Positions 1 to 64,000 of a stretch of 64,000 nucleotides of DNA are shown here, in pieces. Each line of letters begins with the position of its first letter. Position 1 is the first letter of the stretch. The stretch comes from Branchiostoma floridae. Taxonomy: Eukaryota; Chordata; Leptocardii; Amphioxiformes; Branchiostomatidae. The stretch spans positions 16,232,621 through 16,296,620 of the forward strand of contig NC_049982.1 in assembly GCF_000003815.2 (NCBI RefSeq). The letters run 5' to 3'. The translations under genes and the position numbers were made by a program. Below the pieces are notes generated by a model. That model saw only the letters and a list, made by a program, of their open reading frames with translations, was not told where the DNA came from and did no database searches.

Positions 1-1371
1 TGGTGCCGACTCCGTAAACATACACTGCCGTGTATACGTGCGGCGCATTGTGGCTTCTGAGAAGGATTCTTTAGGAACGACTTTGACAAAGCTATGAGGC
101 ACCAAAGCCTAGGCAAAGCGTCGGCTGTTGTTGAATTGCTGTTGACGCTCCAAAAGTTTCGCGTTTCACGTAGGAGGACACCTGATTGTGCCAAAAATGC
201 CGCAATACAAAGACTTTATCAGCCGTCCTCACACTTGCCACGGATCATTGACTGTTTTGGTGGACAAAACAGCTAATTTTAGAGATCAGTGCCACTTGTT
301 TACAACAACAAGGTGTTGACTTGTTAGAAAATATAAAGGAACAGTATTCCCTGGGTAATTGAACCGATGTATTTCCATGGTTAAGGTTGAGAAAATCGAC
401 CAGTAACAGCCTTTTTGCTTACAAGCACACTTTATGAAAGAAACAGAGGTATCTGGTTAACCTGCTTCATGCTGGAAACTAGACCGAAGCATACTCATTG
501 TCCCCAAATAAGTCGTGGTGTTTTGTTTTTATTGTCAGAGCCCGACTCATAGATAAGCATCAGGCATCCATCTTGCTAGCGTTGCTCTTGAGGAGTGAAG
601 AGAGAGTCGGCAGGTAAACACCGGTAAACACGGCTGTTGACCGGAACTACGTAAACTCCCGCGCTGCTCGGGTCTGCCCCTGCCCTGGGAGAACAGGACC
701 GCTCCTCTGCAGTACTCTCCAGGCAGGTACAGAAGTCGAGATTCTTTTGAGCGTATTTTTGGTGTTTTTGTCGTGAGATTACGCGATCTTTACAGATACC
801 CCTCTGACAGGTATCTGCTTGGAGATCTGCAATCGGCCTCTGCTTGGCATATAAGCATTTGATACGGATATTGCTGCATTGCCACTTCAGCACTATGAAC
901 ATTTTATACATGAGCTGCTACACATATTCACATGATGTGAAGATTCATTTTGCCTTTAAGGTCCTGAGATGGCAAGGGTGTTTGCAGATGCGTATTACTG
1001 TGGTACAAGCGCGGGTTGTAAAGTTCGTTAATGTCTGTCTCCCACCGAGGCTACTGGTTGTTGATTGGTTATCTGGGTATTCAATGGATTAAAAAGCACT
1101 TTGTGCTTACAGGATATATCAGATTTTATCATTTCTTGCTTCATGCCAATCATGGTAGTGTGTCGTAGTGATACGACGTCTCTTCAGGACTTCAAGAGTT
1201 GGTTCTTTATCAGCTAGTTATTTACTGTTTCTGCTTAGGACGTTTTTCTTCAGAACTTCAAGTATTGGTTCTTTATTAACTAATCATTTACCAATATACC
1301 CTATATGTGTCCAAGAAAATAGTAGGGATGGCAAACAAGGAAATAATAAGAAAAATTAAGACAATACTCAC
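1..1371 (-). other. Intron of the CNGB-like gene (partial)
   Basis: This is sequence 3' of the CNGB-like exon on the minus strand and should be its downstream intron. The donor at 1371-1370 reads CA|GTGAGTAT on the minus strand. I looked on the minus strand for the exon that should carry S6 and the C-linker and found nothing similar, so the next exon lies beyond the left edge. No other gene is recognisable here. Confidence 0.6.
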
Positions 1372-2699
1372 TGGCCATTGCTCTCAGGTTGAGGCAGTCC
1401 TCCGACCAGTGTGAGGCTGGCAGCGGACCTGTAGAGACAGTGGACGTACTTCCTGGACAGGGCGGAGTAGTCCGGGTAGAGGTTGGGGTCCAGGATGGAC
1501 CAGCTCCCACTGGTCTGCCCGTAACCTTCTCCCAGGGAAACCAGGTAGTACAGACAGGCGTTATAGTGCAGTACTAACATCAGATTGTGGATGGTGAGAG
1601 CCATTCGCCACACGTTTGGCCAGCGGATTCTCAGCTCCACCCTCTGTGTGAATCCGTACAGTCTGTAGAGACGTAGCAGGCGCCCGATCCTCAGGAAAGG
1701 GTTGACTCCTACTGCAGGATACAGAAGGTCCAAGGGTAGAATACAGCCAATGTCCAGGAAGAGATATGGAGATCTTTTGTAACGTTTCGTGATTTCTCCT
1801 GCATCTGTAACGGGCGCGCCGTCCCACAGGTACCATGTCCTAAAACAGACGTATATGTCCATAATATAGATGATGTCGAAGAGGTAGTCGAGGAAGAACC
1901 AGGCTCCAGGGTAGTTATTTTGCAGGTCTGTAAAGCTTCCCCGAATAGGTATAGTCCACGAGTTGTATAGAACAGCAAGACTCACAACTACCATCCAGAA
2001 CATCATGAGTCCAGCAGGTTCAGGATTGAACGTTCTCCGAAAGACTTTCCGCCACCAGACCTGATCTGGCGCAGTTCGAACCAGAGCACCGTGGATGTCA
2101 TCAGTGTGAACCTCAGAATCCTCCTCCTGATCACTGTCGCAGCTTAAGTCACTGGTGCTCCCTATGTCTTCTCCGACATTGCCGTGCGTCCTGCGCTTGT
2201 TATCCCCAAGGGTAGATTGAAATGTGCTTGTTGTGTTAGGCCTATTCGCCTCCAAGTCGAAGGTAACGTCGCCGTCTTTCCCCCTCCCTTGTGTGTCGGC
2301 GTCCATTTCGAATGCTCGATTCGGGACGCCTCGTCGTGAGTCTAACCGGGACCTGCCCGGGGTTCTTCTGTCTGGGGTTCCGCCCGACCGGGAGCTGAAC
2401 CCTTCGTCCTCGGAGCTCGGAGGCTGATTGCCGCAGGAAAGTCTACTCTCCGTCCCGTTCTTCACTCGTATGTCTTGGAGCTGTATGTCATCCCTCTCCA
2501 CAGGTGAGACGGAGTTCCGGCGGGGAGACTGGACTCTTGTTCTGACCAGACCAGCCATCCTGCCGAGCCGAGTCGTACCGGGAGCCGAGTAGGGTGGCGG
2601 GCGGCAGTCCAGAAGAGGCCCAGGGTACTGGGACTCCTCCCGCAGTTGTTCCTTGGCCCTCGTCACCCAGACAGACACGTCCCCTCTTGTCCCTGCCAT
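1372..2699 (-). CDS. Cyclic-nucleotide-gated cation channel, beta-type subunit, first coding exon (N-terminus to pore)
   Basis: One exon encodes 442 residues plus two bases of the next codon, ending at a consensus donor (CA|GTGAGTAT). Residues 1-210 are a hydrophilic Ser/Pro/Arg/Asp-rich cytoplasmic tail. S1 is about 229-246, S2 266-287, S3 312-328, S4 333-358 with regularly spaced arginines (RIGRLLRLYRLYGF), S5 366-389 and the pore helix and filter 415-438. Three details point to CNGB rather than CNGA: the motif VGVNPFLRI before S4, HYNACLYY in S5, and the pore motif GGLPQP at 433-438. CNGA subunits have a filter glutamate where this has glycine, and beta subunits of the family lack it. In known channels beta subunits join alpha subunits in the plasma membrane, conduct cations on binding cGMP or cAMP, and shape calmodulin and ion-block properties. 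I see no calmodulin site with confidence. The start ATG at 2699 is the first in frame after an in-frame stop at 2762-2760. S6, C-linker and cyclic-nucleotide-binding domain must lie off the left edge. Class assignment is strong; one-to-one orthology to CNGB1 or CNGB3 is not decidable. Confidence 0.88.
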
Positions 2700-2890
2700 G
2701 GAGAGAAATGGAGAGGTAGGCTTGTGATTAAAACAAAGTTTGAAGTAGCGGGGGACGTGTCACGTCAGACCAGCGGCCATGTCCTGCCAACACCGCCCGG
2801 ACAGGCTCGTCATGTATACAGACCCGCGTGACGCGCACGCCACACACCGGACATCTACACACGTCACCCCGCGCACGCGCAACAACCACA
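2700..2890 (-). promoter_or_regulatory. CpG-rich 5' UTR/promoter region of the CNGB-like gene
   Basis: The 190 bases upstream of the channel ATG contain a dense run of CG dinucleotides (about 2820-2880, with cgcgtgacgcgcacgc) that contrasts with AT-rich flanks from 2900 on. No TATA box is evident. The position fits a CpG-type promoter and 5' UTR. The transcription start cannot be read from sequence alone. Confidence 0.4.
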
Positions 2891-5800
2891 CCACCTACTC
2901 TCCCCTATCTTAACAATAATGGAACATTCCGAAACATGTCTGCCTCACATATTTCTGTGGCCATGGAAGTATAATAAAAACATATGAATCAATTTTTCTC
3001 GCGCTCAGTAGTTCTTATCTATCCATTTTGCGATTATTTCCTGTGAATGATCTGAAATGGAATCTAACCTAAATTCCAAGTAAATAACAGCCACATGGCT
3101 TTCATGTAATATCTTTGGTTACTAGTTTGTTATATCCTGCAAGTAGACATTTATAGATAAGTGATAAACTCCTACACCTCGGATGTTGTAATGAGACGAT
3201 CAAAGTCAGGTATGGTGTTAAAAGATGTAGTGTAAAAAAAAGTGACTTTTGGAGGTCTGCACCATAGTGTAACAGTATCTTGTAACCCTACTCGCCCTAA
3301 CCTGTGCAAGGCAACCCCATAAAAGCCTGCTTAGAAAAACAGCTCATTCACCTGGGATCCTTGAAAAGGGCCGGGGCACGGATCAATGTATATAAACTAC
3401 ACGGGTACCAGTTACAGGGAAAAATAACATACAAGGAGAGGCTTGACATGGAGGACTTTCGTGGGGAGTGGATTTCAAGCGCCACCTACATTTTGGACTG
3501 CAGTCCTGCAAGTCTGGACCGCTACTCATCTGGGTCTTAATGATGACGTGGGTTTAGAAAAGAACATAGTATTTGAAGTTGCAAAAGCATTTCATTTGAT
3601 ATAGTCAACGAATTAATCAGACAAAATCGGTTGATCTTTATTATCATTTTCTTGACAGAGTTGTTAAAGTTTGGTGTCTGTAGCTCGTCCGAATTGGAGG
3701 ACATGATAGATTCCTGTGTCGAAAGACCACCGGAATGACTCCTGTGTAGTGTCTTAAACGCTAACAAGTTTCTTTAAGAATCTTACAAAACAACTTCCTG
3801 TAATAGCAGACATTGTAGAACAAACAAGAATCAAAGAAAGAGAAACCTTTCCAGTCCAACTTTGAGAGCACCTGTCGGCAGTGGACGGACAAACGAAGTT
3901 ATTTTTTCGGTATCAGTGCTATGCCTGGAGAGTAAACACCTCCACCTGACTATGCGTCCATCCTTTGAAGTAAGCGTGCCCCTCCCTGGTTAATGGGTGT
4001 TTAAGGGGAGATTTCCCTTTCCTTATTATCAGTTCGCGTGCGGGAAACCGGCCGTGGCCACGTTAAAAGGTTGTAGTTATGTACGGTCCATGGAACATCT
4101 TCCGATCATGAAGGTGTGCCATTCATGGCAGCGGACGTAGTTAGGACAGAACTAAAGCACTGCGGTCTCCCAGTCGAAACTGTACTTAACTCTTTCCGGG
4201 GTACTTACGAAAGGTGATCTGTTTGTAAAAGTGCTGAATAGAAAAAATTCTTTGCCGAGACTCTCTGAGTCACATCCTACACTTAAAAGATTTTCTTTGC
4301 TAAAAAGTTAGACCTTGTATTGTTTATAGTGTGTCTGCCCAAACGGATGGACGTGTCTTCATTTGTTTTGGTAAGGACGTAGTTTAGTTGTCATACTTTC
4401 TCTGTGTTGATCTGTACATCCCGATCCCATGATTATGTACTATTGTCACTGACTACTTGCTTATCTTTTAATGTCCGTCTGCTGATTAAATCACCAAGCG
4501 GTGAAATCATCGCTGTATTTTAACCCTGTACTCGTCAAGTTCGTGTTTTAATGGTTTCTTTTTCAAATTATCCAAAGGGTTGCTGGTCTCCCTGGTCTTC
4601 TGGGGTTTATATTTCTGTGGATAATCTTTATTTTGTATACAGTAACGCCACGGAAGGCGTCTCTTTGCCAATGTCAATACAGGTGTCGGGTAGACTATTG
4701 CTGATTTACGCATAGTCCGTTCATGCCGACATGACAGCAAGATTTACCGGACAATGGCGACGGCTTTTACCGAACAATGGCGACTGGTCATCGGCACGAG
4801 CCTGACAGGCGACTGTCAAACAAACATGGCGCCGAGAACATGAAAACTGGATTAGACGGAAGGTGAACCTGAGGTCGTGTTTCAAGGTTACCTGTGAAAG
4901 GAGGGGAACACGAGATGGAATGGTGCAAATGTGCATCATACTTGACCCGCGGGTCGGGATATTTTAGTCACGAATTCCTGACATTCCTTCTGAGTTATGA
5001 CCACACTGACTGAGTGAATGTGGGACCTGCTCAAGTGATCGGAAAATGTCTCAAAGAAAATACCTCACCTGGGTGTCGAGCCTACAGGGCATCCTTGCTA
5101 ACTTCATCTTTAGCAAACAGTACAAGATCTGTGCTCAACTTCAAGCTTGTTAACTTTTTATACTCTGTACCTTAAACCTGCGTACACTAATGAAATATCT
5201 TCTCTGTACATGCATATGAATTGCTGAGGACACAGCAAAATAGAATATACTGTATGCCTATTCTCAGTTACACGACACAAGCAGAACATGCTACTACTTT
5301 GCTACATATAATAGAAAACTTTATATTTGTCGGATTAATAGATGACGCGTTGAGTACAAAAATTAATTTACTAAATTTGTCGTAACTGTTGTAAAATTTC
5401 CCCGCCGCCGTTTGCACTAGACTCTCAGCATCTTCCCCATTTAGGATTCCAGACAAGCATCATGGCCAATGCACAACTTCTCATTCAAAAGAAAGGTGCA
5501 AACTCTGCACACAATGGGTTTGTTTTCTTTATTGTTTGCGGAGAATTGACGGGAAGCTTTCTACTTTTTTTACTTGTCAAGAATAGAATGGGAGCCTTTG
5601 AAAGCGCGGTAACTCTAGTTGTTAGTTTACGTAACCCGCCACTCTTCTGCTACGCTATAATACGTGCCATAAGGCACCGCTCACTCCCTATTGTGTTAGA
5701 GAGAAGTGCTTATCTGGACAGATATCTTAAGATCTGATGGTTGCACCTGAAAGAAGTCACAGTCCGTGTCGTTCCTTCATTCCGAAGTTTTAAGAGGGGT

Positions 5801-6180
5801 AACCTTCCTTTGTGAAGAAGGTCACGCTATGTCGCCAGTCAGTAATTATGGGTGTTGTTCCCTCGCTACAGTATAATCTGTCACTAAGTGACGTGTGTCG
5901 CCAAAAGTCTACTTTCCAAAGGCGTCAGTAATGCTGTTATGTTGGCACTTCACTTCAAAAGTGACATTAAATCTGGAAACCCGTCAAAAGGACATGCACT
6001 TTCCCTTCTAGTGTTATCGCACAATATCAGTACCATTTTAAGACACACTATGCTTTCAAAAAGCCATTCAGAGTGAAGAGAATGGTTGAAATGTTTGGTG
6101 GATTGTAGTAACGAAAACTACCGGATGTCATAATTATACTAGAACAGTAGAAAATTGGCTTGTTTATTAACCTGGAAAAT
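2891..6180. other. Intergenic, no recognisable gene
   Basis: The stretch is AT-rich with only short open frames on both strands. The 78-codon plus-strand frame at 3304-3540 has mixed composition, but I recognise no domain in it and see no convincing splice sites. No RNA genes or mobile elements recognised. Confidence 0.5.
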
Positions 6181-6255
6181 GTTCTTGATGTTTTAGGTGC
6201 ACTTATCCAATCCATTTGAAATGGATTGGATAAGTGCACCTAAAACATTAAGAAC
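6181..6255. repeat. Near-perfect 75 bp palindrome (37 bp arms, 1 base centre)
   Basis: The left arm 6181-6217 and right arm 6219-6255 are reverse complements with a single mismatch (g at 6187 against a at 6249), around a single central base at 6218. The core reads tccatttgaaatgga. The arms contain ordinary mixed sequence, not a simple repeat. The near-absent loop makes a microRNA precursor unlikely. A cruciform-forming palindrome, a foldback insertion or an assembly artefact are the options. Confidence 0.95.
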
Positions 6256-9200
6256 GTTGTCTCTAAGCTACACGTTATGAAACAGAAACAACGCATATTT
6301 CAAACGCTTTTCAATCTTTGAAGTCATTAATCAGTGAAGTTATTAACTGACTTATTAACCGTACCTGATGCATCATACTTTAGGGCTAACTTTGGCTGGC
6401 TGTATAAACGGCATTTTTCAACTGCAATCATTGATGTTGTGTATGATAAAACGGGCTAACGCAACAATCATGAACGAATTTTCATGGTGTTTTCTCAAGT
6501 GAATAGGTTTTGGAGGGAAGTAGGAAAGCAGTTATCGATTTCATGAAAACTTTGGCAGATCTGGATCCTGATCCAGGATATAGATAACGGTCGAGGAATC
6601 CTCACCATTGCTGGCCTTGTGCCCAGGAAACTCATCAGGCTACAAACGTTGAGACTTGACTGTTACAACAGTATAGCTTCGCCTTCCCTTTTGGTAAAAT
6701 TATAACCGCTGGTAATATCTTAGAAACCATATAGCGTTCCTGTTTCTACCCGAGAAAATCAACATAAAACACTTTGCCTACCTTGTGTTAGCTCACGTCG
6801 CTATGGAAACCTCCGACAGACGACAGTTATGGATGTGGAGGTCGCTGACTGATATCTCGCACTGGTACCTGAAAAGATTGAACAGCTTTGTTAAACAGCA
6901 GCCGTGGTTTAACGTTACGATGTTGTTTTCTACAGAAGTTGGCCACGAGCAGATTAGTTTACGTAAAGTCCGTCCGCTAAAGCAACAAAATCTTTCGTTA
7001 CGACAAGAACATTAACAAACTTGTAGATGTTTTGTTAACGTAGTCACTAGCAAACGAACCATGTTTCGTTGCTCTTTTCTGATAAGTCACTTCTGTTGAG
7101 GGAAATATCACGAACATTTTGTGTTTGATGCAGAAGATTTTCAATAGCCGTGAACATTATAAATTACCCGTTTTATGACGAAGCACTTAATACGTCGACT
7201 CGTTATCTAGATGTATGCATGCATAAAGATTGACCGTGTATTTTAATTACCATCTGTAAATCGTTGGGTTAGAGAACGATCTCAACAAAGACCTTTGCTA
7301 TTTGGTGCCAGAGTATCGGTAGTATAATGAAAAAAACATGATCATCAATTGGATTATGGATATGGATTGTGTCTACGGATTTAGTTTTTACAGGTTTATG
7401 TCAACATTAACAAAGTCTTCATACAAAATTCGTTGTTAATGTTGGAAAACCATGAAAGTCATGAAAACTTTCCTGATTAATTTTTTGACCTAGATGTTTT
7501 TTACACTTTCAATGTTTCGTACAAATCTTGAGTACAGTGGGCAAACATGACTCCGCCGATGCAGTACAGGACATTTTTAGACATCAAGTGGTACCACCCT
7601 AGTAGCATGATGATTGATTTCTACTTTCTATGTAAGTATGGTTTAGAATGAATAAGTCATGCAGTTCTCAAGTTTAGAAGGTTACAAACGAAACTTAATG
7701 CAACATCGCAAGGAAAACGGAAAATGCCTGTCTGCAGTAATTGGGACTTCTGGTCCCGATCATTACAAGTCTACATTTTACTTTAACTGTTCTGTTTACT
7801 TTTTTCGTGATCCTATAGTATTCTTCATCTTCGTTGTTCTGTTGGGTTCACGCGTTTTAGAGCTGATAAGTGTCACATACTACGCATACGGCATGCGAAT
7901 AAGCGCCACTCTACGACGACCATACGGTCCATGACTCCATACCCGCACAGGCCACTGCAGCCCGGGGCTGTTGACAGCCGCTATTCTCCAATCAAGGACA
8001 TGTCTGTTGCAGGCATGGCTGGTATTTTATCCCGCCTCGTGCCTTACCCGTGCCAGGTCCTGTCGGATCACCATACAACCATGACCAACAACTCCAACCC
8101 GCCATGTTGGTCGACAAGAGTACCCACATGTATTTCGTCGTGAATGTCATCGGAAACAAGATGGCCGCCAGCGGCGATGTTGCCGAGGTAACGTGTCCGA
8201 CACCATGTAGTAAGCACTAATTATCTCCGTGAAATCGAGATTTTGGACCACCAGGTCCACATTTGACATGCCTGCGTCCAGGCTTCTGGTGTTTACAGCG
8301 AATTAGAGAACAAATACATGGCGTGTGCACGCTTGATTCGTTGATAATTTCGACCGCAAAGTAACGTTTCTTCAACAACTCTACTATACAAGACGTGCGG
8401 GCTCGCTGTACTGCAGTGATCGAATAGTTCCCGAAGAAGGCGGTTATTGGGAAGGATGAGAGACGCCTACAGGTGGCAGAGATCGGGGGGTTCAAACAAG
8501 GCTGTACATGACAGACGGAGCGCTGCCGGTGTGTAAGGAAAGCCTGACTAAACATCGGCAAATCGCGCGGCTTCAAACTGATCTGGTGGCACCTGTTGGG
8601 TACTACGGTTGCCAAGTGGAGCGCAAACAACGCCACCTTATCTTAAACACACAGCGTCTAATGAGCAAGAAACATCAGATATTAATTACGAAATCATACA
8701 GTATATGATAGGGCTTCTTAGTTTAGAATACTCGTTAATCGCTTTTTCGCAGTAGTCATGGGATGCCACCCAAGCGGAAAATATGACTCGTCATATATAA
8801 GGCACCGAAGAAATGGGAGTAGTGAGGTTGAGAACCTGTCTAACTTTTATAGAAACCTCCCAGTCCTAATCAGTAGATAAACCGCAAGAAACGTTTAGGT
8901 CAGTAGTAACTATTCAAAGACTTCTGTATCCATAGCAACGTTACAGAATTCACAAAGTCCGTACCTTAGCAACAGCTACAAAGAGTTCTCGAAAATCCAA
9001 GTCAAGTGCAGGTGAGAAGTGTGCGCGCCGTCCTACTGTCTCATCTGTACCGTCACATGTCCACTCTCACCTGGCGAAGATGCCGCCACATGCACGCACG
9101 GTCATAAGACGGCAAATATCATATGATATGACCACCGGGGTGGTTATGACAACGGAAGCATATTAAGGTGATATGTAGTTGTTTTAACCCCCTTGTTTCG

Positions 9201-9448
9201 CGGTCTCCAATATCCCGGTATCAATGGGCGCCCCACTCCTGCGGTCAGGCGCGAGCAGTCCGAGCTGCTGAGTTGGAGGGGGGCACAGGAGCACCTGGCG
9301 AGGCAGAACACCTGTGGTACAGCGTCAGACACACGGGAATCTCCAGCCGGAAATCATTAGCCAGTTTCCTGTTGATGTAGGAGTCCGTCCCGTTGGCCAG
9401 TGTCCTGTAGGCAGCCCGCGTCCTGCCGTCACCCTACCCCACCCACAG
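6256..9448. other. Intergenic, no recognisable gene
   Basis: Only short frames are present. A plausible plus-strand splice donor (tgcag|gtgagaag at 9013) follows an open stretch of about 70 bases that starts after ccatag at 8935, but its phase does not match the candidate exon at 9449. From about 9000 to 9720 the G+C content rises. Nothing here can be named. Confidence 0.45.
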
Positions 9449-9603
9449 AAAACGACCCGTCTTTTCCATACGTCTACTCATATTCAGAGGTCGGTGGTTT
9501 GTTTACCCATGAGGCCGAATACACGAATAGTTTTGACGACCGCGCGGTGCCTCTGTCAGACTATCCCCGTGAGAGCGTGCCAGAAGCCACAGAGAGCCAG
9601 TAA
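9449..9603 (+). CDS. Candidate terminal coding exon of an unknown gene
   Basis: A strong pyrimidine-rich acceptor (ccctaccccacccacag) ends at 9448. It is followed by 51 open codons to a TAA at 9601-9603. The reading starts ENDPSFPYVYSYSEVGG and ends VPEATESQ. It is acidic, Ser/Tyr-rich and hydrophilic, resembling the cytoplasmic tail of a membrane protein. Entry would be phase 1. No upstream exon with a matching phase was found, and I do not recognise the family. The competing minus-strand frame across 9323-9429 has a purine-rich, poor acceptor. Treat as a weak candidate. Confidence 0.22.
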
Positions 9604-12600
9604 GGAGGAGGGCCGCACGTACCCGGCCTCGTCATTGGTCGGTGGGTCGCGCCCAAACGGCTCCCTTCACAAAGAACACTTTCATACACCTGTCAGTAGC
9701 GTGAGCATCGCGGTTTGATCTGACTCTTTTCCATGGGCTCTACCGGGAATGTCAGATTGTGAACCCTTGAATATCATAGATAGATGGCTGGTATATCAGT
9801 TGTCTCTTCTTTTTCGACTTCATCTCCTTTTTAAGAATATAGCATTAGGATCATTTTGAACAGACTAAGCCCGTGTACACTTCTACGTGCTGTGCAGCAC
9901 GCTCGTGCATGACAAACGAATTTTTCTTGTTGGTTGAATATGAAGAGTAAATGTCATGTTAAGGATAACTACCGACGTTTGTCTGTCGTGGTGAGAACTC
10001 AGAAGACGACGTAGCACCGCTGTATCGCTTGTGTCGGCATGTTTTGATTGGCGTGAAGGCGCAGGTACGGACGGCTCCAGCGCTGATAAGCAAAGTGCGC
10101 GCGCGTGTGAGTCCCGATAAATGACTCCACCTCACACGAGACCTTTCACCCGCTGTCTGTCCTCTCCACACCCGCCGCTTGTTTGCTTCAGACGCCTTTT
10201 TGCCTTTGTTCAGGAGCCAACAAAAATAGACCACATTGTGAGGAAATATTATAAGTAGTCTTTATATCAATAACGCCAATACATTGAATAGCTCTGTTTT
10301 ACTACTGGTATATGACTTTGTCGCAAGAAAATACATAAACTAATGAAGTGAAGAAAATGTAGCCTTTCTTCATCCAACAGAATTGGGCATCAGCGAGATG
10401 TTGGACCCTATTCAAAATGGAGACGGTTGTGCTGATAAGATCAGGAAAACGGTAAGAGCAAGGTTGTATTTCTTCTGGGTCACGACCAGTTAACTGTGAA
10501 CACCGACACAGGATTCAGGAAGAGTGTGATGAGAGAGAACCTCTGTAAAACTTTTTGAAAATCATTCCTGGAAAGAAATAACAACTTATCACAAGCTGGC
10601 CAATGTTTTGCGTTTGTGAGAAATAGTGTCTTTGCCAAAACCAAAAATGAGCATCAATCTTTCTATGAATTTTGCAGTTTTCGTTTTGAAGCAGTCACCG
10701 CGAAAAACGCGAGCATGAAACCAACGAATATCTCCATCCCTAACGCTGTCCGCACTGCACACGCCGCAGGGCCCACTCCAGCCAGCCCGTCAGTCGATCA
10801 CAACCCCAGGTGTAATATGACAGATGGATGGGAAGTTGCCATGAAGAATTCTTAGTTTGATATCGACTCCTGAAACCTCACCTGACGGGCTGGTGTCGTC
10901 CACGCGCCGGGAACACCTGCCCACCCCCGGGGGAGTTGTTTTGTTCCGCCCCGTGAGGAGGTAAGATGCCGGGAACAAGTTAATAAGGAGTTGTACGTTT
11001 CCCTTTAGCTGATTTTCGTAGAAGTGTTCACCACAGCTAGAACGTTTGACAAGTTTGGCCGCAGAATGAAAACCAGTTTGATTTAAGGGCAGATTGAAGA
11101 TAGACTGTTAGTTGATAATTTACAACGGGCAAACCTGAATCACAGAAAGTCATTTTAGAAAAACTTGCAATGCGACATGAAGACCAAGACTTATGAATTT
11201 TGAAATCTCTTTTATTTCAGGCACGATAAGTTAAAGTATATGTTTCTTTTCCACTTTTAATGTGTGCTACTCTTATGTCTGAAGAGACGCGCGCCAATCT
11301 CGACCCCAAGAACCCACTGCTTGTTGTCACTGACTATACTCTCATCTACACCACAGTTATGGCAACACCCACACGCACAGAATCGGCTGGCCCTCTGAAG
11401 TGTCTTCTCTTGTTCGACACGCCGTTGCCATGGCAGCAGGACGCGCTGGACCCTCCTGGGCGAACAATATCTCCCCTTCTGAGCTCCAAACGCAGGAGAC
11501 AATTTACATAGCAGTATAGAATTGAAACAAACAAGTACAAGAAGGTTGAGTAAACAGATCACCCTGCATAAACTTCTCCTCTTGTGCCTTGAATAAATGT
11601 TATTGTATGGGTGGAAACATTACACCTGTGGCTGAAAGGCGTTCCGTGTATCCCTTTGTAGCGCGTACATCGCGATCCCCGCGCCCTCCCCCGCGGGGTC
11701 CACGCCTGGCGGGGAAAATACAAACTGGGCCGGCCGGCCGTGTATAGACGGCACTCCGCATGTGGCGGGATTCTCAAGGCGTGAGCTTTATCACATTTCT
11801 GAGGAGGGATCCCGATCAATGGGTTGTATGTGTAGGGAGAAGTGTATTTAAGGTATAGTTAACGGTTGATCCGATAATGTTGGGTGTAAAGTAGCCAAGT
11901 CTGATGAAAGGAACAACTGCCCTGTAAAGGTTTAACACTTTAGTAGGGATAAAGAGATTGATGCTGACAATGCACTTTGATGCTAGCGATGCAAGCGGAT
12001 TGCGTAACCACTATATAACATGGTTAGGGTGACATTTTATAAGATATCTGCTAGTCCCTCCGCGGCATAACTTGTGAAAGCAAGGCTATACCCAGCTTCA
12101 TTTGAGCCTCTCATGCCCGAACTCCCCTGTCCTTAACCGGTATCTACACCTTAATGGAACGTAAACATGTGTTGGCTTTGACCGCAGCTAGGATTTAAGT
12201 GCTTAAGAGCGCTGACAGATGCCAATATCTTCACCTTAAGTTTCACTGCGGTTTCAGTGACGTTTTATAAAATGTTTATATGGGAAAGAATGTATGTTTA
12301 TGTTTCCCACTGTTCAAAGTATTATAGCACTCTTTCGATAGAACTTGAAATCAAATGACATTGACAGAGCAGGAGTAATAATATACAAAGTAAAGATGTA
12401 GACATCTAGAAACAACTGTAGAAAATATTGGAATCATAAGCGAGAAAACAAAGAAAACTCAGTTTACGAAGATGTGTGCCTTCTGAGGGCTTGCGTTTAC
12501 ATTCAAAGAAGTCAATATTTTCGCTTTAAAAGAAAGGGGCGACCTTTAGCACGTAACAAAGAAGATCATTTGTTTGAAAACAGAGGCCATCGCCACGAGC

Positions 12601-13311
12601 ATGTGGATAAACTTTACCCGGTAACCACCTGTGTTGGCAGTAAGCTATGGTAGACGTTGACATTGGCAAGAGATCACTCACTGCCCGAACAAGGCTATTT
12701 TCACCAGAATTGATGGTACCTAAGCATCTTAGATCAGCCGACTGATCTCTCATAGGACGGCGACAGGAGTACTTTAGTACATAGTAGACTAGAAGAACAG
12801 GCTAGTAGCTTAGTTGGTAAAACTCGGTATTCCATCGGTACATGGGAAAAACACACAAGCGGAGACAACAAACGAGCAGCCACGGTTGGAATGTTGCCAG
12901 TCCTCGTGCCAGTTCCCGTGAACAGCCAAGACTGGCAAACATTCCGTCCGCACTGCCGTCTGTACGGGACGCCATGACGGCCGTCCATCAGAAACCCGAT
13001 AGAACCGTAAACACGCCGTGGAGTTGAACGCCTCTGGCGGGGAGGGGAGCGTCAATAGGTGATGACAGACAATCACAGCGAGCTGTACGTGGATCCGAAA
13101 AGTGCTCAAAACAATGCATGCGGGGCCCTACTCGCTATAGTCGCTTGGGATGGTTGACACAAGGACATCCACCAACAGATAAAAAGCTCAAAGCGGCTCT
13201 ACGGGAAGACTTTTAAAATGTGTTATCTATCTAGCCTGGTATCCAGCCGTAATATAGCTCCCGAGTCTCTTCTCTAGAGGGAAATCGCACTGGTCAATTT
13301 TGCGAATGTTA
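9604..13311. other. Intergenic, no supported gene
   Basis: Several short open frames have raised G+C (11257-11511, 12734-13109). The minus-strand frame near 13030 follows a good pyrimidine-rich acceptor (ctcccctccccgccag), but no domain is recognised and two frames are open at once, so I make no gene call. The stretch ends at the scaffold gap, which could hide exons. Confidence 0.4.
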
Positions 13312-13411
13312 NNNNNNNNNNNNNNNNNNNNNNNNNNNNNNNNNNNNNNNNNNNNNNNNNNNNNNNNNNNNNNNNNNNNNNNNNNNNNNNNNNNNNNNNN
13401 NNNNNNNNNNN
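13312..13411. other. Assembly gap (100 N)
   Basis: Exactly 100 Ns, the conventional placeholder for a gap of unknown length. Distances across this point and any gene spanning it are uncertain. Confidence 0.99.
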
Positions 13412-14458
13412 AAGCTCAACTACACTCTTAAAGATGCATTGTGGCTATAGCGCTAGGAAGATTAGGCCTATTGATCAGCTGACTATCTGGCTACATTTTA
13501 ACGATTTCAAAAGGTTTATCTTGTCTCCACCAGACCTTCCGGTGGACAGAAAACAATAGTAGAAATTGTCCAAATAGGAGGACCATTTTGCTTGAGGAGT
13601 TGTCCTGCTGTAGGAGTGAACAGAAAGGTGGAGACCAGAACGTCCGAAACTAGCTCAACATCCTAAACGGTCTCAACGAAGTTACACAAACGATCGCGAC
13701 TGAGAAAAGAGCACTACATACAGAAGGCTGGAGTTCAAGTAGATAAGGTCTGTCATGTAAGATGTTTGGGGAAGTTGGCACCCTGGTATACAAAGGAATT
13801 GTACAGGTGAAAAATTTGATTCCGTGACGTTTTCTATAGGGCGTCAAAATTGCCAGCGCACGGGCAAAAGGTCTAACTTCTGCCAAGGCATTTGATACTT
13901 GACATAAGTCCATTCTAGATCCATGTTCCCATCCGCAGAAAGTAGTCAGAAATTGATATTTCACACCCCCATATACAAAGCGCTATAGGGCCTATAGAAA
14001 GATACAATGAGACCTAGAGCGTCATACAAAATCGCACAAGAAGAACCTATACATGGCAGAGTTGCTAAACGTCTTGCCTTGGTATGGAAAAATTGCCGAC
14101 TTATAGATCATAATAACTTATCAACTGACATCACAAACACAGTAGCATTAGTCTTACCAACCTCTTGTGATCCGATGTCTTCCCCGCAATCTTCGTGCAT
14201 GCAAGGAAATGGCCGCAGTACAACACTGTAGAAACTGTCTTAATCCTGCTCCTGCTACCCTTCTTCTGAACCACCAGCGCCTATGGCTATACGCGCATGT
14301 CGCTCGTGAGCAATGCACCCGGAGACGTGCGTCAATGCATCCCTCTCATGAAATAATCAGATCTTCTTTTCGACCAATTTAGCAATTCCTTTTCAATCGT
14401 AGCACGTCCCTCTAAAACATCAATCCGATGAGCCTGAATTATGGTCTGCTTCACTCAC
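13412..14458. other. Intergenic or intronic, nothing recognised
   Basis: Short frames on both strands without domain similarity, start context or splice support. If the candidate minus-strand first exon at 14459-14688 is real, this is its first intron. Confidence 0.4.
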
Positions 14459-14688
14459 GCAAATTCAAAGTGAATCAGTTGTTCTTCCTTGATGATGGAA
14501 CTGTGAACTAGAGAGGCTGACTGGTCGCCAGTGACGAGCTCGCCGCTCTGGTTGGCCCTGGCCGCGCGCCAGACAAAAGCCAACATACAAAAACCCATCA
14601 CAACGTTCCCACGATTCGTCGACGCCAAATGAATACGTAAATAGCTGCTATCATTAGTAAATAAAAAGCCTACGAATAGTATCTCCAT
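14459..14688 (-). CDS. Candidate first coding exon of an unknown secreted or membrane protein
   Basis: On the minus strand an open frame ends at a strong donor (GC|GTGAGTGA at 14458). Reading from the ATG at 14598 gives a classic short signal peptide, MGFCMLAFVWRAARA, then ANQSGELVTGDQSAS and an acidic stretch ending EEQLIHFEF, with exit phase 2. The first in-frame ATG downstream of the TATA box is at 14688 and would add 30 residues, including another hydrophobic start (MEILFVGFLF). An N-Q-S sequon follows the predicted cleavage site. A TATA box 53-62 bases upstream of the 14688 start supports a real 5' end. No downstream exon could be identified and I do not recognise the family. The exon could also be chance. 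Confidence 0.33.
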
Positions 14689-14740
14689 CAACAGCGGCCT
14701 TGTCTCTTGTTTATGTATAACCCTCTCTGCTTTGTGCGGG

Positions 14741-14750
14741 CTATTTATAG
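14741..14750 (-). promoter_or_regulatory. TATA box upstream of the candidate minus-strand first exon
   Basis: The minus strand reads ctataaatag followed by gcccgcac, a near-ideal TATA box with a GC-rich 3' flank. A start about 27 bases downstream (near 14714) would give a 5' UTR of about 26 bases to the ATG at 14688, or about 116 to the ATG at 14598. Confidence 0.4.
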
Positions 14751-16790
14751 TGTATAGGGGCTTGCACAATAGTACAGAGAGAGGTCCAGCAGATCTGAAA
14801 TAGCATGAACACGAGATAGCCGTATCGATAACTGGACTGGAAGAATGCTCGTAATATTATCGTTTTTAGGCGAGGGGATATCGGAATCAGATCAATGTTG
14901 GCTTTTCAGCACATATCAAGGGTCGACGAAAGACTGTGCCCTTCTTGACAAAAGCAACGGAAGAGAGTAAGATACACTGTTTTGTAGCGCTAAAACTGAC
15001 ACGTAGATAACAGAAGGAGACAGGTATACATGAATAAGTACAGAAGTTACCAAGTTAAATGGAATTTTAGTCACCATTTGTCCGCCCCTCGGCGATACTT
15101 TAACCATCATCAGTTGAGGATACGTATACATTCCATACTGACAGATCTAAACTCCCGAAATACCAATATCGAAATATCATGGGTAGTCGTAAGCTAGAAA
15201 CAGGGTCTTTGAAAATCATATTTTCCTATAGTCTTTGACTTCTTTGACGTACTGAAGTTGAGTTACATAACAGTACTCTCGTACCTGGCGCGCACAAAGC
15301 GCGCACACATGACTACCAACAGGGGGCGGACTGCCCCGTAGTGGGGGGTCTTGGGTGGCAAACACACATAATGTCCACAGCACATGACCCGCACATGGCT
15401 CATTTACATATTAAGTGTTTGATTTTGATTGGTAGATTATAATAGCGTAAATCACATGTCACTTGACCGAATTAAATAATCTCCCGTGACCTGTCCCCCG
15501 GCGCACTTACAATCAGTGGACTCTGTCGTGATAGGGGCAGGTCATCACATTGTCTTTGTTTCATGTTCAACTATCAACTTGTCATTCTACATATATGCGT
15601 AAAAGAGCTCAATATATAACAAGCAGGTGGCCAGCGGTGTTATATCAGTACTGTGTCTTTGTGACCTGACTGTGTCTGAGATGAGCCAACGCCTAATACA
15701 AGTGCCACGGGGAAGATCTAGGTACCCACAATATTTCAGGCAAAGAAGACAGAAGAATCAAATCAAACAAACGTTACAAAGACGGAAACAAGGGAAGAAA
15801 AGAAATCCGTCCAGTGTTTGTATATCCGCTCATCCCGCTGTTGTGGCCGTCTATCCGGTGTGTCAGCCCGTGTATCAGGTATGTCACTCAGCGGGCTTAT
15901 GTCTGGTAAAGACTGTTTGTTGGCGGATATGTGGTTTCCAAATTCAGGGATGTTCTTTGGACCGGTCACGGAAACCTGTCTGTTTTGTATCCCGTTTGTC
16001 ACGAGATAGACACTAAACGGTTGTTCTAGAGAACACCTTGCTGAAGTTGTCATAACTTTCTTCAGACATGCACTAAACAAGGAGTGACAAAAGCGGGCGG
16101 AACCTGCCCGGGTGCTCCACACAGGTCAATAACTGCCCTGACCTTCAGAAAGGCGACTGAGTTTGGCCTGCGAAATACTACGGATACACCAAAGTCATCA
16201 CAGGTGACATAGACTTATGTGTAGCGTAGAAAAGTTTGGTAATTGAAATGTTTTTAACAAGAGAAGTAACCAGTTAGCTTTACGTATATAATAGTCCTGA
16301 AGTCTTAAGAAGCACCAACATTATACAGACGAGTAAACAAATGTTCAAGGCCTTGGGCATTACGACACACGTCAGACAGAAGGTCGACAGTTTGGCCTCA
16401 AAGCACCTGTTGTTTCTACCCCAGTCTAAGGTGTTGCGCGCCCCGTGCCGAGACACACTACCTTTGTTGTCGTTTGATCAATCAATTCATTATGTCATCA
16501 CATCAGTGGCAGACAAATTTTCATAGCTCTGTGTCGTCATTCATTAAATTCAAAAAGACTATAACGTTGCAGCTTTGAGAGCCACTAACACAATGCATTT
16601 GCAGACAGCCGGCCGAGATCTCTTTCCCAACTTCCTGTGTTCCCAACAGGTGTGTAGGCCACATGACGTACAGTCACCATCTCTTGTTACAAAAATAATT
16701 TCAAAACTTCTCCGACAAACATGTTGTACCAATGATATGCTGCATTGCAATAAAGAGAAGCATTGTTTTGCTATTGGTTTTGATGGAACG

Positions 16791-16831
16791 AACCAATCAG
16801 AGCTTGGAACTGCCTTGAACCAATCAGAGCT
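16791..16831 (+). repeat. Two direct copies of a CCAAT-containing 14-mer
   Basis: The sequence aaccaatcagagct occurs at 16791-16804 and again at 16818-16831, 27 bases apart. Each copy contains a CCAAT core. This may be a small tandem duplication or a pair of NF-Y-like sites; no nearby gene start supports the latter. Confidence 0.6.
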
Positions 16832-17415
16832 GACATCAGCAAATATGAAGGGGTCATTTGCTGTCCGGAAAAAATATGAAAACCTTTATCAGTATTTTTT
16901 ACTCGCGCACTATAGGAAGAGCCTAATGGTATAGTTTGCGAGTCTAGTAGCTTGGCAAATGACTATACTCTACAGGGAAACATTCTTCATTTTCGAGAAG
17001 ATGTTGCCTTTCTACTTGACCAGTGCTTTCGTGTAATTGCTTCATGCGGCAGTAGATTTTTTTCTAGACTTAAGCCTGTCATTCTGTTCATTGTCGCTAA
17101 ACGTCACTTTGTATACCCGTGAATCTTTATAATGACAAAATCTCCTTCATTGCTATGTAACCCGGTATCTCTAAAACAATAGCAGAGTCCGACAACCTAA
17201 AATAGGCTAACTTTAGGGCGACATAGCTCACTTCTGACTGCAGTCTAGTTATCCAAAATGGTTCCAAGAGGTTTTGTTACTGTATCAAAGCCCATGGATA
17301 TATTTTACAGCCTGAATTGACTTAGTCTGACTGTCGTACTTCGCCCTTTTAATGGTTCATACTGGGCATCATCGGCTTGAAACTGACTCGGCTTTGGTTA
17401 GTCTCTACTGACTTA

Positions 17416-17489
17416 CCGCTAGGTGACGCTATCTGTACAGTTCAGTCATAATCCGCTAGGTAACGCTATTTGTACCGTTCAGTCATCTC
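17416..17489 (+). repeat. 37 bp tandem duplication
   Basis: Two adjacent copies of a unit beginning ccgctaggt and ending gttcagtcat, offset by 37 bases with a few substitutions. Non-coding. Confidence 0.8.
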
Positions 17490-17581
17490 CATCACCATGG
17501 TGCACCAGCAGCTCTTACTAAGGCCACAGCAAGTAAATTTTGTGGATGACATCAGCGCGCGCATTAATTTTCACCTGATTT

Positions 17582-17613
17582 CAGAAGAAAAAAACAAGAT
17601 TTTTTTTCTTCTG
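17582..17613. repeat. Short perfect hairpin (13 bp stem, 6 base loop)
   Basis: The stem cagaagaaaaaaa (17582-17594) pairs exactly with 17601-17613 around the loop caagat. It is an isolated purine/pyrimidine hairpin of unknown role. Confidence 0.75.
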
Positions 17614-18539
17614 CAGGGATGGTCAACATGACGATAAAGTACCAAAATAAGCAAATATGTTGTGTTGTAGCCTAATGATTGTACTTGTAGAAGGGACACT
17701 TGTTTAGGTACCAAGGACTGTTGTCGTAGAAATGAAACTTATTGGATAGTTGTAAAAGTAACACCAATATGGAAGCTATGAGTGTGGTTACCAACTTTGT
17801 TGGTGATGCCAGTCTACCACACTAGTGTCACTTTTACCACACCAGTACATGTCTTTAAATACAGGAATGAATACCTTGTTGGGTCTGATACCATGTTTTG
17901 TCCCTCTAATTCTTTTTACAACAGTCATCATAACTTTATGGTGCCTATTTTTGGAAATGTAGCCATCTTGTTTTTTTTTTCACCCATCTTTTTTTTTTTT
18001 CGCCCTATCGCACTATTTTTGCAGTCTGCAGAGGATGTCATCCATAAAATTTACTTGCTGTGGCCTAAGATCTGCTAACAGGTTCCTTATGTGAGCATGT
18101 ATAGAACTGTGACGATATAGCAAAAAAAAAGACACAACAACGGGAAAAGTACATGTGCTTTTTGAATAGGTCTTCGTACAACAATTTTCGGTATTTCGTG
18201 TCTCACTCTGTGACTATAAATGGTATGTTGCTTTTTGATCGGATAAAAGGAGAATGGGGCTATGTTGTAAGTAGAATATACATAGAAGTATGAGGCACTC
18301 ATCTGTGTCATCTGTCCCATATAAATTCCGACGGAGATTAACATGTTTCTTACTTGATGGTGAAAGAAAAGATTCGCTTCACTACAGGCTAAATTTAGCC
18401 CACTGCTGACATCGGATAATTCGAACCTGTTGTCTCTGTTTGCTAAATTTGAGACTAGAGAGACTATTGACTCAAAAGCGAACCATGTGTTACCCAGCAC
18501 CAAGAGACCACGTCTAGCGAAATAATAGACGTTAAATGA

Positions 18540-18561
18540 GGACAACAACAACAACAACAAC
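18540..18561 (+). repeat. (AAC)n microsatellite
   Basis: About seven AAC/ACA units. Read on the minus strand it creates the artificial Leu run of an otherwise unsupported open frame. Confidence 0.85.
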
Positions 18562-21500
18562 GAGACAAGAGTCTGCCCAGATCTGTCAGAAAGCATTTTT
18601 AGCGACCACTTACAACCTGCTCTCCTGTACATCTGGTGCATTTGTTGCTGACGGTTCGACAGAGCACAGTACGGCTTCTACCTACGTGTCCATCCAGCAC
18701 GTACTACAAAACCTTACTGTAGTCATGAACGCCAAAGGCGCAACATAAACCTTTCTTGTGGAGTTTTTTGTACACATCTACAATCTCCATTTACATTCTC
18801 GACCAGATTATTTCTCGGGCTGGTAGACAACCTGCTGGGAATGATAACCGCACTTTTTGTTCAAACGGTCCATGTTCCAATGAATTACCCCTGTGTCGTT
18901 TGTACCAATGACATCAACTGTCTCTGACACGAAAAGTATAGGGGACACCTTGTGGACAATCTTATAGAAGACGTCGTTGTGTTCAATTGTGTCATGTTGT
19001 CTAGCTTGTGTTGTGTTCTGTTGTGATGTGTTGTGTTGTGTAGGCTGTATGGTGTTGTCTATGGCCTAATGGAAAATCATGAATTGGACATGGAGGGAAA
19101 TGATGACAGACAAGCGTCTGTTTTCTGAAAGGCTTACGTTATTTTTCCGGACTGATCTAATCACTCCTAATCCGGCTTTCACTGCTAAAGCCATTGACTC
19201 AATAACGCATTTTCGGTTCAGTACATAACTGGGAAACCAGGAAAGACCTGCCGAATCGATGTATTTAGCTTTGTAGTAACCTCATTGACCGAGGTCCTAT
19301 CTTGTGTTCCGTTACGAAAACAATATACAGGATATATGAATTTATTTCATGACTCGATAGGGTTTCTACGATTCAGGTCACCCTGCTGTTTGTGGTTAGG
19401 TAGGTTGGGTTGGAAGGCAGAACGTAATCAGTTTGTGTGTGTGCATTACGCCTTATCTACATAGCTATCAAATTCGTTTGACTTTTGGATTTTCTTAGGA
19501 AATGGCCTGTTGACCTAAGAAATGGATAAAAGCGGAATTTGATTACTTTTTATCCATGATCAGCAAAGCCTTATCAGCTGTACACAAATAAAAGTGTCAC
19601 TCATGCTCAACGATGAAGTCTCTGCAGTAAGTATGGTCTAACATCCGACGTCAGTCGAATTGTTATGACGCTATTTCAAGAATTCTAAAAGAAAGCCGTC
19701 AGTATAGCCAAATCTAAAATTAAAAGTGACAAGTCTATCCAAGGAGGTTAATGATAGGCCTCCTTTTCCGCTCGAACAAGCTAAGTTTCGTGGTTCGGCC
19801 GCAGTCCTTAGTCTTAAATCTACAGAAGGGGCTTTAAAAAACAAGAGTATATCACATGTTCCCAAGTACACAGCGGAAACAAGTGTATCTCCCGTATAGA
19901 CATATATCTCCCACTCCACCCCCGCCGTGAAACGTCCGCCACCCACCCCCACTGTCGCCTGTCACGACGCCTCCGCCCTCTGGCGGACTGATGTATATCT
20001 ACAGGAAGGAAGCCAAGGGTGGGGTTTCAGGCTGTCTGAGGTGCAACTTTTCAGACTGGTCGGGCGGTGGTGGCCTCAGGGTATGTTGATAGTTGTTTTT
20101 TAGGCACAACGTACATGGATTAATGGTCGCTTACAAAGTCGTTATCAGAAATATACATTTGTATATATATATGCATAACGTTAACACCATATTATCATAT
20201 ATATTACCATACATTGGGAGTACATAACGGCATGCACTAATCATAAGGAGTTGTCTATGTTCTACTTTCCGCCCAGGTAATTGTACACTATATAGCACGC
20301 CTGCTGCGTGAGTTGCATTTTGACTGTTTACATACAGGAATGACATTTACAGCTCAACTTCACTTCAAAGTGGCGTTAAATAGGTTAATGGGTAGAGGGG
20401 GTATTGCGGGAAAGACAACAGAACAGGACAATAGATGCCATTGTTGATACTTCTGCTGCACATTGTGGTGAAACAGTCTTCACTTTAAATACCTCGTCAA
20501 ACAGTCGTATTTCTTGAACCATACTGGGCCCATACCCCACATTGAAATTCCAAAGCTTCTCGCCACAAAGACGCTTACAAAGAAACCTTGAAAAGTCATT
20601 ACTGCTCTTCTCGCCAATATCGCGACCCTCCATTGTCCTCCTCTCTCAGCCGGATACGCCTGGTTACCCTGTCTGGTGTTTTCCCGCCGTCGGCTGTCCA
20701 ATCCCGACATTCCTGACATTGACCGTGAATTCTTCAGATACTAATGTCCAGAAAAACCTTTTGCCCACTGGCGATTGTTATCTGTTGCCATGGTAACTTT
20801 AAAACTTCCTTAACTTGATGCTCCGCATATGTGTCGATGAGAAGGCATAAACGAACTTTTCACCCCTCTCACAAGACAATATACACATCCAGAAGTCAGG
20901 TGTACCTAGTATGAGAAGCGTTTGTAAGGCCAAGGTGTGTTGTAGCAGTACAACAGTTGACGAAACAAGAAACAAAGTTTGTAGGTGTCTTACGTTTCAG
21001 GAACTTGAGGAAGCGACCTTTATGAAGGATTGTCGAAGATTACCGGTTCACGTAGCCTGACTAAAATCAAGCCCCTAGCGGCCGGCCCTACAATTGCCGC
21101 CACCCGTAGGAGAGGGGGGAGGGGGTCATTAAGCCCAGCCGGCGAGAGCTTGTGTAAACACAGGCTACCGGTTCACGGTTCACAATGACCTTCACTACAG
21201 GCATGCAGCAGGGCGGTAGATAACACCCCCACCTTTCTTTACTTCATAGCAACGTCGAAGCAGTTTACAATCTGACGTTTTCGCTCTGACGTCATGGCAG
21301 ACGAGTGCGAAAACAAGGGTCCATGGCTGTCTATGGCTGTATTCAACAGTTATGAGAAGATATATAAAAGTAAAAACGCTACAGAATTGCACTGTCCCGG
21401 GCTTTCACCGCAACAGCAACAAACGGAACAGACATACGGGCAGTGCGAAGCTGCTACTTACACAGCTATGTTACACAACGTGCTAATATTACAACTGGAT

Positions 21501-24320
21501 GATCTGTGCAAGTGAACCAGCAAAAAACATGTCAAGTATGTGAGGCCCTGGATATATACTGTGTCAACCTTGACCCGTGCTTTCCTTTATTTTATTGAAG
21601 GTTGATGAAAGTAATTCAACAATGTTATTTGTTTTCTTCATTGTGACTGTGGCTCACTGCGGGGACATTTTTACTATGAGAAGAGGGATAAACGATAGTT
21701 TCTTAAGGCGCCCAATTTCTCACACATTTCACCTTAATCCGTTTGTGTCTAAAAGTCACATGATCTTAAGGGCCCAAATGTCAAGGTAGTGACATTCTTA
21801 AGGAGTTGAAGTGTGAAGTACCCATGTCTACAAATGGTCCATAAAGCCCCGCGGCTCCGGCGCAGCCCCAGGGGGGATTAGACCAGCCTGACCCGCTGAA
21901 CTTCGCCACGGGGGTGTCATGTAATCTAAACCTTGGGCTCTGGGCGTCACGGAAGGAATTCTGTCCTCTCCCCGACATGCACAGATGAGGTGTCGGGGCA
22001 GGGGCATCAGTCAAGTTGATATTAGAAGGGTCTACAAGGGGTTCCTGCGCAAAATGTATAATTCTGGTCCCATACCGGTTCTAAATAAGATTGCAGAAAT
22101 TAAGAACTTCATCGACTTTATTTATGTTATTATGGATGCTTCATGAAATAAATATCCATGAGTGTTACTAAAAAAGGTGGCAACGAAAGGAAACCGCTAT
22201 GTCACCAACGTACAGTTTTTTAGTACAAGGAGAATTTTCTGGACAAGCGCAAAATTATGATAAGGTCTGTATAAAAATAAGATATAGGCTCGAACGCGGT
22301 TGGGTTGGTCCAATTTTAGTCAGAAACAGGTTCACAAACCGCTTGACCACGTCAGCTAGAGAAACTGGAAACTCGTAACCCCCGCTGAAATCCTCGGCGA
22401 TGATGAACAGTGGCGTCCCTTCCCTGGTCGGTTGTCTATTTGAAGATCCTATTGTGCCCGCAAATATTTGAGGAAGTGGCAGTCGAAACGCAGGGCGGCA
22501 TTCCTGAGACGTGGGGACCAGGCACAGGGTGTCTGAGTACACGAGAAAAGACTGCTAGCGCTGTACAGCCGGATAGAAGTTACCGAATCACCAAAGTACA
22601 GACGATCTTTGAAACACGCACGGGGCACTTAGAACAGAGGGCAGACGCGCCCTGAGCTGTGCTGGGACCCTACAGCTGCCTGCGACCGGACGTCTGGGTA
22701 AAAACTGCGCACGCCTTTCTTGTCGGTGATCTTTTCTTGGACCGTTCTTTCTCGGCAGCTTCCCCATCTTGCGGAGCGTTCTGCTGTCGTGGTTGACAAA
22801 CAGGCGTTATGCGCTAGAGGATTGTCCTGAAGGCAACTTGGAAAAGAGTCAAGGAGTAGACGCTGAGAGAGGGAGGCGGGGCCGAAAGACTGAGGACGGT
22901 AAGCAGATCTAAGAATTTTTTTTTTTTTTAATTCACATAATTTTGTGTGCTGTCGCCATGTGAGTCTAGACACAGTGTTGGCTAGTACGGTACCCACAAA
23001 CGTGTGCATGGTGCTTTCAGAAGTTTCCAAAACATTGTGAATCTGACCTTAACCACGTCCAGGTAGTTGTAGTATGACGTGCGACTTCAATTCAAGTCAA
23101 TTCTTGAATGTCGATGAGGCCCTGATCCTACTTCTATTAAAGTCATACGTATGCGCACCTATATGCTAACACATTATGATAGAAAGTGACAGATTTCTCA
23201 AATGCTGAAGGAGGTTACCATGGGTCAGCACGTTTGACGATGGATGATTTGAGCAATTTGAGCAAGTGCCGCGTACAGGCTTTCAGTGACGTCTAATTAT
23301 CGACTATGGTGATGACAGTGAACACATGATATATCATTTGATATTTTGGGTTGACGTGCTCCTGTCGATTTACTTTGCGTCTTCTGGCCATGGCTTTTAA
23401 GTGTCGCACAGCAATCCATGACGGGTAGAAAGAATGTAGATTGGCGGAAATGCCTACTTCGTTTGGAAACGCACTACCTTTGAACACATAGGAGCATAGT
23501 ACTCTCCTCTCCAATGAATGTGCCTCTTTGTGTTATATCTTTTATAAATGCCAAACGACGAGGAACTCAGAAGGAGTTGGTCGTAATTTTTGTCCCGTGT
23601 TGTTTCATCTGTTTTACCAACCAAACGTTACATAAGAAACAGGTGCAGCGCGTTATGAAACAGTCTGTTACGTATTAGGCAGGCAACTGGCAAAACCAGG
23701 ATGGCAAGTGGAGCCGGAGAAAGCAGTTGTGTTGTTCTGATGAAGATAAATGATTGTCAAACAGGAGATGAATTGGGCTGCTGGCGGTGGGTTGGGAAAA
23801 GTGTCGTCCGTTTGTTGGACCCATAAGTCACTCTGCAGGGTTGGGCAGTCAGCATTGCCAACCATGGAGAAAATGCATCAACAACGTACGGGTCAATCTT
23901 ATCTGGGAACTCTGTATGTGAAGGCCTCATCAAGATCAGAGTTCTTCTTTATAACTATCGCAACAGATTCTCTCAATTTTTGATATGTCGGGTAATATAG
24001 GAAATCTGCCCAAGTGACGCCAAAAGTGTCCCAAGTTAATTTTCGTAAATTACGCAAGCCTCAGTACACGATGAATCATCAAATACGAGGTGAATCGGTC
24101 CAAGAAGATGGTACAGTGCTTTAATGGGTCTTTAATGATTAATATGAAGCATGTACATCCATCCCCGGTTTTAGGGATGGGACTATTTGAGATCTGTTTG
24201 TTCTAGGTATTTTATATATGAATTAGATTGACCTAAGGCTAACAAGCTGTCAACAGATATCAATCCCGGAGACAGGGAACACTGTGCAGATTGGACATGT
24301 GTGGTGGCGCAGAGACTGTA

Positions 24321-24337
24321 GAGAGAGAGAGAGAGAG
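24321..24337 (+). repeat. (GA)n microsatellite
   Basis: Eight GA units, followed shortly by a small imperfect palindrome around accacggtaaccacggt (about 24347-24373). Confidence 0.85.
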
Positions 24338-25500
24338 TCTGTTGTAGTACCACGGTAACCACGGTAGTACTACGTTTACTTATTCGTAAATGAAAAACAA
24401 CAACAACCCCTTCAAAATCAACTCAAACTTCCGAGCTCCGTGGCTATTTACATCTCCGTGGTGTCAAAGTTGCCATGTGGTATTAATACTACTACTGTGG
24501 TTCGGCCCGACCGACTGCGAAAAAGGTCGGACGAACGCCAAGTTCAAACCGCAGGAACTTGAGCAGCTCACCCTGTATAAGTTTGCGTTGAAACGGAAGT
24601 ATCCAAACGGCTTACCATCAAAATCGCCTTACTGTACACTACTGTACACTTGGCTAGCATAAGACACACTGCCTTGTTTGGTTATGCACATCGGAATGCT
24701 TTCTCCATACTTGATGTCATTCTCGTTCTCGCGGAAGAGTCATCAAGCTTCAAGAGTAAAACGGCACCAATCCTTACGATTCTCCAAGCTTGCTGCCCCA
24801 TGTGGCCAGGTATTATTGCCAGGTAGAGGCTTCAGACGAGCTAGCTTTGCCCTGACTCTATGTACTCCTTGGTGATGGTGACGCCACTGTTTGGGACTGG
24901 CACTGTGACAAAAGTGACACAGAAGGAACATCAGTAGTCAGGATGCAGGCAGACCATTCATCATTTCACCCAAGCCAAGATGAAATGGGATCTCCCTGCA
25001 CGTTCGAACTTGACTTTGTGGTTGAGGACACTGGCAATTACCCCCGAAATAGATCTTGCCAAACAACCTGAGCTGGACCCGGGTTCACAGACGTTCTCTA
25101 GACTGGCGAATCTTTCAGTCAGTATACAGATTTTCCTTCTGATTAAACGGCTGCTGATCATATTCTTGCAATTTTATGACAAAAACAGAATGTTTCGCAG
25201 CTCTTATAATCAATCATACAATAATTGTCTCGCCGTCCATGTTGATCTTCATATGAAATCACATATGTTTTGTGTGCTATAGGCCTGCATCAAATAAAAA
25301 CTAACTCGAAGTAGGTTATTTCTGGTCATGATCTTAATCCATCAGGCGATATAAGCTCTATCATGTGTGGACAGGTCCCACTTGACCTTGGTGCGACCTT
25401 GCCCTTGGCCTTTCAACACATACTATGGATTCCTTCATTACATATTCATATTAAAAAAAACAGACCGATTCCGGACAAAATAACGAAGAAGGTGTTCCTG

Positions 25501-25510
25501 TATATATAAT
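25501..25510 (+). promoter_or_regulatory. TATA-like box of the LOXL2-like gene, promoter A
   Basis: The sequence tatatataat lies 108-117 bases upstream of the first coding ATG. A GC/C-rich patch (agccccacccaccc) sits between them. A start near 25535 would leave a short unspliced 5' UTR. A spliced upstream 5' UTR exon cannot be excluded. Confidence 0.35.
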
Positions 25511-25617
25511 TAATTACAAAACACAACACGGGGTGACAAAGGGTCTTGATAGCCCCACCCACCCATTGTTCACCCCGATCAGATTCTCATAACTTTGTTT
25601 CCAATTAGACGGTGAGC

Positions 25618-25924
25618 ATGTGCGAGCCAGCGGGCGGTGCTGTACAGAGGGCGATGGAAGCGGCGGTGAGGGTGCGAGTGTTGTGGGCCCTGTTGGTCCT
25701 CCTGGTGCCTGCAGTGGTCGGGGAAGAGCTGGAGACAGTCGAGATCCGTCTGAGGGGCGGGAGTGACGACAACGAGGGGCGAGTCGAGGTTTTGTACGAA
25801 GGCGAGTATGGGACGATCTGTGATGACGAGTGGAATATCAACGCTGCAAATGTGGTCTGTCGTCAGCTTGGATACAAGGGCGCTGTGGACTTCAAACGGA
25901 GCTCATTCTTCGGACCCGGAACAG
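25618..25924 (+). CDS. LOXL2-like exon 1: signal peptide and first half of SRCR1
   Basis: ATG at 25618 (residue 1) or the in-frame ATG at 25654 (residue 13). The second gives the more typical signal peptide, [20 protein letters not shown]. Mature sequence begins near [14 protein letters not shown]. The SRCR half contains GTICDDEW and [10 protein letters not shown]. The donor acag|gtagga leaves phase 1. Intron 1 is 6.9 kb. Confidence 0.9.
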
Positions 25925-28900
25925 GTAGGAACAAGCTTCCCCATACTAAATAACTCTAGGATATAGCATTCTATCCATGTCAATTTCGCTGCATTGTGCT
26001 GCGTTGTCTGTGATCACGGCTCCATCGGTAAACCGTCACATCCCTTCTGAAATACGATATATTATTGACTCTGGGGAAGACCACTTCATCCTACAAGCGA
26101 GAAGGTTTTCGGACTAGATCATTCCATTTCTAGATGATCAGATATAAACCAAAGAAAACAGCTTTGTAATTGGTAAGTGGAATCTGCAAGAAAGATAGAT
26201 TTTAATTTAGGTTTTCGTTGAGTGATAAGATATAACATCCGTGAGTATATTGCCCTCCCTGTCCGTACATCTACTGTGCTGTCCCGCAATGTTGGTCATG
26301 TCCGTGGTTAAAGAGGGTCAAGTCGACTGAGATGGTCTGCCGACATGCACGGTCAGAAATAGTGGTGATGACGGTCAGGAGGGGGTCACGTCTGAGGGGA
26401 CGGGGTCATTGACCTCCAAAGGGAGCTCACACCTGTACGGTAGGCTCTACAGTACCCTACTTTCGAATGGCGAGTCACGTGGAGTGAAGGACTACTCGGG
26501 TGTGATTTCTGTAACTCTGTAGCGGCTTTAGGTTATTAATGTGGACAGGTGCAAAGCATGGCAAGAGAGGCGTGTCGGGCTCGTTTGACCCTGGCGGTTT
26601 CCGGGTCACCTCCACCGGGTCTAATATTGCAGACGCCTTGTCACGTTCGTTCGTCAGATTCTAAACAAGAAGCTGTTGATAGAAGGTGACTTGAGGGTTT
26701 TTGCATGTGCTGTTTGGTACCCTTGGAACAGTGCTTGGACCTCAGCCAACAATTCTCAGCTATTCAGATAGCCCTTGACCTTGGTTTTGTCAGACGTGAG
26801 AGAAACCAGGGCAGTGATGGCGGGAACACAGACACTCGTTCCCAGGATATTGTGAGCATATGTAAACGGACGACCTATGGCCCTTGTATGTAGCATTAAT
26901 ACTGATTATATTTCAGCCATACCATAGGTATGGTGAAATATATTGTATTCGTAATGTTTCTTTCTTTCTTTCTTTCTTTCTCCTGTCAAATCTTCAGAAC
27001 ACGGTATCTCCCTTGTTCCTCAACCGAATGACTTGAAATTTGGCACAAGGGTAGAGTGGGCCAATACCCTCGGACGTTTTTTTCATTTTTTCGATATCTG
27101 TCTCTTAAATGATTTTATTAAGGTTTTTTGGTCATCTTAAGACCAAAACTGTATATTTGGGCCCCCTGTACCCTGGTATTATAACCGAATGAGCTGAAAT
27201 TTGGTACAGATGTGCCTTGATAAGTCCCCCATATATATTCAATATCAGTTTTGGTGTACAGTATAACGAAATACTTATTTTTGCGATTTTTTGGTCATTT
27301 TTTTTACCAAAAAAGGACACTTTTGGCTCCTGTACCTTGGTTTTAGAACCGGATGACCTGAAATTTGGTATAGGAGTGCCCTAGATATATGCGCACATGG
27401 ATTCAATAACACTTGAGGCATACGGTACAATAAAATGCTCAATTTTGCGATTATTTGGCCATTTTATGACCAAAAATTACACTTTTGGCTCTTGTGCTCT
27501 GGTTTTAAAACCAAATGACCTAAATTTTGGTAAAAGGGTGCACTAGATATTTATTCAAATGACACATGTATAATTTTTGTCATAGACTACGTCAAAATGA
27601 TATATTTGGGGATTTTTTTGTCATTTTCCAATAGCCAGAGGGGTCAATGACCTTAAGGTCGTTGACCCCCAGCTGCAGATTGCACCTACTGGCATATATG
27701 TCTATTTAATCTAATTAGATAGGTAACCAATCACTTAGCCTGAATCTATATCCTAAAGAGGGGGGTGGCAGCCAATCAGCGAGCCCGGTGTTATCTGGAA
27801 GAGTCCATTCTTACACTGAGGGGTTAATTTTTTTTTTAAATTCATCATTGGACTGGTGAAGTCTTTCAGTGGATGCATTTTTGGACAGGTCTAATTGGAA
27901 ATTTTACAGAATGTGTGCTGGAAGAGTCTATTCTCGCACGGAGGGGGGATTTTTCAAAATTCATATTTTGGACTTTGGTGACCTCTAGTTTGTCAAAGTC
28001 TTTCAGTAGGGTTATTTTTGGACTGGTCTAATTTGCAATTTTACATGGGTGTTCTGGAAGAGTCCATTCTTGCATAGAGGGGGCTTTCTTTAAAATCCAT
28101 TTTTTGGACTTCAGTGATTATGTCAAAGTCCTATTTTAGCGGATGTATTTTTGGACTGCTCTACTTTACATGGAAGAGTCCATTTTTTGCACACGGAAGG
28201 GGGATTTTTTCAAATTCAGTTTTGAACGGGTGATGATTCAAAATTCAATTTTAGTGGAAGTGTTTTTAGACTGGTCTATCATACATTTTTATGCACTGGG
28301 ACCTTTTTTGCTAAATTCAATTTTGGATTTGGTTTCTTATTCAAAAGGCCAAGGTTTCAGTGGGAGTATTTCTGGACTGGTCTATTGTGCAAATTCACAT
28401 AGGGTGAACTGGAGTCCATTCTTGAACGGGGGAATTTTGTAAGACTCATTTTTGGGTTAAACCGTCATTAGTAAAAGTGATTTTTCAAATGGGTGATTTT
28501 GAAATAGCCTATTGTTGCATGATGGCTGAAATATGCTGTATTTGCTCTCAAGCAAATGTCGGCCTTTCTAGTTACGTATATGGTACGTTGAGCATACTTT
28601 TTGGAGGGTCTCAAATCTCAGTTATTACCTCCATGAAATGTCATGGAATGGAGGTTATATTTTCTGTTATGTGTCTCTGTCTGTGTAGATGATTACTCAA
28701 GAACGGCTGGATGGATTGGTTTCATACTTGTTGTGTTGGTGGGGTGTGATGAAAGCTCGAATCGATGAGATGTTGGGCGCTGTATCTGTCGTTATAAGCG
28801 ATGTAATAATATCAGAAATCACCCCTATATGTGAGATATATTGGTACAGGCATCGTGCTGTATGTGTTTGTTAATGGGCTTAGCTCCAAGCAGATGGTGA

Positions 28901-31900
28901 CAGCTGTTTGGGGGTGTCTCTGTCTGTATACAAGATTACTCAAGAATGGCTGGATGGATTGGTTTCATACTTGTTGTGTTGGTGGGGTGTGATGAAAGCT
29001 CGAATCGATGAGATTTTGGGCGCCGTATCTGTCGTTATAATTGATGTAATAATATCAGAAATCACCCCTATATGTGAGATATATTGGTACAGGCATCGTG
29101 CTGTATGTGTTTGTTAATGGGTTTAGCTCCAAGCAGATGGTGACAGCTGTTTGGGGGTGTCTCTGTCTGTGTACAAGATAACTCAAGAACGGCTGGATGG
29201 ATTGGTTTCATACTTGTTGTGTTGGTGAGGTGTAATGAAAGCTCGAATCGATGAGATTTTGGGCGCCGTATCTGTCGTTATAATTGATGTAATAATATCA
29301 AAAATCACCCCTATATCTGCGATATATTGGAACAGGCATCGTGCTTTAAGTGTTTGTGAATGGGCTTTGCTCCAAGCAGATACCCATAACAGTAATATCC
29401 ATTACTCTTAAATACAACCGACCATCAACATACATAACATCCACAAAAAGCAATGAATATTTCATGGAGGTATGAGGTCCCCGAACTCTAGTTTCAAACT
29501 GCAACAATGTGGTACCTTGATAACTGGGATTGACACCCCCCCCCCCCCCCCCCCAAAAAAAACCAAGAACAATCATTTTCGTTTCTCGACCAAGTCTCCC
29601 AACACACCAGGTTCAACCAGGGTACCCAGCAGCCTCAAAGGCAGATTGTCTAATACACATACTTGTACAACATTATATTAAATGAAGACCTTTGTTGCAC
29701 ATTTATTGTCGTACAATGGTGCCCCGCCTCCTGCACCATGTTTTATGGTCAATCTTACAGTTGCAGAGTAGGATTGACATGTGAAAATACACGTTTTCTT
29801 GAAATGTATCACGTTTGATGTGGTTATATCGCCTTCCTGTTGGCGCCGAACATACTGTGATATGTAACCCTTTGCGTGCATAGTCCAATAGATGGCGGAG
29901 AAAGATAGGCCAAAAGGTGGGGAGGAGAGAGAGGGATTGGGTAACTAACGGAGGAAACAGTGAGCTCGAGTCAGGCCGTACAATGAAAACTGTGACGTTA
30001 TGTCTTGTTTGCGAAATAAACAATTGGATGGTTTCTCATTGAACATCACTTTGCGTGTGTGTATTTTCTAAAATGGTCCCTATTATTGGTAAAAATCTTC
30101 TTCAAAACCAGATATTTACCGTTTGTAGTCTAGACTGCTCGCATATTTATGTACATGCCTTGTTATACGTGTGTGTCTAGACACAATATTTCCTGTCTAC
30201 TGTAATGCCGGTGCTTCTCGCCCAGTTCGCCCGCAGGAACAGAAGAGATTGTGTGCAGACAGACAGGATCACTCGGCGGTTAATCCACACCGCGACCTGC
30301 AGAGCGAGTTTGGCTCCATCTAGTGTGAACAGGTGGCTTTGCTGACGGTGTTGCGGACAGATATTTGCCTACCTTATCGTTGCGTAAGAAGGATGTGTCA
30401 TCCTGCCTAATCCCGCTACGCGGAGACATAATATATCGGGTAGAACAAACCAGTTTGCAATGGTCATAAAAGATTTGTTCCGATACCGAAGGATCCCACC
30501 CATCAGGGTCAAAGCAGGTCATTGTCGGCCAGGTCACGGTTCAGTCCCAGGCGTGCTCAGTTCTTAGTGTCACCTGTATCTGAGCGGAACCTCTACGATT
30601 CACCGTCACCAGTACTCGTATCACAGTAAACATGTGTGGTCTTCCATCGTTTTTCACAATGACCTGCGTTCCGAAGAGGCAGAGTTACTTTTATGTACAC
30701 ACTCGAGAGTCAGATACCTCTTCGTCCCCTTACATGCCAACCTCCTGAAGAGGAATGTGGCGTAACCTCATCACACACTCCAGATGATGTTGATTTGCGG
30801 TTTGTTCAGTAGGGACACTGTTGTCCTTGAATCTGGCATTTCACCAAGGGCGTCGATGAGCTCCTTTTTTTGTGAATTGATGTAACGTTAGCTGTTTCTT
30901 ACCTCCACCGGAAAGCTTGGGATTTCCCCGTCATGTGTTTGTTTCTTTGCTTGTTCACTGAATGGTTGATTTGTTGCTCGATGTCTTTCGTGGTTGGCTG
31001 CTTACTTGCTTAGAAACAAGAAGAAAAGTTGAGCACGGGCCAAGGCTTCGTTCTTGGTAGTCATGGTCTTCTTTCCATACCACAAGAAAAAGTGGTTATA
31101 AATCACATACAGAATTATATGCGGAGGTTCGGACTCTGCTGAAGACTTTTGTGTGGAATGTTCAATGTCGACGTCATCTGTTTTATGACTGGCGCATAAA
31201 GAGTGTCACGAGTATTACTGCTGCGGGAGGAAACGTCTAAAAGGATGAATCCTTGGTCATGACCTTGAGGACAACACAAACACCCAGCCGAATATCTTGG
31301 CTATCTGTGTGGGCGTTAGGTCGTCTCCGTGGGCCTCATGGTTGAGCAGCTGATTAACTACTGTATCAGCACGTAATCAATCGCCAGCCCTTTCATCTGT
31401 TTCTTTCTCCAGGGCCCTTTTTGTTTCTGTATATATTATATATTACGCTTTTCAGACCATCGTCATCGACTTTGAATCTAGTGCATCTAAAAGTGTATGT
31501 AGTTGCAAAATTTGAGTAAAAGAGACAGTTAAATCATGCAGAATTAGGCTAATCAGTGTTTTCAGTTTCTATTACATGTATCTACACGTATCTAGGCATC
31601 GGTGTATCAAATATGAATTTGTGAGCGATCTTTGGCCGAGGGGAATTAGCCATGGGCTAACATAGAATTTGGGTAGAAACCTCAACTTTGTTGTGAGGCC
31701 GTCCTCAAATGCCACAGAGATCGAGGATCAGGAAACCACAGACTCACCCTCACCCCTCCCATCCGGCTTCCTGACTCGGTTTCCTCCTGATGGAACGGTT
31801 GTGAGGACAAGTTGTTTCTTCTGTGAGGCGCTGTGATGTTATTTTGAACAAGTCACTAGTCCCATCTCATGGACTACGCTCTGCTACGAGGGGCGGTCAA

Positions 31901-34900
31901 TAAGTAATGCCCCTGACCCATTTCTCATAGCAGGATATTAATGAAACTTGGCACAGTTATTAGTCTTTCTCTTCATAGGAACCACTCAGAGTTATGCATT
32001 TCTCCCATAGTTTGATGCAGATCTGGAAACCGTTTTTGTAGGACAACCCAGGTTGGTCCTCCAACACATGCCTCATTACTGGCAGAAGAGGGCCAACCAG
32101 CTCTGGGAGCTGTTTCCACAGTTCCGGCCATGTTTGAATTCAGGATGCCAGCGTTTTACAAGGTCATATGATGGGGCATCATCACCATAAGTTTTTTTCA
32201 TTTTATCAAAAGTCTCCTTTGGTGTGCGTCCTTTCAAATACAAAAACCGGATCACTGCACGACACTCAACTGGTTCCATTTCACACCTGGTCCATCTCAC
32301 ACCTGACTCAGTTCAAACACCAGTAAATCAGAAACCGCAATTAGTTTAGAGCTATTTTTTGCAACATAACCCATGGAGATATGAATCATTACACATACAA
32401 AACTTCATCTAGATCAGACAACTGGAAGTGGATCAGGGGCATTACTTATTGCACGCCCCTCGTATTTCTATCTAACATCGATCACATGAAACTTATACTA
32501 AGGCCATTTCCAAACAGAAGTAGTTTATTTGAAATACTACTTAGATATTACTTGATTGACATGAACAAAACCGTTGGGCATTTTGACTCACCTAGACCGT
32601 AACCTAGCAACCATGTGTATTAACGCGCAGATTGTACGTAGAGTCGTCTGCAGACTGGTCATTTCCGCATTTTGCCAGGTGGGGTGAAGGCGTGACCTAA
32701 ATAGCAACCAGATTAACGACCATGTTAATCACCTACAAGCCAAAGTAAAAGGTGTTGGCTGCGAACTGCATCGTGTATAATTTATGTACACGTCTGTCCC
32801 ATGTGTAGGTCAGGTGTGGCTGGACAATGTCGTCTGCAAAGGGAACGAGAGCAAGATCGGCGACTGCTCCCATCGGGGGTGGGGCAAGAACGACTGTAAC
32901 CATGACGAGGACGCCGGCGTCATCTGCAGCACGGAGGTCCGCGATGACATCGACATCTCAGACCGATACGTAAGTCAGGTGAGCCCCCAGTAGCCTCCCG
33001 CATGTTAGCAAAGTAGTTATGTAACATCTGTAGTTATGTAACAACGTAACACGACTGACGCACCCTTTAGCAACAGTAACACAACACTTACATTACAATA
33101 CAACATCGTCTTCTTCAAGCACGTGGGGACTGGAAATAGTGAAGCGTCTTCCTAATGAAGTTTTTCTGTAGGTTCGACCTTCCTCCCAAATCATCATCAT
33201 CATCAAAAATACGTCCAGATTAAAGATAATAGACGTGACAATTTCCTGTCACCATCTGCTTGGAGACAGTAGTGACGTAGTACATTAAAGGACACACTAC
33301 CCCATTTACCACCATAGTCGCATCCTATGCCGACTTTCCAACACATCTACTGACGATCTATGTATATACTAAAATATACCTTCACTATTATAGCTAGACT
33401 GGGCAAATCATTGGCGTACAAATACATATAAAAACCAAAGTTAATTATCGTGCACTGGAATATTTCCGCCTCTCGCACGCCCAAGTCCCCAGTTCTCCCA
33501 TACCCTTTCTGTCTAGATGTCGAAACTGCTCAGACGTACGTTATTTGTGGGTCTTGATGACAAAACCGACATTATCAGTGCCCAACCGCAATGGTTACCC
33601 GAGATTGGGACTTATGATTGTAAAATGAGCTTCCCGCCAACGGGCCATCAGAAGCCCAGGATGTTATCCCGGATTATACTAGCCGGAGTATCACCCTGGT
33701 TAGTTAACCAGCGCCCCCATACTTCCCCCTTACCAACCCGGTAAACAACAGGTAAGGAGGCACTGTTTTGACTGGGGCGCACATCTGTGGTTTATTACGG
33801 TCGACCTTCCCCTTGACAATGTTGTGTCTGCAGTTAAGTCTAACTTCGCTAGTCGAGGTTGCCTTCTTTCCCTAACGTCCGACTTAACTTGTTATCGTAT
33901 ACGCTTACCGCTTACCGGTCCCTTGACCGGGGTTGGTCGTGGGGGCGCTTTGCTGCTGAGCACTCAGGCATTCCCTCCATCTCTCCCTGTCGTGCGCCAG
34001 TGCTTACGCGTAACCAGTAACTTGTAAGTAAGTGCAGTATGTTACCAAACCGCTTGGGGGTTCTTCGAAGGTTGCGGTATTTGAACTACATGACCCTACA
34101 TACGCTAAGAAAGGATCGAGCACCTACTCTCCAAGCAGAGGTCGAATCGCGCAGATATATAGTAGTAGTCGAAAAAATTACACTCGCGCTCTTCCTACCG
34201 TTTAACGTTAGGTGCTCGTTCCTTTCTAACGTGAGCATTAGGTTTGCAGTTTTGGCACATGATGTTAGGCTAATAATGTAACTTGGTGGCATATGAGAGC
34301 AGCACAGGTGGTCATCTCTCCAGGTGTGTTGGTAGTCACCAAAGTTACTGCCGTTTCCCAACCACATGGAGTTCGTGATGTGTTTCACGTTTTCTGTCTT
34401 AACTGTTGTTCTTTCTTGACGAAAGTACAAGTTGGCTGTGGTCTTTCTGAGGCAGTAATGGTATTCTTTAGTAAGTCCTGCAGACAGGTGAGGACATTGG
34501 GAGAAGCAGTAGATGCCTTTGCCGTGACCACCAGAAGAGATCTTATTGATGAAAGCTAAGGAGACGTTGCTAGGTAAAGCAAACAATCCTTGGAAATGCA
34601 GGTCTGTGTGGTGTAACTAAGACAGAGACGGGTTTTGCCAACACGTGTGATCTGCTTCACCTTTGGTGTAAAAGGCAGTTCAGGCTATGGATTTCAAAGT
34701 TGGGTATTGACGGTTTTTGGTTTTGAAGGAATACCCTCTCTGCTTATCCTTATGAGGCAAGTCAGGAGGAATGTATAGTGTAGTGTAGTGGCCGGTGTTG
34801 GTGTTGTGCCGGTTAATGGTTTTTAATGTTTTTGTAACATATAACCCATTACTCTAGATACCTGTAATCTATCATCAATGGCTCCCTGGAGCTAGCAAAG

Positions 34901-37900
34901 TAAAACGTAAGATTTGTTGTTTGGGGCACATGAGGCAGAAACAGCTTCGTCCTATTGGATTCGGCAGTGGTGGTGAAGACGGTATTGGCCTTCTTTCTCC
35001 CCAGTATGTCGGGATCAGACGAAGAATACAAATCAGCTTAAAGTGCGTTTATTATCCAAATTATAGCCCAATTTTCATTCTTATTATGTAAACATGCCAA
35101 ACAATTATGTCTAATATTGCCAAAAATCATGACGACCCGTCAACCTATTCTCTTGTTGTTATAACTCTTGCCAAAGCCTCAAACAAAATCCGAACCTGCA
35201 GTTTCAAAAAAAAGCTTGTATGGTCCCCATACCATACCGGTTCTCCATGAGCCCACGAGCTATCTACTGTTAAAAGATCATAACCATAGGATGTCCAGGG
35301 TATGACACACGATATGAAAACTGATGTAGTTCTTCAGAAAGCCACCAGATGGTCCATAACCGAACGTGTCCTTCGTTTGCCGACACCTACCTACATACCA
35401 TCATAAAGATCAATCCGCAGCTTCAATGCTGTTCACAAACTGAAAACTCACAAACACACCCACAAACGTCGCGGAAAATATACCCTTCTTGACAAAGGTA
35501 ACAAGGGTTCGTCGACCTCTTATCTCCATGAAATATTTTGATTATGCAAACGACTTTCACATCTGCATGATCTACGCTTGGCTATGTACAGCTTTAACTA
35601 ACTTACACAGGTCACAATGTTGACAATCCAGTCATTTACTACATAGAAGAATTATTGCACTTTTGCATTACTTATGCAAATTATGGAAGTATTTGCATAA
35701 TTTGTATCTGCTATCTCCCATCTGCCACAAACTACATATTTGTTATATGTACTTGAGTTCTATAATGTAAAAATCTATTTTCATCATCAAATATGCAAAT
35801 TAAGTTCTAATTTGCTTAATTTAATAACTGCATACGAAATATCATGGAAATCCGTTAGTCCTTTGTTCCGTTATTCTTCTTAGAAGATTTTGACAAAACG
35901 TCCTTGCAGTTCCCGAGCAAGCTACTAGGAGCATACACCACTTTTTCCTTACATTACATGCTGTCTGCCACCAAAAAAAAACTAAGACCATTGCATGTCC
36001 AGATCACAAGATACAAAAAATGCAGTTCAACTGCGGTACCAAGGTCACATACTAGGAGGCCCAAAATTGACCTTGACCTCCGTCTTTCCACCACCTACCA
36101 ACATACCAAATATCAACGTAATCCACATAAGAGGTTCTTGAATCTTGAGCTATGCTGACTTCAAAAATCAGGAAACAAATACACAAACACGCAGACAGAC
36201 ACAACCAAAACTCCATTTTTCACGGAGATAAAAATTGCTTCGTCATGTTGGACTGGGCCGTGCTGGTGAAGACTGCAGTGCCCCACCCCGCCCCAGTATG
36301 TCGGGATCAGGAGAAGAATGCGGAGTCTTCAGCTCAGACGTGCCGGTGGTCACGTTAACACATGATGCAGAGTCATGGATGGGAAGCCCTGATGAGTCTG
36401 GAGACATGTGCGCAGACTGAATAAGATAACTCTGTGGTTCATGTTTTTGCCTCTCTAACGTGTCGATGGCCAGGTTGGCACGGTACCCCCAAAGCGTACA
36501 CTTATAAACGGGATGCAGATTTTTTCTGAATAATAGTGTTGCCTGATCGACGGTTTAGATTGTAAATAACAATTTCCGGGCAATTTGGTCTGTCAAAGCT
36601 ATCTGTCTTCTTGTCTGATTTTGGTCCCCTGGCCTGATGATCTTTGTGGTATGCCTGTTGTTTACGTCAGGGAAAGCTCCATCCTGAGATGAGAAGGAAT
36701 GGGAGGAGAAAGATGAGAGGCCAGGAGGAAGACTTTTATCTGATGACCTTCCGACGAAATGTCTTCTGATCCGTCTGTCAAATTGTCGATCATGACGTCT
36801 CGTATACCACGAAACAGGCGTTTGGGTCAGCAACCCGACTCTCGACTTTGATTTTGTCCAGATAGCTTTCTAGTGGAATGACCTGTTCTTAGGATCCGTC
36901 TTAACCCATTAACTTATCCAGCATGAGCCGGTTTTCACATCCCAGTAACTACCTCGTTTGGTTGGGAGCTGACAACCCTTACCTCCTTCATGACCTCAAT
37001 GAAAAGCGGCCTGTAGGCCGATTTGAGCTTCTCATGAATATTGAAAGTTAAGGATCAAGCATACAAACCTGGAATGAATTTGGCATTTGAACATGTACCT
37101 GACGACTCACATACTCTGTACTTCCTAAGTGGTAATCAATTCAACTTGTGGTGAGATATATTGATTGCTCATCGCCATTTCTTCCTGGCACAAGCTGTGC
37201 CATGTCAGGAACTCCATCACCGAAAGGATCACACAGGGCGGGGGTGATGATTAGTCTTATCCTGAGAGTCAGATAGTGGTTGTACTTTCAACTTTTGTTT
37301 GGATGCTGATAATTATCTGTGTCTGATCTGGAAAGTAAAAGTAGTCATACATCATGGCAAAGTACGGGGATGAGATAACAGACTCCTCGCCTGGGCATTG
37401 AACTACAGACGGTAATTGCTCAGCCATTCTCCACAACAACATAAATCAGTTTTGTTCATTTCCTGCTTTGTGGTGGGATATTTGTGGGCGGCAGTAGAGG
37501 AAACCGTGGGAAGAGGAAACCGCGCTATGACGAAAGAACACAACGTCTCTGCCAAAAGTGCTTGCTTTACTCATGGCCATGGCGGTGTTCAACGTCAGTA
37601 TCTTAGATCTAGATTCCAAAAATAATTGGTTAAGTGTCAGAGCTTAACAGTTTAACCTATGGCACAGTTCGAATCTTCACCCGCCGACTAAAAACCATGT
37701 CTGTGGTTGACGTACTTGTCTGAACCAGCCCACAGTTATTCGGGGCATCAGGGCCGGGGTTATCCCCGGTGTCTGTGCTTTGTAAGAAAACATGCGCTGT
37801 CCAGCGCATCTCCAAAGACAAACTGCGTCTGTACTCTGACCTGACAGGCCTTCTGAAAGGCAAGAGTCGTGAAACACCATGTCTGTGCACGAACACGTCA

Positions 37901-40900
37901 AAATTTCCCAACTGGTACTACCGTGCGTTTTCCGGTGCGTGGGCTTTAGTCTTGGCACCTCCATGCTTGCTTTTAATGGCTTTTCATGATCAATTGTGCA
38001 GTCCTTGCGGAAAGAAAAATCGGAAGATTTCAGAGGATCATGACTACAACCATAGACAGCACTGATCCAAGACAGACGATTCCCTGTTTTTCCTCGCGTA
38101 GACAGGACGTGCCAGTTACCAGGAAGTTAGTGGAGAAGATTTTGTCCTGTCTGTTATAAAGGTTGTGCCCTGGACGCTGACCAATTAGCAAGAAGTGCGT
38201 AGGAAATCCCTAGTGCTGCTTCAAACTGGTGTCATGAGTCATGGCGGGAAATTACAGGACTCTTATCAGGAGGAAGGGATGTGTCGTTTTACATCAGCTC
38301 AAGGCCATGGAACGCTTTACGAAATTTAGCAAAGTCAAATATTTCTACGTTTAATATGACAAATTTATGCCCATGAAATTAGAAAAAAAAAAAGATTTTT
38401 CAAATTCATGTGACGCTGTTCTACCGCTCTTCTGTCTGTCATTCCCAAGATTAGCGCGTCAGAAGATAGTTATCCAACTGCCTTCGTTGCTTATCTTTAC
38501 TTGATTATGTTAAGGTGGAAGACAGTTCTTATCTGCTTACCATGATGCACCTGTTCTACACATGTTTGTGACGTGACAGGTTTGTGCGTGTCGTTTGTAC
38601 ACCTGTCAATCAGCCGCCATGTTGATCACGGTCAGCCGTAAGGCGTGAGAAATCCCTCCTTCACCCAAACCGCAATGCCTCACGTAGTGTGACAATAACA
38701 CATCGGGGAGAACTTGTTGTCGTCTTTAGCAACTGTTTGAAGATATCAAATGGGTGCAATGTTTGGTTGACCTGTGCCCTGACCGTATACCAGCCATAAG
38801 TGATCATAAGTGCCTACCCAATCAGGAATATTTTCCCTCAGACGTTAGTGAGGCAAGGCGTCATATGGATAGCTAGTATAAGCTATCTATGTTGTATTTT
38901 CCGTTTTGTTCCTTTCCAATAGATGAATGCCCATTTGTAGGCTACGTTGATGGAAATACATTAGTGACATTTCAAGATGTACCAGATCCCAGAAGTATGG
39001 CTGCACCATCCCCAGTCCGGGAATCCCCCACCTAGTAAACTTGCCCGCCTCTGATTGGCGTGTCCATGGTGACGCAGACGACCCCCAGAACTGTACAAAT
39101 AGTGCAATACTGGAATTCATTACTCACAGCGTCGGAGCAAACACACTAGCCATTCCTGAGCATTGGAAGACAAGCCAGCGACAGCAATGGCTATGGAACG
39201 ACATTTACGGGTTCTGTTTCTGTTCTTGGTGGCTCTAGTTCCTTCCACACTAGCCTGGCTGGTAAGTACCAGTAGTTTTCAATGGGTGTAAAATCCACAT
39301 TTTCCGTTGATACGCCAGAGACATATTTGATATGGTCGACATAGAAAACGCAGTCTGGAAAAATGAAAACAATTCAATGTGCCAAACCTGTGTCATTGAA
39401 CCCACCGGTCTTTGTCGTAAGCAACTGACGCACAGATAGTTGTTCCCTGAAGCCTGGACAGGATCCAGCATCTGTACCTGTTTTGTTAGCGAACAATTTC
39501 TAATGGCTGGACCATTAGATAGGCCAATGGAGGTGCTCTTGAAAAGGGGCAGCTGTACTGTTAAGATTACCTGACGTAGCTTCGTCTCAGACATCTCGAC
39601 CATCTTTTGTCGTTTCATGTTCATTTGAAGATCGTGAGAAAGAGGATGTTTCTGACAAAGTATTATACATATAGGATGTTTGAGTTGTGGAAGTGTAAGC
39701 AGGGAGCTCTAAAGACCATTGGAAGCTATTTGGCGTACTTCAGCACCACTTTGTAAAAGATTTTACCGTGCCACATGTCTGACTTTATCCTGGCTTAACT
39801 TCCTTGTCTGGAGAAACACCTAAAAAGGAGACGGGGCCTTGAACCCCCGTGGCTTTGGATGTTCTCTGACGTAACGTTAGTCATTCACCTGACGCAGTTC
39901 GGGACAATCTGGATTTAGTAAGGGTAAGGGCAGTTGATTTTGAAGCAATCTGCCCGTGCTGTAAAAAGAATTTAGATTATGATAAATAAATGCTTGTTTC
40001 GACTCATATGCTGTTGTAAGTGTGGCTGAGGTGGGCTACGGAACATGAACACCTATTTGTTGGATCACCAGTACGAGCCATGTTTGTATTATCTAACCAC
40101 AGGGCACAGTTATAGCATTAGAAACGGTTTGTCCCCAATGCATAGCAGCTGTGTTATGTCTTATACAAGTTTGTACCTAAGTTGTATGCGTCCCGTCTCG
40201 AATCTCGAAATGTTTAGACACCTAAATCCTCTAGTATAACAAATATAAGGGGCCTACTGTGTAAGTGTACCAATAAATTCAGTAGTAGACCGGTCCCTCC
40301 CAAGACGTCCCATTTTAGAAAGGTCAAACTGCTTGGAATGCTTGCTATTCTCTCTGGGTTGCCCTTTCTTTCAATGTTTTGGGAAGCTGTTTCGGCAGGA
40401 CATGTTCGCTTTTCAACAGCTCTTGTAGAGAAACACAGGCCTCATTCTCTCCTAAGTGTTCGGCCCGCACACACCTGGCGCACGGGCCCTGGAGTACAAA
40501 AGGCAGTGGTTCATTGCTGCTATTCCTTTGTCTATGCAATGACAGCAGAGGCACTGCTCCAAGAAAATGCGTCCTCGAAGAGCATAAGTCTTCCTGTTCT
40601 CGCGATAATCGGTGACAAGAGGCGGAAATAACGGTTCAGATATCGTATACAGTCTGAGACACGTATTTTTCCCGCTTTTCGTAGCCTCCACTAGGCCCTC
40701 CTACGGGGGTGCGGGGATCGTAGAATTCGGCAAAAAAATCGGGAAATTGGCCGGGGGAGGGGGAGGTGGAGGGTTAGGGTTACTGCTTGGAGAGTAGGTT
40801 AGGGTGGGAGCCAGTCCACGCTTAGATTTATGTTTTCCCTCCAGACTTCTCGGCAGCAAAACTCCCCTGGCAAATTATTCTCCCTATAATGCCCAGCGTA

Positions 40901-43900
40901 TTGACGTCAGTCTGGTAGAGCAGGCAAAGCAAAAGCATCCAGACTTTCGAGTTTCGTAAGGTTACAAATACTAGTAGTGCTTACCATTTCATTAGTACAA
41001 AATTTGCCTATGGCACGATTGATGGAGAATGTTATCGGTAAGCCTGGGGCAGAATATGTAACGTTATGACCTGCTATGTGATGTTTACATTGGCAATATT
41101 TGACCTTGACCCCTGCGCGTCACTTTGGGGATACACCAGGAGATATAAAACCGGGTAATCAGTGACAGACTGTGACCTTCCTAGAGTTATGGCCCCAAGG
41201 TCAACGAGAAACGTCATGTATATGATGAGTTTCCTACACTCTGGGAAGAGGCGCGGTAAAGAGGGGTATATGGTTTTACCAGATGATTTCCTGTCTGACT
41301 CAACGTCTATGTGAAATATCCGGATCCTTTGAATGAGCGACATATATAACAAACAAATATTTGACGTTCATGCCCTACAATGGCGTTTAATACGAGCCAA
41401 TAGCCAACTGTATGATAAAGCGAAGATGTCTTTGAAGTGTCAGGATGAAGAAGAGAGAGGACTTGTTAGCTAAGTGCTTGGGAGCGGACAACACTGGTGA
41501 TGAATCACTAAGGCCCCCTTTTCACTAGACGGCGATCGTGATGCGCTCTCACTGCGACCTAAATAGGATATGTGTAACCTTAAGTATATCATAGAGCCTG
41601 TAAAAGTGTGGCTGAGAATACAACAAAACACACATAGTGCAAAAAAATCGTTTCTTTTCTATACAATTCGTTGAGCGATCTGTCAAATTTTAGGTCGCAG
41701 AGAGAGCGTGGTGAGAGCGCCGTCCTAGTGGAAATGGGGTATAACCATGCATTGTAGACGTGACCTTCGTTTGACAAGTTCAACATTAACCTGTGTCTAC
41801 TTAGCCTTTATTACGTTAGCCGTGTAGAGGAGGCGGCGGACTTGGAGTGGTTTCACTTAGCGCAGATTTCCTGGTCAACATTAGTGTTGGGTGTAAAGTG
41901 GGAACAGGAAAACAGGTTGTTTTTCTGATATGAAGTTTTTACGGACGAGAATCATATTTTTAAGAATCGAAGAAGTAGTTGACGATATTTTGGGGTCGGA
42001 ATTTAGGGAATTTCTTACACGGAGGCGAGGCCGGACCACCGGCCAACTTGTAAACAGTATTAACCTCGTGTGTTTGAGCTGGGCGACCCGTGTCAGGACT
42101 ACGATCTGTTCTAATAAACAACTGTCGAGCACGTGATCTTTGGAGGGTGACTAAATTGTGGATGATACGGTATAATTTTTTATGTATTAGATAAAGGTAC
42201 GAAGTCAAATGCTCTTAATTAATGTACATTGACGTGATATATTAAGTCCTCAAATGTCAGTTTGTTGCAGTTTCTAACCTCCATTACCGTTATTGTATTC
42301 TGAACCCTATCGTCCGCCCAAATGGTATGGGAGGGGTATTAAATGACCTATGGTTACCTCATTTGCAAAGCAGGGCTCACTGTACCACCATTCGTACACC
42401 GAGCTTGAGCCTGAAATGGCTGATCACATGCATTCTTTTTAAGCTGTGGAGGGGATTCAATTGACTACGTTTTAATGCACCTTACCAACATACATGCTCA
42501 CAACAGTATAGTTTCAAACAGTTGACGGTGACAGAACCAACCTTACCGAGATGCAAAATGAGTGCCTTCTCTACTTGCACTACCGAAGCGTTATATTTCT
42601 TATACCTCTTGAAAGACATATCACTAAATCTGTAGATTTATGTTGTTCGTTGCAGGTAACCCTAAGAGTGGGTGACATCAGACTACGAGGCCTCACCAAA
42701 AGAATACCTCAGGCGGAAGGATATGTGGAGATCAATTACCAGGAAAAGTGGTGGCCGATTTGCGCCGATGGATGGGACTATAACGACGCTAAGGTTGTTT
42801 GCGGTCAACTGGGGTTCAGAGACGCCCTCACCGTGGACCTTCGGAAATACAGGTGCCCCACCTTCTTGTCCGACATACTACATGTGTTGCGTATCCGTAT
42901 AATTTGTTAGGTACCCACGAAGAATGATCAGACCTGAATCAAACGTAAGCGCTACGGAATATTTAAGACTTTTAAGTTCAGTTGGATACGTAGTCAACAG
43001 CACTATTGCCTGCAGCAGCTAAGAACGGAGACCACATATTGGGCTGATTCACTGAACAACCTTTTGACAGATCGGTGTATCACTGGTAGTTAGAAAGGAA
43101 AAGGTGAAGGACTAAACTTGAGTATGAGAACCACATGTAACAAGAAAGATACTTACAGTGTAATAGAGAGCACAAAACGTCAACCAATTAGCGTTAAGAA
43201 AGTGCCATATACATATACATGCCCTCACTGGCAATCATAAATACATGTAGTAAATTAGATTTATGTGGTTGACCTTCCTACAAATGTACGTCTCACGCTT
43301 GTCTTCTACCCATGCTTCCTCTCTGTGATCATCTCCTGATGGTTAGACTAACTTGGCTTGCCTCTCCATTATCAGTCCTAACGGTTAAGGATGTCTGAGA
43401 TTCTAGATTCCATTTGGCTGACCTGATAATTACAACAATAAGACCAATGGCCATACGAACGTTACCTTCTCAGCGGAGATAATAACAGTAGACGCGATCG
43501 CGGTATACGTGACAACAAGCTGGACTGTGTGGCTCAGGGTCAGTCTTACTATCGGTCTCTGGCAGCAGACAAGCCAAACAAATGCGATTTTGTGGCGAAT
43601 TGCCACCGGAAATTGCAACCGTCCCTGTCAGGTATTTCTTGCCGTGTCACTCTCTGTAGCCGCGCCAGATTTAATATTTGTACGAAATAATGACAAATGA
43701 AAAAAAGCCATCTTTCTTTTTTCTTTCACTTTTTGTATTGGACTTTTGGCGAATGAATCGTTACTGTGATGCCTTCAGCAGGGTGACATGGGGAATCAGT
43801 TTGTTATTTCGGACCCATCTTGTAGTTTTCTGTAGTACTGTAGCTTTGATAATGGATGTCGCTTGACCTCGACAGGCTGCTCCCGTAGCACCACAACACA

Positions 43901-46900
43901 CGCGGTAAACACCAGAAAACAATTACAAACATGCGGCCGTACGTTTAGACCTGTGTGTTTGGCCCACCTTAACACACGGATTGCCCGGGCACCCAGGTTC
44001 AGTGCACGCAAGAGTCGCCCATGGAGGGTCACCTGGCCTGGCACCAAACTGTAGACAACATCAGGATTGTTTTCCACCGACACGCGCGTCACGCGACTAG
44101 TGCCACCTCATAAATCTTCAGGGAAACTTAATAGTCAGCCAAAGGTGGACTTACCACCGTCACGGACGGGACCGTACGATGCTCGGTCCTGTTGTGTTCA
44201 CACAGGCGTCCTTGACGCCAGGTGAGCGATGTGACAGTTGCACGAGTCAGTAATGAAGCACAGATGAGCAACGCTGTTTGCTTGCAAAAGTAAATGGCTC
44301 ACGTACCTTAATTTGATGAATTGAGGCTCACACGGAAGTGTTCCCAACTTTCTGCACTTTTCCTTGGACATGGGCCCGAACCAGCGGCGTCCAGTCACCA
44401 AGTAATCTATTAGTAGGTTGGAGCGAGCTTTTGCAGGTATTGCGGGATATCCCAGAGATCGCTTCGAGATAGTTTCAATATCCGATATCGGCAGCTTTCA
44501 TTTCAAGCACTTGTGATTACTGTTTACTTTGGCGCGTTAGATTGCGTACATTGTTCGGTATGTGAAGATGTAAATAAAACTGGAATATGAGCATGGGTTC
44601 TGAGGCCGGGAAATTCTGTTCCGTCAGATTGATTTTGATGTCGGTGGAGACTACTTGAGTGTTTAAGGTATTCAGTCTTTAAGTAAGGAGTTCTGAAGCT
44701 TCAGTCAGGACATAGGCAGGCTCTGCTGCTTATACCCGTCCTTAAGCTGACTTGAGCACAATTCTGTGATCAACGATGTTTGTAACTATCTAAACTCCTG
44801 ACTCGTACACTAGTGGATAACGGGACCTTCAATGGCTGCTTTTGCAAAAAGCTACAAAAGATATTTACCACGTTAGTTTAGAATTGCCAGAGAAAAGGTC
44901 GAATTCCACACAAACCAGAAAATCTTTCAGCTGTACACATTCTTAAGTTGAGATAGCGCTCTATGCTCTAAATTTTTATCGGAAACATAGAACTCTACAT
45001 AGTATGATGAAAGCTGTATTTTTTTCCTCTAGACTTAAGTCTAAGATAGCAAGTGTCAAATCGTAGAGCCCACGTGGTGGCAAAGGCATCGTCTATCATC
45101 GATTTACGTCATATCGAGGTCACAGGTCAGGCAAAACATCCGGCGCGGATCGTCAACAATCAACATTGACGTCACTGGGGGGATCCATTTCAGCCGCTGC
45201 TATTTTTGACAACAGCAGTGAAAAGATTTGGCTCCGCTGGTACATGGTGCTCTAATAATAGTTCATCTTTTTTCATCCCTGTGTCCTGCCCCCCGCCTTG
45301 TTAATACCAACATATATGTTGCCAAAGAACACTGCGTTCGTGCGTCAGAAAACCTTATCCGTACATGATGACACCAGGTGTGGTTACGGCACAACATTCA
45401 AGATTTGGTGGCTCTGTCCTATTTATAGCCACACAGGCTGTTTACAAAATGCTATTTTTGTCGTCCCCGTAACGGTAACTGTTGTTCGTTCCCTCCATGA
45501 CTTTCTTTAAAAAGGGCGGTAAATTAAAGTAACGTCTTAGTGGTGTACTGTACAGTAACATAAATATAATGGGGGTGCAACTATATGCCCCTCATTACTA
45601 CATGTATGTCGATGCTAAATACATGATAACTGCAGAAATAGTACTACTTACATGTCTTCCATGTCCTGATGCTAACCAAGGAGCTTTTATCATAAAAGCT
45701 CATTGTGCTAACGTAATAAAAGATCTGCAATTGTGTGCAATTTTTCAATTTGAATTATTCCTTACAGTAGGTCTTCTATTCGTTGACTTGTTGCCCTCCA
45801 TTAAACGGCCCGAATTCTGCTGTAGATATGAGAGACCACTCCTACACAAGGATGCATGGCTGACACGGGTGGACTGTACGGGGTCGGAGTCCACCCTGAC
45901 GGAGTGCCGACTCGAGAGACTCATCCAGGGGACCGTGTCCCTGCCCTGCCTGTCCAACATGACCGCCGTGGTGAAGTGCGACCTGGGCCCGCGGTACTCA
46001 GGAGTCTCCCCGACAACACATAGGAAGTTATCTGCTATTACCACACAGGTAGGTGTTGTAACGGTCTAGCTCAGCCAACGGCATCGAATGTTTCTGATTT
46101 TAGAGGCAGCATGGAACTGCATACTTGAAACAAGGTGACTGACCCGTAAACGGGCAGCGAAAGTCGTAGTCAAGTGGAAGCCTCCCTAGATGCTATCAAA
46201 GACTTCATCAGACCTGAAAGAAGCGAGAAGAAGTCGAATTCACTTAGTATTAGTAGAATATGATTCTTGGACGGTCCTCTTCTTCGATTAATCTGCAACA
46301 ATGTCTGCCGCAATTGTAACATACATGTAAGAATAATTATTTTATTCACGTATTTATTCTTATATATCAGCCCAAGTTCGTGCGGTTAAAAGGCGGTGCG
46401 AACACGGGAGAGGGACGGGTGGAGATCTACTATAACCGGCAGTGGGGGACTGTGTGTGGCCAGTCGTGGGACCTGAAGCAGGCTAGCGTGGTGTGCAGGG
46501 AGCTCGGCTACGGGTCCGCACGGTCCGCGCCGAAAGGGGCACAGTTCGGACAAGGTAAGCAATTATTCAGGTGTGTTTGCATTGGATATGGTCTGATAAA
46601 GGAACCGTTGTGCAGATTGATAGTTGACAACTTGTTTTCAAGTATCATGTTCCGTTAAACATTCACTTGCGATGTCATTTCATGGGCGACAAGATTGCAA
46701 AAACCCTGGCAGTGATGGCCGAGGGCTCCAGTTTCGGGTGGATGGATACTTGTTTAACTTATGTGTTCAAATCGTTGTTACAAGTACATTTTTTAACAGT
46801 AACATGTTTCCTCTCAACGTTACCTGTATGTCGTCCCCAGGACATGGACCAGTCTGGTTGGACCACGTAGTGTGCACTGGGAACGAGCTGTCGATAGTGG

Positions 46901-49900
46901 ACTGCGCACACTCCAACTTTTCTGCCACGAGTTGCACACATGACCATGATGCATCAGTGCAATGTAATGTTCCGGACTTGAAAGTCAAAGAAAAGGTAAT
47001 TGGTACTTTGCCTAAAGTCTGTTAAAGGCTATTCCTTCTAAGACACAGTTACCCTAAGAGGATTAGTGTGATGCTTTTTGACTCTATTCTCTAACGTATA
47101 CGACAATTTAATGACATTTGACCTTGCTGCTGTAAAGTAACAGTGGGTACGTTCTCCCCACAGATCCGTCTGTCAGGTGGGCGGAACCCGCGGGAGGGCC
47201 GAGTGGAGATACAGAGAGGACGCAAGTGGGGAATCGTCTGCAGCAACAGCTGGACGTACAAGGAGGCCGGGGTGGCCTGTAGACAGCTCGGGATGGGATA
47301 CGCTCTGCACGCCCTCAAGGTACAGCATCCCGCTAGTCCATACATAGCCCTCTGCTCAGTCTCTGCAGTCTTACATTGGACCCCCCAAAACGTCCATTTT
47401 AAATGTCTTGTTTTTTTCCATCCTTTATGTTACAAAGAAAGATAATTTCTTCACTACGGTTCAAAATCGCATTGTGATTCTCATGGTCATGAAAAAGTGT
47501 TTGAAAATCGTCTCGCCCCCACTGTAACTTGCAATGTTTTGTAGATGATATAAAGTGTCACAGTTATGTTGTACATGAGTAATGTTGCAAACGGAAATGA
47601 CGTCCTTGGTTTGCAAGTGATTCTGGGCATTACTCAACAGGTTGGGACAGAAGTAGGGGCCACACGTTCTTGGTTTTGTAATGTCTACAAGGCCGTTCAC
47701 TCTTTTGTTACCGTAGGAGGTTTGGTATTTCGAGGGAGACAAGCTGGACTTTGTCATGGCTGATCTTGAGTGTGACGGGACGGAAGAGGCGCTTCACTTC
47801 TGTCGGTACAAGTCCTGGACCAACAAGGGGTGCAAAAGTCACCAGGTGGCAGGCATCATCTGTACCCAGGGTAGGAAAAGAGAAGCTTTTTTTCATTAAG
47901 GAGAAGACCACGGGGAGGGGCTAGCATGGGATGTATGGCATCATTGCAATGTTGCAGTAACGTCACCGTCAATTTTGAAAGACTTCAATGTGTCCTCACA
48001 AATTTATATTTTATCAATAGAATCAGCACCAAGTAAATTGATTGCTAGAATCTTCTTTTGACCAACCTTGTTGTTGTTTTTCATAAAGATGCTGTTTGTC
48101 CTGTTTAAGGTCGGTTGAATGTTGGATGTATTCCTTCCTCTTCTACAGCGAGATTACCTGACCTGGTCCCAGACGCGTCTCAGGTCCGGCAGTCCATCTA
48201 CCTGGAGGACCGGCCGCTGTACCTGCTGTACTGTGCCGCCGAGGAGAACTGCCTAGCCAGCTCCGCATACCAGGTAACATCAGCGTACACGAAAAGAGCT
48301 TTCAGCAACCAAAACCATTTTCAGTTTATTAGCCAACTGTTTTAGTCCTTCTTATGGAGTTAAAACAAAGGCTACAGATCCGTATGTAGACTAGTCTATC
48401 CCATTGGCCGAAAAGCCCATTAAGTCGGCGCACACAACACAACCATACCAGACAAACTTCTCAAGAAAGCCATATTTCTTCCTCCCCAGATGGAGTGGCC
48501 GTACGGGTCCCGCCGCCTCCTCAGGTTTACCCAGGCCGTGGCCAACTTTGGCAAGGCGGACTTCCGGCCCAACATCGACAGTTCGCAGTGGATCTGGCAT
48601 CAGTGTCACGCGTGAGTAGCAACATGTGGACATTTTGGCATATTGGAGAAGTTCTTATCATCTCGCGAAGATGAAAAATGCCGTAAAATATGCTGATCTA
48701 GAGCAAAGTTTCATAAGGTCATGTTACCTTTTGTCAATGATGTCACTGTCACCTTGTAGATGGAGTTGATCTGCATGACTGTACCATACCTGAACCTGAT
48801 CTGCTGTGCTGATGTAGACATATGAGATAGAGATAACAATTTAATCACACTTTACTTAATTATCAAACCTCTATATCCACAGCCACTACCACAGCATGGA
48901 GATCTTCACACAGTACGACCTTCTGTCAGAGAACGGGACCAAGGTGGCTGAGGGGCACAAAGCCAGTTTCTGTTTGGAAGACTCTCACTGCTATGATGGG
49001 TACGTACGAGAAACTCCTGTCGTTCAGGGATAGTTTGTCACCTTCTGCCAGCATTTGGTGTTAAAGACTGACGGACAGGCCAAAATAGAATTAGAATAGC
49101 ATCTGTTAACCACTTTCCTTCAAAACATGCACACACTCGCAAGGACGTGCATCGTTGGTATACAAAACATTCAAAATTTGGAATGCAATGGCGAAGATCA
49201 CCTTATTTTGGCTTTGGGCTGTACAAGCTTCGTGGTAATCCATTGTCCATCGGTTTGCGAATTTTCAATCATCACCTCTGTACCAATTCAGCCATACCAC
49301 ATTCACAAGTCAATGCTATCCTTTGTATTTCCTATCGATAGGGTTGTCATATTACTGCCCTGTTCACCATTTTTGTTGCCAACCGTTTGTTATGTCAACT
49401 TAACGCGTCCTCTTCTCCCTCAGGTATGAGCCAAAGTATGACTGTAATGTGGGTGAACAGGGAATTTCCATGGGGTGCGACGACACTTACAAGCACAGCC
49501 TGGATTGCCAGTGGATTGACATCACGGGTGTTCCATCAGGGACCTACACCCTGGAGGTAAGTGTGAACAGTAGACAGAATGTGAAGGAAAAGCCTAACTG
49601 ACGGTTGAAACGATTTTTCTCTATTCCAACTAAGCACTACGACTGCCGTGTATGGTGGATAGGGAGTCATACTGTCTTGTTGTTTCTAAAACAAAGTCGT
49701 ATGCCCAAGAAAAAAATATGGGTGAGTTCAGCCCATAAACCATGTCTTTCTGTTTCCTCCAGGTCATTATTAACCCGTTGCGGGCAGTGGCAGAGATGGA
49801 CTTTGAAAACAACAGAATCTCATGTAAACTTAACTACAATGGGTATCAAGTCGTCGCCAACGAATGCCATTTAGGTAAGACGTTTTTTTTCACGTACGAG

Positions 49901-50948
49901 GGGTGATCAATAAGTTTTCGGCCTCACCAGGAAATAATAAGCACAACTCAAATTTTGAGGCACAACTTCATAGTATGGAGCCTTTTATCAATATCCGCCA
50001 AATTTCAAATCACTGCAGTCATTACTTTACAGGCATTCGTTTCTTGCAAATCAGAAGGTAATTGGCGAGAAAAAAGTGGTGTGAATTGTGATCAGACATG
50101 TGTGGGTCGAGTTCCCCATGCCGTAAATTAACAAAAGACATTGTCAAAATGTTTGATAATGATTCTCTTCCTATTTCAAGCAAAACGAATTGGGTGTCTG
50201 ACTTACAGCAGCGCAATTTGACCCGCTCAGGTCAGGTCAGGTCAATTGTCCACGTTTTTTCCTTCTCCCTTACCTAACATTACTGGGTGTCGCCTGCAAA
50301 GTAATGATCACAATAATTTGAATTTTGGTACATATTTATATAAGACTTTATACTTGACATCTACGCTTCGAAATCTGAGCTGTGCTTATTATTTCTCGGT
50401 AATGTCGAGGACGTTTTGATAACCCCGCGTACATGTATAAAGTCTTATATGAATGTGTACCAAAATTCAAATTATTGTGATCATTACGTTGCAGGCGACG
50501 CCTAGTAACGTTAGGTAAGGGATAACGAAAAAAAATGGACAATTGATCTGCAACCTGAGGTGTGCGGGTCAAATTGTCTGATCACACTTCACCCTTCTTT
50601 TTCTCGCCACTTAACTTCTAATTTAGAAAAAACGAATGCAGGGAAAGTAATGACTCCAATGATTTGTAATTTGGAGGATATTAATAAAAGGCTTCATACT
50701 ATGAAGTTGTGCCTCAAAATCTGAGTTGTGCTTGTTATTTCTGGGTGAGGCCGAGAACTTATTCATCACCCCGCGTATATAAAAATAATCACGTTTAACT
50801 TAAGTTAGATAGCGCACCTCATAATTATGTCATAGTGAATTTGATTTCAAGTGACCTTCATCTACTTGCACCTGATTTTTTTCTCTCCTGCTGCAATGAT
50901 GTTTCTGTGTTTACAGGTGAAGATGAATTACTGAACAGTATATACTGA
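25618..50948 (+). CDS. LOXL2/3/4-class lysyl oxidase, complete 14-exon gene (span)
   Basis: Secreted copper amine oxidase that converts lysine side chains of matrix proteins to aldehydes for cross-linking. My exons are 25618-25924, 32809-32978, 42656-42852, 45826-46048, 46371-46554, 46841-46995, 47164-47319, 47717-47870, 48149-48273, 48490-48611, 48883-48999, 49424-49556, 49763-49874 and 50917-50948. They sum to 2187 nt, 728 residues plus stop, with every phase matching. Layout: signal peptide about 13-35; SRCR1 43-143; SRCR2 167-276; SRCR3 303-402; SRCR4 413-513, six Cys each; lysyl oxidase domain 516-728. Copper ligands by family alignment are H597, H599 and H601; the LTQ pair is K624 and Y659. 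N-glycosylation sequons: N115, N269, N386, N615. Four SRCRs plus the oxidase is the LOXL2/3/4 architecture. The enzyme ends soon after the last Cys with a short acidic tail. Placement as co-orthologue of vertebrate LOXL2, 3 and 4 is inference. Confidence 0.93.
26915..26941. repeat. Imperfect hairpin bordering the intron 1 repeat block
   Basis: About 16 bp arms (atatttcagccatacc against ggtatggtgaaatat) around ata, with one unpaired base. It sits immediately before a (CTTT)n tract and the 162 bp repeat array, so it may be the edge of a mobile element. Confidence 0.6.
26957..26981 (+). repeat. (TTTC)n microsatellite
   Basis: About six tttc units at the left border of the tandem array in intron 1. 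Confidence 0.9.
26990..27640 (+). repeat. Tandem repeat, about 162 bp period, four diverged copies
   Basis: The anchor (g/c)aatgacntgaaatttggta recurs at 27026, 27187, 27351 and 27513, spacings 161, 164 and 162. Each unit also carries a ttttggctcctgtacc-like block and a ttgcgatttttttggtcattt-like block. Non-coding and diverged, so old. Confidence 0.85.
27780..28450 (+). repeat. Degenerate tandem repeat, about 115-135 bp period, five to six copies
   Basis: The block ctggaagagtccattctt recurs at about 27795, 27918, 28054 and 28170, with weaker copies near 28300 and 28409. Each is followed by an aggggg tract, a ttcaaattcat-like stretch and tttttggactggtcta. It is a different family from the 162 bp array beside it. 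Confidence 0.75.
28670..29390 (+). repeat. 243 bp tandem repeat, three highly similar copies
   Basis: The anchor gattactcaagaacggct starts at 28691, 28934 and, slightly altered, 29177, exactly 243 bases apart each time. The copies differ at only a few percent of positions, so this array is much younger than its neighbours. Because 243 is a multiple of three, near-identical 60-70 codon open frames recur in each unit; these are by-products, not genes. The left edge (ccatgaaatgtcatggaatgg) resembles the terminus of repeats seen at about 36.2 and 63.9 kb. Confidence 0.92.
29536..29562 (+). repeat. C19A8 homopolymer tract
   Basis: Nineteen C followed directly by eight A. It is a likely site of sequencing or assembly length error. 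Confidence 0.95.
29563..31886 (+). other. Intron 1 of the LOXL2-like gene, unique part
   Basis: No exon, RNA gene or element recognised between the repeat block and the mariner insertion. Confidence 0.6.
31887..32462 (-). mobile_element. Internally deleted mariner element in intron 1
   Basis: Terminal inverted repeats of about 30 bp (left cgaggggcggtcaataag; right end reads the same on the minus strand with minor changes) are flanked by TA dinucleotides at 31885-31886 and 32463-32464, the mariner target-site hallmark. Length is 576 bp against roughly 1.3 kb for intact elements. The minus strand keeps both ends of a transposase but not its middle (see next entry), so it cannot move by itself. 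The element is on the opposite strand to the host gene. Confidence 0.9.
31975..32279 (-). pseudogene. Mariner transposase remnant (N-terminal HTH and extreme C-terminus)
   Basis: From the ATG at 32279 the minus strand encodes [20 protein letters not shown] and then [10 protein letters not shown], the helix-turn-helix typical of the mariner/SETMAR-type N-terminus. It is disrupted after about 60 residues. Further on, another frame reads [15 protein letters not shown] and then stops, matching the C-terminal motif of mariner transposases (WEKCI...G.Y.E). The catalytic D,D34D core between them is missing. Pure remnant. Confidence 0.85.
32809..32978 (+). CDS. LOXL2-like exon 2: second half of SRCR1 and linker
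   Basis: The acceptor tgtgtag|gt completes a Gly codon. The exon encodes [19 protein letters not shown], then [14 protein letters not shown] and an acidic linker. Two in-frame donors lie 9 bases apart: after 32969 (ac|gtaagt) and after 32978 (cag|gtgagc). Both leave phase 0 and fit exon 3; the longer form keeps V-S-Q. Confidence 0.92.
32979..35520 (+). other. Intron 2 of the LOXL2-like gene, 5' part
   Basis: No further SRCR exon found. A 75-codon open frame at 33517-33744 follows a strong acceptor-like sequence (ctttctgtctag), and a C-terminus-like mini-exon appears at 35005-35041. Neither matches a known domain. See findings. Confidence 0.5.
35521..36230. mobile_element. AT-rich element with short terminal inverted repeats, intron 2
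   Basis: The left end tatctccatgaaatattt and the right end (minus strand tatctccgtgaaaaatgg) are inverted repeats. The interior has repeated ttatgcaaatt-type motifs and ends with an acacaaacacgcagacagac tract. A diverged copy of the last 240 bases occurs at 63690-63895, showing a dispersed family. No coding capacity. Element ends are approximate. Confidence 0.6.
36231..39186 (+). other. Intron 2, middle part
   Basis: Begins with an open frame ending at 36420 that shares about 90 bases with 34931-35024. A small GC-rich hairpin (gcggcctgtaggccg) lies at about 37006-37020. No exon of the LOXL2-like gene recognised before 39187. Confidence 0.45.
39053..39101 (+). promoter_or_regulatory. Candidate internal promoter B of the LOXL2-like gene
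   Basis: An inverted CCAAT box (gattgg, 39053-39058) lies about 40 bases upstream of a TATA-like tacaaata (39094-39101). Transcription starting near 39125 would leave a 5' UTR of about 60 bases before the alternative start ATG at 39187. The geometry is typical but the TATA is imperfect. Confidence 0.35.
39187..39261 (+). CDS. LOXL2-like alternative first exon 1B: second signal peptide
   Basis: ATG at 39187 opens 25 codons: MAMERHLR, then a hydrophobic core [11 protein letters not shown], then the small-residue cleavage region STLAWL. The exon ends at a consensus donor (ctg|gtaagtacc) in phase 0. The next known exon downstream, exon 3 at 42656, enters in phase 0, so splicing joins the signal peptide to [12 protein letters not shown] at the start of SRCR2. 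The product would be 594 residues, secreted, without SRCR1, with SRCR2-4 and the full oxidase domain. There is no stop or start conflict. The exon lies deep inside a 9.7 kb intron. Independent use by another gene is possible but no other exon nearby fits. Confidence 0.6.
39262..41510 (+). other. Intron 2, 3' part before the MITE
   Basis: No supported exon. Overlapping frames on both strands at 40338-40691 and a G-rich stretch at 40747-40800 have no domain or splice support. Confidence 0.5.
41511..41739. mobile_element. Short MITE in intron 2 (229 bp, about 52 bp TIRs)
   Basis: The left end aggcccccttttcactag and the right end (minus strand ccccatttccactag) continue as imperfect inverted repeats through gcgacctaaa on both sides. 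TA dinucleotides flank the ends at 41509-41510 and 41740-41741. No open frame. Superfamily not determined. Confidence 0.75.
42656..42852 (+). CDS. LOXL2-like exon 3: first half of SRCR2
   Basis: The acceptor gttgcag|gta enters in phase 0. It encodes [12 protein letters not shown], then [20 protein letters not shown] and VVCGQLGF. The donor cag|gtgccc leaves phase 2. It is the exon where the two isoforms (from exon 2 or exon 1B) converge. Confidence 0.92.
42853..45825 (+). other. Intron 3 of the LOXL2-like gene
   Basis: About 3 kb with no recognised exon or element. Short frames near 43.5-44.1 kb on both strands lack support. Confidence 0.6.
45826..46048 (+). CDS. LOXL2-like exon 4: second half of SRCR2 and linker
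   Basis: Enters phase 2 (AG|A = Arg) after tgctgtag. Encodes [18 protein letters not shown], the sequon N-M-T and VVKCDLG, then a Ser/Thr linker with a basic H-R-K. The donor cag|gtaggt is phase 0. This half is diverged from the other SRCRs, as SRCR2 usually is in the LOXL2/3/4 class. Confidence 0.92.
46371..46554 (+). CDS. LOXL2-like exon 5: first half of SRCR3
   Basis: The acceptor atatatcag enters phase 0. Encodes [18 protein letters not shown], then [10 protein letters not shown] and VVCRELGYG. The donor aag|gtaagc leaves phase 1. Confidence 0.94.
46841..46995 (+). CDS. LOXL2-like exon 6: second half of SRCR3
   Basis: The acceptor tcgtccccag completes Gly. Encodes [20 protein letters not shown], a sequon N-F-S, and HDHDASVQC. 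The donor aag|gtaatt is phase 0. The D-H-D acidic cluster parallels DED in SRCR1 and may bind calcium as in other SRCRs; that is inference. Confidence 0.94.
47164..47319 (+). CDS. LOXL2-like exon 7: first half of SRCR4
   Basis: The acceptor tctccccacag enters phase 0. Encodes [19 protein letters not shown], then WGIVCSNSW and [10 protein letters not shown]. The donor aag|gtacag is phase 0, unlike the phase 1 or 2 introns inside the other SRCRs. Confidence 0.94.
47717..47870 (+). CDS. LOXL2-like exon 8: second half of SRCR4
   Basis: The acceptor accgtag enters phase 0. Encodes [19 protein letters not shown], then CRYKSW and QVAGIICTQ. The donor cagg|gtagga leaves phase 1 at the boundary to the oxidase domain. 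Confidence 0.93.
48149..48273 (+). CDS. LOXL2-like exon 9: start of the lysyl oxidase domain
   Basis: Enters phase 1 (G|CG = Ala). Encodes [20 protein letters not shown] and [12 protein letters not shown], the conserved opening of LOX domains. The donor cag|gtaaca is phase 0. This following intron is absent from the second lysyl oxidase gene downstream. Confidence 0.95.
48490..48611 (+). CDS. LOXL2-like exon 10: first copper-site histidine
   Basis: The acceptor ctccccag enters phase 0. Encodes [20 protein letters not shown] and [11 protein letters not shown]. The motif WxWHxCHxHYH is completed in exon 11. The residue after the first His is Gln, where vertebrate LOXL2 has Asp and LOX has Ser. 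The donor gc|gtgagt is phase 2. Confidence 0.95.
48883..48999 (+). CDS. LOXL2-like exon 11: copper site and LTQ lysine
   Basis: Completes the split Ala codon and encodes [14 protein letters not shown], then the sequon N-G-T and [12 protein letters not shown]624 in GHKASF is the lysine that forms the lysyl tyrosylquinone cofactor in the family. The donor gg|gtacgt leaves phase 2. Confidence 0.95.
49424..49556 (+). CDS. LOXL2-like exon 12: LTQ tyrosine
   Basis: Enters phase 2. Encodes [18 protein letters not shown] and [19 protein letters not shown]659 in DDTYKH is the LTQ tyrosine, 35 residues after K624. The donor gag|gtaagt is phase 0. Confidence 0.95.
49763..49874 (+). CDS. LOXL2-like exon 13
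   Basis: The acceptor ttcctccag enters phase 0. Encodes [17 protein letters not shown] and [17 protein letters not shown], the conserved end of the catalytic fold. The donor ttag|gtaaga is phase 1. A mobile element begins only 22 bases beyond this exon. Confidence 0.95.
49897..50775. mobile_element. Mariner-ended fold-back element filling intron 13
   Basis: The left end cgaggggtgatcaataag and the right end (minus strand cgcggggtgatgaataag) are flanked by TA at 49895-49896 and 50776-50777. The two halves are inverted copies of each other over several hundred bases, for example gcacaactcaaattttgagg against its reverse complement near 50710. A third terminus-like copy sits in the middle and ends ccccgcg|TA at 50429, so 49897-50429 looks like one complete non-autonomous element with a partial inverted second copy attached. 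It covers about 84% of the 1042 bp intron. No coding capacity seen. Confidence 0.88.
50917..50948 (+). CDS. LOXL2-like exon 14: last ten codons and stop
   Basis: The acceptor tgtttacag completes a Gly codon. The exon encodes EDELLNSIY and the TGA at 50946-50948. Family members often carry a longer tail here, so the enzyme ends soon after the final conserved Cys. Confidence 0.9.
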
Positions 50949-51965
50949 TGATTGGAGTACCCCGGATGTTAGTCACGTGACCATTATGAGGCATGCTCTG
51001 CTGCTACTCACCATACTGTACGGTGGAACCCCCATGGTGGAAGCTTCATTCGCCTGATGAACAGTTCACTATGCACTTCACGTCTTTCCGCTCCGTGGCT
51101 TTGCAGGGTGCAGATACACATCTTAGAAGAATTCGAACTTGCATGATTCCGTGCGTTGTAAATGTAGATAGATGTATATCTACATAGATATGTAGAAATG
51201 TAGGTAAATGTAGATGCCTTTGTTGAGGCCTCATGTACGGCAAATATTTTGACATAATATGCTGACACTGCCGTGTTTGTGTTTTGATGTGCTGCCACAG
51301 ACCGGGTGATCCGGCAGCAAAGGGTATATTCTTTCTACTATCTTCCCTCCAAAATGCTATTGGCAAATCTGATTCAGAGTATTCTCAACTTATCATCATG
51401 CAAACTCCTACTCTCACTACCTATATCACGTTAGGCCTTCTGCATCTTTCTGCTACCCCCACGCGTATGGTGTCAGGGAAATGTTGTTGTAGTCGGAAAC
51501 ATGAGAAATTATGCCAAGTAAAATGAATTCCTGTATAGACGTATTCTTTTATCGAAGGACCACACTGTACGAAGAAAATGGTGCTAAGTGACATTCACGT
51601 GATTTAGGTATTATATATCTCACAGAATCATATTTATTGTCATTTTTACTGACTGAGATGTACAGAAACTGGACGTAGCCGGCAGTGATACTAACAACGT
51701 TGGTAGAAAAGTGTCGTTTTTAACAAACTGGTTAGGTGCGATTGAAAGTCCCTGTAAGTCCTCTATTTTCAACATATATTGTCCACTTCCTGGATCCTAC
51801 CTCATACCTCTGTCCGGATGTAGTCTTGTTTGTTTGAACACGAAGAAAACAGTAGAGAACATCTCGTGCTTGTCGCCCACTACACCTGTAACGTCTACTG
51901 ACATGATTCCGCCAGGTCACATATATCCGTCACCGGAAAATACGTATAAAGAGATCTATATGTAC

Positions 51966-51971
51966 AATAAA
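51966..51971 (+). terminator. Possible proximal poly(A) signal
   Basis: Canonical AATAAA about 1.0 kb downstream of the LOXL2-like stop codon. No strong downstream GT element noted. Confidence 0.3.
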
Positions 51972-52550
51972 ACATTTCCCAGTGCGATGTACTTATGCAT
52001 ATCGAAACTGCATAGCTGGTGGTGCTGCACTAGAGATGCCTCAAGCGCACTTTTCAAAGTGACGTATACATATATTGTGATCCGGCGGGTGAATGTTAAT
52101 GTAGGCTACATGTAAACTTAAGCAAGTAGGAACGATGACACAGTATCTTCTAGCGTGTCTCATACTTACGTAAACAGAAATGAGTACTACTCTCGACCAA
52201 GAAAGCTTGTAATGTGTTTTCTGTGTGTTGACTTCCTGTATCCATCCAGCTGCAACATATGCGTTCCTGTGTTGTAAATGAATCTCATGTACTGCCATGA
52301 AATGTAGAATGTAGAGCAGCGTGAATTAGAGGAAATGCAATTTTTTTGATCTTGTATAATCAGCATGTAGTGGTAGTATAAAGACAGAGTTAAGAACTTA
52401 ACAAGTGCGTTCATTTGTATATTTGAACAAGTATCTTTCATAATGAACCGGTCACCATGATGGCTGGTGAGAAATAATATTGATGCAAATGAATATATTC
52501 TTATCCTGTTTTACGCATGAATAGCTCACAGCTGTGAACTTTGTCTTTAT

Positions 52551-52556
52551 AATAAA
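52551..52556 (+). terminator. Likely distal poly(A) signal of the LOXL2-like gene
   Basis: AATAAA in the context tttataataaaaagg, followed about 25 bases later by a T/G-rich stretch (ctggttgttctt). It is the better of the two candidate signals and implies a 1.6 kb 3' UTR. Confidence 0.4.
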
Positions 52557-52667
52557 AAGGACACCAAACTATATTTAACTGGTTGTTCTTATCAACATCC
52601 TTGTAAACTTTGTTTTAGGATTTCATCAGAAGTACAGGTCTATTTGCTTCACCAGATGTGCATCTTA

Positions 52668-53188
52668 AGGCCCCTTCACACGAGAAGCGGAATCAGCCGG
52701 AATGCCGTAGAGCCCTAGTTTCGTAGAGCGTAGAAATTCTCACTCCATTCCAGATATTTCAGCCCGTTCTTGGGGCCATCCCGAATATTTTTGTCATGAT
52801 CAAAACTTTCGAGGTGCTTTTGAAGTGGAAAAACATCGAACAGCCGTCAAAGTGTATTTTAACTGCAGTATGACGGCGTTCTACGGCATTCCATCATTAT
52901 TCGGAACATTCTGATCCCATTCGATGGAGAACCGAAACAGCAAGCCACTTTAAATCCTGCCGGAATGTGGCCTAAAGAATGGCCGGAATGCAGTGAGAAT
53001 GTATAGATATCCCTATAGATACCCAGGAATAGACAATAGTTAGTTTTCTGACGGCATTTCCTTCTCGTGTGAAGGGAATATAAGGTCATTTAGAATTCCC
53101 ACCCGAATGTGGCACGAATTTTGCAAATTCTTCATTCCGGCTGGTTCTGCTTGATTCCTGCTGATTCGGTTTCGGTATGAAGGCCATA
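52668..53188. mobile_element. MITE-like element with imperfect TIRs between the two lysyl oxidase genes
   Basis: The left end aaggccccttcacacgagaa and the right end (minus strand atggccttcataccgaaacc) both continue into (a/c)ggaatcagc(c/a)ggaat. An internal copy of ccttcacacgagaagg on the minus strand near 53064 suggests internal rearrangement. About 520 bp and non-coding. Confidence 0.6.
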
Positions 53189-54760
53189 TTAGTTTTATTA
53201 CCGGATAGCAGAAAGCTGGACATGTCTTGAAAGGTTAAGACATGCTGACAGATAAATAAGCGAAACATGACCAGATGGGCGCCGAATTTCGCAAAGTAGC
53301 ATTGTCAAGAGACAGGAAGGTAGCAATCTTTGAGGTACTAATAGGCCATCTTGAAATCATTTGTGTCACACCTATCGCCGTCTGTCTCAAGAATGTCATC
53401 GGATCGCGTTGGGAAACATGCCTAGTGCTTGCCATTGGCTGTGGTGTTGAATCCCGTCAACAACAAGGGCTTTTGAGGGGCAGATGCACAACTGTTTATT
53501 TCCGCAGGAGTAGTTTCCAAGTTGGAATAACAACGGCGGTACATTCCACAATACTAGGTTTCAAAGCGACAGGCTAGTTAGGCCGTTTGATGCTCGGCCA
53601 GATTGGCCACTTCCCTGGCCTCCACGTCACAATAGACGGTGTTCTATAGGTACTGACGTTCTTCTGAACACGTAGGAGTACTCACTGCTCTCAACTTGTA
53701 AGTATCAAATCTGCAGAGTTCGGAAAACGGCAGCAATCAAATACATGTACTTTATTATGTAAAAGCTATGGAAACAGCACTGGAATCAAGGTTTGGGGCT
53801 ACAGCTACAAGTTCTGAATATTAGATCATCACTCATCACTCCATCAGTCTTTGTAAAAAAAATGTTCCATTTTCTTATGCACCGCACATGATGTTTGGTG
53901 GTAAAGAAAATGGAAAATTGTTGATGTAATATTCAGAAACATGTTACAGAGAGAACTTCATTCTTCATCTGACGGCACCTGAAGGAGGGGAACCTTTAGT
54001 GATTGGTGACAGATGGGCGCGTACAGAATCGGTGGTAGGTCAGATACCAGACTGTTATTACACTCAGCTCCAGGTAAGTTGGATTACAGAGTCCTGCGGT
54101 TTCCGGTCACACTTTGCTGACAGGGTCCACACCTGATTGACACATTACCTTGACCGGAGTCATCAAAGGCAGTCCAGGTCATGGAAGAGGCGGACAGCTC
54201 CTTTGTACAATTTTGTTGCCACCCGGAGAAGAATAGGTAGGCAACAACCAATGGGAAGCGGACTCAAACTGGGTGACAAGATGGATACCGCGCAGTACGA
54301 TGTTGCCCTCTAGGCTCTACTAGCTTTCCGTAGAGCTGGAGAGTTCGATTTCAAACCTGTTAAGAAGCCTACACTTGTTTGGTTTGCTGTTCCGTAAAAC
54401 CATCTGGCATTTCTAGTCCAGTTATAGGCGCTTCCAGAAACTAGTGATGCAACTCCAACTCGCTAGGCGCGTCTGCAGGCAGACTGCGACTGGTCTATTG
54501 TCACGGACGGCCGCCATACATCAATGTCAACGGAGGCGGGGAGTGGGTGGGAGTAGTAAGATGGGCCCAGGCCAAGTCACGATCACCGAAACAATCAAAA
54601 CCACGAAGTCTTTAATACAACTTACAGCTTAAGTCCTCAAATGTTGAAAATGAGTTTGATTACGTGAAGGATGGTTATAAAGGTCCTTGATTAATAATCA
54701 CGACTGTGACACCTATGGATTCAGTCTGATGGAGTGAGAGGTCGGCACTGGCCTATACCA
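53189..54760. other. Intergenic between the two lysyl oxidase genes
   Basis: No recognised gene. Frames at 53275-53577 lack any domain or splice support. Confidence 0.5.
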
Positions 54761-54767
54761 CGGCAAC

Positions 54768-54824
54768 CCAATCACGTGATCTTCTCATGCAATCCAAGGG
54801 GTACGTCAGCTTTCAATATTTAAA
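54768..54824 (+). promoter_or_regulatory. Candidate promoter of the second lysyl oxidase gene
   Basis: Within 57 bases lie CCAAT (54768-54772), an E-box CACGTG (54773-54778), a CRE-like TACGTCA (54802-54808) and a TATA-like tatttaaa (54817-54824). A start near 54850 would give a 5' UTR of about 300 bases before the ATG at 55146. This is pattern evidence only. Confidence 0.4.
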
Positions 54825-55145
54825 CAGTTGGGAAGGTCTTTCCGTCACATACGTAGCGAAGGGGAATAGATAAGTGCAGCTTTACGACAGACTGTTCTCT
54901 GTACCAGACAGACGGTTACGAAAGGCTCCTGTCACAACCCGCCTGCGCCAGCCACGCACTCCGCCTGCCCTTTTCTCCTCCAGCTCAGTTCTTCCGAAAG
55001 GGTGTGACTGCGATAGACTGAGGAAAAGCGCCAGCGTTAAGTCGTCCTTTGCCACTCGAAAGAGGATTAAGTAGCGGCATATCATTTCTAGGACCCAGCA
55101 AGCCGACCCGTCATCCCTGGTGAATCTCAGCGTCTGTCGACCACC

Positions 55146-55302
55146 ATGCAGATTCAATGTGCACAGGTATTCCGTGTGTGCGGCATCGCATCTTTCGTGG
55201 TTTTCTGCGTGCTGTATGGGTCCTATCAATATTACTACAACTACTATGGATACTACGGATACGGAGACTCGCAATCTTCGAATGACATCGACTCGGAGCC
55301 AG
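55146..55302 (+). CDS. LOX/LOXL1/LOXL5-class lysyl oxidase, exon 1: signal sequence and Tyr-rich region
   Basis: ATG in a strong Kozak context (ccaccatgc). The exon encodes 52 residues plus one base. Residues about 11-25 are hydrophobic (VCGIASFVVFCVLYG) and form a signal peptide or a type II signal anchor; residues 26-37 are almost all Tyr and Gly, and an acidic Ser/Asp stretch follows. Tyr-rich sequence just before the catalytic domain is also known in vertebrate LOX. The donor ccag|gtacgt leaves phase 1, matching the exon at 60901. A weaker donor 4 bases on (ac|gtgtca) would give phase 2. The pairing with 60901 rests on phase and family logic, so intermediate exons are possible. Confidence 0.65.
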
Positions 55303-58300
55303 GTACGTGTCAGAAATATACTTTTCAGAACATCTTGTATTTGGTCTTTAATCTTTTGATTAATTTTTCACCTTTTTGAAGCCGTCATGATAAAAGTTTA
55401 GAAATCTGTGGGTCATACACAGTTGTCTCCAGCTGATCATGGAGAGGGGATTATTTTACATCTGCTTCCCTTGTGCAATTAAGTGTGAAAGTGAAAGTGT
55501 TTCTTACGACCTTTCTTACAGACAAAGTCTCAAGCATGTGTATCCATAGGATAGCGTTGGCAAGATGATGCTCTCAAGCTCGTGCAGAGCATTATTGTAT
55601 TGTTTCCAGAAGCACCATAGTTCTTCGACCTTGGACAGTCACGTATCTACCGCTTGGAACGGGCCGCTTTTAGCCATAGGGTTGCATTAGACGCATAGAG
55701 GGCCGCTCCCTAAGACAAACTCGGCCTTTTAAAAGGAATGGATCGAGACATCGAGCAATACATAACCGCCCCAGACAAAAGTGACACTTATGGCCTGTGA
55801 CCTAGACTAAAGAACTGCTTACACAACCTACACTGACCTAAAACTGTTTGCTACCAGACTAGCTGTTGTCCGCTTGCGTCTGTTCAGTCCGCGGGCGTCT
55901 GATCAGTTCTGTATGATGTATACTGAATTGCTATAACATGTATCATAAATGTTCTGTCGTCACCATGTTCTTGACGTAGTGCTGCAGTGCTGTACATTAC
56001 AGTGCACTACTGTGAGCCAGTCTATCAATACTTGTTATTGACGAAGCTAGTGTTTCCACCAGAAACGAAGGCTGCCTGATCCCTGATGACTGTTGCTAGA
56101 TAATACACTTATCATAAACCTACCTTTTTTCTACAGGATACAGAGAATCTGATGCAAGTTGCAAGTGAATGATATGGCCACTTTTATTTAACGTTGTTAT
56201 CACAGAAAAGCTTATCCATCCTGTCTTGAGATTTTTTACTCAGCGGGGGTCGTACTTGTAGGTCAAGTCATTTGGCAGCCCTCTAGGAATCATCAGTGCA
56301 GCCGCCTGACTCTCCGTGTCATTCCGCCGAGGGTGAAAAGGTCAAATTCAAGATGTCTGCGGGTGTTCGACCGGCACCAAGGGACTGTTCATGATCATTA
56401 ATTAGTCGACGAAAAATTCTAAAACAACCCTTGGTTTGCCACAACTTACGGTATGTATATGGTTCGTGTATGATACCACACTACTCCCTTACGAAGGCCT
56501 AACCAGTACCACTTTTTCTGTTTCCTGGCTTGTGAAATTGCACTTCAGTGATGATGATTGCTTCCTCCCTGAAGAGAATAGAAATGTCCGTATCTTATTG
56601 TCTTAGATTCTTGTTGAGGGAGAACAACAAATTGTTAAGTTACGCGCCATATAGCCAATCTGGCCGGGCGACCAAATTTGATTCGCTTCATGGTGGCGTT
56701 TAGAATAATAACGTTTAGAATAGTAATCCACAACATTTCTAACCTCGAGTAGCTATAGACTGAAATTGGCTGACAGCGCAATGTTTTCTGCCTCCCTTTC
56801 GCCTTTCACTAGATGAATTGTGATTCATCATTGATCACCTGGTCTTGATCTGCGCGGCAACAGATTGGGGTCAGGCATTATAGATCATTATAAAACCCTG
56901 ATGAAACGCATGTTTTGTAACCCGTCGACAGATGGAACAGGTTTTACCTGAAGATGGCTGGATGAGGTCAAATCTATTTCAAAACTCACACTAGTTATGT
57001 GCTGGCTTGTTTAGGTAAGGAAAGTAAATCTTCAGGGTATATGCCAACTCTCAAGCATTGACGTCGGGAGTGCCCCTAGCCCATTTGGAGTGCTGTTAGC
57101 CACTGTGTTATGTCTAGCTCCCGACGGTTCTTTGACTATAATAGCTCGGCTGAAGTTTCTCAGTTGTTATTTCCTTTGCTTGACAACGCAAAATATTTAT
57201 ATTATTCATTCATTACTCCAATCACGAATAGCACCCTTCCTTACATTCATGCATTGGTCGTTGGTGGGAGTGGCAAAGGTCAGAGATGCATTCCACCCGA
57301 AATCCATGACAGATTTAATGTACTTGTCCCCCTGAAGTTTGTGCAAACCACTATCCTTGAACCATTTGTACAGCTCTGGGCGTAAATCTTATACTGACTC
57401 CTGTTGCATCTAGTCTGAGCGTGCTGTGTTATGTACTATACCAGACTGTCTGCCTGTGTTGAAGCCGTCACGGCGGATTCCCTGGATCGCGGCCGGAGGA
57501 GTGTTTTCATGGAGCCCTGGCACGCAAAGCTCTTACAGATGCCACGTCCTGCCATATTTTCACCAATTCGAGAAGGATTGGCTAAGGCCAAGCCTCAGGC
57601 GTGGAAACCCATTTGAAAATGGTGCCAACAAGCTGACAAAACGTTTCATTTTGAAACGGTTCACGTCCTCCTCTAAGAGATAGCACATACCTTTTCAATA
57701 CGTTATACATTTCACTAGATTGGGAGAAAATCTAGTAAAAAAAGTAAAACTGAAACAGCCATTAGGAAGACGGGGGCAAAAATAAAATCCTTTATTAGGA
57801 ACACACCGTACATCACCTTCGGCTACTAGTGATATTGGTTACCTTCTCACAAGGACCGAGTTAAGTAATCCTCTCATATAAAAGGGGTCGTAGATTGCGT
57901 GTGTGCCAAAATTGATAAGATCCTGTAAAACAGTTACTAAGCTAATAACTAATCCTGCGTGCAACCGTGGCCATCCCTGTGAAAGTCTTTATCATTAGTT
58001 TTGTACTGCCTACACCCAACATCGTTCCTCCGTCTTCTGGAAGGATCTGTCACAAATTTCAACGATAATGTCCCGTGATTATGTCCTAATTCAGGTAAAC
58101 TGTCAGGAGGCTCCCCATTTCTTTTCGATTTTAAACGCAAACTCTTCGGCCAATTCTTATGCTTTGCTTGTCTGTATTTGTTTTTATTTTCTATCTTTAT
58201 TGTATTTGTTTGGAATGGACTCTGATGATGTCGACACGAAAATAATAGGCTTGTGTATGTCGTCATCATGCGTATCTAAATGTTGCAATAAAAAAGTCAT

Positions 58301-60086
58301 TTGTGTCGAAATCAGTTGGAGTTTTCCGTAAAAACGTTTGCTGACTTACAAAAGAACGGAGATTTACACAAAACGGGCACTGAGAACGATCCGGATCCTC
58401 AAGTTCAACACTTATCATCATCATGTCTTGTCGGGCTTTTGCCAGTACTTCAACCTGAGTCCAGGGCCTAGGGCCTCTTGCTTCAACACTAATAGAACAA
58501 TTGTGTTGAAAGAACTGTAGAATATAAGATGTGTGCACCGAAATAGCCATCTAGATGATTGTCGATCCTTGTTGGAGGATTGTTTTCTGTTGAGAATATA
58601 CCCAAGCAGTTGAGCTGTATTTTCGATGGTTATAAGAGTTTTTGAACATTCTAATGTCAATTTTTTGTTGCGCAGTATATTGTCATAGGCTGACTGAAAG
58701 CACTATTGCAGTATTAGTACTGCAACAGAGTTGTTTATGAAGTCTTGTCAGGGTATACACATGTACGTAGCACTTTCCGTTGATGAATTAGTCTTCATCT
58801 TGGACCCGGACGACTAACATCTACTTTTCATCCTGAGTTCTGAGGAGGCTGGCTCAGCAGCTGGAATCCCTAACCTCCGAATGTGGTCACGTACTGGTGT
58901 TTCTGCTTATGTTCATGGCAATCTGTTGAGAGGCTAAACTTTGAGGTGTGAAGACTGAACCTGTTAATAATGTTTAAGAATTGGAGTGAATGATTGACAT
59001 AAAATGTGATGAGAATGGTTGGACTTGACGGAATTAGTTATTGCATTTTCATTTCTTGCCTGAAAATGGGAACTGGCTTCCATATTGTTCCCATTCAATA
59101 GAAGAAAGGCTTTCAAGCAGTTCATACCACCCTCTGGCCGACTCCAAATATCTAGCGTGCAGCATGTTGGGAGTCCCGAGACAGTAGTTAAAAATAATAA
59201 ATGAACCCGCAAAACAGTACGACAGATTTAGGCGCCATAATCACCCCATACTACGGTACTTGAGCCACACTCTGTTCAAATTAACCACATCTACACATGA
59301 CCTGAATCCTGATCAGGTCAGCCATGACAGATGATGCCGTTCGACTGGATGAATTCGAACTCACAGCTCGACGGGACGGTCGCGTCTATTCAGATGACAC
59401 CATGATCACACAAGACTTCCAGGTTGCCAACATGCATGAAAAGTTGTTGTTTTGCAGATGACAGAGTGTTACCAAACGTTAACTGTACAAATGTAGATAA
59501 GTAGAAACATCGGCTTGCTAGGCACACCGGCCTCTTGTTAATTCGAATGGAGGGATCTCTTTTATTGTAAAAAGGAAGCTTTCGTTGTAAAGCTCTGTTC
59601 CAATGATAGCAAGACAAATATTGAGCGTTCAAGATGGAGCTATGGTCAATTAGCATGTCTGGATGTCAAGGACAAGCTAAGCTACCCTCCGTGTGAGCAG
59701 CAAACTTAATCAGTCCCCCAGACAGACCGATTTCACTACCACTATGTCATCCCGATGTCGTACAGTCTAGATGCCGACATGAGTACGTCTGTGATGGTCG
59801 ACCTCACCAACTTGACACCGGCTAAATGTCACCATTAGCCTGAAGTTCACTTCACAGTTCACACTGCCATTAGAATGGTGTGAATATCTCGCCCGAGGAT
59901 ACGGATGCATTGTGTTACGGATTATAGCATTCTCAGCATACCTTACGAGTATCCACAGCTGGACATGTCGGCAAGAAAGTTTGGACCTCGTTTAGTTTTC
60001 ATTATCGCGCCCATGTTGTCATAAGTGCGAAACTAGACACGCTCGCCTTTTCGTCAATGTTGAATCATTTGTTTGATTTCGTTCAG
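55303..60086 (+). other. Putative intron 1 of the second lysyl oxidase gene
   Basis: Long stretch without recognised domains. Frames at 57090-57385 and 57426-57683 have unremarkable composition and no supported splice sites. Confidence 0.45.
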
Positions 60087-60229
60087 TAATACCAGCTGGT
60101 CCCCTCAAACGAGAAACAAAACGTCTGCAGAAGAGGAAAAGCTAAACTTCTTGTCTGATTCTGAGCGACAGACCTCCCACTCGTACATACCAGTGTCTGA
60201 CGACCCGGCTGGGATGACTCCCGCGACGG
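60087..60229 (+). CDS. Candidate cassette exon (propeptide-like) of the second lysyl oxidase gene
   Basis: A good acceptor (gatttcgttcag) and a donor (acgg|gtaacc) bound an open, strongly hydrophilic stretch with two N-glycosylation sequons (N-T-S, N-K-T): SAEEEKLNFLSDSERQ then SYIPVSDDPAGMTPAT. Its exit phase 1 matches the exon at 60901. Its entry phase 2 does not match the main donor of exon 1 but would match the weak alternative donor at 55306|55307. Vertebrate LOX propeptides are hydrophilic and N-glycosylated, so the composition is suggestive. Could be chance. Confidence 0.28.
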
Positions 60230-60900
60230 GTAACCATGGAGATCAGAGAGGGCAATGAACTTTACTTGTCGTCTGTTGTGTTGTTTGTTGTCCTCCCCCA
60301 AGATGTCCCAGCCTTAAGCTTGTGTCTCTAACGTTGTAACGAACCAAGTTCTTGGTTCACAACTATGAAATGTTTACGGACCGAAATAGACCTTATGGCG
60401 ACAGGATATGCACCCTCCTATCATCAATGCATCACGATTTAAGGGGTTTTGCGCTCCCTCGTTGCTTCTTTTAGTTTGGATTTCCTTTACTATCGAGAAT
60501 GTTGCCAACCTTGATCTTGCCAAGGCTGTAGTGACACAGACACGGCTCAGCTCAACAGGCTCATACGGACTAAGATGGCACTGCGCTTTTGCATGTTGGA
60601 GAAATGCACACCATTTGGTAGAAGTTATTGACTTCATTTCTTCATTGCCATGTCGTCTTCCCTTATGTTCCCGTCCTGCGGGCATAAAACTAGAAGATCC
60701 AGTGTATACCCCCTCCCCCTTACACACACACAAACCATACGTACTTTGATAATGATGAGATTTGGGGATAGAATGTTGAGGACTTCGGGACAGAAACTGA
60801 TTAGAAAAATGTCAATGTAAAAACATGTCTTAATAAATGAATATCAATTCAAAGGAATACATGTCCTCAGTTTGATCGACACATAACATCTTGTTCCCAG

Positions 60901-61141
60901 GTCTACCCGATCTCGTCCCCGATGCCTACGTGATCCAAGTATCGGCCTACTTGGACACCCAGCCGATGTCGACGCTTCAGTGTGCGCTGTCTGAGAACTG
61001 TCTGGCAAGATCGGCATGGAACGCCGACTTGAGCGACGAGAGGAAGCTCCTCAGGTTCGCACTGAAGACAGAGAACAGGGGAAAGGGAGAGTTCAACCCA
61101 GAACTCCCTCGCCGCTACTGGGTCTGGCACTCCTGCCATCA
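60901..61141 (+). CDS. Second lysyl oxidase gene: first catalytic-domain exon
   Basis: The acceptor cttgttcccag completes Gly and the exon encodes [52 protein letters not shown] and YWVWHSCHQ. The copper motif WHSCHQHYHSMD, completed in the next exon, is the LOX/LOXL1 form, not the LOXL2 form. The donor ca|gtgagt is phase 2. No SRCR domain precedes it. Role: secreted or membrane-tethered oxidase of matrix lysines. Confidence 0.93.
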
Positions 61142-62411
61142 GTGAGTCCAAATGATCATACATAGTTCTTGTTAGAACAACTTTCTACTTTGTCAATACA
61201 CGTGCATACAGTATGATTGAGTAGGTTGAGGTGTAGTTGTATTGTTAGTCATCACTTACCTCATCCCTGGTCAAAGGTTCTGCATGCAGATGAATATTGT
61301 AATGAGCTTTTTTAACAGTTACACAGTAAGGCGAGGTATGGTAAAATTTCATTTCTTTGTCAATTATAGAAAATGTTGATTACATGTCCACAACGTGGAT
61401 AACTATGCACCATCAGGTTAAACTGACCTACGCATCTATAGATGGAGTAGTGTTCTCAGCAGTGCACATTCCATAATTACCCAGACAAACCCACACCTGG
61501 TAAGCAATGATCGCAGGGCAGCTCTCTGTCCCTAGTATCAGGCCAGGTGTCCTTGAAAGAGATCTCTTCCTGAAGCAGGATTGTCTTACTCTGTTGGGCA
61601 GCGTTGCCCGCAAGTTGCCAATAAAAGAAATGACCACTGCATGGGAAATGTAAAAAAACACTCTGGCCAGTTGATGTTTAAAACATTTCATGTTGGTTCG
61701 GCTAAGCAGATGCCACAATTTGGACCTCAAATCATCAATCAAAAATTTCCAGCTATATGGAAATCGTCCAAACTTCACAAGAGAACATGGTTATGCCGCA
61801 CAGCTATGTTGGTGAACCCATTCTTCCAGCCAAGCAGCCAGATGGATCTAGATCTGTGCTCTGGCATGCACCATGGACAGGAACTGCCCTGAATGATGTG
61901 CACAGAGCCCACGTAGCCTGGTAACCGCACCGTTAGAAAACTGTTTAGCTATTCATAGGACAAGTTGTCTTTCAACAGGCAGACACAAGGCTTACCCTGC
62001 AGCCTGTCCTTGACATAGTTTCCGTCTTGTATTGAATGAGGGACGATGCGGAAGAATGATTTAAACGTGTCCATTCAAAGGATAAGAAACACCCACGAAA
62101 ACAAACACAAAGACGCGCAGAGGTGATGATGCATCATTGAGCACTAAATCTAGTAACGGTCTGTGGTAGGTCTGTCCTGTGTTCGTTTGTCACCTTTAAT
62201 ACCCGGAAACAAATTTTTCGGGTCAGGGCTCAGCACACACGACAAGTAGCAACCTACAAACGACCTGGTTAGACCGAAATAAAATACAACTGTTAGTAAT
62301 GATGTTACTGGTGCTAGAAAAGAAAGGAGTATTCAACTTGACACCCTGGAAAACATCATTTTTTCATTGTTTACTTCTCGTCTTTAAACTTTACCATCTG
62401 TAGCCATTTCG
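61142..62411 (+). other. Intron of the second lysyl oxidase gene, 5' part
   Basis: No exon recognised. Open frames on both strands at 61428-61892 match nothing I know. Confidence 0.55.
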
Positions 62412-62653
62412 TCGGCACTGCAGGTGTGTGATCTGGAACATTTGCATGTAAGACGTAAGGCTCACTGCCTCAAGTTTGCCAGATCCCTTGTCCATTCTGA
62501 GGTTTTCGACTGGCTACCACCACGCCGCTCTGAGGCACATGGTAGACTAGAGACCTCAGAAACGCTGACAACTTCACTCAGTTTAAGTGTACAACGGCTC
62601 GTTTTGGGAACACTACGCTCCCATACTGTGTCGACCTTTTAAATTCATGTTAG
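62412..62653 (+). pseudogene. Reverse transcriptase ORF2 C-terminal fragment, frameshifted
   Basis: The first frame reads VRRKAHCLKFARSLVHSEVF then DWLPPRRSEAHGR, the conserved C-terminal block of CR1/L2-type ORF2 (RR..LCLKFA.SL....F..WLPPRR). After about 62545 the similarity moves to another frame: LRNADNFTQFKCTTARFG then LPYCVDLLNSC and stop (TAG 62651-62653), matching the R.RY..S.IPY.V.LLN end. One indel therefore breaks the frame. Dead fragment. Confidence 0.82.
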
Positions 62654-62919
62654 ACTTCAGATGTCACTTTTTAATATTCCTTAATAGTGATGTTTTAGAT
62701 TGAAATGAGATTTTATTACCGATATATATATATCTACTATGTGTGTGTAGATCCACACTTTTAAATTGTACAGCTGAGTGCGAATTGCGATTATAATAAT
62801 TTGATTACTGCACATATGCAGGGATTTCCATTATACTCTCCTTTGTACTTAGTACGAGGCAATTTAGTCTCCGGACTACCAGCTTGTACTTGATTTTGTG
62901 TGCGTTCAATAAATAAACC
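62412..62919 (+). mobile_element. CR1/L2-like non-LTR retrotransposon, 3' end relic
   Basis: A 5'-truncated copy keeping the last part of ORF2 (62412-62653) and a 3' UTR that ends near caataaataaacc (about 62907-62919). Length about 0.5 kb of an element that is several kb when whole. It lies in sense orientation within the intron. Confidence 0.78.
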
Positions 62920-63291
62920 AGTTCTCATATTCTGTTAATCATATGTATCCAATTGCAATACGGAATATGACCATGCGCACCAACCCCAAGGCAACCAACT
63001 TGTACAGTCCGTTTCACGATATTTCATACATGTAAATTCATTCAATTGCACGCATGCATGCATGAACTTCGGGGATCCTTAAATAGACTTGTGGTTCGGT
63101 CTGCATGGCGGGGGGCATAAGCCGGCCTTGACGACAAACATTGCGGTTAGAGGTGAGTGAGGACTAAGTGTTTAGCACATGTTTCGTTTTACCACGATGT
63201 CTTGTGGTGAAAATTGGTCCCAAGCTTCGGCCATCTCCTCGCTAATTATAGGTAGAGGTCCCATTACACTTAAAAGTTCCTACCTGTACAT

Positions 63292-63305
63292 GGGGGGGGG
63301 GGGGG
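63292..63305 (+). repeat. G14 homopolymer
   Basis: Fourteen consecutive G. Length may be unreliable in the assembly. Confidence 0.95.
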
Positions 63306-63689
63306 TAGAGATGGTTCATTGCGACGAAAGATGAAAGTCGCATGTGAGACATTCACGGTGACCAACACAGGAAGCTGTATAACCTTACCTGACATGTCAT
63401 TGACCTCTCAAGTTGACCCTACCCCATCGCGAGTGAGACACATTGACATTGTACTCATCCGGCCTGGTCTGCATTTTGTGAGACGGATGAAAGGCCATGA
63501 TCTGAAGGACCTCTGGAATTAAAAAAAGTGATGACAGCTTTCACCATGACGCCTTAGAGAGGTCAACTTTTATCTCCTTTTTACGGTAAGTAGTATGAGA
63601 TAAAAGCGCTAAATTGAATGCTCCGCTCCTCAACACATCGCAGACACTGAAAACCGTCTGCAATGAAACAAGACCAAGTCCATGTCAAA

Positions 63690-63895
63690 AGATGCAGTAC
63701 TAGAAGTTCAGCTGCAGCACCAAGGTCACATACGAGGGGGGCCTAAATCGACCGTGACCTTCGTCTTCATAACACCCACCAATATGCCAAATGTCATTAC
63801 AATCCATCAAGAGGTTGACAGACGGACAGACGGACAGACACCACACAAACACAGAAACACACAAAAGCAATACCTCCATTTTTCATGGAGGAAAG
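63690..63895. mobile_element. Partial copy of the repeat family seen in LOXL2-like intron 2
   Basis: Diverged copy of about 35990-36230. Shared blocks include ccaaggtcacata(c), the ggcc(c/t)aaa(a/t)(t/c)gacc block, cc(a/t)ccaa(c/t)at(a/g)ccaaat and the ctccatttttca(c/t)gga terminus, preceded by a cagacagac-rich tract. It ends about 50 bases before the exon at 63945. Confidence 0.65.
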
Positions 63896-63944
63896 CGGTA
63901 TACATGAAAGGTCACCAACATATAGTTGAAATTTCCCGTACTAG

Positions 63945-64000
63945 ACACTACCACAGCATGGACGCCTTCTCGTACTACGACCTGCTGGACAAGAACACGG
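63945..64000 (+). CDS. Second lysyl oxidase gene: copper-site exon, cut by the window edge
   Basis: The acceptor cgtactag completes Gln (CA|A). It encodes HYHSMDAFSYYDLLDKNT and runs off the window. It continues WHSCHQ into the three copper-ligand histidines. The exon boundary falls at the same codon and phase as LOXL2-like exon 10/11. The LTQ Lys and Tyr must be in sequence to the right. Confidence 0.92.

Follow-up and report, generated by a model that had tools for sequence, protein, structure and literature searches.

The LOXL2-like gene and its neighbours

The stretch of DNA analysed here, which we call the window, covers 64,000 nucleotides of the genome of the amphioxus Branchiostoma floridae (C4:16232621-16296620); the genome searched comprises 513 Mb in 431 contigs. 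A tblastn search with human LOXL2 locates, on the + strand of this DNA, a LOXL2-like gene, which would encode a collagen-crosslinking enzyme. The ends of its exons were placed by splice consensus and frame, with nine exons (5-13) bringing the model up to 49874. The features are the following:

25654..25924, + strand: normal exon 1, signal peptide and first half of SRCR1
32809..32978, + strand: normal exon 2, second half of SRCR1, exits in phase 0
39054..39101, + strand: putative promoter elements, inverted CCAAT (ATTGG) at 39054-39058 and TATA-like TACAAATA at 39094-39101, weak
39187..39261, + strand: candidate alternative first coding exon, 25-codon signal peptide, phase 0, GTAAGT donor
42656..42852, + strand: exon 3, start of SRCR2, phase 0 entry, common to both predicted forms
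45826..46048, + strand: exon 4, remainder of SRCR2 and linker
46371..47870, + strand: exons 5-8, SRCR3 and SRCR4
48149..49874, + strand: exons 9-13, lysyl oxidase catalytic domain, with a putative short last exon beyond

The full-length translation has 706 residues through exon 13 and consists of a signal peptide, four N-terminal SRCR domains and then the lysyl oxidase domain. Pfam recognises the four SRCR stretches (350.7 bits) and Lysyl_oxidase (298.7 bits across the whole profile), which bears out the LOXL2-class identity proposed in an earlier note on this DNA. The residues expected at the copper site (histidines) and in the cofactor (lysine and tyrosine) are present in the translation; their identities are presumed from an alignment to human LOXL2. 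Judged by its predicted product the gene has the architecture of the LOXL2/L3/L4 superfamily, in which four SRCR domains precede the lysyl oxidase domain. Exon 3 by itself cannot name the family, because its peptide alone has a better PDB match to CD163-type SRCR chains than to LOXL2. It should be noted that the exon model contains two weak donors, those of exon 3 (0.76 bits) and exon 7 (0.01), and that an additional in-frame ATG is present at 25618 in the region of exon 1. Exon 3 is immediately preceded by ttgcag. An ATG-bearing open frame at 42551-42655 (+) runs unspliced into this exon, and a transcript beginning just upstream of exon 3 would likewise keep the frame.

The gene heads a cluster of three LOX genes. 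At least 14 lysyl-oxidase matches were found in the genome and those reported all lie within C4:16280777-16311882; a second LOXL2-like locus to compare with was therefore not obtained. By tblastn, SRCR exons within the cluster are found in gene 1 only. Gene 2 (window 55146-61142, continuing beyond the window) has no SRCR exon that tblastn could find; its probable first exon, 55146-55302, encodes a signal peptide and, after it, a stretch rich in tyrosine; its donor is in phase 1, which fits the phase-1 entry of an oxidase exon near 60901. With one SRCR-bearing gene followed by two in which no SRCR was found, the cluster could represent two LOX superfamilies that are still adjacent. Elsewhere in the window an open frame of 463 residues is found at 1368-2759 (-), which resembles a piece of an ion channel of the cyclic-nucleotide-gated or a related type.

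Gene 3 carries duplicated catalytic exons outside the window, at C4:16310282-16311879. The exon that encodes the copper-site histidines and the cofactor lysine (HHHSME...) occurs three times in tandem (154, 157 and 154 bp, with gaps of 58 and 62 bp), and the exon after it occurs twice (96 bp each, with a gap of 57 bp). All copies are open and have AG/GT ends; in the second of the two 96 bp copies the donor, GTTTGA, is weak. The three copies have 27-29 residues identical pairwise over 39-41 of the 51-52 codons, a comparison which leaves out their divergent tails, and the two copies of the next exon have 23 of 32 residues in common. The non-synonymous divergence between copies is 0.15-0.27; the synonymous divergence gave no finite estimate, which we read as saturation. 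The triplicated exons enter and exit in the same frame, and since their lengths are 1 mod 3 two copies together would shift the frame. From its exon arrangement gene 3 looks like a case of mutually exclusive splicing in the active site of an enzyme, in which the candidate exons would permit up to six variants. We found no mutually exclusive lysyl oxidase exons in the literature, judged by titles and the openings of abstracts.

The candidate first exon in intron 2

Intron 2 of the LOXL2-like gene extends from 32979 to 42655 (9677 bp). The candidate exon begins with an ATG at 39187, continues through 25 open codons and ends with CTG at 39259-39261, followed directly by a GTAAGT donor from 39262; a second in-frame ATG is found at 39193. 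The earlier note had described exactly such a phase 0 signal-peptide exon and had placed it in the middle of an intron of about 9.7 kb; the exon and the size of the intron are confirmed from the sequence, whereas the position is about 64% along the intron rather than in the middle. The donor scores 6.53 bits, a value reached by 11 of the 4273 GT sites on the + strand, the candidate included. A signal peptide has a basic n-region, a hydrophobic core of 8-12 residues and small residues at -3/-1, and in a rule-based scan the candidate exon shows this pattern with h 3.52, a net charge of +1 and cleavage after residue 23. The ATG at 39187 has a G at both -3 and +4, and within the 150 bases upstream the sole other ATG is at 39066.

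An in-frame TGA is present at 39157, upstream of the ATG. This stop codon makes it conceivable that the region works as a poison or terminal exon, 39130-39261, entered by way of the acceptor-like ttcattactcacag and spliced after exon 2 of the full-length mRNA; translation would then stop after SRCR1, and the outcome would be lower expression or a secreted SRCR1 fragment. The length of 132 bp, with phase 0 on both sides and the in-frame TGA, would suit such an exon. The acceptor has 8 pyrimidines in 14 positions as against 9-13 in the 12 acceptors listed for the host gene, however, and a signal-peptide pattern placed after the stop is left without explanation. We consider a poison exon very improbable.

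The normal junction 32978/42656 is in phase 0, so the candidate exon can replace exons 1-2 exactly. Exon 3 does enter in phase 0 at the start of SRCR2, as the exon model and its phases confirm for the second part of the earlier proposal. When 39187-39261 is joined to exons 3-13 the frame is open for 584 residues, and Pfam finds three SRCR stretches and Lysyl_oxidase in this predicted short form with SRCR1 absent, in agreement with the SRCR2-4 and oxidase content that had been foreseen. The length of 594 residues given for it would fit if the last exon is the one at 50917, one of ten candidate last exons listed; up to exon 13 the length is 584.

The same phase would allow other partners. Exons 5, 7, 8, 10 and 13 likewise enter in phase 0, and skipping can therefore preserve the frame, so that the candidate could be the first exon of a transcript which skips exon 3 and is joined to, for example, exon 5; alternatively it could belong to a small nested gene for a secreted protein. 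Against skipping, the coding exon recognised next after the candidate is exon 3, and against a nested gene, no Pfam family was matched at E <= 0.1 by the 10 open frames chosen for scanning from the 110 listed in the intron. Taken together we find these two possibilities unlikely.

Two origins of the candidate exon were considered and set aside. Its peptide resembles that of exon 1 (ME..RVL..LVP), but the longest DNA match between the two is only 8 bases, so a duplication of exon 1 is unsupported. An origin from a repeat or transposon finds no backing either: the 601 bp around the exon match one place in the genome, namely themselves, in a search which ignores simple repeats and words of very high frequency.

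The proximal elements contribute little. The earlier note had pointed to CCAAT-like and TATA-like elements at sensible distances, and both exist, the only TATA box candidate being TACAAATA; their frequency is close to that expected by chance. The + strand of the window has 1265 ATGs after base 250. CCAAT or ATTGG lies 100-170 bases ahead of 12.9% of them, and for 2.5% of them a TATA-like word, taken from a loose list on which TACAAATA itself stands, is present as well. With such background frequencies the elements are weak support, and the TATA-like word is indistinguishable from chance. The G+C content is 0.54 in the 187 bases upstream of the candidate exon and 0.43 in the flanks. For CpG the observed/expected ratio is 1.02 in normal exon 1, 0.74 and 0.67 in the flanks, 0.61 directly upstream of the candidate exon and 0.44 within it, so that a CpG-rich promoter signal is absent. 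Promoter elements and base composition thus do not carry the case for the candidate exon.

How often such an exon would arise by chance

The main alternative is that 39187-39261 is an unused intronic open frame which happens to resemble a signal peptide in front of a strong donor. A strict scan (ATG, open frame, hydrophobic core h >= 1.8, -3/-1 rule, donor >= 4 bits, 14-45 codons) finds on the + strand of the window the two in-frame ATGs of the candidate exon and nothing else, and on the minus strand one weaker match. A looser scan, over 104 kb of + strand and allowing up to 200 codons, gives 15 rows, of which the candidate exon has the highest h (3.52); the scan recovers the first exon of gene 1, at 25654 with h 3.25, and the probable first exon of gene 2, at 55146 with h 3.0. 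In the same intron there is a rival frame, 34293-34487 (+), with 65 codons, phase 0, a donor of 7.9 bits and a core of h 2.65, which together with the control stretches described below speaks for chance.

The null was 451 Mb of DNA simulated by an order 4 model that was built from 20 stretches of the same genome. It contains 2 candidates (4e-5 per 9.7 kb) that are in phase 0 with donor >= 6.5, h >= 3.5 and a net charge >= 1, and at donor >= 4 and h >= 2.8 it contains 283, or 0.006 per 9.7 kb; these figures overstate the surprise, since the cuts were set after the candidate had been seen and the candidate may have been selected from many windows. When the demands on phase and charge are lifted from the first set there are 22 candidates in 451 Mb (0.05 per Mb). 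A simulation of order 3 (3 Mb) gave no phase 0 candidate with net charge >= 1 at donor >= 6.

The real control consisted of 20 stretches of 10 kb at round positions (3.0 Mb of C1-C19 and 13 Mb of C1), read on both strands. No candidate with donor >= 5 and h >= 2.8 was found on either strand of these 20 stretches; one candidate has h 3.5 with a donor of 4.85. The loosest cut is passed by 8 candidates in the 0.4 Mb of real strand, or 20 per Mb, versus 10.9 per Mb in the simulated DNA, and this rate of about twice the simulated one means that the null flatters the candidate exon somewhat, although some of the control candidates may be true exons.

The candidate exon is much better than expected from composition alone, with the caution that the cuts were post hoc. 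The genome holds, as a rough figure, thousands of genuine signal-peptide first exons, and most candidates as strong as this one would therefore still be real. A chance pattern gains from the promoter elements being near background level, from the eight control candidates, and from the thought that the best of many such patterns may have been picked if many windows were searched. The low simulated expectation per intron, both at the strength of the candidate and at looser cuts, weighs against it, as does the agreement of phase, strand, start context and single-copy sequence. We regard chance as a serious explanation which is nevertheless rather unlikely.

The predicted isoform and its known parallels

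On balance, and with modest conviction, we lean towards 39187-39261 being a genuine alternative first exon, from which an internal promoter would give a secreted isoform with SRCR2-4 and the oxidase; here we infer the promoter, the splice, the secretion and the consequence. Transcription would start some 60-100 bases upstream of 39187, within the intron between SRCR1 and SRCR2, and the first AUG of this mRNA would open the new signal peptide. Splicing in phase 0 would connect 39261 with 42656, where exon 3 begins. The protein would be routed into the secretory pathway, the signal peptide being cut near STLA|WL, and the mature enzyme would be an oxidase with SRCR2-4 only. The short isoform is a good prediction from the sequence. 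A form which lacks SRCR1 would plausibly be secreted and be less able to dimerise.

If this reading is right, one gene would give two secreted cross-linking enzymes, with the choice of promoter rather than proteolysis deciding between them, and the two would differ in a domain which in human LOXL2 is tied to partner binding and dimerisation. Amphioxus would then offer a chordate outgroup, predating the split of LOXL2, LOXL3 and LOXL4, for experiments on what SRCR1 does. Judged by titles and the openings of abstracts, we found in the literature neither a signal-peptide-bearing SRCR2-4 variant nor a publication on LOXL isoforms of amphioxus.

The LOXL2/L3/L4 superfamily has been reported in cephalochordates (PMC4448552). 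The SRCR-LOX architecture described there is likewise that of the amphioxus gene; isoforms are not treated in the part of that text on which this comparison is based.

The closest parallel is found in human LOXL3. As described in part of the text of PMC6678131, the variant LOXL3-sv1 is without exons 1, 2, 3 and 5, its translation starts in exon 6 and the first three SRCR domains are absent; an alternative promoter of 80 bp with a TATA box is located in the 5' flank of exon 4. The same source describes LOXL3-sv2, which is without exons 4-5, the exons that encode SRCR2. Since sv2 loses SRCR2 by losing these exons, the promoter of sv1 apparently lies in the SRCR1/SRCR2 intron, corresponding to the one predicted in amphioxus. 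Both would thus yield an SRCR-trimmed oxidase from a promoter in this intron, and as far as these descriptions go an SRCR-trimmed LOXL isoform made from an internal promoter is already known, which makes the present idea less novel. The difference is that SRCR1-3 are gone in LOXL3-sv1, whereas the amphioxus candidate has its own signal-peptide exon and keeps SRCR2-4. One might speculate, at long odds in our view, that an internal promoter between SRCR1 and SRCR2 is ancestral to the chordate LOXL2/L3/L4 genes, that amphioxus uses it together with a signal-peptide exon of its own for a secreted SRCR2-4 enzyme, and that human LOXL3-sv1 is a remnant of this promoter.

Two further systems are similar in outcome, again as far as the parts of the sources drawn on here describe them. 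LOXL3-sv2 resembles the amphioxus candidate in that a single SRCR domain is taken out in frame, and differs in that this domain is SRCR2, lost by omitting exons 4 and 5. PACE4 or factor Xa cleaves LOXL2, either between SRCR2 and SRCR3 or where SRCR3 begins (PMC10532419), which likewise leaves a secreted oxidase minus N-terminal SRCR domains; this form is made by proteolysis and not by transcription.
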